The position numbers were made by a program, and so were the translations under genes. Below, one piece after another: positions 1-64,000 of a stretch of 64,000 nucleotides of DNA (position 1 is its first letter; each line of letters begins with the position of its first letter). Under the pieces are notes generated by a model. It was given only the letters and a program-made list of their open reading frames with translations. It had not been told where the DNA came from and did not search any database. Where the stretch lies: positions 1,180,501-1,244,500 of the forward strand of contig OZ020517.1 of assembly GCA_963971425.1 (NCBI GenBank). The letters are read 5' to 3'. The stretch is from Bryoerythrophyllum caledonicum. Its lineage: Eukaryota > Streptophyta > Bryopsida > Pottiales > Pottiaceae.

Positions 1-399
1 TGCTCAGCGGAGTCGGTTAGCAAGAGCTCCATGAGCTCGATGAGCTCGCTCAGCAACGCGTCCACGTCGTGGGAGTCGTTTGGTCACAATTCCGCGCTCC
101 ACCAGGACGGATCGCAACGCAGCATCGACATGATTTTGGCGATGTCCGCTTCGGAGTTTCAGGACGACGGATCTGAGGGATGCTTGAGCGGCCCCCGGGA
201 GTCGGCCTGGCATGAGGATTCCGAGGAAGAGGAATTGACCGAGCAGGAATGGCAAATCGTCAGGTACGCTTCTCTGGAAGCGGACAACCCGAGATTGATC
301 TCGTCACTTGTGAGGCAATCGTCTTTGACGCCTTTGAGTGAGCATTCCTACCGATTATCTCCCGTCAAAAAACCAGGCGGAGCTGGAGTAGCTTCGTAG
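1..399 (+). CDS. 3' end of an unknown host gene
   Basis: One frame is open from base 1 to the TAG at 397-399 (132 residues), so this is the last part of a gene that starts before the window. The visible part is rich in Ser (repeated MSS near residues 11-16), with an acidic stretch DSEEEELTEQEWQ about residues 80-93 and a basic tail ending VKKPGGAGVAS. I recognise no domain. It could be a single last exon; an AG before the first ATG at 31 is possible but the open frame before it argues that coding continues upstream. Function unknown. Confidence 0.6.
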   Translation, partial: CSAESVSKSSMSSMSSLSNASTSWESFGHNSALHQDGSQRSIDMILAMSASEFQDDGSEGCLSGPRESAWHEDSEEEELTEQEWQIVRYASLEADNPRLISSLVRQSSLTPLSEHSYRLSPVKKPGGAGVAS

Positions 400-2712
400 G
401 AGTCGCCTTTCTTCCTCAGGCTTGTACTATATTATAGGTAGATTAGTTACAGATTCTTCACTTAAGCTCGAGAACCGCACGCAAATTGTGCTGAGCTCTC
501 CCTTGTAATTTCCACGACATATACAATCAGCCCTCGTTGCTGAGAAATTCCAATAACTGTCTAGTCTAATGCCCCTGCATTTTCTATTACATTTCCAGAT
601 TTTCTCAGAGATAGGCTATCATTTTATTCCATTGGAGATTTGATGAAATTTTTTTGCTTCCCATAGCAGGATTTTTGCCATGGCATGCAATTTGGGTACT
701 GAGTCATTCAAAGGATTTGAAAATTTTATATTCAAGTAACCAACATAACTTCCTTTGCAAATTAAAAACCTTACTTTCAAAGTCTCCAGCCCTTACTGTC
801 AACTTCAAAAAGTCCTTCAATATTCTAGACGCGTTTTCAACCACTCTTTCCTCTTTGATGTCTTTGATCTAAAATAATTTCAAGAACTATCCTATAAATA
901 TGAAACATGGATGGAACAATGGCAACTATGGCAAGAAACGATAACCTTTGTTGGCCAAGAGATAAAGTGTACACCTTCAAACAAAGTATTTCGCTAACGA
1001 CGTTGATATAGTCCATGTAGACGCATCATCAGAGCCACGCACATGATGCCAAATTGGTCTTGAGGGCGCATCTTCCAAGCGTAGGTCCGGCTGAACCTGC
1101 CTCACGTGCTGAACCGACCAGCATGTCAAGTTCACCTCCAAATGCCGTTTGGCAGCCATTTTAGGTCCCATGTGCGCAACCCAATCCTATGGTCGTTCGT
1201 TGAGTGTATAGAAGCAATATACAAGTCCTAGAATTTCTTGAGGTACCTGATTATAACTTGACAATTCAACATATAAGAACTACTTTTGAAATAATAATAA
1301 TAATAATAATAAAAATAGTCTTTAACATGATGTAAAGGCTTTGTAATGTGAATGTGGGTGTTGTCAATGTCACCTTCAACCCTAAAGAGACCACAAAATT
1401 TGAATTCCAATGTAATGTGGCAAAATTACCCCTATTGGTCATGACATCCTACCCCGGGATGCCTTTCTCTCTTAGAAGACAAGTGTGAAGACAAGTGTGA
1501 TTGCAAAATTTCCTTCTCAAATAATCTTTGAAACACAGCTACATCCCCTACATCAATCATACAATGCCACAATTGCATGAATTGATGATGGAGATGCTAA
1601 TGTGTAATGAGTATGTTGTATTCAAATGTGGGATTCCAACATACATGTAGTAAAGAGAATAAATCCTTTCTCTTCACTTCAAATGCTCTAATCTTTCAAT
1701 GAGAGTGTCAAATTTTATGAAAATGGAACTTTACGCTTTCATATCATTTGCACTTTTTTACAGTATCTATATTTTCATTAAAATATCATCCAAGTTATAT
1801 TAAGCTAAATAAAGGAAGTTAGAGAAAATACCAAAATTCTTTTTATGATGAAAAATCAACTCTACACACTTCGAAATATGTAAAATCAAATTTGCACACT
1901 CCAAATTGCTTCTACTACGGAATGAACACTCTCCAACTTTCCGAATGGGACATCTTCTTCAAAAGGCTTGCTCACTTTTAGTCGTCAAGGGCTGTAGGAG
2001 TCCCACGTTTAATCTTTTCAGCTGTGATGACAGGCTCCCTCCTCGATACTTCACAGGGAAGCGGATGCAGAAGGAGGGGTGAGTACTGATGGATATAAAC
2101 GGGGACATGGAGCTGGCGGATCGTCGAAGCATCGAAGTGTCTTTGTGTTTTGGAGGGTCTAGTGTGGAAGTGAAAGCTCAGGCTGAGCAGGTCCAACTTC
2201 GGGTCAAAGCCTTCTCCATTGATCAGCTCTCATTTGATAATGTTGTCCACGGCATAGTCTTCGGTCAGAAGCAGTGATTGTACGAAGGGACATTAGAGCT
2301 CGCTTTTGGTGAATAGAATCCTATTAATTTGGCATCTGAACTAGTGTTGCTCACATGAGAGTGGTCGATAGAAAGGGTGAGAAATTACAGCAAAGAAAAG
2401 TCCACCAACATCACAGCGCTCCAACACCAAGTTGCTTCTAGTGTTTCTCGCCTGGAAACCCTTGAAGTTGTGCGTCTTTTTCTTCGGCCTCCGTCTCTAC
2501 GTTGAAATTCATTTTGTGAGGTGGGCAGAGTCAGGATTTGAGTTTCATTTTGCTCTAACATAGTCTGGCATCTCATTTTCAGCTTGTTGGTTCTCTGAGG
2601 ATGTGGATACTGGCCTGAGCATGCATTCACCCTCCATGGACTGTTCCAGACTTTTTTGTAACCTCTTGTCTACACAACGTGATTGTTTGGCGTTTTCTGA
2701 AATTGGTGATGT
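400..2712. other. Intergenic stretch, little structure
   Basis: AT-rich sequence with only short, unconvincing open frames on either strand. It holds a (TAA)n microsatellite at about 1291-1312. I see no further repeat, RNA gene or coding signal. The first few hundred bases are presumably the 3' untranslated region and terminator of the gene ending at 399. Confidence 0.5.
1291..1312. repeat. (TAA)n microsatellite
   Basis: About seven tandem copies of the trinucleotide AAT/TAA on the plus strand. Confidence 0.9.
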
Positions 2713-4038
2713 CTGTACAGTCCCCTTCAATAAAGTTACGTACTTTTTGCATTCCTAGGGATAGTAACTTTCAGTGCCGCCAACTTTGACACCCTCTTGA
2801 GGTCTAGAAAATTGTTATTTTACCATGAAATTTCTGGGACAAGATCATTTCTATGTTGACAACATGTGTGCCAAATTTCAAGGCCAGAAGATGAATATCG
2901 AAAAAGATATTCCAAATTTACCAACATGTGTAGTTGTAAGCCATTCACTACTGCCAATTTTGACACCCTCCTGAGGGCTGAAAATTTTATATTTTACCAT
3001 GAAATTTTTATCACAAGATCATCTCTATGCTGATAACATGTGTCTTAAATTTCAAAGCCATGTGATGAATACAATAATAGATACACAAGATTGTTTCTCA
3101 TAGGTTCACATGTTGGTAGATTTTGAATATGGGTTTTTTTATTCATCTTCTGGCCTTAAAATTTGGCACACATGTTATAAACATAGAGGTGATCATGTGT
3201 TAAAAAATTCATAGTAAAATAACAATCTTTCAAACCTAGGGAAGGTGCCAAAGTTGAAATGGTACGCGGTTGTTTCTCACAATTAGCACGTCGGTAGATT
3301 TTGATTTTTTTCTTTTCTATCGTGGATATTTTAGACTTGAAATTAAGCACACATATAATCAACATAGAGATGGTCTCATGTCCAAATCTCATGGGAAAAA
3401 ATATAAAATTCAATCCATGGGAGGGTGTCAAATTTGGCAAGAGTGAAATGTTTCTCACAACTACACATGTTGGTAGATTTCAAAAATCTTTTGCTATGTA
3501 GGTATTCCGGCCTTAAAATTGGTACACATGTATTCAATATAGACATGGTTTCATGCCAAAAATTTCATGTGCAAAATCAAAAGATTTAATCCTTGGGAGT
3601 GTGTCAAAGTTGGCAAGGTGTGAAATGTTTCTTACAACTACACTCACAACTACACATGTTGCTAGATTTTAAATATGTTTCTTAGTGTGGATGTTTTGGA
3701 CTTTAAACATGTAATAAACATAGAGAAGGTCCCATGCCCAAAATTACATGGGCAAAAACAAAAAATTCAATCCTTGGGAGGGTGTCAAAGTTCGTAGCTA
3801 TGAAACTTTTCATAGTGCTACCCATGTTGGTAGATCTTGAATAACTTTTATTTTATTCGACTTCCCGACCTTGAAATTTTGCACACATGTTGTCAACATA
3901 GAAATGATCTTGTGCCAAAAATTTCATGGTAAAATAACAATTTATCACCCTCAAGAGGGTGTCAAAGTTGGTATCACTGAAAGTTACTATCCCTAGGAAT
4001 GCAAAAAGTACGTAACCTTATTGAAGGGGACTGTACAG
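2713..4038. mobile_element. Foldback / long-TIR DNA transposon, non-autonomous
   Basis: The two ends are inverted repeats of at least 170 bp at roughly 90% identity by eye. Both begin CTGTACAGTCCCCTTCAATA and run inwards through the same blocks (ACGTACTTTTTGCATTCC, then TTTTACCATGAAATTT). Between them are several degenerate copies, about 230-250 bp apart, of a block containing ACACATGTTGGTAGATTT and GGGAGGGTGTCAAAGTTGG. No transposase is encoded. The 9-mer TGTACAGTC occurs in direct orientation at both ends (2714-2722 and 4032-4040). It could be a Mutator-type duplication, but the ends are palindromic so this is ambiguous. Most likely a MULE-like foldback element. Confidence 0.75.
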
Positions 4039-4647
4039 TCTAAGCTTTTAAAATCAACGGAAGAGCAGCGCTATGAAATGGAACAGCAAGGGTGTCTCTA
4101 ACAAAATGTTCATGCATGTCACAAAATCATCCAACTTTACATCAGAATGAGCATTAATGAAGTGTTCGTGGTGAAAACTCTAGTCAGGGGTTGATGCATG
4201 GTGGACGAGGAGCAGAAAGAACAACACATTCAACTGTTTCTGAAAGCATGGATCCATGGTACTATTCCACAACAAAACCCACATCTGTTCGGACCACTGT
4301 TGACAGTAGAATACATTCTTTACAAAACAAAACAATAGGAACATTTCAATATTTACAGAACCGAACTTGGTATTATTAATTGCCTCCTGACTTGAACCCA
4401 AACTGCTCATCTAGCTAATATACATCTGGCTAATGTAGCCTAGATTAACATCAATCCTAATATTGGTTAAGGGTCAAAACAAAGCAGCCCTTGCCCATCC
4501 TTCTGACTATTCTAGTTGCAAATAAGAGTCAACCCAGAGAGCAGGTGAGATTCAAGCCTTCAATTATTCAATGAGTTACTGACGACTACAAAGAGGTATT
4601 ATAAAGAATGAACGGGTAGAGGAGGCGGTTTTAGGATTTAGGGTAGA
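4039..4647. other. 3' flank of the F-box gene
   Basis: About 600 bp downstream of the minus-strand F-box gene. It presumably includes its 3' untranslated region. Short open frames on both strands overlap one another and have no recognisable content. Confidence 0.5.
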
Positions 4648-7166
4648 TTAAACCTGAGCGTCCAAGCGAGGCTCGAATGAGAAGCCCAACACGCTCCCTG
4701 CTTGCAGATTTTCCACAGGCAACCACCACCACGAGTTCCGGTACATATCATACATGAGCACGTCTCGGGAGGATGACTCCGTGAAGCACACGTAGTCGCC
4801 ATGTGAGAAGCACAGAAAATGCCGATGCTGCGACCTGTACACGAAAAGAATCAATCCAGGGGCGAGAGTGTTCGTTTGGTCCCATTCAGGAAACTCTTCC
4901 ATACACGACATTTCAGCTTCTTGTAGGTTTAAAACGATACTAAAGTTTATGAAGTCACTCAACGTTTTCATAATATACCCTATTGCTTGTTCACTCTAAG
5001 AAGTTATTCGATCAATAGAAGAGCTTGGTGGTCTATCCTTCAATTAAGTCTTGGGTCAAAGAAGTTTTAGAGAATGAGCAAGAGATACTCTGATGAATAT
5101 TAGGTACCTTTCTGAGTCTCCTTTGAGCTGGTTTTAGAGATTTGGAGCTATTTGTCTGAGCTCATTTTTACGACTCTACATAAAAAAAGAAAAGGAATGG
5201 GTGACTTTACAAATAACTCTAACGTGTGAAGAGCGAAGTGCGATGGATGTGCAAGTAAAAGTGGATATTCAAGACCTCAAATATGGAGATTCTTAATGTT
5301 TGACCTCTCAAGATTTGGAGGGACTTACTTGAAGAGTGTGTTGAACAGGGTGTCCGGCATGCACTGGACTTCCAGCCACTCGCTTCGGGCCATATCCAGG
5401 CGCCACAGATGCACGCTTCTGAGCGTCCCGTACTCTTCCACGCCTCCCACCATCAGAAGCTGGCCTCGGTGACCAATGAGCTGCGGGCAGACCACCTGGG
5501 GCATGATTCTCACTTTCAGCTCATGCCAGGTCCCCTTGTGCACATCGAAGGCCCACACCCCAGGAGTGTCCTCGAAGCTCATGCTGAACAAGTAGCCATT
5601 CATAAACGCCGTGCCTGTGATCAGCGCCACCCTTCTCGGAAGACTGCTCGCCATGTGCCATGAGTTGGTCCTTGAGTCATAAACCTGGGCCAGACAATGC
5701 CAACATCGGAATAAAACAGCTAGAAAATATCATCTCATTCTCGAGGGCAACCATACTTAAGAAACCTACTAAACGACTGTAAAGACAATAAGATAATCCA
5801 GGCTCTTTTCACTACGATTTGTTCACTCCAGATAGTTATTATGTCAATAGAAGAGCTTGGTAGACTTTCAATTAAGGATGGAAGAGCATGGTGGTCTCTA
5901 AACTCAGATTAGTGTTCGCCGTCATTGAAAGTGACGAAAGAGATTGCAGAGAATACCCTGATGGATATCAGCTGCCTTCTCTCCTTTGAGCTGATTTCGG
6001 ATAAAGAAAGAGCTGATTTCGATTCAATTCAAAGTGGGCAAGAAAGGGAGTATGTTGTTCAAACTTCAGGTGGCTATACAAATAACTCTATTCAGGCTGA
6101 AGAAAGAGATGGCATGAGAAACCATGAATATTAGCTGTCTTTCTCTAGTTCGAACTGATTTTAGATTGAACCGGAACCTTGGTCAACCTAGGACCAGAAT
6201 AACTAGACATTTAGATTGATGTCAATCAACAGTTGTCATCTCACAACATGCTTAACAAAAAAATTAAGCACTGATAAGGTTAGACTGGCCGCTACTACTC
6301 ATATAGTTTAATTGTGGACTATTTAGAGCTGATTTCGATTCAATTGAAAGCGGAAGAAAGGGGACAGTCTTGTTCAAACTTCAGGTGGCTTTACAAATAA
6401 CTCCAATACCGCAATTCAAAAACAGAAAGCATACTGTTGCAATTCAACAACGGAAACCAGATGAAAATCAGGAGCAGGAGAGGAAAGACGCAAGCACCTG
6501 CGACGTCAAGCTTTCGCCATCTTGGTGGCCCGGAACGACGAGAATCTTGTACGCCCCCCGCTCCGCGACCATCCCCACCACATACGGCGACTTCATGTAC
6601 AGCATCGCCGGCAGCTTCCGCTGCGTTCTCGTCATGGGATTCGACACAGAGAGGTAGCGATTCTGCGCAGCGGTCCCCTGGAAACACAGCAGCCCTCCCC
6701 CGGCGGCCACCAGAACCGCCTCGAAGTAGGGGCGGGGGAGGAAGAAGGAGTGGGGCAGCATGTGCCACCGCTGCGTCACGGGGTCGTAGGCCGCGAACTT
6801 CTGCTGCAGCATGTCCGTGAACATGAGGAAGAGGGAGCCCTGCGAGGGCGCGCGCGCGCAGGTGGCCAGGAAGCTCTGCGCGTGCACGAGCTCGTTCCAG
6901 CGCTTGCAGACGGCGCGCAGGCGGAAGAAGCTCGGGAGCGGCAGGAACGCCAGGATGATCTCGTGCAGGTGCTCCGGGAGGGCGCTCCAGACGCGGTCGT
7001 CCAGGGGCTCCATGGCTGGACTCGAACAGGGCTTCCGCTTCTGCAGCATGGAGAGAGAGGCCAGGGATTTCACCAGGTCGGGGGACCCGGGACATGCGTC
7101 CGTGTCCATGCTGTCGTCGCCGCTGCTCTCCCCACTCATCGCTGTGGCAGTCTCTCTCGAAAGCAT
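4648..7166 (-). CDS. F-box/kelch-type protein, three exons
   Basis: Likely substrate-recognition subunit of an SCF ubiquitin ligase. Exon 1 (7166-6498) starts at an ATG and holds the F-box about residues 55-95 (LPEHLHEIILAFLPLPSFF, then RLRAVCKRWNELV). The kelch-like part follows, with YDPVTQRWHMLP. A CAG/GTGCTT donor at 6498 joins a CCCAG acceptor at 5684, giving TSQ-VYDSRTNSWHMAS. Exon 2 (5684-5329) ends at AA/GTAAGT. A TTTAG acceptor makes exon 3 start at 4939, in phase, and run to the stop at 4648. Kelch-like motifs (YDSRTNSWH, FDVHKGTWHEL, YDMYRNSWWWLP) recur through the C-terminus. The product is about 440 residues, normal for plant F-box/kelch proteins. Intron phases agree. The substrate cannot be inferred. 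Confidence 0.85.
5930..6400. repeat. Duplicated segment inside intron 1 of the F-box gene
   Basis: A block of about 80 bp occurs twice, at about 6007-6085 and 6328-6405. Both copies contain GAGCTGATTTCGATTCAATT and TTCAAACTTCAGGTGGCT, followed by TACAAATAACTC. A weaker relative lies in intron 2 at about 5120-5215. No coding content. Confidence 0.7.
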
Positions 7167-8034
7167 GAAACCCTAGCTTCTCCTGAACATTATTGTCACC
7201 TTCACAATCCGACAAATCTTCCAATCAACCACAGAACAATCCCACCACGACGATGATGACGAACTCTTCGATAAAGCACAAATTATGTCCCCCTCACAAT
7301 TCTGCCACGACAACGATGACAAAATCCTCTAATCAACTACAAACTCCAACACCGAATTGAAGGACGAAGGAGACCACACTCTGAGACAATACCCCAACTT
7401 AGGGTTCCGAACCCATCTCCAAATCGTACTCCAATCCCTAAAAACAAACGCACAGAAACTACACCACCATAGCTTGCCTTACCAGATAGCATCTTCCCTC
7501 TAAAAACGACACAAATCCTCTAATCAACCAGAATCCAAGGACAAAGGAAGCCATACCCTGAGACGATATTCCAAATGTTCTCGCCCAATCCCTCACAGAA
7601 ACCACACAACAGCTTGCCTTACCAAACAGTATTCTCTCCCTACCATCTCTCAATCACCCAAACACCAGACACAGAGGGTTGCAACTCCGGAAGAAAGTGG
7701 TTATGACTTCACTTGCAACCATTTCAACTGTCCTGCAAACAGGAAACCCATTTGCAAATCCTGGCCTCGAAGGTGGTGACACCTCAAAATTCCATGGCTC
7801 CGGCGGAGATGCGGTTTTAGGGATGTGAGCACGGTCTTAGGAAACGTCGTGAAGGAATCTCTGCTCGATTGCGAGAGTTCGGAATGTGTTTCGGAATGTT
7901 GGGAGGAGGATGTAATGCGAGCCAGTTTTTGGAGATTTTTCTAGGGTTTAGAGGGAGTCTTTTTCCTTTCGAGGATGTGGTGAGAGGTACAAGTTGTGTT
8001 TGAGAGGAGATTCGAGGCTGTGAGATTGAGTAGA
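7167..8034. promoter_or_regulatory. Shared intergenic region between two head-to-head genes
   Basis: 868 bp lie between the start codons of the minus-strand F-box gene and the plus-strand HisA gene, so both promoters must be here. The half nearer the F-box gene contains imperfect direct repeats. AGCTTGCCTTACCA is at about 7471 and 7610, and variants of AATCCTCTAATCAAC are near 7323 and 7510. No clear TATA box is seen. Bidirectional promoter function is inferred from position only. Confidence 0.5.
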
Positions 8035-10383
8035 ATGCGGGGTCTTCATTCGGAAGCCTTACAGGCTGCCATGCCTGTTGTCACCGGCGGCCAATCCTGC
8101 GTTTCGCGCTCGGTAGTGTCGTTGCGCTCCGCGGCGCCGTGCACTGCGAGAGGTGAGGTTCCGTCTCTTGATTTCGTGATGTGAGATTCCGTTTATGGAA
8201 TTTGGTTTCATGAGAGAGTGTTGTGATGGGTTCTGAGAGTAATTAGGTCATGGATTTGGTGTGTGTTGCAGGGGCTGTGACCGCCGAAACTGCTGTGGTG
8301 CAAGAGGGCAAGCGAGCTGTGAAATTCCGACCATGCATCGACATTCACAAGGTTTGGAAGCCTTTCAGCTGAATTTCTTGCTCTTTTGCAACTCGAATAG
8401 CTTCTCTTGTTTAGACGGTTAGCGAAACGGGAGATACTTTTGCAGCTATGTCCGCATTTCTGTACATTCATGGAGCCGAGTTTCGGAGTTGAGGATTTGA
8501 TGTTGTGGTATGTCGATAGGGTAAAGTGAAGCAAATAGTGGGTTCGACGTTACGGGACTTGCCAGATGACAAGAACTCGGAGAACGCTGTGGCTCTGGTG
8601 ACGAATTTTGAGTCGGAGCTGTCTGCCGGAGAGTTTGCTGAAATGTATAAGAATGACGGCCTGCAAGGCGGTCACGTTATAATGCTGGGCGCCGACCCGA
8701 CCAGCCATGCCGCAGCTCTGGAAGCTCTGAAAGCTTATCCCGGTAAGTTGATTCAATTCTGCCATCTCCTGTGTCTGTTCCAGATGTATGCTCGGCGAGA
8801 TCATCTTCTAATAAGTCATAAACAAATGTTTCAGATATGTTTCAGATACGCAAATTCTGAGGCAGTACATGGTCATGACTGTGCCCTAATTGGCATGATT
8901 TCCGTGGATGGTTTGTAGGGGGGTTGCAAGTAGGAGGTGGTGTTAATCTTGACAACGCCAGTGGATATTTGGACGCTGGAGCAAGTCATGTGATTGTCAC
9001 ATCCGTACGTGAGCGTCACCCTGTTTAATTATCTTCTAAAGCTGGCAACCTCATTCTACTTCTCAATTTGAACGCCAATTTTTTAGCGTCTACTTCTTTT
9101 GATGGACGAATTGGATGTTTTCTTCTTGAACTAATATGCCATGCTTTGTGTAGTTTGTTTTCAGAGACGGTAAAATGGACGATGAGAGACTGAAGCAGCT
9201 AGTGAAGTTGACAGGGAAAAGTAGATTGGTGTTGGATCTCAGCTGTAGAAAGAAGGTACATATTTCTCCTTATTTTTCCTCCAGTTTTAAGTTTGTCTTT
9301 CGATCAAGCCTGTACAGATACGCAACAACAGTGAACATGATGTGAACAGGATGGTCATTACATGGTTGTAACGGACCGCTGGCAGCGCTTCAGCGACCTT
9401 GTTGTTAATGAAGCCACTTTAGCTATGCTCTCCGCCTCTGCAGATGAATTCTTAGTTCACGGAGTTGACGTGGAAGGGAAAAGGTTTATTTCTGCAGTCA
9501 CTTTCGTTTCTCAGTTCACAACCAGCGAATGTTCACTTTGGGTTCAGTCTTGCAAATATTTTTTAGACGCAACAGCAATTTTTTCCATTTGTACTGCTTC
9601 TTACCTTTGTCCAGTTACTTGACAACTTGCATTTGTCACGTTTGGATGTTGAAAGGCAGAATCTCGTTCTTAGTTATATATAACTCTCAACTGAGGTGAC
9701 GTGAATTTTGCAGGCTTGGTATTGATGATGAACTTGTCAGCATTCTTGGGAAATATTCTCCGGTAAGAAATCCCAAGCAAGATGAGTGAAATAGTAAACA
9801 ACATCGTTTTCCAGTCTGGTTCAAAATGCTTTTCTTAGATTACGTGGGATGGTGACGTGAAAGAACAACCTCATTGGAAAACGATGATTGGATGCACGTA
9901 GAGCATACTATTCGTGTGAGGGATCTGTGGCCGTTTCATAAAAAACGCACTTGTGTCGAACTGCCCAGTTGCTTTACACTTAATTATGGAATAAACATTA
10001 CCAAACTGTTAGTAGGTAATTAGTGAATGATTAGGGAACGGATTACTCTACTAACAGAAACAGGGCTCCACAAGGATATACGTCAAGAGTTCATATCAAA
10101 ATTCAAAAAGTCATTCTTAAAACTAGAAAATGCATCTGAGTTTCTCACTCAAAGTAGTATCTGTGAAGTTTTTTGTATTTCTGAACCCGTTCTTCTCTTT
10201 CTGTTGCAGATTCCAGTGACATATGCAGGAGGTGTAAACACATTAGCAGATCTGGAGCGAATCAAGGCTGCAGGGAACGGAGTTGTGGATGTCACAGTGG
10301 GGAGTGCACTCGACGTATTCGGAGGCGATCTTCCATACAAACAAGTCGTCGCATGGCATAATCGACAGTTAACTGAGTTGTAA
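8035..10383 (+). CDS. HISN3: ProFAR isomerase (HisA type), plastid histidine biosynthesis
   Basis: Phosphoribosylformimino-5-aminoimidazole carboxamide ribotide isomerase, the HisA step of histidine synthesis, a TIM-barrel enzyme that is plastid-targeted in plants. Eight exons join in phase: 8035-8152, 8272-8351, 8520-8742, 8919-9004, 9154-9255, 9350-9483, 9714-9762 and 10210-10383. They total 966 nt, or 321 residues. Every junction has GT and AG. The mature part begins [18 protein letters not shown] and contains [35 protein letters not shown] and the C-terminal [14 protein letters not shown] and [14 protein letters not shown]. The first 50 or so residues are Ser/Arg/Ala-rich, as in a transit peptide. 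The ATG at 8035 is chosen because it is the first in frame after stops. Length fits plant HISN3. Housekeeping host gene, apparently intact. Confidence 0.95.
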
Positions 10384-12049
10384 GGAATCGTTTTGCACAG
10401 TTTTGACGATTACATTTTGAAGAGTTGAATCGGATTTGACAACGATTGTGGTGACATATCCCGATTTCAGGAGATTGTTGGGTGCATTCTTTACATGAAA
10501 TGGAGTTTTTATTGCTGGTTAGACCCATGCTGTCTTTGTTGCAGGCGTAAAGAAGTTGTTAATGGGTTTGCTTTCTTTACATACGCTGTTTAGAACTCAA
10601 TCACTGTTTTAGTTATAGGGGGATGTCAGAGTGTATGGGAAACTCTTTGTAATGTAGCATATATTAATTCTTGGAGAGTTTCAAGGTGAGTTAGAGAGCC
10701 ATGCTATGAATTTGGGCAGTATTATTGCAACCTTTTTTGTATCACAATAGTTTTGATCTGTGTTGTTCAGGAAAAAACAAAGATGACCACGTGAATATAG
10801 TGTTTGTTTATTCCCTCCACTGAGCCTGTGAGACTAAGGTATACCAGCCTATGACCGCCAGATTGAGCAATGTGCATAAATGGAGAACCCAAATAATTTT
10901 ACATTTATTTTTCAGTGATAAACAATAGAATTACAATCTCGACCCAAATGATTTCATATTTCCGATGAAAATTGAATTAGTTAAAAATTTCAAAGTGTGT
11001 TGCCACTTTAGCCTAATTCTGCCATTAGGTACACTAAACACTGAATATAGTGTAGATTCATTATTGATGTAGATCATCCACACTAATTTTCATCAAAGCA
11101 TGTGCATGCTAAGTTTTGATTGGGTATTTGTTCTCAAGCAATTGTGTGTCACTCAACAATTGCATGTAAATGTTCAATTAGTGTAGGAAATTTCAAATAG
11201 TCTAGTCTATACTATATTCACGGAACGGTGTACCTCCATGAGTGCCAACCAAAAGTTAGGGGGTTTGACCAACTATAAGCTTTAGGGCCACTTTACACTA
11301 CGGAGGAGAGCTTTACCAGTCGGTCAAGAGGTTTCGGCCAAGACATGGTTATTTGAGGCAAGCGGTGGATGTTGGAGAAGATAAAAGGACAATAAATAAT
11401 GCATGAAGAAGTCTTGACAGGTTTGTAGTGTAAACACCATCCGGTGAGGTCCACTAGCCAACGTCAAAGGGTGAAGTCCACCAACCACGAAGAAAGTTTA
11501 GGCTAGTCAATAGGAACCACAATCCCTACTGGTCCCCATGGACATATTATGTACGTTTTTGGGCTGCAGTCAACTTTGAAAAGCTATAACTTTTGCATTA
11601 ATTGTTCAAATGTAATAAAAATTATTGGAAAAAATGCGCCTACTTATCTAGTTTCAATTCTTGAATATACAATATAAATTTGGGACTAATTTTAGTATAC
11701 AAGGATTAATTCTACTTCTTGTATGGAACACATAGTTAAAGATGGAGAAGAGATATCCCACATTCGTTGTATGAAAAACTACTCTTCTCTACTATATAGT
11801 ACATGTTCTCTTCTTGGCCCTCCTCTTTAATTTTCCTCTCTTTTGTATTGGTTTGGCATCATAGATGGTAGAAGGAAAAAATCTTATTTGCTCTTGCAAT
11901 TCTTATGGTTATAGCATGTTATTGTTTCAACTATGGCAGTTTAGAAAGTCATTATACATCAATTCAATGCTTCAATTATGAAGATGGCCTTCTTTGTATT
12001 TGGGAGCAAGAAGTCTAAGAAAGTATGGACATTTGATCAGCTAGGTGGA
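10384..12049. other. Intergenic stretch, nothing recognised
   Basis: 3' flank of the HisA gene followed by AT-rich sequence. I find no convincing open frame, RNA gene or clear repeat. Confidence 0.5.
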
Positions 12050-12548
12050 TTTGTTTCACAATTCTTATCGAATCATATAGTGCAAAAATGTTCAAGAATT
12101 GTATTAGGGTGAGTAGACCTACATTTTCATACTTGTGCAATTTTCTTTCACCCATTTTGAGCAAGAAAGATACAAAACGGAGACGTTGCATTCCAATAGA
12201 AGATAGAATTTCTTTGACCTTGTATTGATTGGGTTTTGGTAATGCTTTGCAAACACTTGCCAATTTATATGGAATATCAACACCAAGGGCTTCAAGCATT
12301 GTTAGTGAAACTTGTTAGGGAATCAAAAGTGTATTGATACCGTTGATTATCTTGAGACCGTTGGTTTTCTAGAGACCTACATTACCTCGTATGAAGCAAA
12401 TTTGTGCAGAATTTGAGAGTTTGAATAGAATTCCTTTTATTCTTGGAACAATAGATGGTAGCCACATTTCGATTATTGCTCCGAGTGTAGATCTTGCTTC
12501 ATACTATTGTCAAAAGGGATTTTGTTTGGTATTATTACAAGGTGTTCT
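12050..12548 (+). pseudogene. PIF/Harbinger transposase relic (5' part)
   Basis: On the plus strand, read through three stops, the translation has the HARBI1-like order. It shows FSYLCNFLSPILSKKDT, then RRRCIPIEDRISLTLY, then LANLYGISTPRASSIVSETC, and finally GTIDGSHISIIAP and ASYYCQKGF with LLQGV. The IDGSHI and YYCxKGF stretches are hallmarks of the DDE domain of PIF/Harbinger transposases. The frame is cut by insertion of the old methyltransferase retrotransposon at TTCT (12545-12548) and continues at 63101 with the duplicated TTCT. Dead copy; it marks the oldest layer of the nest. Confidence 0.75.
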
Positions 12549-12900
12549 CACGGGATGTGGTGTCGAGGGCCTCTCCGTATTGCAGTGTCCTAGCGTAGGT
12601 TAATTGTTGCTAATCTACATGTTTAGGGACGTACAACGGCGCACCGCATTCATCCGTGGATGTTTTCCATCTGCTTAGGGCTCTGTGTCTGTGCGTATAG
12701 TGCCGCACACATCCTTGACTTGACGTCTTTGTCAAATCAAACTTTGTGAGTGGGTGGAAAGTAGTGATTGAGAGTTGCTTGTAAGTGGCGGTTTAAGTCA
12801 TTAGTGAAGTCTCAATGCATTCCATTTTACTACACACTCGTTGATTCATCCATTGTAGTGTGCATGATGCTTGGCTACTCTTGTCATACACAATATTATT
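12549..12900 (+). repeat. A1 terminal repeat of the old copy
   Basis: Matches the A repeat of the young copy (51394-51752). It begins CACGGGATGTGG, with the leading TGT lost, and ends just before ACTTAACAAAG. The corresponding B block does not follow it. Confidence 0.85.
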
Positions 12901-14500
12901 ACTTAACAAAGATCCTCTCATATCTCTCTTATTTTTCCACTATATTTGCATTTGAAGAGTTGTAGAAAATGGGAAAAGTAGAGGAAAAGTAGATTACAAA
13001 TATTGTAATTATGCATACAATTTTCTTTGAGTTTTGAGTATGGGAGGGTGATCTCATACTCATGGTCATGCTCTAGAAGAGTGTAGGAGCTGGCTGCTGG
13101 ACTAGGTCTGGAGCTGGTTGCTATCATCGCTCTAAACCGCAATACCCGAGTTGTGGTTACTAATACCCAACAGTCCCGGCTTGTGGGTGGAGTCATTAGG
13201 GAATCAAGGTGGGGATGAAGGCTGAAGGAGAAGAGTCTGCGGGTTGTAAGCCTAGGATTCCGATGGACAACTATACTTAAGGGTCCGCCCTCAGACTTGG
13301 GGCGATCTCGATTTAGCAATCGCGGGTTGCGAGGCAGGTTGAGCAAGTCAAGGAAGTCACGGAGGCTGTGAGCAGGAGTGACGCTGCCGTTGATTTCGGC
13401 CTACTTCAGATACTTGAGATTTGATCGCATGACTGTGAGTGGACTTTGTAGGCGGGTCCCATCCACATAAGGACAACGAGCAAGGCATAGGAAGCTTGAG
13501 GGAGCTGACCGAATCGGGGAGGCTGTCAGACTAAGAGGATCCGCGGCAATGAGGGGAGACGTAGCGCAAAGGGGCACGAGTTCCAAAGCCAACAACACTT
13601 GATTTCGTGTCTACCACAGGTACCCCTAGATGCACTCTGAAAACCCTTAAACCGCTAGTTTTTTTTGTAAATTTTAGATCATTCCTAGAATGAGTACCTT
13701 AAAAACTTAACTTTTGCAATTTTAGTTATTTTGCGATTCCGACTACGGATTTGAGTTTGCGGAGGAAATATAAGTGTAGTGTTGATATTCTTTTTCAGCT
13801 TCCACAACTTTGAAAAATCACATTTTCATTTGATTTTTAAAATAGATAAAAAAATTAGTGTCTAAACTTTGGAGGTAGTTTGTGAGGGCATTTTTACTTG
13901 GTTTTGAGTAAAATTTGCATCTATAGCTAGATCATTCCGCCATTTGTACAATTTTAATGTTAAATTGGCATATTGGCGTATGTGTCACCCAATCTATCAT
14001 TTTCATTTGGGGGACTTGTGTTTTTAAACACCGCAAACACATTAGCTTGCTACATCATTAGTTTTAGACTTTGGAAATGATACCTTTGGATGTTCCCCTT
14101 TTGTTGTTGTAGGTTTTTGTGACTAGTGAACATCCAGTATAGGCGGGTGCCAATGGCTCTGGTCACTATCATTTTACTGCTTTTATGTTATTGAGGGAGA
14201 GGATTCAGTTTTGATTTCAAAATTCTTGTGCGGTACTTCCCGTGTTGCGGGCTTGTTGTCGGTGTTTCCTGGTAGCGTCATTTCTTGTTGTCCCTAGATT
14301 GTGATAGGGTCTTACAGGAGTGAAGTTGGGTTCATGGCCGGCAAGACTTTTTATGTGGAGGGTTGTGGTTGGACATGTGCTAGCCGGAGATGATGACCGG
14401 TGAACCACAAAGTTTTGTGATTTTGCAAGTGCAAGTTGCCCGTTTGTACCTTTGCCTTTTAAATGGTACCTATAGATAGATCCTAAGGTGGTTTTTGATT
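12901..14500 (+). other. Untranslated leader of the old copy
   Basis: Corresponds to 51753-53178 of the young copy, with patches of clear similarity (for example before the gag start, TAGATAGATCC). No coding content seen. Confidence 0.7.
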
Positions 14501-16541
14501 ATGGTGAATACTCGGAGTCGATATTACCGCCCCCCTTCACCAGACCACCCGGAGAGTGCTTCCACCACAAACTTTGAGCCAGGGTCGGACACCAACAAGG
14601 CTTTTGAGCCTATTTCAACGTTGAATATGGATCGTAGGTTTTGGGTCTGGGATGTGGACACATTTGACAATATGGAGGACAATGACCATCATGCCGTGCA
14701 AGATAAGTTCTTAGAACGGGCTGGGGCATCTCCCTACCCCATTGGCGGCTCCGATTCCAGACGTGGATGAAGGGGAAGCGCCAACGGACGCCTTTGTTAA
14801 ACAACTGGTAAGCGTTTGACTTATTGCCCTAGCATTTGGAGCCGGAGGCCTTTCAGATGTACGTGAGGTAGATTACGCAGCATGAGGTAGAGTTGCGCCC
14901 TATTGAAGACTACTGGTGCCAATGTGTAGAGTTGGTGACTGTGTTTAAGGAGAATGCGGTTGCCCAACTCTTAACTTCCACCGAAGAGCCCTAAGTCGAA
15001 GAGAGTTTTTTCAGTGAGGATTCAAGGGCCCAAGAGCAACCGTGTTGCCATCGTAGACAAACGGTCTAGCATGGGGGCCATGTCCCGTTTAGCCGTAGCC
15101 ACATGTGCAACATTGGTAGCCGTTGGGAATCCGCTAGTCTTCGATCTTCTCGCCCAGTTCATTGCGCATCTAGAAGTGGAGTATGAGGGATTCAAGCATG
15201 ATTAGATGCACTGCATCTAGGATTTCTGCCGGAAGAAAGAGGATACCCTCCACACTATTTATATCTTATTGGCGCAATTGTCAGTGGAGGTCGGTGATGT
15301 GTTCACAGAGCGCCAGCTGGTGAAGATCTTCATCTCCAAGCAGGATAAGCAAATGATGGAGTTGATTAGTCCACATGGCAGAACAACTTTTGCGCAAGCG
15401 TTTGCCGAGGTGGAAGCGCTTGATAGAGCGTTGGGCGTGAGAGAGGCCACGGATTTGGCACGTCGCTCCTAGAGACTTCCAAGCCCAAGAAGCTTGCTAC
15501 AACAACTAATATCTTGGCGGAGGCACAACTTGAAAAGGTTGTGCATTCTTAGGCTTATAAAGAGGCTAGTCATATCAAGGGGGACCTAAATTGCTCCAAG
15601 AAGAAGAGGACATGGGTAGGAAGGCCAAGCCCGTAGAGCAAGCCTGAAGCAAGGGAAAGAAGCATGTGACATGCTCTCACTGTGGCAAGTCTGGCCACAA
15701 TGATGAGATTTGTTTTTCTCTTCAGCCGGGGAAGTGCCCAAAGTCTTTAGCTCTTGGATCGGATATGATAAAGACTCTTCAAATTGAAGTAGCGGAGCTG
15801 AAGGAAGAGATGAGCGTGATGGCCTCTTTGAGGCAAGTGGCAGACACACAACCACTAGTGAGAGGTCAGGGCTCATCTTCAACCCTAAATGGCTACTTGT
15901 ATGGTGCTTTGGGGGAGCTGGTGGCAGCACTTGCTATTGTGCTCAGACTACCACACAAGCGGTGGCACCTTCTTTTTCTATGGCGCGTAGTAGTGGCCGT
16001 CCACGCCACACGGGTTTATCGGACCACATTGATCAGTTTCGACTACCTCTTTCTTTCGGCATCCAGGATGCAACTACTTCTATTGTCGCTCCCACTCCAA
16101 TCTCGGTCCCACCGGTTTCTTCTACTTAGAGAGATGCCGTATACACCTTGGCGAATAAGGTGTTGCAGTTGCCGGTATCTTCCGGTGTGGACTTTCTGAC
16201 AACAAATTTTCAAACATCCGGTGTATTCCATTTGGCGGATAGTATGTTTGAGGACAAGGTGCCTATGCCATTGTTGGAGGTGTTGCAGGCTTTGACGGCT
16301 CCACCCACTAAGGAGGATTTGGTAGCAATGCGGGCCAAATTGGCGGCAGAGGTTGTTTCCGCATTTTAAGCCAATGCCACTTCCACACCTACGGAGTAAT
16401 CATCTAGGGATCAGTCATTGATGTTTAGAATGGTTTGTTTGTCAAACATTGCGACTTGGTCGGCATGAGAGCAATCCAATGTGTGTCTTGGGATTGTATA
16501 TTTGGTGAATGACGATGGAGTCTTTTTGGTTGGCCGTACGG
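14501..16541 (+). pseudogene. gag and zinc-knuckle part of the old copy, decayed
   Basis: Collinear with residues 1 to about 700 of the young-copy polyprotein. It starts MVNTRSRYYRPPSPDHPES (young copy MVSTRSRYYRSPSPNHSES). A second zinc knuckle is recognisable at 15669 (CSHCGKSGHNDEICF). Stops at several places and frameshifts make it non-functional. It ends where a 1.55 kb element is inserted after ACGG at 16538-16541. Confidence 0.85.
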
Positions 16542-18091
16542 TGTCGTGAAGGCATTCAATAGATATTGTTGAAAGACAAATTTATTAAGAAAATAAGGGA
16601 AAGTGAATGTTAGAACCCATGGTAAAGACATGACTAACGGTTTAATCTACAATCACGCAGTCATATTTCATCCAGCGGCATCCTTATTTTAGAGGATCTT
16701 TACTGCATCTTGTCACTAGCTCAGGGTTTAGGAACATCTACCGGCTGATTTTCTGCTAATTTCAACAGTCCCTGTAGGATGCGTGCGCCAGCCACTCCGA
16801 TGAGCCAAGGAATTGAACATGAACCGGCCAGATGCGACAAAATGCTAAGCCAGCCAAACAGACCCGCGGTCAATGACAATATTTGAATTCTATTGATATT
16901 TAGGCCATTATCCAACTCTTTAAAGATAAAAAACTTGAACAGAGTGATATGGTGTTTTAATTTGTAGTAAAAGTAAGAAATGTTAGTATTTCAGATCAAA
17001 TTAGAGGGGGAACATAGGGGCAGCTAATAATAGAAGTTGTAGATAAGAGATAAGAGGGAATCTAGGCTTATACGAGAAGATATGGGCGAGGATTTGGAGG
17101 TAACTTGACTTAGATGACCAAGGTTTGGTCAAAGGAAGAGGCTTGATGGCGTAGAATGATATTGATCCTAATCTTTCTTTGACTTCCTCCCTTGCTTGAA
17201 TCCTTCTCCCAAGACTTCAAATAGCGTTTGGATTTCTAGATGTGGCATCGCGAGTTCTTTAAGTTTAGCTTTTTATTTGTAGAATGTTGTTTTTCTTGTT
17301 GTTAGATTTTTTATGGTATATCACACGCTCCAATCGAAGTCAGAGTGAAGTCGTAGTGATGTTCTGAAAAAAAAAAAGGCTTCAAAAAGTTTGGCAGTGG
17401 AGTACATAGACTTTGAGAGAGTGGATCTCAACAATCATTGTGAATTTGATAGTGAAATTTTGAGTGTAGTACTAAAATTTCCTTAAAAATATTGTGTCAA
17501 AATCTTATATGGATTAGCATTTTGAGTTGAAATTTATGAGAGAATTTACAACCAGGTGTTTGAGGGCTAATTTAAGGCAGAGTTTGAGATAGAGAATCTA
17601 GTCCATAGGGGAAGATTGAAGAAGTCGGTTTGTTTTATCTTTTGTAAAAGGTGTTTTGTGTTATGTTGGTATTGTGTATACAAATTTTGAGGTGCATACA
17701 AACAATAGCTTAGGAGTAATAAAAGAGAATGATCGTACATGATCCAAAATAGAGGCAGTAAACTTTGAGAGAGTGTATCTTGGTGGTTATTATGTTAATA
17801 ATTATGAAAATTAATGGATAACTTTCAATGAGGTTGATGAATCTTTTGTCCAAATCTTAGATCCATTAGACCTTTAGAGTAAAAGTTGTAAGTCAATTTA
17901 TACTCAGGATTTGGGAGGCAGGGTTTGAAAATGAGAAGCTTTAGTCATAAAGAAGGATTAGAGAGTAAAGACAAGCATGAAGGCATGATTTAAGTATTTT
18001 TAGACTGTGTACACAATGCAAGTCTTGCACTTAACAAACTAAATTCAAAAAAGACCCAGAATTTCCTAAAGCAAAGAAAACTCACACGACA
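16542..18091. mobile_element. 1.55-kb solo-LTR-like insertion
   Basis: Removing this piece rejoins the protease region of the old copy exactly. It is flanked by ACGG on both sides (16538-16541 and 18092-18095). Its ends are TGTCGTG and CACGACA, a 7-bp inverted repeat with the TG...CA form of an LTR. Inside there is an imperfect direct repeat with about 350-bp period (near 17395-17620 and 17750-17970). No coding region. A solo LTR or a small non-autonomous LTR element are the likely readings; a TIR element is possible. Confidence 0.7.
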
Positions 18092-18095
18092 ACGG

Positions 18096-20171
18096 ACGGT
18101 GACCCCACTCGAGCTATCCCCATGCGTGTGATGTTGGACTTTGGAGCTTAGCCAATGATTGCCAAGAAGCTAGCACAAGATTTGAGTCGAGGTGCTTCAG
18201 ACCTTGAGCTTGTCCGTTTATGATTGTCACATCGGCTGGGGGCACGAAGTAGGCCATACGATACACCCGACATTCATTGCAGTTGATGATCGGCGTGGTA
18301 TCTGGTCCAATTTTCTCACGTATCTATTTAGTGCGTTGTGACTCGTGCCACCAACTACGACATTTTGGTGGGTCAGCAGGTACTGTATCCACTCAATTTC
18401 TAGGTGAATAACAGGACGGCGGAGGCCTGGATTAGGCCTGGGTAGTTTGCTTGTGATGGAAGAAAGAAGCTAATCCCCATTATCTTCGCAGCTAGCAGGG
18501 TGACTTTGACAGCGGACGCTTTGTTTGGATGTAGTGCATTGGTATCCAATTTTCTATGAGGTTTGACGCTTTTAGAGGAGGCATATGCATTTATGTTGGG
18601 GGTAGCGGAATCAAGTGAGCTCTAACCAGTAGAGATCCTTGCACATCATTGCAAGGATCCACTTCCTCCATGGAGAACCTTGTTGGAGCTCATTCGTCGT
18701 AGTCGAGAGATTGTAGACGTTCTTGATGCTCCACAGCTCTCTGTAGACTCTTCCAATTCATTGTTGGCTTGTACTATTCAGTGGCAATCACCAAATGAAG
18801 GTATTATCCTCGTGGAGCTATTTGTCGGTATCGGTCTGGAGACTGGAACTTATGGCCGTGTTAGAGGCCGGGCTCAAGGTGCAGCAATACATCCACGTGG
18901 ATAGTGGGTTTGCAACCAACCGTGTCGCTCAACGTCACATTCAGCGTCTTCTAGCGTTGTACCCAGAGCAGTTACCGTCTTCTGGTATCCGGGGGTGTTT
19001 TGGAAGTTGCCACGTGATGTAACGTTGATCAATGAAGATTTGCGCCGATTGGGTCACGTGGACTCGGTGATTACCGGATGGCCTTGCTAAGGCCATTCAC
19101 GGGCAAGGAGAAAACGTGGCTTAGATGATCCATGGTTGGATTTCTTTGCAGATTTGCTCAGGCTCATCCAATGGTGTATTACCCACCAATAAACGCCACC
19201 AGGGTACATTTTTTAGAATGTACCCTCATTGGAGGACACTCAAAAAAGATATGTGTAGATAGTGTATACATCCATCATCTTTTTGTTTCTCCCACTTTTG
19301 TGGTTGCTGCCGCGTTGGGCATATACGCCTATCAACCCTTTGGATTTGGACCAACATGGCATCATCGGTGACGCTCACCTCTGCACTTGTTCAAGTGCAA
19401 CGACCGTGCAACGTGAGGTTGAAAACATCTTGAATGATCACCGTGTTTTCACAGAGGTCACCAAAGATGATGAGTCACCATTGGCCGTGGTGAATCGGGT
19501 TGGTTTCACTCGGGGGGCATTTTCCATGTTGATGTGCTACTTGGGGTCTTTTGCCTTTAGGACACGCGGTTCAACCATGGTTTGAGATTCTACTTCCGAA
19601 ACTTATACGGAGCCTTTGTTTGAGACGAGGGAGCTGCAAGCAGTGGGCTTTTTGACAGGCACAACCGTCGCACCAAATTTCTTTAAGGGCCACGGCCGTT
19701 ACTTGTTAGATCAAGCCATTGATCTCAACACTCTTATTTGGATTTGTGGCCTCTATTTTGTCGTCTAGCGTCGTTTGCAAGACCATCTACGCGTGCTCGA
19801 GGCAGACTCTGATGGTCAGGGGACAACGGTGCCACATCTCATAGAGATTAGAAAAGCGGAACTATTTTTTTGTTTGAAGCGGCACGCAGCTGAAAAGCTT
19901 CAAGCTTAGCATATCTTTGTAGCCTTGGCCGAGGACTTAGGTCAAGGGGATGCCTGAGATATCTTTTCTTGGTTTTACTATCACGACATGGTATTTTTTG
20001 TGGATCCCATGAGTGAGTAGTTTGGGGCCATGAATGCCATTTCTGCAACTAAGTAGCAATCACCGGCCATGCCAATACATAGTGAGTATTCTAAAGGTGG
20101 AGAAGGAGACCACGGAGTTTAATGACTGACCTTTGGATTTGAGGCCATATCTTATCAATGCCGAGGCACGG
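18096..20171 (+). pseudogene. Protease and cytosine-methyltransferase part of the old copy, decayed
   Basis: Collinear with residues about 700-1340 of the young copy. The protease site has become DFGA instead of DSGA. In the methyltransferase the PCQ catalytic loop at about 19083 is broken by CAA to TAA directly after the Cys codon. The conserved TAG CAA TCA between methyltransferase and pol is retained at 20052-20060. Interrupted after ACGG (20168-20171) by the 18.9-kb transposon. Confidence 0.85.
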
Positions 20172-20200
20172 AACACCATATTCGTTATAATGGGAGATTT
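20172..20200 (+). repeat. Left terminal inverted repeat of the 18.9-kb transposon
   Basis: 29 bp, beginning AACACCATATTCGTT and ending GGGAGATTT, immediately after ACGG. Confidence 0.95.
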
Positions 20201-20998
20201 CCATGATTTTGAAGATATATGATCTTTAAAGTATCAATATATATAGACAATTGTAGGTGCAAAGCATATCAACAATGCACCAAGAATACTATATTTCATT
20301 ACATGGATGGACCAAATTAGCCGAATGTCCCAAAAAATGGTAACGCTAAAAGAAGCATGTACCATTATTCCAAGCTTTATTTAAAACTTCATGAAAAAAA
20401 TCACAAACAACACTCATTCACCCCGAGGCAAAACACAATCGTCCTATCACTAATCAAATGGTCTACGGAGTTCCACCATAAGCTTCCATACGCGTCTTCA
20501 AAAAAGCCCTCTGACATTGCCTTGTCCATGTTGCGCCATTCTCTTGCATTAATGGACTCTCTAGAAGACGCTGCAAACCCCGCCTACGCACCTCGTCACT
20601 GTTTGATTTGGGCAGCGAGTGCCGGCGAGAGGGGGAAGGAGAGCATTTGCCTCTAGCAGCATCTCCTGACAAAGTTCGGGGACGGAGACATTTACCGAAT
20701 GGTTCCTGCACAATAGGCGCCACACACAATCCAAAGAAATACACTTTAGGTCGAATGCTGCTACACAACACACATGAAAATTTAATCATTGAGATCCATC
20801 CTAGTGCACATTAGGTCGGATGGAGCTAAAATGCAAAAGGAAAGATCCACAGAGCACATTTAACCCCAAACAAAAAAACAAGCTCAAATGAACCAAAACT
20901 ACATAAGTGCAAGCACATTTAACCCCAAACAAAAAAACAAGCTCAAATGAACCAAAACTACATAAGTGCAATGTAGCTCAACAACAAACCAAAATTGT
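20201..20998. other. Left subterminal region
   Basis: No convincing gene. It has overlapping short open frames on both strands at 20357-20814. A tandem duplication of about 59 bp (about 20852-20969) has unit AGCACATTTAACCCC to ATAAGTGCA, with the two copies essentially identical. Confidence 0.6.
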
Positions 20999-21397
20999 CT
21001 AGGCCAAAACATCGCAATAGTGCAATAAATTGGAGGTCATCATAACACGCACCGCAAGCGAGCGTTGGAAAGTACCATCCCTTAAATCGTCATAGAGAAT
21101 ACGCTTTGCTGGAGTACAATTATCCGGATTTAAAGGCGGGGACCCAGGAACTAAACGAGGCCACTGCGGCGAAGGCGAGTTGTTCCTATCATGAATTGGC
21201 TCCCGCGCAATAGGGCTTTCAACAACTCCGTCGTCCACTGCCATGGTCGAATAATCCATGGTTGATTGCACGGTTGCAGCAGAGTGCAACAAAAGCCCTT
21301 TACTCCGAAGAGAAAGGACGAACTCCTCTGGCCCTAGCAAGGAATCCACGGACGCCCGACAGTCACAGTCCTGTAGAAATTTCAACCACAGCGACAC
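20999..21397 (-). CDS. Unknown small open frame in the transposon
   Basis: 132 codons, ending CDVLA then stop. There is a possible splice acceptor (TTTCTACAG) inside the 5' part, so it may be a terminal exon. It contains a Ser/Pro-rich stretch (NNSPSPQWPRLVPGSPP). No domain recognised. It lies downstream of the large minus-strand gene, in the same orientation. Confidence 0.35.
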   Translation of the reverse strand: MSLWLKFLQDCDCRASVDSLLGPEEFVLSLRSKGLLLHSAATVQSTMDYSTMAVDDGVVESPIAREPIHDRNNSPSPQWPRLVPGSPPLNPDNCTPAKRILYDDLRDGTFQRSLAVRVMMTSNLLHYCDVLA

Positions 21398-22921
21398 TCA
21401 CATACCTTAGAACAATAGATGAAAATTCCAATCATTCAAAATAGCACGACATTCCATCAGCAGTAGATATCCAATTCCCACAACAAACAAAGCGGTGAAA
21501 CATCTCAGTTTCATTTATAAAAAAAATATACACAAAAAATGGTCCAACAAAATTTACAACATCGAGCTGCAGTCAATCGATACAGTTTAGCTCTATGCGA
21601 CCTAAAGTGTAAAAGGCATCTAAGTGTTCCCAACGGCATTAAGAGCGGAGATTCTGAAACGCTTGGATTGCGTTCCAGATACTTGCAGACTGACCACACG
21701 TCTTCTGATCATTATAAAACATCTCCCGGCCAGAGGGATGTTCGGCACGGTACTGCGCTAGACCACCCGGAAACTGATGAAGGTCAGAGAGATATGGCAG
21801 CAATTCCTCCAACAATACAAAGTCATCTCTCGCGCCAACATGTTTGTGCGACCATGATGGAAGAAGAAGGACGTTCTCCGGCAAATTGAGCATGTGCTTA
21901 ATCGGGCTGTCGTCAATGACAAGCGTATTTGCCGGAGTATACTCACGACCCAACCTATTGAAGAGATGGCTCGATAAGGTCTTCAAGAAGATGTCCTTCT
22001 GAGTGCCAGATTCCTTCATGTAGAATGTTCTGCTACCGACTCTACGCTCGGGAACCCTATCGCAATTCTCCTGACCAAAGATCCTAAGAGGGTACGAAGA
22101 ACTATGCTGAAAAAGATAATTACATATCTGACGCGTTGTAGATTCCATCATCGAACTTCAGATCGTGATGGTAGCAATCTTAGACAACTTCGTAAGGAAT
22201 TCAGCACAACCAGGGCGCACTCGAACTAGTTTAGGGCCTACTTCGGCCGGCAGCGAAGCCGAGTGAATGGACGGGATAGAGCCCATGGATCCTCTGGCCT
22301 GCCATGACGGCTCACACGTGCATAGAATCCCATTGAGGTCCAGCACAATGTTCAACCACCTGCCCTCGATATCTGAATGGACTCTAGGTATTTCTTCAAG
22401 ATTATTGGCATCATTTATTGATGCCTTGCCGACCTGGTTCGGAAACGCCAGGAGAACGACCAATATTATTACAGATTCATTAACAACGACGAATCAACAA
22501 TACGTAGAACGAAAGAGATAAATGGAGGGAGGAGTGATGGGGGAATGAGTGGAGTTCGAAAAGAGTTAGAAGAATACCTCGAGAACTTCATCGTCCTACA
22601 GCATTTCGTCTCGGGCACCCATCGATCCCAACGAACCCTGCATGCTGTCAAGGGGCCCGAAGTGCCCGACATCCATTTGGGGGCACGGTTCTGGGACAAG
22701 AAGAGGTGGCTCAGAATCATGATTGATCTCGTCTACGAGCACGGCTGAAACTTGGACGACCTCTTCTATGACTGGGACTGCAGTTTGAACGACCTCTTCT
22801 ATGACTGGTTGAGCAATCGCGTCATCACCGAAACTTAGATCTGGAAAAATTCAACAACTTCACGCTATCAGCGGATGGGCACAGAGGACACGGATACAAG
22901 TCACAGTGGTTAGATGTCAAG

Positions 22922-22948
22922 CAGTTTAGCTCGAGTCGAGCTGAAGTG
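22922..22948. repeat. Palindrome in intron 3 of the giant gene
   Basis: 27-bp near-palindrome (left arm CAGTTTAGCTCGA, right arm ending CTGAAGTG) inside the intron 22841-23050. Confidence 0.9.
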
Positions 22949-24039
22949 CTCGCCGTGCAGTGTAATATTAACAAAATAAATACTGGAGTACAAAATTGGA
23001 CATTTACAAAATGTTCTGCCTCTATACACTCGCAACTACGTTACACTAACCTGACGATGACCTGGGGACATCTGCGATAGATTCGTCCCGATCGGGCGAC
23101 TTCGGAGGGGAAGAGGGGCGGGCCGATGCGGAAGGGAGAACAGGAAGCAATTGAGCCCCACTGGAGACGGGGGAGGTACCCGACGGATATGGTAGCTGCA
23201 AATCAAGAGACGGACTCGTAGACCCGCTGTCCGGTGATGCGGAAGGCTGGGGGATTGCAGCAATAACTACGGGCGGTGCTGTGGCGGCAGTAGGCAAATT
23301 AGCCGACATGAACCTCTGCATCATGAGCATCATCTCGGCATGCCTCTGATCTTGGTCTCTCTTCATTTCATCGTCACGCCTCCGCTGCAGATCCCTGAGC
23401 TCCTCGTCGCGCTCCGCAAGCCGCTGCTCCATCAACCTCATCCAGGTGGCCTCCTCTTCGAGCTTCTTCTCAAGGGAGATCAACTTGCTGTCATCCTGAG
23501 CACTGCTCGCCATAGCCAACGGAGAGCGCGTGCTCGCGCTAGCAACCTTCCTCTTCTTGGCCGCCAGGCGAGCGATGGAAGCGCCCAAGGTGGGAGCTGA
23601 ATGAGGCCTGTCGGAAATCTCCAACGAGTCCAACTCCGGGAAGTCGAGTCGTTGTCGCGAGGATGCGATTGTGTCTCCTGCTTCAGATTGAGAGACACTC
23701 TGAAACTCAGGCGGAGTAGCGTCAACGAAGTCGTCCTGGGACTCATTATCCGGAGTGACGGTGCTCGAGATCGGGCACGCAACCACAGCGCTCGACTCCG
23801 CATCTTCCTCCTCATCGCCGAGGTCAATAATGGCTTTCCCCTTCCCCTTTCCAACGGCATCTCCAAACTCGGGGAAGATCTCCGAGTTGACGTGATACGC
23901 AGATATATCGAAATCGGCCCGATCCAACGTCAAGGCGACCTCGAAGGCGTCGTCGAGATCCTGCTCATCGGTGTCGTGAGAAATGCAGAATGCCTCCAGG
24001 TCCAGCATCTGAACACCAATGGATTGAACAAGATTCAAT

Positions 24040-24272
24040 TTAGGTCGAGTCGAGCTAAACTCACTACAAACAATTGCTGGTATGAAAACTCAACTATTAT
24101 AACTTCAAATCATACGAACGAAGTAAATGACATCCATAAAATCGTACAAGTAAAAGCCGACACTTTAGCTCGAGTCGAGCTAAAGTGACACCAAATGAGC
24201 ATAGGCAAGACCTCTTTGAAACTAAGAGGTCAGAAAGGGAATAAACAGTTTAGCTTGAGTTGAACTAAACTG
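24040..24272. repeat. Three palindromes in intron 2 of the giant gene
   Basis: Copies at 24040-24062 (TTTAGGTCGA / TCGAGCTAAA), 24161-24187 (perfect, arm CACTTTAGCTCGA) and 24246-24272 (arm CAGTTTAGCTTGA, with the matching change TTGAACTAAACTG in the right arm, one mismatch). All are in the 277-nt intron 24009-24285. Confidence 0.92.
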
Positions 24273-25728
24273 TAGGGATGCTTACCACACTCGCTGTCAG
24301 TAATTTCGTCCCGCCAAATAGCTGGACAACAGAATCCCCCCTCTTGTAGAACAGCTCCAGGACCTTGATGAAGAACTCCATCCTCAGCTCGTTCAAATTC
24401 ATGGAGTACGCCAACTCGTTGTACTTGCACAGCTTCGTGTACAACACATGCTCTGGAGCTGCGTAGATCTTCTTTACGGCCGATATCACCGTAAGCTCCT
24501 TCTTGAAGAGAAAGAGGAGCCGAACCGGGTCTAGAGCGTTGTTGGTCTTCGGCGCGAATCCTCCGAGGCGCTCGTTCTCGGAAGGAAGATACTTCGACTG
24601 CAGCACATCGTATGCATGGCACAATGACGGGCCCTCAGCAAACGCTGTCACTTGAAGGTGTGACTGCTCGTTGCCGCAAATGAAGAGCCAGGCTGGAAGA
24701 TCGGTGAGGAGAGGCTGCCCTTTCGATGCGAACATCGTCATGAACTCGTCGAAGAAGGGCCTCTCCAACGATGACGATGACGTCCCAGAGAACCCAGGGA
24801 TGTTCCGGAAGTCGATGATGCCGAGCTTCAAATTGCAGCCCAAGTTGCGCCACGAATCCGAAGGCCACGTCCCGAGCGAATTCGTTGCCGCCTTGTAAGA
24901 ACGGAAGTGCAGCGCTCCCATTGGTGAAACAAACCGCGACCGCACATCGATGAAGACTCTGAAGAACTCCTTCGCGTACGGAGAGAGATCTTCACATTTG
25001 CAGTTGCGAAACTGCGTCTGCCTCAAGTTGGCGTAGTACGAATCCGGTGGACCCCAATCCAAGAGGGCACGCTTGGAGGCCTTGCTGACGTTGTAGTTCT
25101 TCTTGAACGTCCGCCAGTTTGAACGTTTGTATGCTCCAGTGCTGTTGAAGAAGGCCAGCTCCGGCCTGATCAGTTGAAGCTCCATCCGAGCGACCTCCTT
25201 CCTCTTCCTCCGATCCACCCAGTCCCGGGCTGTATAGCAATCCTCCAGCGCAGAATTTGGCAGCTTGATGACCACCTTCGGGTAGGGCAGTTTCCGAGAT
25301 GGCCCTGATCGATTGAGAATGTGCTTGCACATTTTCGCGTGATCGACTTCGGTCATGTTGCCGAGAAACTTGAAGAATTCGCGCGTCAGAACCCCATCCT
25401 TCTCAGGAACCCAAGACTTCGCGTCCTTGAACTTTGCCAAGGGCGTCGAAGTTGAATCGACGTTGATGAGACGCCATGCACCGCAGAAGAGATGACATCG
25501 GACCAGAGCTCGAAGGTTTCATTTGTCGCGGTGATGATCTTCACCTCGTTCGTAATTGAAAGCTCCTTTGCCTTCCCGGCTTTCTTGAGCGCCGCCTGGC
25601 TCTTCGCAACGTCGATCATTGCGAAGCGCTCACGAACCGCGTTAAGAAATGGCTGCGCAGAACATAAAAGGGTCGTTTGAGTATACAATAAAGCAGGAAT
25701 ATAAACATGTCCAATAGGGTCCACATAC

Positions 25729-25854
25729 TGCAAGTTAGCTCGAGTCGAGCTAACTTGCAACCCATGAGCAGACAATGACGACTTCTTAACTATACATATG
25801 ACTGTACAGATACAGAGCGCATTTGCACTTTAGCTCGAGTCGAGCTAAAGTGCA
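25729..25854. repeat. Two perfect palindromes in intron 1 of the giant gene
   Basis: A perfect 31-mer at 25729-25759 with arm TGCAAGTTAGCTCGA and a perfect 31-mer at 25824-25854 with arm TGCACTTTAGCTCGA, both in the intron 25653-25877. The outer arm bases differ between the two, but each is self-complementary. Confidence 0.95.
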
Positions 25855-27499
25855 TGACCTTGGTTATGATATATTACCTCAAACTTCTTGTCATTTGCAA
25901 TCTCCGCTACCGTTCTCCGACCTGACTTGTGAGACCCGCGAACGCCTGTGGCGGAGTGCTTCGGCATTGGTCTCCCAGCTTGGATCCACAAAGCACGGGA
26001 GCCGAGGATATTTGTTGCCCACGTTGGCTTGAATTGGACCAAATGATTCACACGATTATAATACGCGGAAATCTTCCTCAGCTTCTTCGGATCTTGCGTC
26101 CAGACAATGTAACATTGCCATGTTCGGAAGTGCCTTCTCATCACCTCCGGAACGTTGCCCTTAATCATCTCCTTCGAGGCAGCAACGCTGTGCTGGCCGT
26201 TGATGATGTAGAAGTCGCAGTCGTTGAGCTCCTCCATAGTCGTCGGCATAGTGTCGAGCTTCGGCATGACGTAGAGAGTCTGCTTCTGCGTCTTGTCTGG
26301 CATTTGGAGGTAGTAATGCTTCAACTCCTCCATGCCCCGAGGCTCAAACGCACGGATCGTCCACTCCGGCGGTGCATTATGCAACCTCATCACGTCAAGC
26401 TCAATCTTCATCTCTCTGTCGCCTTTGAAAAAGCAGCTCTGACACTCCGTCCAGAATTTCTGGTAAATCTGTTGGACGTTGTTGTAATCGATTGTCTCTC
26501 CGTATCCGAGCGCCTTGGGGAGCTCCGAGAGTGCAGAGGCCATCGAATTGGCTAGCTCCTCCTCCGATACGAGCTTCGACTACTTTCTTGAAGAGGTCTC
26601 CGGCTTCTTGGCAGCTGACCGCTTCTTGACGAGGGAAGCAGACAGCGTGTTGCGCAGAGTGCTTTGACTTGTTCTCGCACCTGGAGTTCTAACCGGTACC
26701 GACGCTTGACTCATGTCCTGGCTACCGGTCACGGCCCCCGAAACCGTTGAAAGTTCTATCGGGCGTCTTGCCGCGATATTCTTCGCCTTATCTAGAGCGG
26801 CAAAGGTACTCATTCTAGAGAGAATGACGCGCAGTTTATTAGCTATAGCCTTTGCTTTCAGCGGCTGTCCGCTACTAGTCTCCCATTTCTTAAGGGAGAT
26901 CTCATGCTCGACCTGAGTCACTATTTCCTCAAATTTGGAAGACCTAAGAGAATCGACCAAATCCAAGATACAGAAGGGAGATGAACTATTGTTTACTATA
27001 ATAGTAAAGAAATACGGATCTAAGGACTCAGTGGTCGTCTCACACGACAACTTAACGTGATCGTTATCTTCGTGGACTACATCAGTAACTTTGGTCTTGA
27101 AGTCGATGTGTTGGGGATCGACGATAGCACCAGCGAAGGTCTGACCAAACACTAAATGATCGGTATAGGTCGCCCACAGAAGCGTCCACTTCAGTGTCAT
27201 CGATAGGTCCTTCAGCTCCCAGCAATCCAAGTGGTTGTTGTCGTCTCCATCGTCATCGTCAACGTCGACAGGCTTTGGCTGGAAGAAGTGCTACAGCTTT
27301 GACACCATCCTGTCCCTCTCAGATGTGCACAAACACGAAACAGAGAAAAGATATTAGATTGCTCTATTGATCATCCGATTAGGACGGCGAGGTCACACAT
27401 TAGCTCGACTCGAGCTAAAGTGTACCGATATTCAAGTATGTGAGTAATACTCTAAAACAAAATTTAGTCATTTAGAACGTTCTCTTAGACGCTTACAAT

Positions 27500-27662
27500 C
27501 AACTCATGCCTACTTCTCGTTCAACTCTCAGAAATGTGGGAGAGCTTCAGTTCCCCCTTAAATCACTCACGAACCTCACTCTTTGAGGTTCTCAAGTGGT
27601 TGAAGCGGGACTGAAGCTCTTGCACGATTTATGAGAGGTGAACGGAAAGTAGACGTGAGTTG
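27500..27662. ncRNA. Long foldback, pre-miRNA-like (copy 1)
   Basis: The segment folds on itself. It begins CAACTCATGCCTACTTC and ends AGTAGACGTGAGTTG, and inner blocks such as GAGCTTCAGT / ACTGAAGCTC and AACCTCA / TGAGGTT also pair. Arms are about 75 nt with scattered mismatches and a short loop, the size range of plant miRNA precursors. The ACTGAAGCTC core only loosely recalls the miR159/319 family. Whether it is transcribed is unknown; a small MITE-like hairpin is the alternative. Confidence 0.5.
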
Positions 27663-27824
27663 AGTTAGGAGACTGCAATTACACCAATAAATCAATGATG
27701 TATTCAAGTTTTAGCTGCACCTTTAGCTCGACTCGAGCTAAAGTGCTCATGCATGGAGTGCATAGGTGAACAGTTCTGACACTTACAGTATTCATTCAAA
27801 CGACTTTCCTATACATTTTTATTC

Positions 27825-27984
27825 AAATCATGGCTACTTCTCGTTCAACTCTCAGAACTGCGAAAGAGCTTCAGTTCCGCTCTAATCACTCACGAACCTC
27901 ACTCTTTGAGGTTCTCAAGTGGCTGAAGCGAGACTGAAGCTCTTGCACACATGTGAAAATATAACGAGAAGTTGACATGAGTTG
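27825..27984. ncRNA. Long foldback, pre-miRNA-like (copy 2)
   Basis: Related to the foldback at 27500-27662, sharing CTACTTCTCGTTCAACTCTC, GAGCTTCAGTTCC and the loop region ACCTCACTCTTTGAGGTT. The arms have diverged but still pair along most of the length. Confidence 0.5.
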
Positions 27985-28216
27985 GGTCGTCGGTATCATT
28001 GGTTTACTATACTTTTGGACTGTTTAAAGTTTGAATGTTGTTGTGTTTGAGTTGTTCTTTATGTTTATTGTCTCACACTTTAGCTCGATTCGAGGTAAAG
28101 TATGTTGGCTTTACAGAGAGGTTATGACATATTTCAAACCCAGTCTTTGAGAGTTTATATTAAGATTACATTTCCAGGAGTCGCTTTTATGTCAACCGAA
28201 GACGTACTCAGTCATA

Positions 28217-28612
28217 AATTTTAGCTGGAGTCAAGCTATTACGTGACCTTGATAGTGTATTATAGTCCACACTTTAGCTCCAGTCGAGCTAAAGTGAGAC
28301 TTTTGTGTGCACATTTGGCCCACTTACGCTCGAGTTGCACCAAAGTACGCTTTCGTGTTTGCTTCATTGATCACACTTTACCTCGAGCCGAGTTAAAGTG
28401 TGGCCAGATGTGCACTGAAAAGGTCCACTTTAGCTCGACTCGAGCTAAAGTGTGGCCAAAGGTTCACAGAAAAGGCCCACTTTAGCTCGACTCGAGCTAA
28501 AGTGTGGATATTAGTGCACAGTGGAGGCACACTTTAGCTCGAGTCGAGCTAAAGTGTGGACAATAGTGCAATATGGATTTCCCACATTAGCTCGACTCGA
28601 GCTAAACTGTGT
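28217..28612. repeat. Palindrome array with 52-bp period (left array)
   Basis: Palindromes with arm CACTTTAGCTCGA are centred at about 28230, 28283, 28334, 28387, 28439, 28491, 28543 and 28596. Successive distances are 53, 51, 53, 52, 52, 52 and 53. The first four are degenerate, the others near perfect. The spacers (for example GTGTGGCCAGATGTGCAC) are partly alike, so the array grew as direct tandem repeats. Confidence 0.93.
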
Positions 28613-29530
28613 TCAATGAATAGCGTATTCATCGCAGATTGTACAGATTCGTCATTCGTTATATGATACTGAAGGCGTAGGGTTTAGGGCTCCTGGGTGA
28701 GAGTATGGATTTTACCTTTCAGCCATTGCTTATGAACCTTAATCCCAGACAAATTCTGCTGGAACTAGACTTCCTGCAACAACAATTACAAACCCACACA
28801 CAAAATCAATCAAAGTAGCACATGGAAACCAAAACATTGAAATCTTTCACATTGAAATCAACACTTTGAAATGGGCACATTGAAATTAAGCACTTTGAAA
28901 TAAACACATTGAATTCAGCACATTGAAACAATGACATTGAAACCAACACATTCAAACTAGCAGAAAGTAGCACATTTACACCAGCACAAACCAGCACATT
29001 TAAACTAGCACAACAAATATCCACAAACCACCACAAAACCACCACATTCAAATCACCACATTCAAATCATCACATTCAAACCAGCACATTGAAACCAATA
29101 CACACTCTCATCTACGTGGTGACACATACATCAAAAGCAATGCTACACATATATTATGTTTCAACACATCATATCAAAAGCAAAACTACACAAATATCAA
29201 AAGAAATGCAAGACTGAACGAGTGCACTTACCTTTAAAACTGAGAAATCCGACTGGAAAAGCTGGAAGTCTTGTTACTTGTTCACGTCAATCCTCCACGC
29301 ACGGCCGTTTCAGACTCTACGTGCTCACAGAAACTCACAGCAACTCACACACACTCACAGAAATTCACACACGCTCACAGAAACTCACACACACTCACAG
29401 AAATGCACACACACTCACAGAAACTCACACAAACTCACACACGCTCACAGAAACTCACACACCCTCGCAGAAACTCACACAAACTCACAGAAACTCTCAC
29501 AAATCTCACACAATCTCACGCAAACATCCC
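28613..29530. repeat. CACATTGAAA-rich and CTCACAGAAA-rich simple repeats
   Basis: About 28838-29105 is made of short degenerate repeats of CACATTGAAA / CACATTCAAA. About 29320-29520 is a minisatellite-like run of ACTCACAGAA and ACACACTC. The open frames across it are products of the repeat. No gene recognised. Confidence 0.8.
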
Positions 29531-30533
29531 TAAACTCTGGCGCTACAGTGTACACAAAGTCACACAACAACAACAAATCGCACGTCCTACAAACCCTATG
29601 CGCAGGAAACCCTAGACTCCAGAAATTGCATGCGGAACCTATACACAGCGCTACAATGTAAAAACATAACAATCCCTGTAGATAACGAAACTAACACAAA
29701 CTAACGCATCAACTCACAAAACTCACATAACATCAACGCCTGGAAGTACACGGAAAACCTGGACTGCAACGAAAAGACTAGAAAAATGGCTCGCGCCACG
29801 ACTTCGTGGGGAAGTTTCTAGGCCACCTAAAGCCGTGAGGGTCGAAACCCTGTGGCCGTTTGGTGGTCCCGAGATACCCTCGGGATACCCTTCGCGATAT
29901 TGGGGTGTAACTCCCGGGTATTATGTCGGATGCTCCACAAATCCTAAACCTTCGTTACTGATACCCGGACTTTTAAGAAGCCAATTTAATTTTACTAGAA
30001 TAAGTTCAAGATATTACGCGCCTGTAGTATTTGTGTACTCGTAAATTTCCAACACATTTTTCCGGAGCCATTAACACTACAATTTTGCATATTTTGGGGC
30101 AACGAACACGTACCAAAAGGAAAATGATTATTTCCAATTTCATTCGTATGATCTCAATTAAAACTTCTAAATTGACATTTTCTCAATAATACACAAACTT
30201 AAATTGGACGAAAGTGAATGCTTATAGTATTTAGTGTTTAGTTTTCTTTCATGGTTTTAGTGGATCAGCTGGCTTTCACTTCACTCGATTTCAATTTTTG
30301 CATTACACAAGGAGTAAATTCATTACCATCGATATATATAAGTTCCTCCTACACCAATTATTAGGTGAAGCACACTTAAGAGAGTTTTAAAGCTACGATT
30401 TTAAGATTCTATTACTTTGAATTCAAGTTTTGCTTTTTTATGAGTTTGATATTATTTTCTATGACAATCGAACAAACAATAAGTATGTTAAGACCACATC
30501 TTGCAATTGTATAATTAAAAAATAAATGCCGGT
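29531..30533. other. Non-coding stretch of the transposon
   Basis: Contains a GC-rich patch near 29810-29960 with GATACCC motifs and then AT-rich sequence. Nothing recognised. Confidence 0.4.
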
Positions 30534-30635
30534 GCACACTTTAGCTCTAATGGAGCTAAAGTGTGCGTATTTGCTTTATAGTTCCCTACATTTACTGATG
30601 GTGTACACTTTAGCTCTAATAGACCTAAATTGTGA
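30534..30635. repeat. Two palindromes of the TCTAATGGAG class
   Basis: One at about 30534-30566 has arm GCACACTTTAGCTC and core TAATG. A second, weaker one is at 30604-30633. The core differs from the CTCGA class while the outer arm is kept. Confidence 0.85.
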
Positions 30636-33600
30636 ATTTTTTCTGTACTTTTCACTTCATTTTGCTTTTACTGTAACGGTACAAATATAGTTGTTAGAGC
30701 ATCTCCACCCCTGACGGAGAATTTTCCACGCCAGCGGGAAGGTGCTCAAGTTTGAGATGAAGTGGGGGGGGGTCACCCTTTTCCCCCCGCACCGTCCCCG
30801 AATTGGCCACTGTGAGGGAACACCAGCGCCCAGCACTAACGCCATAGTAGGCTAATTTTTTGGAAGGTTTTTATTGATTTCTTTTAATTCCCTCGTGTAA
30901 TTTCATGCTTGAACACATGCTCTCGCGGACTTTTGGTGTCCCCTGTACTTTTTGTAAATTTACTATTTAGAGGAACCGGCGCCGCCACTCCAGTGGGCCG
31001 GGACACCGGCCTAGGCCTCACGGAGTCGGCTTTACCGTGTTTATTCTTGCATTCCGGTCACTCGGCCCCGGTGGAGATTATCTTTTTCTAGTACACTATT
31101 TGTCAACAAGTTGGCAACTATTTTTAGCCACCATTGTCCTGAATATTATCCCTCATTCGTTCACCTACTACAGTTCATTTCGTAATAGCCCTCTATCAAA
31201 ACTCTTCCCTAGCACACAATTTTGATACTTGATAAATAGTATAAGCTCAAAGTCTTCAGCCTACCGGTCGCCATGCATTTATTCTTCGTCTCATCTTCAA
31301 CCTCAATTTCTTATCCTCTTATCCACAACTATTCTCATTCCCATCTCTTGCATTTTCTTTACATTATTTAATATTATCTAATGAATATTTAATGTGTAAT
31401 CAAATATTTAGCCAATAACTAATGACTTTGTAATGATTTTTTAGAGGATAATTCATGTATATTGGTATATCTGTAACTTTTATGCACAATTAAAGAATAT
31501 TGGAATTTTATTTATTGAATGTTGGAAGTTTTAAAAGTATATTTATGATAGTTTATTAATATTTATATATTTCATGATTATTTAAAGAGTATTAAATGCA
31601 CTGTTAATGAATAGTTTATGAATAGTGCATAAATTTCTAATGTAAAATTAATGTGTATTTGAATATTTAATGAGTATTTAATTAATATTTACTGAATATG
31701 TAATGCACATTGAATGCGTATTATGTGATGGATATCTAATGAGTATTTTACTTGTATTCCTATATTTATTGTATGTTTAAGTTTTTTCCTTTTCCAATAT
31801 TCTTTTTTTTTCTCATTTTCGTTTCCAGAAGAATGTTCTTATATTTCCAGTCTTCTACTTGTAGTTTCATTTTCCCTCCATATTTTACATTCTACTTTGT
31901 CCAATTTTTTATATTTTCCTTTTGCTCCATACCTACGTCCGCTTATTCCCAAGCTCTTTCTTGCAAATTCTTCCTTTTCTACATGCACTCAACCCTTCTT
32001 TACTATGATGCTCAAGATGTAATCAAATCATGATTAAGGTTCCCTACAGTAATTGTCCACAAGTAAAAAACTTTATGTTCTACTATTTACTAGGATTGAC
32101 ATTTAGTGTAGTAGTTGGCATTTAGTGTAATATAGTTTTGTCACTACAATTATTGTAAATTTTACAATTACTGTGTGCATTCCTATTTAGTTTCCACTTC
32201 TCTAGAAGCCATCTTCTGTATACTGGAGCTACATAGTGCATTTTTGCTTTCTAATCCACTCCATTTAGTGATGGTGCACAATTTAGCTCTAGTAGAGCTA
32301 ATCTGTGCATATTATCTTTTTAGTTCACTGCACCTAGTGATGAGGCACACGTTAGCACGAGTGGAGCTAAAGTGTGTGCACACACTCCTTTTAGTTCATT
32401 GCATGTAGTGATGGTGCACACCTCTGCTAAAAACCGATCTGATGTATGTGCAATGTGTATTTCCACTTCTACAAACAATCATTTTGAACTCCGTACTTCT
32501 CTTTATGGATAAGTATTTCACAAGTGGAATAGTAATCTTTTGAATTTTAAAAGGATTTTCACAATGTGTGGATCTAAATCTCTAATAGTAATATTAAAAA
32601 ACAAAAAAATATGACGATCCCCTAATTTTTAGTGGATATGAAGTCTAAGTATTCTTGGTACCCTAAATCAATAATATGTGACAATGTGAAAAATAGATGA
32701 ATGAATATGTAATCTTATTTTCCACTAGAAAAATAACATATTTTTTCACAATATCATTTGTTCTAATATTACTTCTATGTATTGAAAATACCACATTCCA
32801 TACTGTGTCATAGCGTAAGGTTTTTTAGGTTGCTCGATGTGCCGGCAATCGAGAAGTTTCTCTTTTGGCTCGCATAACTTTTAATGAAGACGTTCATTGA
32901 GAAAATAAATTACTTATAAATATGCCTCTCATTGAGAAAATACATTACTTGTAAATATGCCTCATTACTTTTATCATCCTTTTACAAAATTTTGAGAATT
33001 TAAAATATAATTTGCGACCACTAGAACGTGCTCAAAAACTAATTATTCCATTTTTGCATGTATAAATAAATTCAAAATTACTTACATTACGAACATTAAA
33101 TTATGCCTGATGCACTAAGTGATACACTTTGTATTAGTTATATTTTATATTTTGATTATCCTTTTTTTGTCATGAGGAGGTCTCTCCGTTTCTTATTTAA
33201 ATCTTTTAATATTGTTCCACTCTCTATGTTTTACAAATGACAAAGTCTTCAATTTCACGTCTAAACATGAAATAAATTGTATATGGTCAAGAAATCTTCC
33301 ATCTTTTATGTCATGCTTAGATTGCCACACCCTAAAGTCATGAAAATACAATGTGAACTCAAGAATAAGATATTTTAATTGAAATATTAGTTTGCGCACA
33401 TTTCAAGTCTTTGAGTACCTCTAAGTGGAAAGTAACCAATTTCAATTGCAAATCCAGACCATGGGGACATTGGGATTCTTGCCAAAGAATGCACATTCTA
33501 AATTGATGATGAAATAGTTACATGACGCACATTTTTATAACCCCAAAGAAATGATGTCCAAAGCATGTTTGAATACATTTGTTTTGGCTAAAAATACACG

Positions 33601-33837
33601 TGTACATATAATATGTTTTTTTGTTTTTTTATATGCTACTCGTCTCTTAAGGTCTTTGATTTCAACATAATAGATAAGTCCTATTTGGATTGTAATAAAA
33701 ACTATTTCTAATCATCTCAATATCTTCTCTACATTTCCCTATACCTTAGTTGAATTGTCAATATCATGAATCTTCAAAGTATTATTATATTGAAATAAAT
33801 TGACATCAGAAGATATCACCTAAACCAAGGATCCTCA
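30636..33837. other. AT-rich non-coding stretch of the transposon
   Basis: About 3.2 kb with no supported gene. Two palindromes of the TCTAGTAGAG / CGAGTGGAG class are at about 32275-32309 and 32343-32377. A GC-rich patch is near 30965-31070. The rest is AT-rich without recognised repeats. Confidence 0.5.
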
Positions 33838-33962
33838 ACCGTGAACCCTAAACCTGAACCTAAATTCCAAACCCTGAACCCGAAACTCCAAACCCTAAAC
33901 CCGAAACTCCAAACCTTAAACCCTAACCCTAAACCCTAAACCTAAACCTATCCAAAACCCTG
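33838..33962. repeat. Degenerate telomere-like CCCTAAA tract
   Basis: Runs of CCCTAAAC and variants such as AACCCGAAACTCC and CCCTAACCCTAAACC over about 125 bp. This is the plant telomere heptamer in interstitial position, inside the 18.9-kb transposon. Confidence 0.8.
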
Positions 33963-34561
33963 AGCGTTACCCTAAAACCGTGTATATAACTCGCATGTGC
34001 GAGTATATTCGAGGTATTGACCTTTCCTTATTTTAGTCAACCGGGAAATAGTTGATTCAGTTTCCTGCTAAGATTTCGAATTTGCACTTTTTAGGGGCTG
34101 TGAAAAAGTCCCCCCCGCCAATTCTGAAACGTTCGTGTGTCCGTGAGTGACCTCGCCGATACTCGAAAACTTTCTTCATTTGTTTCCTTCTCGCTTTGGT
34201 TGTTGTGCAAGGTTGTTGTGGAGAGGCTTGGAGGTAGTACGACTGTCGGAGCTTGAAGAGGGCAACACCTATAGGTTGCGCACGGTTGAGCAAGTGAGGC
34301 AACAACGTACCGGTTGTCTTCTTCATAAGGTACACAATGTATACTTCTTGCATTCTCCGTGCACAGTCTCTAGCAATTATGATGTGACAGTGTGTAGGAT
34401 TATTGCGCTGGTTCCAGCTGCTACTGTGATTTTGAAGCATCAGTGAGAGTTTCTTGACGACTAACGGAAAGATTTGGGTTGTAGTATACAAAGAGTCAGA
34501 TTCATAGGCGGAAGAGTTTCCCCATACGAATCCCGACAAAGGCGCCGAGAATCACGGAAGG
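33963..34561. other. Stretch before the right palindrome array
   Basis: Overlapping open frames occur on both strands: minus 34539-34057 (160 codons) and plus 34147-34446 (99 codons). Neither shows a recognisable domain, and I cannot choose between them. Confidence 0.35.
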
Positions 34562-34916
34562 ACAGTTTAGCTCGACTCGAGCTAAACTGTCTTACGTTCT
34601 TTCAAAGGACAGTTTAGCTCGACTCGAGCTAAACTGTCGATCAATATCATTATTGTCAGTTTAGCTCGAGTCGAGCTAAACTGTCCTTCGATCAAAGGTA
34701 AGACAGTTTAGCTCGAGTCGAGCTAAACTGTCGATTCAATATTGTAGGACAGTGCAGCTCGTATGTAGCTAAACTGTCCTACTATAATGTTTCGACCCTT
34801 TAGCTCGACTCGAGCTAAACTATCTTACCTTCTTTCGAAGGACAGTTTATCTCGACTCGAGCTAAACTGATCTACCTTATTTTCTATGTCTTTTTAACTC
34901 GACTCGGGATAAAATT
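34562..34916. repeat. Palindrome array with 47-bp period (right array)
   Basis: Palindromes with arm CAGTTTAGCTCGA are centred at 34576, 34623, 34670, 34717, about 34763, 34809, 34856 and 34903. Successive distances are 47, 47, 47, 46, 46, 47 and 47. The fifth and last are degenerate; most others are perfect. The spacers are about 20 bp and mostly unlike each other, yet the distance is constant. A very degenerate ninth copy may lie near 34950. One isolated copy is centred at about 35058. The array lies 0.3-0.7 kb before the transposase start codon. Confidence 0.93.
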
Positions 34917-35227
34917 ACATTGCGTCTTATAGTCATTAAATCAGGTCGGATCGGGCCAAATTGTCACTATCGAGGGTGAGATTATTTCATATTCGGATTA
35001 AAACTAATCGCATTAAATTTTCTACTTGTCATATAATACCGCATCAGTTTACCTCGAGTCGAGCTAAATTTGCCTGTTCTTTAATGTCAATTCACTTGTA
35101 TCAAATGTATTTTCAAGCGCCAGACTTTACCTCTTCATATGCTTCTTCATTGATGTCTATTCCTACAAGGTATTCACCTATTCTTATTTGGCAGGGTTAT
35201 TTAATATTTACCTCATTGGAATGCACA

Positions 35228-38060
35228 ATGTCGTCTTCGGAGGACGACGATGTTCATGTTGACGCTCTCGTGAACCCTGACCTTCCTGAGTTTGATGTTA
35301 TTCCTCGCCGTCTCTGGGTCGGGATGACTGTTTCGCTTCACAATGGTTCGGGTGTTTGCATTGCAGAGGGGTTGGTTCGCAATGTCCGGTCCAGTGCAAT
35401 TCTAGGTTCCTCTGGTCCTCTTGGGGATTCGAATGTTGTAGTACAAGTGTCCAGTACTTTTGTTCTGGAGGAAGCTCCTGATGAGTGGAGGTACTCGTTT
35501 AAGTCCTGGCCTATTCAACAAGTCTTCTTAAACGGTGTGAGTCTCTTCCATCATTGCCTTAGGGATGTTTACAATGTCTGGTTGGTTGAGCGTAACAGAC
35601 CTCTAGGTGGGAGCTCCCGTTCTTACGACAATTCCTCAAGGAATACACGTCCAACAGTGTCCAGGAATGCTGAATTTCTCATGACCCCTCTTTCCATTAA
35701 CGCAGTTGCGAGCAATAGTTGTTGCAGTGAGAACTGTGTACAACACTATCCTAGAGATAAAATAAAAGTCCTTCGGATGCGCTTGTACTGTGAGACCATT
35801 GTGCAGTTTAGAAATCATATCAAACTCGACGTTCATAGACAGTTTCATAGAAACTCTTCGGGTAGGAAGGTTGTGACCCTAGAGGGTGTGGACATTTGTG
35901 CCCATGCTTGGATGAAAATCATGGGTGTTAGTTCGAGTACTTTCTATCGGAATGCGAAGGACGCTACCGCTGGTCATGCGGCTCAACACCATGGGAATAC
36001 CGGTTTGCGTAAGCCTAGAGGTCATATGGTTGTGGCTACTGCCGCTCTTGGAGCCATTCTCGATAGACATGCGGACCACATGCCTCACAAGTCCCGTGTT
36101 CTCCCATCTGGTGAGAAGGCTGTGGCAAAGGTCCTTCCTGCAAGTTTTAAGTGGAAGGATCAGATAGCGCTTCTTGATGATCATCTTGCTGATTGTGGAT
36201 TGCCGCCAATCTCAATCTCAAGCTTGAGTAAGATTCGGCGAGTGAGCTTTCCTGAGTACTATGCCAAGAGAGGTGGAGACAACTTCGCCCGTTGTTCTAC
36301 GTGTGACAAATACCAGGATCAGAAGAAGCTTACTCAACCTGGAACACAAGCATCGCTGCTATGGCAAAAGAAGATGCAGGTTCACATCGATTCTGCCTTC
36401 TCACATCGGGACTTGTACTACCTGAACCGATTTCGATCAAAGTCGTCGCCCCAGGAGGTTCTTACCATCATGCATGATAAGATGGATCACTCAAAGACTG
36501 CGTCCCCGGTTTTTTCACATAAAACAAAGCACTTAGATGGGCTTATGAAGTTGCCTCTTGCAATCACAGGCATGCTTGCCCATGGTCATGTGGACCAACG
36601 TTACGCCCATTACGGCCTTGATTTATACTCCCATGATGCCAATTACACGGTTGGGTCGTTCGCAAAACTATTGCGTGACTTGGAGGCGCCTCCGAAGTCA
36701 TCGTCCCGGCAACTCTTTCCTGAATCTTGCTCTCAATCTATTGTATGCGGCCGTGTTACGGGGTGCAGAGATGTGTTTGGATCCATTAGGGCAGATTCCT
36801 GATATCCCAGTTCCTGGGAGGCCTTTGCCACCAATATTGAACGTGCAAATGGACAATGCTGTTGGTGATAACAAAAATAGATTTGTTTTCTGTTTTTGGT
36901 CTCTTCTTGTTGCAAAACGCATCTTCCGCGAGGTATATGTTAATTTTATGCTAGTTGGTCATACACATGATGATATAGATGCATTATTTGGACGTTGGAG
37001 TATGACACTGAGGAAGGAGAGTTTTCCAACCATTCCTTTGCTCATGAGGTCGTTCATGAAAAATGAGAGTGTTCCCACAATCCCGCATCTCCTTCAAGAG
37101 GTTCCTGACTTTAAGAAGTTCATTGGGGATATGATTGCGGACGGTGATGAAGCTTTGCAGGGTCATACGAAGGCTCATCAGTTCAAGTTTTATGTGGACT
37201 CAAGTGGTTGTCCGGTAATGAAGTATAAAATCCTTTGCCATGATGAGGATTGGCTTCCTAAGGGAGGAAAAGGTAGTGGCATCAAATTGTGGAAGGAGGA
37301 TTCTGAAGGGAGGTCTTTATGGCCTCGCGGAGAACCTAATGCATTGAAGCCTTCTACGATGCGGCATCTCCATGAAGTGGTGAAGGGACTTTCAGGATTC
37401 ATCAATCACTGGGAGCAATCATCGTGGGAGTCTGTTGAAGCCCGTTCGCGTTTTGAGCCGCTATCGTATTATTGGCGAGATGTTAGAGATGCTCTGACAC
37501 TTCCAATGGATACACCGATATCATTGGAAGACGGCTTTTGGCCAACGACGCGAATTGCCCATGCCATTGAAGATGAGTTCTCAGCGGAGGGTGAGGTTCG
37601 CGAGGAGTACCGTGAAGATGAGCATTTTGTTGGCCAGAGACGCGATCGTCCACCTCCTTCTTTTAGAGTTGGCCGTGATCTTTTTGCTGGCTATTTTGTT
37701 GCATTGCGGCCTTGTGATGGGGACGAGCGCCCATTTTGGATTGCTCAAGCGGTTTCAGATCCTAATTCTAATCCGGATATGCCAAACACCGTGCGTATCC
37801 AATTCTACCGCCCTATATCGCGCGATCGGGATGTTGTGAAGTTCTACAAAGATTGGGATATTGATAACAACCTTTGTTGGACAATTGAAAAGGGGATAGC
37901 CATAACGTGGGAGAGTACCGATTCAATCTTGACAGCATGGAAACCTAGGTCTTCAAAGAGGGATGGAGGTCATATGCAAGAATCAACTACAAAAATTCCG
38001 AAGGGGCAAGTAGCGATTATCAAGGCCTCTTTGGAAGCACTTGCCAGGTCCGAATCGTAG
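35228..38060 (+). CDS. DDE-type transposase, DUF7869-like, of the 18.9-kb transposon
   Basis: Starts at ATG 35228 (MSSSEDDDVHVDALVNPDL). An upstream ATG at 34961 would read through palindrome sequence and is less likely. Residues near 355 have a CSTC-D-KYQDQKK zinc-like motif. Then come HDKMDHSKTASP (first acidic residue near 420), LNVQMDNAVGDNKNR (second) and VGHTHDDIDALFGRWS (third), in the order I know from DUF7869 proteins and consistent with an RNase H-fold DDE/D transposase. The reading frame changes near 36.7 kb. A 124-nt intron (36697-36820) would join the frames as LEAPPK-PLPPILNVQMDN in phase and give 902 residues. Its donor GTCATC is weak, so a 1-nt frameshift is the alternative. 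No other break is visible. Confidence 0.72.
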
Positions 38061-39011
38061 TGGACTTAGATCAATGGACTTTTCTTTTCCTAGATTTTAG
38101 ATTCTGATGCGTAATACTTCATGTAGTATGGTTAGATCCATTGTTGCTGAGATTGTAGACATTTGTATTTGTTTACACTCTGTATGACTATTATATGTGA
38201 TGCCAATGATTGCTATGAAATATTCTCTCCATTATTTTTGCGTATCGGTGATAATTTGCAGTATGTTTTATTTTCTTTTTAAAATAACAATATGATAAAT
38301 TGCTTCTAATCTTGAAACCAATAATACCAGTAATTGCCTTCATGGTGAATGATAGAAAGTATATGTTGAGTCGCACTTTAGCTCTAGTGGAGCTAAAGTG
38401 TGAGCAAATCTTCTTATTTAGTTCATTGTACTTAGTAATGGTGCGACTTTAGGTCTAGTGGAGCTAAAGTGTGTGGAATTGCCTTTTTGAGTTCATTGCA
38501 CCTCTAAGTGATGGGGACACTTTAGTTCGAAGAGAGGTAGTGTGTATGCAATTTTTTTCCCACTTCTGAGCACCATCATTTGAAACTCGTTATATATTTT
38601 TAGCCAATGTGTATTCCACAAGGAGAATTGAAATTCTTTTAAATAAAAAAAGGCTCATCAAAATGTGTTTAGCTAATTCTCTTACAAGTGGATATTTGTC
38701 CGTCATTTAGCTCACTTTTAGCTAAATTGGAGCATGGTGTCAATCCGGGTTAATAGGATCGAGTGTGAATATGTAGCTATTCATATTCAATGAACACATG
38801 TGGTATAAAAGAAGTGTCGACTAATGTGTTCTTCTTTTCAATATTATAGTTAGATTCGTAATGCAATGTTATCCGTAGTACTTATTTTTATAGGGGTTTT
38901 TGTAGAAAACATTACCTCCCAATTTAATGGAAACTCATATCCCTCCATATTGTAGAAATTAGATGTGCACTTTAGCTCTTATGATCTACATGTGTTAATT
39001 TGGGAGTTGCT
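38061..39011. other. Right subterminal region
   Basis: AT-rich with no gene. It holds palindromes of the CTCTAGTGGAG class at about 38370-38403 (arm GCACTTTAGCTC) and 38445-38473, a degenerate one at about 38515-38545, and a half-site near 38965. This core class is also found at 30.5-32.4 kb but not in the two regular arrays. Confidence 0.75.
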
Positions 39012-39040
39012 AAATCTCCCAATATAACGAATATGGTGTT
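39012..39040 (-). repeat. Right terminal inverted repeat of the 18.9-kb transposon
   Basis: Inverse of 20172-20200, ending AACGAATATGGTGTT, directly followed by ACGG. Confidence 0.95.
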
Positions 39041-39044
39041 ACGG

Positions 39045-40384
39045 AGAGTACAAGCGTTTATACGTTCTTATTGTGGTTGTTTTGCATGTAGCCTCGATGA
39101 TTTAGAGGACTACACAGGCAAGCCTATTTACATCTAGTTTGAGGACGACCACCCAATCTTTCGACAACCTTACAAGCTCAGGTTTTTAGAGAAAGTTGGG
39201 ATTCAGACTTATTGTCAGGATTTGTTGGCCGCCAGCTTGATTCAACTCTCTAACAAAGAGTACGTTTGTGCCACGGTTATGCCATCAAAGAAGGATATCT
39301 TTGGCAACTTGACGGAGAAGCGGATGTGTGGGGATTACAGGCTGGTCAACCGCAAGACTAAGTCAAATTGTATCCCATGCCCACGCGAGAGGAGTTGTTT
39401 GACGCGGGCGGACACGTTAGAGTATTTTGTACTTTAGATTTGCGGTCTAGTTATCACCAATTACCATTGATGGTGGATGACCGGGTGAAACTACATTCTA
39501 GAGAGTTGATCAAGACAAGAAAGATCGACTCTACGATTGAAAGTTTCTCCTATTTGGCCTCAAGAAGGCACCCGCTGAGCTTTAGAGAGTGATGGATCGG
39601 GTGTTGATCGGTTTACCGTTTGTCTGATGCTACATTGATGATATTATCATTTTTAGTAGAAGCCCACAAGAGCATGTGAGGCATCTTCACGCACTGTTTG
39701 AGAGAATATGGCAGTGGGGATTGCGCTTGCACCATGGCAAGTGCAAGTTCTTTTATAATCGGTTGTCATATTTGTGACATGATTTTTCTTGGAGGTCTTG
39801 GCGTACAACAATCAAAGGTGGATGCGTTATAGAAGATTCTTGCCCCACCGACTTACCACGGCTTTGAGCTTTTTTTGGCTTGGCAAATTACTATCGCCGA
39901 ATTCTCAAGATTTTTAGCTTGATTGCCAAGCCATTGATTATTCTCACATAGAAGGATCAGCCATGGACTTAGGGACTGAAGCAGTACAGACATTTGTTAC
40001 TTTAAAGTTGATGCTTAGTTCAGCGCCTCTGCTATGGCGTTCAGATGCTACACAGCCCTCTCAATTGCACACAGATTGGAGTGCTATGGGACTGAAAGCA
40101 GTATTGATTTAGAAGGATTATGAGGGACGAGAGTACGTTGTGGCGTTTTCTTCTACGAGCAACAACAACGCGGAGTCCAACTATTCATCCTATGAGAAGG
40201 AGGCTTTCGCCACGGTTTGGGCCGTAGCCCATTTTAGGCTCTATTTGTACGGAAAACATTTTATGTTGATGATTGACCATCAGCTTTGGAAGTGGCTTAT
40301 GGAGTTTGACAAGTTTACTGGCAAGCTCGCCAGGTGGGCTTTGTTGCTTCAGGAGTATGACTAAGAGGTTGTACATGGGGCCGT
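39045..40384 (+). pseudogene. Reverse transcriptase / RNase H part of the old gypsy copy, decayed
   Basis: Collinear with 57328-58670 of the young copy. Recognisable blocks are VMPSKKDIFGN, EKRMCGDYR and the RNase H stretch NNNAESNYSSYEKEAFATVWAVAHF. The catalytic YIDD is preserved in part (CTACATTGATGATAT near 39632), with a stop before it. Two TAG codons of the young copy, in the RT palm and in the RT/RNase H linker, are present here at the same places (about 39507 and 39829). Many further stops. Interrupted at 40384 by the minus-strand gypsy element. Confidence 0.85.
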
Positions 40385-41628
40385 TGTCGTAGTCTAGTGG
40401 TTCGTTATTCTCAAAATTAACCGAAATTAACCTTAAGCAAGCCCACCTTACCAGATCCTTTCCAGGGATTTTTATCGTGCATCAAATTCTTTAAATCTTA
40501 ACAACAATCCACACATATAAACAACACAATAAGGTCTAGATGAAGTCCCCCGGGGGACTTTTTCTCTAGACCGGGGAGGATGTTATCGGGGAGTCACCCC
40601 GGTAGACAAAAGAGGAAAAGAATCACAAACAAGAAATTCTCACAAACAAAAGAAATCCAACATGGGCAAGAGTCACCTTTGTTGTTGCACCCGCAACCTC
40701 CTTCTTTTGTCTCTTTTATCTTCTCGCTTTGGCCATAAATCTCCTCCACTTTCACAAACCCTAGAAATCTCCACCAAACCGTAGCTTGCGCACCTCTTCC
40801 ACCAAACCCTAGCGCGCGCTACCTCTTCTTCAAACCCTAGTTGTAACTCCTTGTTGCACCACCTCTTTGACTACTTCTTCAAACCCTAACTCCAAACAAA
40901 GATTAAATAGAGAGAGAGGGAGAACCTATGAGAGAGAGAGAGAGAGAACTAGATAGGGAGATAGAGGAGAAAATTTGAGGGGGGGAGGGAAGAATTTAGA
41001 GAAAGAGGGGAGAGAGAAGAGTTCTGGAGGGGGAACAAGAGTTTCTGGAGAGAAGAAGAAAATTTCGGGGAGAGGGGGTCAGTGAAGACAGCTGGAGATA
41101 CCCGGGCTGCTGCCCGGGTGATACCCGGATACCCGGGCTAGTTCATACTCGGGTTGATACCTGGGTATGTTTTAATTTTAAATTTTTTTTATAGTTTTTT
41201 TGGAATCTTTTTCATTTCTTCTCTTTTTCTTTTATCTTTTTCTTTTTTGTCTTTTCTTTTCTTTTCTCTACCACTACTACTAATTCAAATAAGAATTAGC
41301 GTCTAGAAGAACTCAACTACTTCTAACTACCTCCTAAACTAAAATAGTTAATTTAGATTTAAGTGGTGATTTTAGACTTACGCCCCGGGATCTCTCCCAG
41401 GACTCTTTTGATATTGTTTCCCGGGACTTAAATTAGTGATTTTAAGACCCGGTTTTATCACCACTATAAACCTAATTAACTACTTAAGCATTTCTCTATT
41501 TTCTCTATTGGCTATCTAATCTAATTTCACACAATACTAACTACTTTTCTAATTAACTAATACTAAAAACCCTATTTTAACTAATTTTTTTGGTAGGGGC
41601 GACTAAGTGGGAGTTTTAGACTCCCACA
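40385..41628 (-). repeat. 3' LTR of the minus-strand gypsy
   Basis: 1,244 bp, TGTCGTAGTC to GACTCCCACA on the plus strand. It contains a GA-rich purine run (about 40905-41075) and repeated CCCGGG/TACCCGG motifs. Confidence 0.93.
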
Positions 41629-41650
41629 TAATCCCTTTTCTGTCTGTGAG
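41629..41650 (-). other. Polypurine tract of the minus-strand gypsy
   Basis: On the minus strand GACAGAAAAGGGATTA directly precedes the 3' LTR, the expected place for plus-strand priming. Confidence 0.7.
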
Positions 41651-41665
41651 CGTCCTCGCGAGCAC

Positions 41666-44600
41666 TCACTCTACGTTAGCGAGGTTGTAAAGTTTAACCC
41701 GGGAACCATTTGTCCGGGTATCCAAAGGAGTCCCGTCCAATTGTTCCAGTTGTAATGTTCCATTTTCAAAGATTTGAATGACTTTATAAGGACCCATCCA
41801 CCGGGTTTGAAGCTCACCAGGAAAGTCTTTGTACCTGTTGTCGAACAAGAGCACTAACTTGCCTTCCCGGATGCCGGTCTCCCGGGGCAGCTTCCGGTCA
41901 AAGTCCTCCTTTCTCCGGTCTTGGGCGGAAGTTGTCCGGTCTTATGAGTCTCTCCGATGCTCCTCGAGTTGGTCAATTTGTGATAGCCGGTCCTCGATGT
42001 CCTCGGTCTTCTCTCCAAATTCTTGAGCCATCACCCGGTAAGTCTCCACATCCAACTCAATTTCCTGCAACACATCCATTCCATACACGAGGAAGTAGGG
42101 AGTTCTCTCGGTAGTCTTCTTCCAAGTTGTGTTATAGGCATAAACCACCGAATGGAGCTTCGTGTCCCAATCAATCTTGTGCGCCGACACCACCTTGTTC
42201 AAAATATTCCCTACAATCCCATTGGCTCTCTCCGTCAAACCGTTTGCCTTTGGGTTGTATGGCGTTGTCTTCCGATGCTTGATGTGATAGCACTCGGTGA
42301 TTTGTTCGATGGTCTCGTTCAAGAAGTGGGTACCCCGGTCACTCACCAACTCCAGAGGATATCCAAACCTCATCAAAATCTGCTCAAACATGAACGTGGC
42401 GGTGGTGGCAGCATCATTCTTCTTGGTAGCTCTGGCTTCCACCCACTTGGTAAAATAGTCCGTTGCGAGGACTATGTACCGGAGCCTACCGGTGCAATGG
42501 GACCGATGAAATCGATACCCCACTTGGCAATAGGTGCCAATGGAACTATGGGTGTGAGAGGCCAATGATGCCGGAATGATGGAGTTCCGGTTGGTTGGCA
42601 TGGATCACAACTCTGCACCAACTCCTTGACATCTCTATTCAAATGAGGCCACCAATACCCGGCCTCCCGGATACGCGCCATGGTACTCACCGCCACAAAA
42701 TGTCCTCCGGCTGGTCCTTCGTGCAATGCTCGAATGACCGGTCTCCGGTACTTGGGTTCCAAGTACCGGCGAAGCTTGTCGTCCGCTCCCATTCGAAAAA
42801 GAACCCCTTGAATCAAACAATATGGCGCCACCTGGTGTTGAAAAACACTCTTCTCCTCCCGGTTGAGGTGGGCCGGGTATCTTCCGGTCTCAAGGTATTC
42901 TATGATCTCTTGGAAGTCAGAACTTCCGGTCCCTACAACTAGGTACACCGGAACATCTCTTTCGGGCTCCGGGAGGCTGGTCTCCGGGACCTCCGGGAAC
43001 TCATCCGGAAACTCTGCAGACAAAATAGTAGAACTCTCTAGGCCTCTTTGCCTAGAAAGATAATCCGCATAGCAATTGGACTTCCCGGATTTCACTACAA
43101 CGACGTAATTGAACTCTTGTAGTAATAAAATCCACCTAGCAAGTCTCCCGGACAAATCTGGTTTGTTTACTAGGTATTTCAAGGCGTCATGATCTGTGTG
43201 GAAAATCACCTCGTATTCCAATAGATAGTGCCGGAATTTCTTGCAGGCGTAGATCACTGCTAGAGCTTCTCTCTTTGTTGCCGTATAGTTCTTTTCTGCC
43301 GGGCTCATTTGCCGGCTGGCGTAGTAAATTGGATGCTCCCGGCTCTCCTTGTCTGCTTGCCAAAGTATGGCTCCCAAACACCACCCGGAGGCATCCAAAG
43401 TCACGTGAAACGGCTTACTCCAATCCGGGGGAGCTAGAATGGGGGTTGTTGCCAACTTCCTTTTGAGATCCTCAAAAGCCTGCTGTCTAAACTCTGTCCA
43501 CACATACTCAATTTCTTTCTTTAGTAGTTCGGTTAGAGGAGAGGCTAGCCGGGCATAGTTGACAATAAATCTTTGATAATACCCCACACATCCTAGAAAT
43601 CCCCTAATCTCCGGGACACTTTTAGGAGGAAGCAAGGCTAATATTGCCTTAACTTTGTCAAGGTTTACTTCTAAGCCACGTTTACTAACAATATGACCTA
43701 GTAGCAAACCACTCATCATTCCAAAGAAGCATTTACCGGGATGAAGCTTCAAGTTTGTCTCCCGAAATCTCTGAAATGTCCTCAGAAGGTACGTCAAGTG
43801 ATCCACCCACCGGCTAATAACTGCGAAGTCATCCATGAAGACTTCCAGAAAATGCTTCAAAAAGTCCCGGAAAATGTCAGTCATGAGCCGCTGGAATGTA
43901 CCGGGAGCATTGCAAAGACCAAATGGCATTCTATTGAATGCAAAAGTACCCCAATCGGTAGTGAAGGTAGTTTTCAATTGATCGACCTTCCGGATAAACA
44001 CTTGGTTGTAACCGGAAAACCCATCAAGAAAACTAAAACATTCTTGACCGGCAACATGATCAAGAACCATATCAATGAAAGGTAAAGGAAAGTGATCCTT
44101 CCGGGTTGCCGCATTTAGCTTCCGGAAGTCTTGACAAACCCGGATCTTTACCTTACCATCCGCACCTACCTTCTTAGATACTATCACGATTGGTGATACC
44201 CATTCGGAATTATTTACCGGGTATATAATTCCGGCCTCCAACAACTTGTCCAATTCCTCCTTGACCATCAAGGAGTACTTGGGGTTCAACCGATATTGCC
44301 ATTGTCGGACCGGGGTGGAGTCCTCCTTCAAGTCAATGACATGCTCTCCCAACTCCAAGGGAATTCTTCTCAAGTCCGCCGGTGACCAAGCAAAGACATC
44401 AGAGAACTCTTTCAACAAAGCCATATACTCCTTACGTTCCCTCTTACATAGTCTTTTCCCTAGGTAGAAGGTCTTACCTACCTCTACCTCCACGGCTTCG
44501 TAGTCATCCGGGGCAACCACCGTCTTGATCTTCTCCGCTTCATCCACGTCGGTAGTGGCATACAAATCCGCCCAAGTTACCGGTCTACTAGTGGAACTAC

Positions 44601-45501
44601 ATGGCACCAGTGGGAGGGCTTGGTCCTTCATTTGTTGTCTAATCCACTCCGAGGACAATAGGACATTCGATTCTTCTAAGGATCGGTCCTCCGGTCTCTT
44701 CCCCGGGACGTCTTCCGGGTCCAAATCTGGGTTGACCACTCCTATCTCCGGGACAGGCTCCGGGAAGTCAAAATCCGACTCCAAATCTTGGGTGTACTGC
44801 TCTATCCGGTAGGATGGAACGGAGTCCGTTTCCTCCGGGTCGGTCCAATCTGAGGTATACCCATCAGACTTCGAGGTTTCATCTTGGTGTTCCTCCGGAA
44901 GCCATGGAATGCTTACTGGAGGATTACCGAAGATGAAGGCCTTCCTCTCCCAATTCACCTTGACACCGACTAGGTAGAGCCACGGTCTCCCTAACAAAAG
45001 AGAAAATGGTTTCCCCAAACCTACCCGGATAACAATATAGTTCAAAGGGTAAATAGTGCGACAAATCAAGGTTGGGATACCGGACAACTTACCGGCGGGA
45101 ACTACTCTCGATTGGTCCGTCATCCGGAGAGTTTGCTTGGTGGATTCGAGGTTTGTGTATCCTAGGTCGGTAGCCGTAGACTCCAACATAATATTAACTC
45201 CGGATCCGCCGTCTACCGGGACGTTTTGGATTAGGCATCCATCTATCTCTACCGAGATCTCTGGGGCGCCAAAGTTTTCAACTTCCGCAAAATTGACCGC
45301 TACCGGTGGCAACTTGATCTTGCGTCTATGAGGCCGGATCAATGAGTCCTTGAGTTGCTTCTGGTAATTCGGATTGTCATGGAGAAGTTGACCGATCGTC
45401 ACATTGGCCTTCTCTGCCCGGAGATCCTGTAATATGTCATACTCATCTACCCGGGTGCCTACGTTCCGGTGGATGATTACCGGGCTACCGGCGAAAGTCA
45501 C
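41666..45501 (-). pseudogene. pol of the minus-strand gypsy: protease, RT, RNase H, integrase
   Basis: A 1,009-codon open frame (45501-42472) holds protease (VPVDGGSGVNIML), RT with FMDDFAVIS in place of the usual YxDD, RNase H (FHVTLDASGWCLGAILWQ to HTDHDALKYL), and the integrase zinc domain (GGHFVAVSTMARIREAGYW, then SCDPC). A 1-nt shift near 42490 moves the integrase core (LATDYFTKWVEA; SDRGTHFLN; PKANGLTERANG) into another frame. There a TAA at 41942 (CAA to TAA type) cuts off the C-terminal part (MGPYKVIQIFENGTL). The frame continues upstream into gag across one TGA at 45838. Apart from these few breaks the gene is well preserved. Confidence 0.92.
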
Positions 45502-45837
45502 CTTTCTAGCACTAGGCTCTACTCTATCTTTAGTAATCTCATCTCTAACCTCTTGGCTAATGTCCGGAAGAGGGTCGGCTAGTCCTATCCCTTTTTCGGC
45601 TTGAGCTACCGGTGGAGGAGTTACTATAGGTGGGTCGGGGTTTGGCTCCTCCTCCGATTCTCCGGATACATCGGATGTTTCCGGGGTCGGGATCCTATGA
45701 CTCCGGTCATGCCGGGTCGGACTCCGGTCATGCCGGGCTTGTCTCCGGTGAGAGTGTCTACCTACTCTATTGGTAACGGAGCTGCGGGTGTTTACCCGGT
45801 TTACCCCGGTATCCAGTTGCAGCTCCCCCGGTGGTTG

Positions 45838-47574
45838 TCACTTGGTAGGCCGGTCCACACCTCCCGCGTGCCCATAGTTCAAGGCCGTTTGCTCCCGGGG
45901 AGGGTTGTCAACCTTCTTATAGATGACCTTTGGCTTGGAAGGCTCTTGACATTGACATGCAGTATGGCTATGCTCTCCACAATTCTTGCATGGTAGCTCC
46001 AAAGGAGCTCCTTGGTTATATCCGACACCAAATTGAGCTCTTGACGGGCAGTCCCGGGCATAATGCCCGGTTACCCCACACAGAAAACATACACCATACT
46101 GCTTCACAAATGACACCGGTTGCCTCTGAACTGGTAGGATAGCTCTAGGCTGTGAAGTATTACCTTGGAAGTTCCCGGTGGCCTGTTGTCCGGGCTGGTA
46201 GAGAGGATATGAACCTCTTTCCCGGCCGTACGATGGGACAACATTGTAGACCTTCGATTCTCCCGGTTCTTCCTCCTCACACTCCGCCGGGTAGTATATC
46301 GTTCCATCAGCGTCTACAAAGTGAACAGGACGTGAGTGTGTGCACTCAACACTGTTGTGGCCACTCTCTCCACAGTTGTTGCACCAAACATTCCTCCGGT
46401 TGGTTGGAATGATTCTCTGGGTTTTCTTCGGTGCTGTCAATTGCACGGAGAGCTCGGTCATGGCCTTGGTGAGGTGTCCGGGCTCTCCACCTTCACCTTG
46501 ACTCTTGGTCCGTCGCCGTCCTTCCGGTGACTTCGGGAAGTAGAAGCTCTCCGGGGTGGCGGACTAACGTCGCTTGATTGGGCGCTCTCCGTGTGGGAAT
46601 TGGACTCGCTTGCCGACTGCCGGTCACAATTTCTCCGGAGAGTCCTCCAAGGCTTGGGGTCACTCCGGTGCTTGTTCCTGTTTGAATTCTTCACCGCACG
46701 CTCCGATTCTTCGCATGCTATTGCCAACGTCAGTGCCTCCCGGAGAGTCTCCGGTTCGGATCGCCGGACGTAGCGTGCCGTGTCTTCATCAAGTCCTGAC
46801 ACATACCACTCTACTTGCATGGTGTTCGGTGCGATATAGGAAAGTTTGGACATAAGGGTCTTCATCCTATGTCCGTATGACCGGATAGACTCACTTTCTT
46901 TCTGAACTAATTTGTTCAGTCTCCCGGTGATCCCGTTGTCACCTCCCAAGTCTTGGAAGGTGCGTCTGAACAAGGCAGACAAATTGGCCCAATCCGCCTT
47001 CACATCCGCGTCTACATCATCGAACCAAAGTAGAGCCTCACCTCTAAGCAAACCGGGAAAAATCCTCAACCGGGTTGCCGGATCCTCCTGGTTGGCGTCT
47101 ATGGTGACCTCAAACTCCTTGATCCACTCATCGGCGTCTTGGCTGCCGTCGCATCTAAACTTGTTATATTTTAACCGGATTCCCGGTCGAGCCATAGTCA
47201 GTTGCCGGTCCCGGGACAACCGGGAGATTAGAAAATCTCCGGGGGCTCCCGGTATCAACAATAGGTATATGAACTATAGATTCTCCGGAGATACTCTCTT
47301 CAACAATTGCCAACCCGGGGTTAAGTCTTATCGGAGGATGGTTTGGAAATTGAAAGGTTACCCTTCCGGATGCGTCGCCGACTTCATCCACCTCCGGTTG
47401 TTGCACACTTAGATCCTCCCAGTCTCCAAGTCTTGAAACTTCTCCTCTTGAACTAGGTTCCTCCGGAGAAGATGCCTGGGACGAATACCGGTTAGGGACA
47501 CCTTCGAACGAACTTATCCTCGTAGACCTCCTTACTCCTGTTGTGTCTGTTGAATTCCTTCTCATGTATCGCAC
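45838..47574 (-). pseudogene. gag of the minus-strand gypsy
   Basis: Starts about 47574 (MRYMRRNSTDTTG). The capsid part is in another frame from about 47200 to 46460 (RLKYNKFRCDGSQDADEW; LLRGEALLWFDD) and the nucleocapsid part is back in the first frame. Three CCHC knuckles follow: CNNCGESGHNSVEC, CFLCGVTGHYARDC and CKNCGEHSHTACQC. Two frame changes suggest two small indels. The TGA ending it at 45838-45840 lies in frame with pol, so gag and pol were probably one frame. Confidence 0.85.
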
Positions 47575-47784
47575 CTAAAACAAATCTAGAATAGCCTATA
47601 TGTCAATACCCACACTTGCAGCTTATTGAACAAGAATTCAAAGAAAGTAACACGAATAACAAAATCAACCGGATAAATTCAAACAAGGATATACCGGTCA
47701 CCACAAAAGTCCCGGTCAAGTCCCGGTTACCAAAAAAATCAACAATCACATACAAGACATAAAAAGTTCAACACAACCAAAAAT

Positions 47785-47801
47785 CTCCGGCAGTGGCGCC
47801 A
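47785..47801 (-). other. Primer-binding site, tRNA-Asp type
   Basis: On the minus strand TGGCGCCACTGCCGGAG lies 7 nt after the 5' LTR. It resembles the tRNA-Asp-type site TGGCGCCGTTGCCGGGG common in plant gypsy elements, with a few mismatches. Confidence 0.75.
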
Positions 47802-47808
47802 AAAATCA

Positions 47809-49786
47809 TGTCGAAGTCTAGTGGTTCGTTATTCTCAAAATTAACCGAAATTAACCTTAAACAAGCCCACCTTACCAGATCCTTTCCAGGGATTTTTATC
47901 GTGCATCAAATTCTTTAAATCTTAACAACAATCCACACATATAAACAACACAATAAGGTCTAGATGAAGTCCCCCGGGGGACTTTTTCTCTAGACCGGGG
48001 AGGATGTTACCAGGGAGTCACCCCGGTAGACAAAAGAGGAAAAGACTCACAAACAAGAAATTCTCACAAACAAAAGAAACCCAACATGGGCAAGAGTCAC
48101 CTTTGTTGTTGCACCCGCAACCTCCTTCTTTTGTCTCTTTTATCTTCTCGCTTTGGCCACAAATCTCCTCCACTTCCACAAACCCTAGAAATCTCCACCA
48201 AATCCAAGCTCGCGCACTTCTTCCACCAAACCGTAGCTTGCGCACCTCTTCCACCAAACCCTAGCGCGCGCTACCTCTTCTTCAAACCCTAGTTGTAACT
48301 CCTTGTTGCACCACCTCTTTGACTACTTCTTCAAACCCAACTCCAAACAAAGACTAAATAGAGAGAGAGGGAGAATCTATATGAGAGAGAGAGAGAGAAC
48401 TAGATAGGGAGATAGAGGAGAAAATTTGAGGGGGGGAGGGGGAAGAATTTAGAGAAAGAGGGGGAGAGAGAAGAGTTCTGGAGGGGGAACAAGAGTTTCT
48501 GGAAAGAAGAAGAAAATTTCGGGGAGAGGGGGTCAGTGAAGACAGCTGGAGATACCCAGGCTGCTGCCCGGGTGATACCCAGATACCTGGGCTAGTTCAT
48601 ACCCGGGTTCATATCCGGGTATGTTTTATTTTTAGTTTATTTTATTTTTTATTTATTTTTGGAATCTTTTTCTTTTCTTCTCTTTTTCTTTTATCTTTTT
48701 CTTTTTTGTCTTTTCTTTTCTTTTCTCTACCACTACACTAAAGATGATATTTAGTGTTCGCAACACTAATTACGAACTTGAACGCTAAATGTCAATTACC
48801 CTGCTAATGTAACAACATTAAATGTCAATTTAAACACTAATTGTCAATTTCTGTAACTTTTGCCCTTATTACATTTTAACATATTGACATTTAGTGTTGG
48901 TTATGTAACAATGTCATATGCCACATTTCATTGCAAGTCACCCAAATCTCGCCACATGTCAAAAGCAAACCTTCCATGTTGGGCTGAGTTTTTTAAGGTT
49001 GGATTTTCAAATGATGATTTCGGGGGCAGTTTTTGTCCAATTTGAGAGTTTATGGTGCCTATCTAAAGTGATTTGAAAAGACGCTTCCAATGGCATCATA
49101 CCCATCTTCAAATTCGTCTTAAATAAAAAGTTATAGTGAATATTTTTGGGCAGATTTCTTGAGTTTTGGTTGAAAGTTTGAGGAGGCATATCTTTATCAA
49201 TTTCGCACCAATTCTATCGAGTGAGGTGACTAGCTTATGTGTTTTTTCAAGGAAATTCCATCGGTACATGGTGCATCTTCTAATTCGTCGTGATGCAAAA
49301 GTTATGAGCAATTTTGTTAGACTGATTTTTTGACATTAAATACTAAATGTAAACAAATTGACATTTAGTGAAAGTCAAGTCATAGGGGTAACTACACTAA
49401 TGGTCCCTAAACACTAAATATCATCTTTAGTGTACTACTAATTCAAACAAGAATTAGCATCTAGAAGAACTCAACTACTTCTAACTGCCTCCTAAACTTA
49501 AATAGTTAATCTAGATTTAAGTGGTGATTTTAGACTTACGTCCCGGGATCTCTCCCGGGACTCTTTTGATATTGTTTCCCGGGACTTAAATTAGTGATTT
49601 TAAGACCCGGTTTTATCACCACTATAAACCTAATTAACTACTTAAGCATTTCTCTATTTTCTCTATTGGCTATCTAATGTAATTTCAAACAATACTAACT
49701 ACTTTTCTAAGTAACTAATACTAAAAACCCTATTTTAACTAATTTTTTTGGTAGGGGCGACTAAGTGGGAGTTTTGGACTCTCACA
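47809..49786 (-). repeat. 5' LTR of the minus-strand gypsy (with an inserted element)
   Basis: 1,978 bp, or 1,279 bp without the 697-bp insertion and its TA. Against the other LTR it carries an extra 30 bp or so of GCGCACTTCTTCCACC-type repeat near 48205 and scattered substitutions. Confidence 0.92.
48736..49432. mobile_element. 697-bp TIR element inside the LTR (TA duplication)
   Basis: The piece is absent from the other LTR. It has a perfect 23-bp terminal inverted repeat starting CACTAAAGATGATATTTAG and is flanked by TA (48734-48735 and 49433-49434). The empty site in the other LTR reads CCACTACTACTAATTC. There is no transposase. The TA duplication suggests a Tc1/mariner-type MITE; the CACTA start alone is not enough to call it CACTA, whose duplication is 3 bp. 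Confidence 0.88.
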
Positions 49787-49791
49787 ACCGT

Positions 49792-51393
49792 CATCACGAA
49801 TTTGAATGCGGTTGGTCTATCTCACAATCCAAGTCCTTCAGAGGAGGATTTGATTAGTGTCAGGTGGTATAAAGACTGTGATAGGAAATCAGTCTTGGGG
49901 TGACATGCAATGGCTTACGTCATGTTGATGTCTAGCTTCGCATTGACATTGCCTAATTTGGCAGTGGATGAGGAATTGGATAGGGCCCAAGTTGTTGGTG
50001 ATGTGTGGAAAGACGGTTAAGTCTTGCACAAGCTACTACATGGGACACTTCCTCCAGCTCTTTCTGCTATGGATTGTGATTGAGTTGAGCACTGGATAGC
50101 AAGGTTCTGTTGGAACAACGGTTTTCCATTTCGAGTGCGGCCGGATAGGACTATGCGCATAGTTCAAAGGCCAGATCAAAGAGCTTCGTTGGTACAGCAA
50201 GTATACAAAGACCTATGACATTTTAGTGTTTGACAAAGTCATTTGATGTTACGCAGCTAGTATGGGTGGGCCGACATGTATGAACACGTTGCTACATGTG
50301 TTTTTTAATATAAAGTATGTGATTGGGTTAGATTCAGCTTCAACACCTTGTTATCGTAACTGCCTATTATGGGATTGGACTATTGTTGGTCGTTGGATTT
50401 TGCCGAGCCATTTATTGTCACCCCACGTGGAGCCAAATATGTGTTGGTGATGGTGGAAGATTTCAGGAAGTATATTGAGCTTGTGGTACTATTGTGGAAT
50501 TCTTTGGAGTTGGCGGCCATAACATTCTTAAACCGAGCATTGGCTTGTTTTGGAGCCCCAATTGAGGTTTGACTGACCAGGGGTGTGAGTACCTCGGGGC
50601 CTTTGAAGCTTTGTGTACCAAGGCTTTGATTGACCATAGGATCACTTTTTGGGATCACCCAAAAGCGGACAATTTGGCGGAGCGTGTGGTTTAGATCGTG
50701 GAGCAGGGCCTACAAAAGTATGAATTACTGCAAGGTGGCCACCGTGATTGGGATTTGATGATGCCATAGATTGCCATGGAGTACCGCTTTAGCCGGCAGG
50801 CTTCATTGGCAGCGTTTAGTCCATATCAGTTGTTGTATCGACGGGAGCCAATTTTTCCAAATTCCATTTGGGAAAAATTGGCTTTGGTTGTGGATTTGGA
50901 CAATTCAAAGGTGTGGGCCCATTGTCTACGGGATCGAGCGGAGCTCTTTGAGCGGGCCATGCCTATGGCCATGAAGAACTTATCCATCGCTCAACACCGT
51001 GGCACCTTACGGTACGCTTGTATCTGTAGCGGTGCCTACCAACCTCAGCTACAACGTTTTTCCACATGGGATTACGTTTATCTACAACGTGAGGCGCCCA
51101 CGACGTTGAACGTGAAGGCAAGGCGCACTATTCTTTGCGTGAAGGATGTAATGTCTAGTGGCATCTTGTTGCTAGAAGGCAAAGATGGCCAGGAGTGTCG
51201 AGATCACTCTAAAAATTGTGCTCCTTGCCATTTACTAATTGATGGCTCTATTCATCCGGAGTTGGTTTTTGTGCCAGACGGCCTTCCATGTTTCATGTGT
51301 GGTAAAAAGAAGGGTGCGGCTACCATGTTGTTTTGTGACCATTGTCACCATGGTTGGCATATGGCTTGCTTGACGCCGCCCCTTTGTACTCTA
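49792..51393 (+). pseudogene. Integrase and PHD-finger part of the old gypsy copy, decayed
   Basis: Collinear with 58676-61160 of the young copy without its hAT insert. Integrase core traces (ALACFGAPIEV) are in one frame. A long open stretch from 50776 runs through AQHRGTLRYACI and DYVYLQREAPTTL to the PHD finger (CFMCGKKKGAATMLFCDHC, HHGWHMACLTPPLC). Stops interrupt the integrase. The PHD finger is cut in its last part by insertion of the young copy after TCTA (51390-51393). Confidence 0.85.
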
Positions 51394-51752
51394 TGTCACG
51401 GGACGTGGCGTCGAGGGTCTCTCCGTATCGTAGATTTTAGCGTAGATTAGTTTGTTACTAATCTACGTGTGTTTAGGGACGAACGGCGGCGCACCGTTTT
51501 CATCCGTGGATGATTCTCATCCACTTAGGGTTGTATGCGTGTGCGTATAGCGCCGCACACGTCCTTGACTTGACGTCTTTGTCAAGTCAAGCTTTGTGAG
51601 TGAGGTTAGAGAGTGATTAGTGAGTTCTTTGCTTGTAAAGTGATGGTTTATCATTAGTGAAAGCTTCGCATTCTCTACTTTAGTTGCACTCGTTGATTCT
51701 TCCCTTGTGGAGTGCGTGTCGCTTGACTTCTTGTGGAAAACACATGTGATTC
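51394..51752 (+). repeat. A1 terminal repeat of the young copy
   Basis: 359 bp, TGTCACGGGACG to CACATGTGATTC. It contains three perfect hairpins: stem CGTAGATTAG at about 51445, CGTGTGCG at about 51538 and TTGACTTGAC at about 51565. It is not followed by the B block that follows A2. Confidence 0.95.
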
Positions 51753-53178
51753 ACTTGACAAAGACCCTTCTTTATTTCTCATGTTTTTATCACCATTTTT
51801 GCATTAGAAGAGTTTGTAAAAGATGGGAAGAGGAGTAGAAGAATAATGGATTACTTAATACTTAATATTTTGCAATAATCCGTGAAATTTAGTGTCTTAA
51901 GTTGGTGTCCACTTTGAGATTGTTTTTGAGAGAGTCTCTGGACTCTCTGGCTGGAGGCGGTGGCCGAGCAAGGAGTTGGACAGTCGAGTAAAGCTGCGCG
52001 GTTTGTGGAGAACGCCGAGGAGACGTTGGGAACTTGGAAAACGCAGCGGCGGCGATTGAGAGAATCGGGACAGATTGTACACGATTCAGGACGCGTTGAG
52101 TGGTCCACCTAGGCAGAGTCAACTGTCGAGAATCGGGACAGCCCATCAAGTCGAAGTCAACTGCCGAGAACAGGTCGACAGGGACCCACAATCGTGCAAG
52201 GGCTGCACTCAAAGCGGGCCACGGGCAAGGGTCGGGGCACATTAATGCGGCAAGGTCTAATTTCCAACATGTACCCTTAAAGCGTGCCGAACCCCTAATT
52301 GCGCTAGTTTTTGCACCAAATTTCAGAAAGTCCCTGGAGTTGGATGTCAGAATTTTAGATTTTGCAATTTTCAGTATTTTGCGATTCCGACAACGGATTT
52401 GGATTCGTGAAGAAATTCTAAGACTAGTGGTATAAGAAAAAATTGGTTTATCAAAAAAATATATTTTGCTAGTTTTTTCGCGAGGGCCGAAAACAATCAC
52501 ATGTTTTGTGATCTATAAAAATAAAATAAAATAAAAAGATAGTGCTAAAATTTGGGAGTAGATTTCAAAGGCAGTGTTACTCGGATGTGAGTGACATTTA
52601 TGCTTATAGTTAGGGTTTTCGCCATTTGACCTAATTTTAGCATTAGTTTGGCGTTTGTCGTGATTATCCACCAATGTATGAGATTTCATTGGAGGGATAG
52701 TGTTTTTAAACACCACGGTCAATCTCCGTTACTCCCTTAGTTTTAGACGTCAGAGGGGAACACTTTTTAGTGTTTCTCTTTAATTTGCAGGTTTTGCGAC
52801 CTTGAGGCATCCACTGCAGGCGTGTGCCAGTGGCACTGTCTCTTTCATTTTCCTGCTTTTATGTTGATGGGGGAGAGGATCCGATTTTGATTTCTGGATT
52901 CTTGTGCGGTACCTCCCCCGTGTTGCGGGCTTGTTGCCGGTGTTTTCCGGTGGCCCCATTTCTTGTTGTTCCAGTTTGTGATAGGGTACCATATGGGTGA
53001 AGTCGGATTTATGGCCGGCAAGACCTTTCTATGTGGGGGGATGTGGTTGGACCTGTGGTAGCCGGAGGTGATGATCGGTGATCCACACAGCTTGGTGATT
53101 TTGTAGGTGCAGGTTGCCCGTTCGTACCCTTACCTTTTAGATAGTACCCGTAGATAGATCCCGAGGTGGTTTTTGTTT
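51753..53178 (+). other. Untranslated leader of the young copy
   Basis: 1.4 kb without a supported gene. I could not find a TGG-type tRNA primer-binding site right after A1 (it reads ACTTGACAAAGACCC), unlike the minus-strand gypsy. Confidence 0.7.
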
Positions 53179-56100
53179 ATGGTGAGTACCCGGAGTCGGT
53201 ATTACCGCTCTCCCTCACCAAACCACTCGGAGAGTGCTTCCACCACAGACTTTGGGCCAGGGTCGGATACCGACGAGGCTTTTGAGCTTGTTTCGGCGTT
53301 GGATACCGACCGTAGGCTTCGGGTCTGGAGTGTGGGTACGTTTGACGACATGGAGGACGATCACCATCATGTCGTGAGAGACAGGTTCTCAGGACGGGCT
53401 GGGGGCACCTCCCTACCCGATTGGCATCTCCGATTCCAAACTTGGATGAAGGAGAAGCGCCAGCGGACGCCGTCGTTCAACGATTGGTACGCGTTCGAGC
53501 TTTTGCCCCAGCATTTGGAGCTGGAGGCACTTCAGACATATGGGAGGTGGACCACGCAGCACGAGGCAGAGTTGCGCCCGGTTGAGGAGTATTGGCGCCA
53601 GCGTGTGGAGTTGGTCACTACACTCAAGGAGAGTGCGGTTGCCCAACTCTCGACTTCCACCGAGGAGCCCATGGAGGAGGAGAGTTTCCTCGGTGAGGAC
53701 TCCAAGGGCAAGGGTGTTGCCATTGTGGGCGAACGAGCTGGCATGAAGGCCATGTCTCGTTTGGCCGTAGCCACACGTGCGGCATTAGTGGCGGTTGGCA
53801 ATCCGCCAGCCTTGGATCCTCTGGCGCAGTTCATGGCGCATGTGGAGGTGGAATACGGGGGGTTTCGGCGCGATCAGATGCACTGCATCCAGGACTTCCG
53901 CCATGAGAAGGAAGACACGCCACGCACCATGTACACACGGTTCGCGCGGTTGGCGGCGGAGGCTGGTGATGTCTTCACGGAGCGCCAACTTGTGAAGATT
54001 TTTATCTCCAAGCTCGACAAGCGGATGGTAGAGTTGATCAGTCCGCATTTGCTCTTCCGTTACTACGGCAACGCGACCTTGGCTCAGGTGTTCGCCGAGG
54101 TAGAAGCGCTTGACCGGGCGTTGGGTGTGAGCGAGGCCACAGACTTGGTCACGTCGCTCATGGATGCTCCGAAGCCCAAGAAGCTTGCTACGGCGACTGG
54201 TAGCTTGGCAGAAGCACAACCTGAAAAGGTTGTACATTGTTGGGCTTGTGGAGAGGCCGGTCACACCAAGGGGGACCCCAATTGTCTGAAGAAGAAGGAG
54301 GCAGTGGCGAGGAAGGCCAAGCCCAAGACCGAGGCGGCCAAGCTTACGGAGAAGACTGGGGGCAAGGGGAAGAAGCCTGTAACATGCTCTCACTGTGGCA
54401 AACCTGGCCACAGTGATGAGAACTGCTTTTCTCTTCACCCGGAGAAGCGCCCAGGATCTTCGGCTGTTGGATCGGATGCCGTGAAGTCACTTCAATCCGA
54501 ATTGGCGGAGCTGAAGAAGCAGATGAGCGCGATGGCTTCTTTGGGGCAAGTGGCAGACACACGGCCTGTGGTGACGGGTCAGGGCTCATCTTCAGCCTTA
54601 GATCGCTACTTGTATGGCGCTTCGGGGGAGGTGATGGCAGCGGTTGCCACTCGTGCTCAGACCATTACACATGCGGTGGCACCCTCTTCCACTGTGCCGG
54701 GTAGTAGCGGTCGTTCACGCCATGCGGGTTTGGCGGATCACATTGGTCAGTCCCGGCTACCTCTTTCGTTCAGCATCGTGGATGCGGCTACTTCTACTGC
54801 CGCTCCCACTTCGATTCCGATCCCACCGGTTTCTTCCAGTCCTGGAGATGTTGCAGACACCTTGGCGTATAAGGTGTTGCAATTGCCGGTGTTCGCTGGT
54901 GTGGACTTTCTCACACCGGATTTTCAACCATCCGGTGTATTCCACTTGGCGGGTAGTATGTTGGAAGGCAAGGTGCCTATTTCGTCGTTGAAGGTGTCAC
55001 AGGCAGTGACCGCTCCACCCATTGAGGAGGATTTGGTGGCAATGCGGGCCAAGTTGGCGGCGGAGGCTATTTCCGCGTTTGAGGCCAATGCCACTTCCAC
55101 ACCTATGGAGCAGTCGTCCGGGGATCGGGCCTTGATCTCTGGAGTGGCTTATTTGTCTGACGTTGCAGCCCGGTCGGCACGGGAGCGACGCAGTGTGCGT
55201 CCAGGGGTGGTACGTTTGGTGAATGACGATGGAATCATGGTGGTAGGCCGTACGGATGGCAACTCCACTCGAGCTACCCCCATACGTGTTATGTTGGATT
55301 CCGGGGCTCAGCCAGTGATGCTTGGCAAGCAGCTAGCCCAGGATTTGGGTCTAGGTGCTTTGGACCTCGAGCCTTGTCCATTCACGATTGTTACATCGGT
55401 TGGGGGCACGGAGAAGGCCATGGGCTACACCCGACATCCGTTGCAGTTGATGTTTGGTGTGGGACCTGGTCCGTTGTTCTCCCATGTCTCCCTTCAGTGC
55501 GCTGTTACTGGCGCCACCAACTACGATATTTTGGTGGGCGAGCAGGCACTACATCCACTTGGATTTGGGGTGGATAACTGGACGGAGGAGGCCTGGATTA
55601 GGCCAGGGTGGTCTGGCGGTGATGGCAGGAAGGAGCTCATCCCCGTAGTCTTCACAGCTAGCGCGGTGACTTCGACGACAGACGCTATGTTTGGGTGTAG
55701 TGCTCTGGCATCAGACTTGCCGTGTGCTTCTTCACTTTTGGAGGAGACATATGCATTTATGTCTGTGGTGGAGGATTCACGCGAGTATCCACCATTGGCG
55801 ATCCCTGCCCGTCATTGCAAGGATCCGCTTCCGCGGTGGGGGACACCGTTGGAGCTCACTTGTCGTAGTGGAGAGATCGTGGATGCTCTTGATGCTCCAC
55901 TGCCTTCAGTGGACTCTTCCACTCCGTTGTTGGCTCGTACTATTCAGTGGCGACCACCGGATGAGGGTATTACCCGTGTGGAGTTATTTGCCGGTATCGG
56001 TACGGGGCTCGCAGCTGTGTTGGAGGCCGGGCTCAAGGTACGACGGTATATCCATGTGGATAGTGGCTTTGCAGCCAACCGTGCCACTCACCATCACATT

Positions 56101-57129
56101 CAGCGTCTTCTGGCGTTGTATCCAGAGCAGTTACCATCTTCTGCGCTTCGAGGGTGTTTTGGCAAGTTGCCACGTGATGTGACGTTGATCAGTGAGAATG
56201 ATCTTCGCCGGTTAGGTCACGTGGACTTGGTGATTGCCGGATGGCCTTGCCAAGGCCATTCACGGGCGGGAAGTGGACATGGCTTGGATGATCCACGGTC
56301 GGGTCTCTTTGGGAATTTGCTCAGGCTCGTCCAGTGGTGGATTACCCACCAATTGACACCACCGGGGTACATTTTTGAGAATGTACCCCCATTGGGGGAT
56401 ACACGGACGAAAGTGCGTGAGGATGGGGCGTACATCCATCACCTTCTTGGTCCCCCTACGTTTGTTGATGCCGCGGCGTTGGGATCTTACGCCCATCGGC
56501 CACGTTGGATTTGGACCAACATGGCATCATCCACAACGCTCACTTCTGCACTTGCTCAAGTGCAACAGCGCCGTGAGGTCGATGACATTTTAGACGACCA
56601 CCGTGTTTCCATGGAGGTTACAAAGGATGATGAGCCACCATTGGCGGTGGTCAACCGCGTTGGTTTCATTCGGGGGGCATTTCCCACTTTGATGTGTTAT
56701 CCAGGCTCTTTTGCCTTCAGGACACGCGGTCCGGGCATGGTTTGGGATTCTTCTTCCCAAACTTTCGAGGAGCCTTCTGCCGATGAGAGGAAGCGGGCGA
56801 TGGGCTTTTTGACAAGCACCACCGCCGCACCGGATCTTTCTGAGGGCCAGCGCCGTTATTTGTTGGGTCAAGCCATTGACCTCAACACCCTCGTTTGGGT
56901 ATGTGGCCTCTATTTTGCCGCTCAGCGCCGTTCGAGTGACCATCCACGCGTGCTGGGGGCAGACTCTGATGGTCAGGGGGTAGCGGTGCCACACCTCACA
57001 GAGATTGAGGAAGCGGAGTTTCTTTTTCGTTTGAAGAGGCATGCAGCTGAGGAGCTTCGTGCTCAGCGTGTCTTTGCAGCCTTGGTAGAGGACTTTGGCC
57101 GTGAGGATGCTCGGGATATCTTTTCCTAG
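53179..57129 (+). CDS. gag - protease - C5-cytosine methyltransferase polyprotein
   Basis: 1,316 residues from ATG 53179 without a break. The gag-like region lies about 60-300. Zinc knuckles are CWACGEAGH near 354 and CSHCGKPGHSDENC near 403. The protease site is VMLDSGAQPVML with Asp near 707. The methyltransferase has motif I ELFAGIGTGLAA near 935, motif IV GWPCQGHSRAG with catalytic Cys near 1024, motif VI FENVPP near 1066, motif VIII HRPRWIWTN, and a motif X-like LLGQAIDLNT near 1228. The last two resemble DNMT3-type enzymes. All catalytic motifs look intact, so de novo cytosine methylation of the element's own DNA is a reasonable inference. The TAG at 57127 is TGG in the old copy, so the ancestral frame ran on to the conserved TAG at 57211. 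DNMT-carrying retrotransposons are known from charophyte algae and dinoflagellates. Confidence 0.92.
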   Translation: MVSTRSRYYRSPSPNHSESASTTDFGPGSDTDEAFELVSALDTDRRLRVWSVGTFDDMEDDHHHVVRDRFSGRAGGTSLPDWHLRFQTWMKEKRQRTPSFNDWYAFELLPQHLELEALQTYGRWTTQHEAELRPVEEYWRQRVELVTTLKESAVAQLSTSTEEPMEEESFLGEDSKGKGVAIVGERAGMKAMSRLAVATRAALVAVGNPPALDPLAQFMAHVEVEYGGFRRDQMHCIQDFRHEKEDTPRTMYTRFARLAAEAGDVFTERQLVKIFISKLDKRMVELISPHLLFRYYGNATLAQVFAEVEALDRALGVSEATDLVTSLMDAPKPKKLATATGSLAEAQPEKVVHCWACGEAGHTKGDPNCLKKKEAVARKAKPKTEAAKLTEKTGGKGKKPVTCSHCGKPGHSDENCFSLHPEKRPGSSAVGSDAVKSLQSELAELKKQMSAMASLGQVADTRPVVTGQGSSSALDRYLYGASGEVMAAVATRAQTITHAVAPSSTVPGSSGRSRHAGLADHIGQSRLPLSFSIVDAATSTAAPTSIPIPPVSSSPGDVADTLAYKVLQLPVFAGVDFLTPDFQPSGVFHLAGSMLEGKVPISSLKVSQAVTAPPIEEDLVAMRAKLAAEAISAFEANATSTPMEQSSGDRALISGVAYLSDVAARSARERRSVRPGVVRLVNDDGIMVVGRTDGNSTRATPIRVMLDSGAQPVMLGKQLAQDLGLGALDLEPCPFTIVTSVGGTEKAMGYTRHPLQLMFGVGPGPLFSHVSLQCAVTGATNYDILVGEQALHPLGFGVDNWTEEAWIRPGWSGGDGRKELIPVVFTASAVTSTTDAMFGCSALASDLPCASSLLEETYAFMSVVEDSREYPPLAIPARHCKDPLPRWGTPLELTCRSGEIVDALDAPLPSVDSSTPLLARTIQWRPPDEGITRVELFAGIGTGLAAVLEAGLKVRRYIHVDSGFAANRATHHHIQRLLALYPEQLPSSALRGCFGKLPRDVTLISENDLRRLGHVDLVIAGWPCQGHSRAGSGHGLDDPRSGLFGNLLRLVQWWITHQLTPPGYIFENVPPLGDTRTKVREDGAYIHHLLGPPTFVDAAALGSYAHRPRWIWTNMASSTTLTSALAQVQQRREVDDILDDHRVSMEVTKDDEPPLAVVNRVGFIRGAFPTLMCYPGSFAFRTRGPGMVWDSSSQTFEEPSADERKRAMGFLTSTTAAPDLSEGQRRYLLGQAIDLNTLVWVCGLYFAAQRRSSDHPRVLGADSDGQGVAVPHLTEIEEAEFLFRLKRHAAEELRAQRVFAALVEDFGREDARDIFS

Positions 57130-57210
57130 TTTTATCATCACGACACGGGATTTTCTGTAGATCCTGTGAATGAGGGGTCTGGGGGCATTAATGCCCTCTT
57201 TGCTACCAAG

Positions 57211-57219
57211 TAGCAATCA
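57211..57219 (+). promoter_or_regulatory. Conserved TAG CAA TCA, candidate leaky stop
   Basis: In frame between methyltransferase and RT, and present identically in the old copy (20052-20060). TAG followed by CAR YYA is the readthrough context known from tobacco mosaic virus and relatives. It would make gag-methyltransferase the major product and pol the minor readthrough product. Confidence 0.6.
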
Positions 57220-59934
57220 CCGGCCGTGCCGGTACACAGTGAGTCTTCTACGGTGGAGAAGGAGACCACGGAGTTTGATGATTGGCCTCTGGATTTGGGG
57301 CCGCATCTTACTGGTACCGAGGCACGAAGGGTACGAGCGTTTATACGTTCGTATCGTAGTTGTTTTGCCTTTAGTTTCCATGATTTGGAGGGCTATAGAA
57401 GGAAACCGATTCACATTCAGTTGGAGGATGACCACCCAATCTTCCGACGACCGTACAAGCTTAGTCTCTCTGAGAAAGTTGGGGTTCAGACTCGTTGTCA
57501 GGAATTGTTGGCCGCCAGTTTGATTAAGCTCTCCAACGGCGAGTACGCTTGTGCCACGGTGATGCCATCGAAGAAGGACATCTTTGGCAACTGGACGGAG
57601 AAGCGGATGTGTGGGGATTATAGGCCGGTCAATCGTAAGACCAAGTGAGATCGGTATTCCATGCCCACGCTAGAGGAGTTGTTTGATGCGGTGGGACACG
57701 CCAGAGTATTTAGTACTCTAGATTTGCGGTCCGGTTACTACCAGTTACCATTAATGGTGGACGACCGAGTGAAGACCGCGTTCTAGGGAGTTGATATGGA
57801 TGGGAGAGATCAGCTCTACGATTGGAAGTTTCTTCCATTTGGCCTCAAGAACGCACCCGCTGAGTTTCAGAGGGTGATGGACCGGGTGTTGACCGGTTTA
57901 CCATTTGCCCGATGCTACATTGATGATATTATAATTTTTAGTAGTAGCCCACAGGAGCATGTGAGGCATCTTCAGGCGGTGTTTGAGAAGTTACGACAGT
58001 GGGGATTGCGCTTGTACCATGGCAAGTGCAAGTTCTTCCACGATCGGTTGCCATATTTGGGACATATGATTGTTCCAGGAGGTCTAGGCGTACAGCCGGC
58101 GAAGGTTGACGCGCTGTAGAAGATCCCAGCCCCAATCGACGTGTCACGGCTCAGAGCTTTTCTTGGCTTGGCGAATTACTATCGCCGGTTTGTCAAGAAC
58201 TTTAGCTTGATTGCCGAGCCGTTGACTATTCTCACGGGGAAGGATCAACCATGGACTTGGGGACGGGAGCAACAGCAGGCGTTTGCTACTTTGAAGCTGA
58301 AGCTCGGTTCAGCGCCTGTACTGCGGCGTCCAAATGCTACACGGCCTTTCCACTTGGATACAGATTGGAGTGCGGTAGGATTGGGAGCCGTGTTGACTCA
58401 AAAGGATGATGAGGGACGGGAGTACGTTGTGGCGTTTGCTTCTAGGAGTAACAACAACGCGGAGTCCAACTATTCGTCCTATGAGGGAGAGGCCTTGGCC
58501 GCGGTTTGGGCCATAGCTCATTTTAGGCCCTACTTGTATGGGCAACGTTTTACTTTAGTGACCGACCACCAGCCTTTGAAGTGGCTCATGGAGTCTGACA
58601 AGCTTACTAGCAAGCTTGCCAGGTGGGCTTTGTTGCTCCAGGAGTATGATTTTGAAGTTGTACACCGAGCGGGCATCACGAACTTGGATGCGGATGGTCT
58701 ATCTCGCAATCCAAGTCCATCGGAGGAGGATTTGACTGGTGCCAGATGGCATGGGGACTGTGACAGGGAGTCAGTCCCGGGGTGGCATGCAGCAGCCACC
58801 TCACATTGATGTCTGGATCCACATCGACGTTGCCTGATATGGCAGCGGATGAGGAACCGGACAAGGCCCAGGTTGTTAGCGACGTGTGGGAAGACGTTCC
58901 AGTCTTGCACAAGCTGCAACATGGCACACTTCCGCCCGCTCTTTCGGCCATGGAGCGCGATCGAGTAGGACACCGGATAGCGAGGTTCCGTTGGAAGAAC
59001 GGCCTTCTATTTCGGTTGTGGCCGGATGGAACTAGGCGAATAGTTCCTAGACCGGATCAGAGGGCTTCGTTGGTACGACAGGTACACGAAGACCTTGGTC
59101 ATTTTGGTGTGCGGCGGACTCATTCGATGTTGCGCAATCAATATTGGTGGACCGGCATGTAACAGCAAGTCGCCATGTACGTTTCACGATGTGAAGTCTG
59201 TGATCGGGTCAGATCCAGCTTCAACACCTTGTCACCACAGTTGCAGCCTTTGCCCATCATGGGTTTGGGCTACCGTTGGCCTCTGGATTTTGCGGGGCCA
59301 CTTGTTGTCACCCCACGTGGAGCCAAGTACGTGTTGGTGATGGTGGAGCGCTTCAGCAAGTGGATTGAGCTTATGGCACTACCTCAGAACTCCTCGGAGT
59401 TGGCGGCCATGGCATTTCTTGACCGGGTGCTCGCTCGTTTTGGAGCCCCAGCTGAGGTGTTGACTGACCAAGGGCGTGAGTTCCTTGGTGCTTTCGAGGC
59501 TTTGTGCACCAAGGCTTTGATTGACCACCGTACCACTTCTCGGGATCATCCGGAAGCAGACGGTTTGGCGGAGCGTGTGGTTCAGACCGTCAAGCGTGGA
59601 CTACAGAAGTATGGATTACTTCAGGGTGGCCACCGTGATTGGGATCTGATGATACCATGGATCGCCATGGGATACCGGTTTAGCCGGCAGGCCTCTTTGG
59701 CCGCTTTCAGTCCGTAGCAGTTGTTGTACGGACGGGAGCCGATTCTACCCAGTTCTGTACGGGAGAAGTTGGCCCCAGTTGTCGACTTGGATGATCCAGA
59801 GGTCTGGATCCAATGTCTGCGTGATCGGGCGGAGTTCTTCAAGCGAGCCATGCCAATGGCCATGGAGAATTTATCTATCGCTCAGCATCGTGACGCGTTA
59901 CGGTACGCTCGCATTCGCAGCAGCGCATACCGAC
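57214..59934 (+). pseudogene. pol of the young copy: RT, RNase H, integrase (broken)
   Basis: In frame with gag up to 58809. RT has VMPSKKDIFGNW, FLPFGLKNAPAEFQ and YIDDIIIFS. RNase H has FHLDTDWSAVGLGAVL and NNNAESNYSSYEGEALAAVW. A 1-nt deletion near 58790 (the old copy has the base) moves integrase into another frame. Its zinc domain is HEDLGHFGVRRTHS then CEVCD, and its core is PLDFAGPLVV, LTDQGREFLG and ADGLAERVV, with the three acidic residues present. Stops: TGA 57646, TAG 57784, TAG 58117, TAA 59160 and TAG 59715. The TAGs at 57784 and 58117 are shared with the old copy. It cannot make active pol without recoding or help in trans. Confidence 0.88.
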
Positions 59935-60170
59935 CAGGGTTGTTCGGCCGTCCGTCCGTCCGGTAGTGTCCGTCCGTCCGGCTGTCCGTTCGGTAGAGGC
60001 TGCTGTCCGTCCGATAAGGGTCAACCCTAGTTTGACCATGACTCGAGGTAAATCAATTTACCCACTGCCACGAAGGCGATTACGTGGCTGACACGTCGTC
60101 AACAGGGTCGCGCGCGTGCAGACAGTGGGGCGGGCGCGTGAAGGGAGCGGGCGCGTCCGGAGATGGGCCG

Positions 60171-60370
60171 NNNNNNNNNNNNNNNNNNNNNNNNNNNNNN
60201 NNNNNNNNNNNNNNNNNNNNNNNNNNNNNNNNNNNNNNNNNNNNNNNNNNNNNNNNNNNNNNNNNNNNNNNNNNNNNNNNNNNNNNNNNNNNNNNNNNNN
60301 NNNNNNNNNNNNNNNNNNNNNNNNNNNNNNNNNNNNNNNNNNNNNNNNNNNNNNNNNNNNNNNNNNNNNN
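60171..60370. other. Assembly gap (200 N)
   Basis: Exactly 200 N inside the GC-rich minisatellite of the hAT-type element. A round number suggests a placeholder rather than a measured size. Open frames spanning it are meaningless. Confidence 0.98.
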
Positions 60371-60625
60371 GCCCGTGACGCTGCGCGCCCGGCCCCTAAC
60401 GGTACGCGCCCGACCTTGACGGTACGCGCCCGGCCCTGAGTGCTACGCGCCCGGCCCTGCTATGCACGCGCCCGGCCCTTAGGGGTACGCGCCCGGTCTT
60501 AAATCGTACGCGCCCGGCCCTAATTGGAACGCGCCCGGCCCTTCATGAACGCGCCCGGTCCAGATTGGTACGCGCCCGGCCCCAAATGCTGCGCGCGCGG
60601 TCCGAAGGCACGCGCCCGCCCCTTG
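60370..60625. repeat. ACGCGCCCGGCCC minisatellite
   Basis: About 20-bp units with the constant part ACGCGCCCGGCCC and a variable spacer. It begins at the gap edge, so the array probably caused the gap. Confidence 0.9.
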
Positions 60626-60829
60626 ATGTGACGTGGAAAGTCGTCTGACGTGTCGTGCACACGTGTTTTACAAGGGGGTAAGTTGAAAATTTGATTTAGG
60701 ATTCGTAATTTTTTTTTACACGCAACTGTCCGCCAAAAAGTGTTGTCCGTCCTGTCCGTCCGTCCTACTGTCCGTCCGTCCGCTGTCTTTGGGCCCCTGT
60801 CCGTCTATGTAGACAACCCTGATACCGAC

Positions 60830-61251
60830 CTCAGTTGCGGCGTTTCTCCACTGGAGATTACGTTTATTTGTAGCGTGAGGCGCCTACGACATTGGACGTC
60901 AAGGCCGGGCGCACCATTCTTCGTGTGAAGGATGTGTTGCCTAGTGGCATCTTGTTGCTGGAAGGAAAAGATGGCCGGGAGTATCGGGAGCACTCCAAGA
61001 ACTGCGCGCCCTGCCATTTGCCCATTGATGGCTCCGTACATCGTGAGTTGGCCGTTGTGCCACAGGGTCTTCCGTGTTTTGTGTGTGGTGAGAAGAAGGG
61101 TGCTGCTACCATGTTGCTTTGTGACCATTGCCAGCGTGGTTGGCATATGGCTTGCCTGACACCGCCTCTTTCTACTCTACCGTCCGGGGATTGGACTTGC
61201 CCTCGTTGTCGGAGGTCTTCGAGTCACGTTTCACCCGATGAAACGGCTTGA
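60830..61251 (+). CDS. C-terminal pol part with PHD finger, young copy
   Basis: Continues pol after the hAT insertion. One TAG lies near 60871 where the old copy has CAA (YLQREAP). From 60892 the frame is open to the TGA at 61249. The PHD finger has the full Cys4-His-Cys3 set: CFVCGEKKGAATMLLCDHC, then RGWHMACLTPPL, then GDWTCPRC. Before it lies a small conserved block (AGRTILRVKDVLPSGILLL). PHD fingers usually read histone tails, so it may guide integration to chromatin, as chromodomains do in other gypsy integrases; that role is inference. Confidence 0.88.
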
Positions 61252-61568
61252 ATTCCTCGTAGACTTGTCATTGTGTGGTGCGTTGCCATCCAGTTGGAGT
61301 TTGTGGTTTCGGTTCAGGGATAGGCAACGTGGAGATTGACCAAGGGATTGGCAATAAAATTGCCTAAGGCGATTAAAGATGGGGCTCACATTGCACCCGG
61401 CCTACCATCTCTTTGTTACTTCTTCATATGCTTATTGATTCGACGACGGGCGACATCTTCGGCTGGATGCGTACAGTTGTTGCATCGACATCACCGTGGC
61501 GTTTAGTCTTATTAGTGTTGTTTGGTCCTAGCTGGATAGAGGGTCTCTTTATCCACTAGGGGGGGCAC
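61252..61568 (+). other. 3' non-coding tail and polypurine tract of the young copy
   Basis: About 300 bp after the stop codon, without coding content. It ends in ACTAGGGGGGGCAC just before B1. This G-rich run (AAGGGGGCA in the old copy) is the best polypurine-tract candidate. Confidence 0.65.
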
Positions 61569-61673
61569 TTGAGGGTGTATTACGTATACTTGTTTTAGTG
61601 TATGTTTTTCGTTTATTTGATGTTGGTTAGGACTCTCGATCTGTTGTGGTTATCGATCTTTCTTTACACGACA
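61569..61673 (+). repeat. B1 repeat of the young copy
   Basis: 105 bp, TTGAGGGTGTATTACG to TTTACACGACA, identical to B2 (62036-62140). It is joined to A2 by GC, forming the palindromic junction GACAGCTGTC. Confidence 0.95.
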
Positions 61674-61675
61674 GC

Positions 61676-62034
61676 TGTCACGGGACGTGGCGTCGAGGGT
61701 CTCTCCGTATCGTAGATTTTAGCGTAGATTAGTTTGTTACTAATCTACGTGTGTTTAGGGACGAACGGCGGCGCACCGTTTTCATCCGTGGATGATTCTC
61801 ATCCACTTAGGGTTGTATGCGTGTGCGTATAGCGCCGCACACGTCCTTGACTTGACGTCTTTGTCAAGTCAAGCTTTGTGAGTGAGGTTAGAGAGTGATT
61901 AGTGAGTTCTTTGCTTGTAAAGTGATGGTTTATCATTAGTGAAAGCTCCGCATTCTCTACTTTAGTTGCACTCGTTGATTCTCCCCTTGTGGAGTGCGTG
62001 TCGCTTGACTTCTTGTGGAAAACACATGTGATTC
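61676..62034 (+). repeat. A2 repeat of the young copy
   Basis: 359 bp with two differences from A1. Confidence 0.95.
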
Positions 62035-62035
62035 T

Positions 62036-62140
62036 TTGAGGGTGTATTACGTATACTTGTTTTAGTGTATGTTTTTCGTTTATTTGATGTTGGTTAGGAC
62101 TCTCGATCTGTTGTGGTTATCGATCTTTCTTTACACGACA
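62036..62140 (+). repeat. B2 terminal repeat of the young copy
   Basis: Identical to B1. It ends at the element boundary (ACACGACA) and is followed by the TCTA duplication. Confidence 0.95.
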
Positions 62141-62144
62141 TCTA

Positions 62145-62531
62145 CCGTCTGGGGATTGGACTTGCCCTAGTTGTTAAAGATCTTCGAGCCACATTTCACC
62201 TAATGAAACGGCTTGAATTCCTCGGGGACTTATCATTGTGTAGTGCATTGCCATCCACTTAGAGTTTCGAGGTCCGATTTAGGGATAGGCAACGTGAAGA
62301 TTGACCAAAGGATTGGCAACAAAGTTGCCTGAAGCGATTAAAAATGGGGCTCACATTACACCCCGCATGTCCTCTCTTTGTTACTTGTCCATATGCTTAT
62401 TGATTCGGTGATGGGCAACATCTTCAACAAGTGCGTATAGTGGTTGCAGCGACATCACCATTGCGTTTAGTCTTGTTATTGTTGTATGATTCTAGCTGGA
62501 TAGAGGGTCCCTTTATCCGCTAAGGGGGCAT
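62145..62531 (+). pseudogene. End of PHD finger and 3' tail of the old copy
   Basis: Continues the PHD codons interrupted at 51393 (GGATTGGACTTGCCC corresponds to DWTCP of the young copy). It then matches 61252-61568, ending in the purine run AAGGGGGCA. Confidence 0.85.
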
Positions 62532-62638
62532 TTGAGGGTGTACTACGTATACTCACTTTAGTGTATGTTTTATTTATTTATTTGATATTTGTTAGGACTC
62601 TTGATGTGTTGTGGTTATCAATCTTTCTTTACACGAGA
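62532..62638 (+). repeat. B1 repeat of the old copy
   Basis: Begins TTGAGGGTGTACTACG and ends ACACGAGA. It is then joined by GC to A2, as in the young copy. Confidence 0.9.
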
Positions 62639-62640
62639 GC

Positions 62641-62995
62641 TGTCATGGGACGTGACGTCGAGGGCCTTTCCAAATTGTAGTGTTCTAGCGTAGATTAGTT
62701 GTTGCTAATTTATGTTGTATAGCTTTAAGGGCGTACAACATTCATCTATGGATGTTTTTCATCCATTTAGGATTGTGTATGCGTGCGTATAGCACCGCAC
62801 ACGTCCTTGACTTTACGTCTTTGTCAAGTTAAGCTTTGTGAGTGAGAGTAGAAAGTAGTGATTAAGAGTTGTTTGTTAATCGCGGTTTGAGTCATTAGTG
62901 AAGTCTCAATGCTTTCCATTTCACTTCACAGTCGTTGATTCACCCATTGTGGTGTGGGTGACGTTTGACTATTTTTGTGATATGCAACACTTTCC
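62641..62995 (+). repeat. A2 repeat of the old copy
   Basis: Begins TGTCATGGGACGTGACG. Diverged from A1 of the old copy at many positions. Confidence 0.9.
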
Positions 62996-63100
62996 TTGAG
63001 GGTGTATTATATATACTTATTTTTGTGTATGTTTTTCGTTTATTTGATATTGGTTAGGACTCTTGATATGTTGTGGTTATTGATCTTTCTTTACACAACA
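62996..63100 (+). repeat. B2 terminal repeat of the old copy
   Basis: Begins TTGAGGGTGTATTATA and ends TTTACACAACA. It is followed by TTCT, the second half of the target duplication. Confidence 0.9.
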
Positions 63101-64000
63101 TTCTTGTAGTAAATTGAACGTTTGTGACTCAAAACGCATCGGATTGATTTAAAATGTGAATCCCTAAAACTAGACACAAGTGTATAACTTCCGCAACAAA
63201 AATGATTGAAGATGGACCTTGCATCACAAAAGAGAGCACGCCAAATTTAGAGCCTTAAAAACTCTTGGAAAGTATAAAGGGGTATTCAAATTCCTTATAT
63301 TTTCCTTCATTTGACCAAGGCCGTTTTAAAACTCATATCACAATTGAGTACCCCATTATTTTACAATGTTTAGACGATATTGAGATGGGTGATAGTGCAC
63401 AATACCTATATAGTTGGGGCATAGGCAACACTCACAGAGCTCCAGCTACGACTATTTTGCAACACTTGTTGCTACAAGTGATGGCAAAACCAATTCCCCC
63501 AACCTCCACTCACAAGTGATCCGCAAAATCACTACAAGCCTTTGCCACAATAGCTCTGCAAATGAAGTTCAAACCTTCCGCGAAGCTCTTGCCACAACAT
63601 ATAACATGAAACACAACATCTGGAATTGGAGTGATCTTGGTTAGCATATACGATTGCGGCATAAGCGCACATAAACAGCAACAACAGCAATAATTGCAAT
63701 TATTGCAAATGAAACCGTTGTACAAAAACATGAATAGTCTACATTCGCAATGCTCATGTGCACCCCTCAAAACTTGCGAGGCTGAAATCTACCTAGTACT
63801 ATGATGATAACCTTGTTGATACTCGGGCGAATGTCTGCTATGTTGGGGTTAGATTGGTGTTATGATTTGGTTGGTATTTGGGACAGTACATGGGCCTATG
63901 TGACAGCTCACCAAGCTCATATTAATCCGATATGGCGATGATGACATGGTTGATAGTTGGCGATGCGTTCGGACATAGTGATTGAGACCTATGAGATGAC
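63101..64000. other. Right flank of the nest, probably more Harbinger relic
   Basis: The first bases (TTCTTGTAGTAAAT) continue the Harbinger codons interrupted at 12548 (LLQGV-LVVN). Beyond that I cannot follow the transposase. An open frame on the plus strand (63265-63519, 84 codons) and overlapping ones on both strands have no recognised content. Confidence 0.45.

Follow-up and report, generated by a model that had tools for sequence, protein, structure and literature searches.

Positions 20172-39040 of the window, a stretch of 64,000 nucleotides of moss DNA, are occupied by a transposon that contains a transposase gene, a second large gene (gene 2) and a system of repeated palindromes. Our reading, to which we assign a probability of about one half, is that of a Sola-type transposon whose gene 2 protein, or a complex formed by it, reads the element's own palindromes, likely in an anti-silencing role similar to that of VANC. 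Gene 2 with its matched palindromes is the unfamiliar and unexpected part of the element. Together they look like a private address system serving the element's self-control or protection.

Element Ends and Insertion Site

The boundaries of the element proved exact, as claimed in the earlier note. The terminal inverted repeats (TIRs) of 29 bp at the left (20172..20200, + strand) and right end (39012..39040, - strand) match at 28 of 29 bases, with the sequence AACACCATATTCGTTATA[A/T]TGGGAGATTT, and the target-site duplication (TSD) ACGG is seen on both sides, at 20168..20171 and 39041..39044 (both unstranded). A paralogous unoccupied site (57324..57327, unstranded) is present in a related gypsy-like element, and this copy at 57.3 kb aligns without gaps to the joined flanks of the transposon. 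Removal of the element had been said to restore a gypsy reading frame. The empty site stands, but the frame itself is weak, the open stretch across the joined flanks covering only 44-45 codons of degenerate sequence in more than one frame. The ungapped empty-site alignment is the better evidence of insertion.

A genome-wide search with the element ends (437 Mb, at most one mismatch), suggested in the earlier note, returned 1,199 TIR-like ends and none for the reversed control, indicating that the TIR match is not due to chance. Spacing was evaluated for 100 of the 1,199 ends, every one exact and on contig C1. Among their 31 (+,-) neighbours, 13 are spaced 16-20 kb apart (random expectation 0.25), one of the 13 being a pair that is not a single element; short deletion derivatives, i.e., pairs below 16 kb, were not found among these 31.

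Exact 4-bp TSDs flank 16 of the 18 paired copies examined: the window copy (1/1), 13 of 15 pairs selected by orientation and spacing from the 100 ends on C1, a further copy (1/1) and an element of a second lineage (1/1). One of the two misses is a pairing of left-type ends rather than a single element, and the other is without a repeat. The duplications vary in sequence between copies. With its exact ends, 4-bp TSDs, DUF7869 gene, large second gene and palindromes, the element is a genuine cut-and-paste-type DNA transposon, as had been proposed. It is large and abundant in the moss genome.

Transposase and Superfamily

The transposase gene (35228..38060, + strand) is frameshifted in the window copy, where stops and frameshifts break both genes. 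The DUF7869 domain reported within the element is present, with a PF25273 match of 8.2e-37 (127.1 bits, Pfam cut-off 26). PF25273 was found in 60 of 60 aligned transposase relatives, and a Pfam transposase family was matched in none of them. Three clusters of aspartates are invariant in this alignment: D220, D223, D345, D385 and D387 (P0001 numbering) never vary in the 48, 50, 59, 60 and 60 rows that cover them. This pattern probably reflects a DDD active site of the DUF7869 transposase, and the protein is predicted to be catalytic. Sequence searches of the PDB gave 0 hits or best E-values of 1.7 and 0.2, which are not meaningful, and the 58 pattern matches of the transposase alignment in viral_contigs comprised no relative.

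Sola elements were reportedly introduced as a superfamily of DNA transposons by Bao et al. in 2009. The portions of the literature consulted describe them with a DDD transposase, a 4-bp TSD, TIRs of variable length and, for some elements, a size above 15 kb, and place them in the moss Physcomitrella (PMC10741241; PMC9033089, table). Compared by these published descriptions alone, the element fits Sola in the features tested, namely the 4-bp TSD, TIRs, a putative DDD-type transposase pattern, large size and moss relatives, which makes the earlier view that it matches no known superfamily doubtful. The consulted parts of the Sola descriptions mention neither gene 2 nor the palindromes. A separate superfamily of DUF7869 elements would agree with the 60 relatives being free of Pfam transposase families, and with DUF7869 going unmentioned in the literature searched; given the agreement with the Sola descriptions, we find this separation rather doubtful.

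CACTA, hAT, PIF/Harbinger and piggyBac elements are told apart by the length or sequence of their TSDs. CACTA (En/Spm) elements of plants resemble the present one in their large size and in motifs that recur in their interior, but they have 3-bp TSDs and CACTA ends, and a CACTA transposase domain was not found here. The varied 4-bp TSDs, and the lack of any such Pfam domain in the 60 relatives, do not agree with CACTA, hAT, PIF/Harbinger, MULE, Tc1/mariner or piggyBac; TSDs are given as 7-12 bp for MULE and as TA for Tc1 in the literature consulted.

Structure and Conservation of Gene 2

The large gene claimed for the element, with its ~1,600 codons, is present as the five-exon gene 2 on the - strand, with GT-AG borders in compatible phase at splice sites judged by eye. 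Exon 1 (25878..27308) carries the conserved motifs INGQHSVAAS and YNRVNH. Exon 2 (24286..25652) is also conserved and without a Pfam match, exon 3 (23051..24008) is the least conserved part, and exon 4 (22578..22840) is followed by exon 5 (21639..22433), which contains an NIF/FCP1-like phosphatase domain and the stop codon. The Pfam NIF match in exon 5 reaches 5.3e-06 for the open piece and 7.7e-18 with one stop read through. The same exon order is displayed by the loci L063 (exons 1, 2 and 5) and L074 (exons 1, 2, 3 and 5).

Purifying selection acts on both genes: relative to a more distant copy, Ka/Ks amounts to 0.16-0.22 for gene 2 exons 1-2, 0.36-0.44 for exons 3-5 and 0.26-0.31 for the transposase. 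Relative to a near copy, with few changes, the ratio rises to 0.74 in the second part of the transposase and to 0.91 in gene 2 exon 4. Relatives of gene 2 are also found in Ceratodon, as 15 gene models of 1,291-1,587 aa with 43-48% identity, their matches covering 44-100% of query residues 1-1000 and 9 of the 15 having a precomputed NIF domain. The homologue searches scored only those candidates with the most words in common, 8,000 in one search and 7,996 in that of the Ceratodon models.

No Pfam match to the VANC domains DUF1985 and DUF287 was obtained in gene 2, and no DNA-binding domain scored above its curated cut-off, HTH_Tnp_Tc3_2 reaching 0.039 (14.7 bits, cut-off 31.5). A ParB/sulfiredoxin-like character of the INGQHS motif was considered as well. 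TIGR03187 (DGQHR, 0.0085) and DUF6551 (0.063) each appeared in 1 of 13 members; in a follow-up of eight proteins (five rescans), TIGR03187 was found in none and DUF6551 again only in P0164. We set the candidate aside, and this reading of the motif may serve as a lead.

Palindromes of the Window Element

The repeated palindrome system described earlier is confirmed, with 33 sites of ~31 bp in the window element, all of them unstranded. Not one overlaps coding sequence (0/33, exon edges in this count being a few bases off the final ones), though 40.5% of the element is coding. Positioned 5' of the transposase gene are an array of seven (34559..34920), spaced by 47 bp and once by 92, and a single palindrome before the start (35043..35073). 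Gene 2 is preceded by a cluster of seven (28214..28611), the last five 52-53 bp apart, and three more lie upstream of it (27394..28104, centres 27409, 27732 and 28089). Its introns hold two palindromes in intron 1 (25729..25854, centres 25744 and 25839), three in intron 2 (24034..24274, centres 24049, 24174 and 24259) and one in intron 3 (22920..22950, centre 22935). The middle region (30535..32376) contributes four sites of a less perfect kind, which form two pairs, each 69 bp apart. Two degenerate sites (20805..21611, centres 20820 and 21596) lie in the stretch that separates gene 2 from the left end, and three more (38372..38731) are located near the right end.

An exact 21-mer of the palindrome occurs at 3,562 genomic sites, with 0 for the reversed control, and a TIR was present in four of six stretches that were placed by clusters of this 21-mer. 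The palindrome is absent from viral_contigs (0 matches), and Rfam at gathering threshold gave 0 matches on the element. C-to-T changes at CpG in the window copy show a modest excess (3.0% vs 1.7%).

A Second Lineage with a Different Palindrome

An element of a second lineage (C1:15569639-15592434), read outside its middle (C1:15576501-15583999), has the TSD ATTT and the TIR with 1-2 mismatches. It follows the same plan in the same genome, with a transposase 60-65% and a gene 2 27-48% identical to those of the window. The palindromes differ at inner position 8: 32 of the 33 sites in the window element have T.A here, and all 16 sites of L063/L064 have C.G. In the second-lineage element C.G is found in 17 of 26 sites, and in 15 of 18 among those with at most one mismatch; the remaining sites are mixed (8/26) or T-type on both arms (one), indicating that the change is incomplete there. 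A C-type 19-mer occurs at 783 genomic sites (control 0). A third type, guessed from the tails of P0167, P0168, P0171, P0172 and P0175, found no support here, with three genomic sites, and the guessed motif doubles as a specificity control.

Both lineages of this genome have the two genes linked, with the palindromes outside coding sequence. In the further copies, exons are represented by hand-entered stretches matched by tblastn rather than by full exons, and 0 of 17 L074 sites and 0 of 16 L063/L064 sites lie inside those of gene 2. The latter count omits sites with more than three mismatches; two of these carried 5 and 6 mismatches, the latter site (L064 3189) falling in exon 2. Introns 1 and 2 contain palindromes in at least three elements, and the placement after exons 1 and 2 is retained across lineages.

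In a tree of gene 2 exon 1 with 30 rows (15 T, 7 C and 8 unlabelled), one change separates T from C, and the C clade is supported at 100/98. Peptides that reach intron 1 supplied the labels, of which 15 were assigned by pattern and five (P0139, P0146, P0150, P0152 and P0154) by eye; the window and L074 are labelled in addition. Palindrome type tracks the gene 2 lineage, not the host. As the tree has a single T/C change, a lone event with numerous descendants underlies the case for co-divergence. Since the transposase also differs between the lineages, the tracking is silent on which protein reads the motif.

The palindromes could be considered as internal sites for the transposase, or gene 2 as an accessory factor, in transposition or autoregulation. 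Subterminal repeats of CACTA elements serve as such internal binding sites, and grouping into element-like clusters, eight sites 5' of the transposase gene and a palindrome type that differs along with the transposases would all agree with this role. However, the five gene-to-end sites, on both sides of the window element, are the degenerate ones, most other palindromes are found upstream or within the introns of gene 2, and the TIRs are near-identical between lineages whereas the palindromes are not. We regard this explanation as unlikely.

The variable positions of the palindrome offer a different view. Positions 11, 14 and 15, selected post hoc from the same data, are complementary in 67 of 99 cases vs 35.2 expected over all window sites, and, when each cluster contributes a single site, in 30 of 48 vs 15.7; pairing at positions 16-18 is at the level of chance. 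Complementary variable arms are more in keeping with fold-back than with a simple dimer site. Together with the sites in introns 1 and 2, they hint at RNA hairpins that steer splicing or feed small RNA, with no DNA-binding protein involved. Hairpins alone would not need the inner motif that is nearly fixed in the window lineage, the upstream array spacing of 52 bp in both lineages suggests phasing on duplex DNA, and complementarity is weaker in L063/L064 (e.g., 0.56 vs 0.54 expected at position 14). We hold this hairpin explanation to be quite improbable.

Finally, capture of gene 2 as host cargo, with the palindromes as passive fold-back or tandem repeats, would suit the host-type NIF domain, the tandem arrays and complementary arms yielded by fold-back copying, but it is very improbable in view of the retention of gene 2 in distant lineages and Ceratodon under purifying selection, and of palindromes that hold their place and follow the gene 2 type.

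Proposed Mechanism and the VANC Parallel

In the preferred reading of a self-addressed element, the DUF7869 transposase would act on the 29-bp TIRs, with insertion producing the 4-bp duplication. The gene 2 protein, or a complex with it, would recognise the palindromes that its own element has in introns and promoter regions, and would keep the element active, most likely by countering host silencing in the style of VANC. The binding partner, like the anti-silencing role, is inferred.

Of the known systems compared, VANDAL/VANC anti-silencing in Arabidopsis offers the nearest parallel to this proposed working. VANDAL elements are MULEs, whereas no Pfam MULE transposase was matched in the 60 relatives of the present one. 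In the consulted parts of PMC5735166 and PMC10398659, the motifs of VANC from VANDAL21/Hiun occur as tandem arrays, located within introns and ahead of the transposase gene; a related VANC has a different motif, and the transposase is more conserved. The likeness to these accounts, one of working and not of family, consists of a non-transposase gene, noncoding motif arrays that differ with the protein lineage and a better conserved transposase. In contrast to VANC, gene 2 is without DUF1985/DUF287, and its ~31-bp palindromes differ from the 9-bp motif given for VANC21 (PMC5735166). Sequence-specific binding and demethylation are described for VANC. Fungal DNA transposons, according to the part of PMC12730594 consulted, encode a TET/JBP dioxygenase that possibly counters silencing. 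They share with our element a gene that may have such an effect, but no TET/JBP domain was found here, and that part describes no palindrome system.

More tentatively, we propose an independent, second origin of VANC-style anti-silencing, in which a ~1,600-residue gene 2 protein would read a ~31-bp palindrome that co-diverges with it, so that two address systems would operate in one genome with near-same TIRs, palindromes here taking the role that short direct motifs have for VANC. No published description of this gene 2/palindrome system was found in the parts consulted of the literature searched (transposon, Sola-moss and Ceratodon), where VANC is the sole plant case of a transposon-encoded sequence-specific anti-silencing protein. 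If true, our reading would add a second, unrelated system, and a single genome would offer two naturally occurring pairs of gene and motif. Mosses would then allow tests of the arms race in which transposons and silencing are engaged, and sequence-addressed epigenome tools could follow. Among the Ceratodon relatives of gene 2 found, 11 of 15 bear U or V sex-chromosome gene tags, and the system may thus bear on sex-chromosome growth.

Palindromes and gene-2 lineages

The transposon at 20172-39040 carries 33 palindrome sites with at most five mismatches to the core, built on the plan N2-CA-N-TTTAGCTCGA-S-TCGAGCTAAA-N-TG-N2. All 33 lie in noncoding sequence, and with 40.5% of the element coding, such placement has a chance probability of 2e-4 when the sites are treated as 16 clusters. 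Six sites occupy introns 1-3 of gene 2, the second gene of the element, ten lie 5' of gene 2, eight 5' of the transposase gene, four in the middle of the element, and five degenerate ones toward both ends; arrays are spaced at 52-53 bp and 47 bp. Arm positions 11, 14 and 15 vary between sites yet stay complementary in 30 of 48 cases, against 15.7 expected (one site per cluster), a level reached in none of 20,000 shuffles, with the positions chosen from the same data as tested. Pairing at positions 16-18 is at chance level.

The genome has 3,562 copies of the exact palindrome 21-mer (control, 0). Among 60 distinct sites listed, eight clusters and three singles are present, and the TIR was found in four of six windows placed from clusters. 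Gene models running into intron 1 spell out the palindrome in 12 of the 54 relatives of gene 2 exon 1, compared with 0.015 per shuffled set (177 proteins, all then collected); a wider look raises the number to 20, five of them recognized by eye.

Related copies of gene 2 display an altered motif. The same gene, at 37-45% identity, is present in two contigs from a Synechococcales MAG bin, L063 (exons 1, 2 and 5) and L064 (exons 1 and 2). Because this moss-like transposon gene is split there as by introns, the contigs are probably plant contamination. At 16 of their 16 sites, both arms carry a different base at inner position 8, with T[T/A]CAG..CTGA[A/T] in place of TTTAG..CTAAA, that is, C-type (C.G) instead of T-type (T.A).

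The genome from which the window comes also has 783 matches to this C-type 19-mer, against none for the control. One of these spots belongs to an element spanning C1:15569639-15592434, with an ATTT TSD and a TIR carrying 1-2 mismatches, arranged like the window element and 60-65% identical to it in the transposase and 27-48% in gene 2, exon 3 standing at 27%. Outside its middle 7.5 kb, 26 sites were found: 17 C-type on both arms, eight mixed and one T-type (15 C-type and three mixed if only the 18 sites with no more than one mismatch are counted). The window element is T-type at 32 of its 33 sites. None of the 17 sites in the gene-2 half of the second element falls inside exon-matched stretches; ten are upstream and one is 3', the rest directly following exons 1 and 2 or lying between exons 3 and 5, and the upstream array again shows 52-bp spacing. 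T and C are exactly one change apart on a tree built from 30 exon-1 sequences, and the C clade (support 100/98) includes the window genome's own C-type element. Palindrome type goes with the lineage of gene 2 and not with that of the host. A third motif, conjectured from peptide sequences, is not supported in the window's genome, which has three sites for it.

Possible roles of the palindromes

In VANDAL elements, the 9-bp motif bound by VANC21 is found in introns and in upstream regions, other motifs go with a related VANC, and the transposase is the better conserved part (PMC5735166). The arrangement of gene 2 and palindromes parallels this system. Gene 2 lacks any VANC domain, so the likeness would be convergent. 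We give a probability of about one half to the palindrome system serving self-recognition and anti-silencing. Given the complementarity of the arms, an RNA or fold-back role is possible as well. Binding of the palindromes by the transposase is another possibility.

Element ends, copies and target site

The exact boundary proposed in the earlier note holds: a 29-bp TIR (28/29 between ends) delimits 20172-39040, flanked on both sides by ACGG. The TIR pattern has 1,199 matches at up to one mismatch in the 437-Mb genome and none in reversed control. The 100 ends listed include 31 inward-facing neighbour pairs, and 13 of these are 16-20 kb apart, against 0.25 expected; one of the 13 consists of two left-type ends. 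Four-base-pair duplications, which that note had proposed to look for in other copies, are exact in 16 of 18 paired copies, the remaining two departing from this, and are varied and AT-rich in sequence. The insertion target is gypsy-like, and the window contains, at 52-62 kb, a related sequence that has the site gapless and unoccupied.

Two left-type ends stand face to face, 16.1 kb apart and without a TSD, at G000:C1:13680992-13697132 (L015/L016) in the host assembly. Degenerate, plant-telomere-like CCCTAAA repeats occupy 33833-33948 within the element. The ORF of the gypsy-like neighbour (53158-57129) encodes a PF00145 domain (C-5 cytosine DNA methylase, 3.7e-10) and matches aspartyl protease weakly; 50770-51450 holds a PHD finger.

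Transposase and gene 2

The transposase gene (~35228-38060, plus strand; DUF7869, 8.2e-37) is frameshifted in the window copy. We found 248 relatives, of which 120 were listed; the named ones come from Ceratodon purpureus and Physcomitrium patens, both mosses. An alignment of 60 relatives displays invariant Asp in the motifs HDKMDH, QMDN and GHTHDDID, the pattern expected for a DDD transposase, and these are the putative catalytic residues. No Pfam transposase family other than DUF7869 was detected in the 60. Sola is the superfamily that fits best, by features and not by sequence.

Gene 2, on the minus strand, encodes ~1,600 residues in five exons whose borders are GT-AG and whose phases are compatible (splice sites set by eye). 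Substitutions are biased toward one codon position in parts of gene 2 and the transposase gene. Compared with a more distant copy, Ka/Ks of gene 2 is 0.16-0.22 in exons 1-2 and 0.36-0.44 in exons 3-5, and that of the transposase is 0.26-0.31; compared with a near copy, two parts are high (0.74, 0.91), with few underlying changes. Between the window element and the copy L061/L062, Ks is 0.35-0.38 in gene 2 exons 1-3 and 0.15-0.18 in the transposase, and noncoding divergence is 0.08-0.12. Gene 2 Ks, far above that of the transposase and above noncoding divergence, hints at mosaic copies.

The last exon of gene 2 resembles NIF, at 5.3e-06 in its open piece and at 7.7e-18 when read through one stop. 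Active NIF phosphatases carry DxDG at the first motif; here it is DLNG in the window, L063 and 7 of 15 Ceratodon gene-2 models, the other eight having no match to the pattern used, and catalysis may therefore be impaired. The named gene-2 relatives are from Ceratodon: 15 models of 1,291-1,587 aa, 43-48% identical to gene 2 (full-length query, scored over residues 1-1000), nine with a precomputed NIF domain. With the named relatives of both element genes coming from mosses, the host too is probably a moss. Of these relatives (P0178-P0192), 11 of 15 bear U or V sex-chromosome gene tags.
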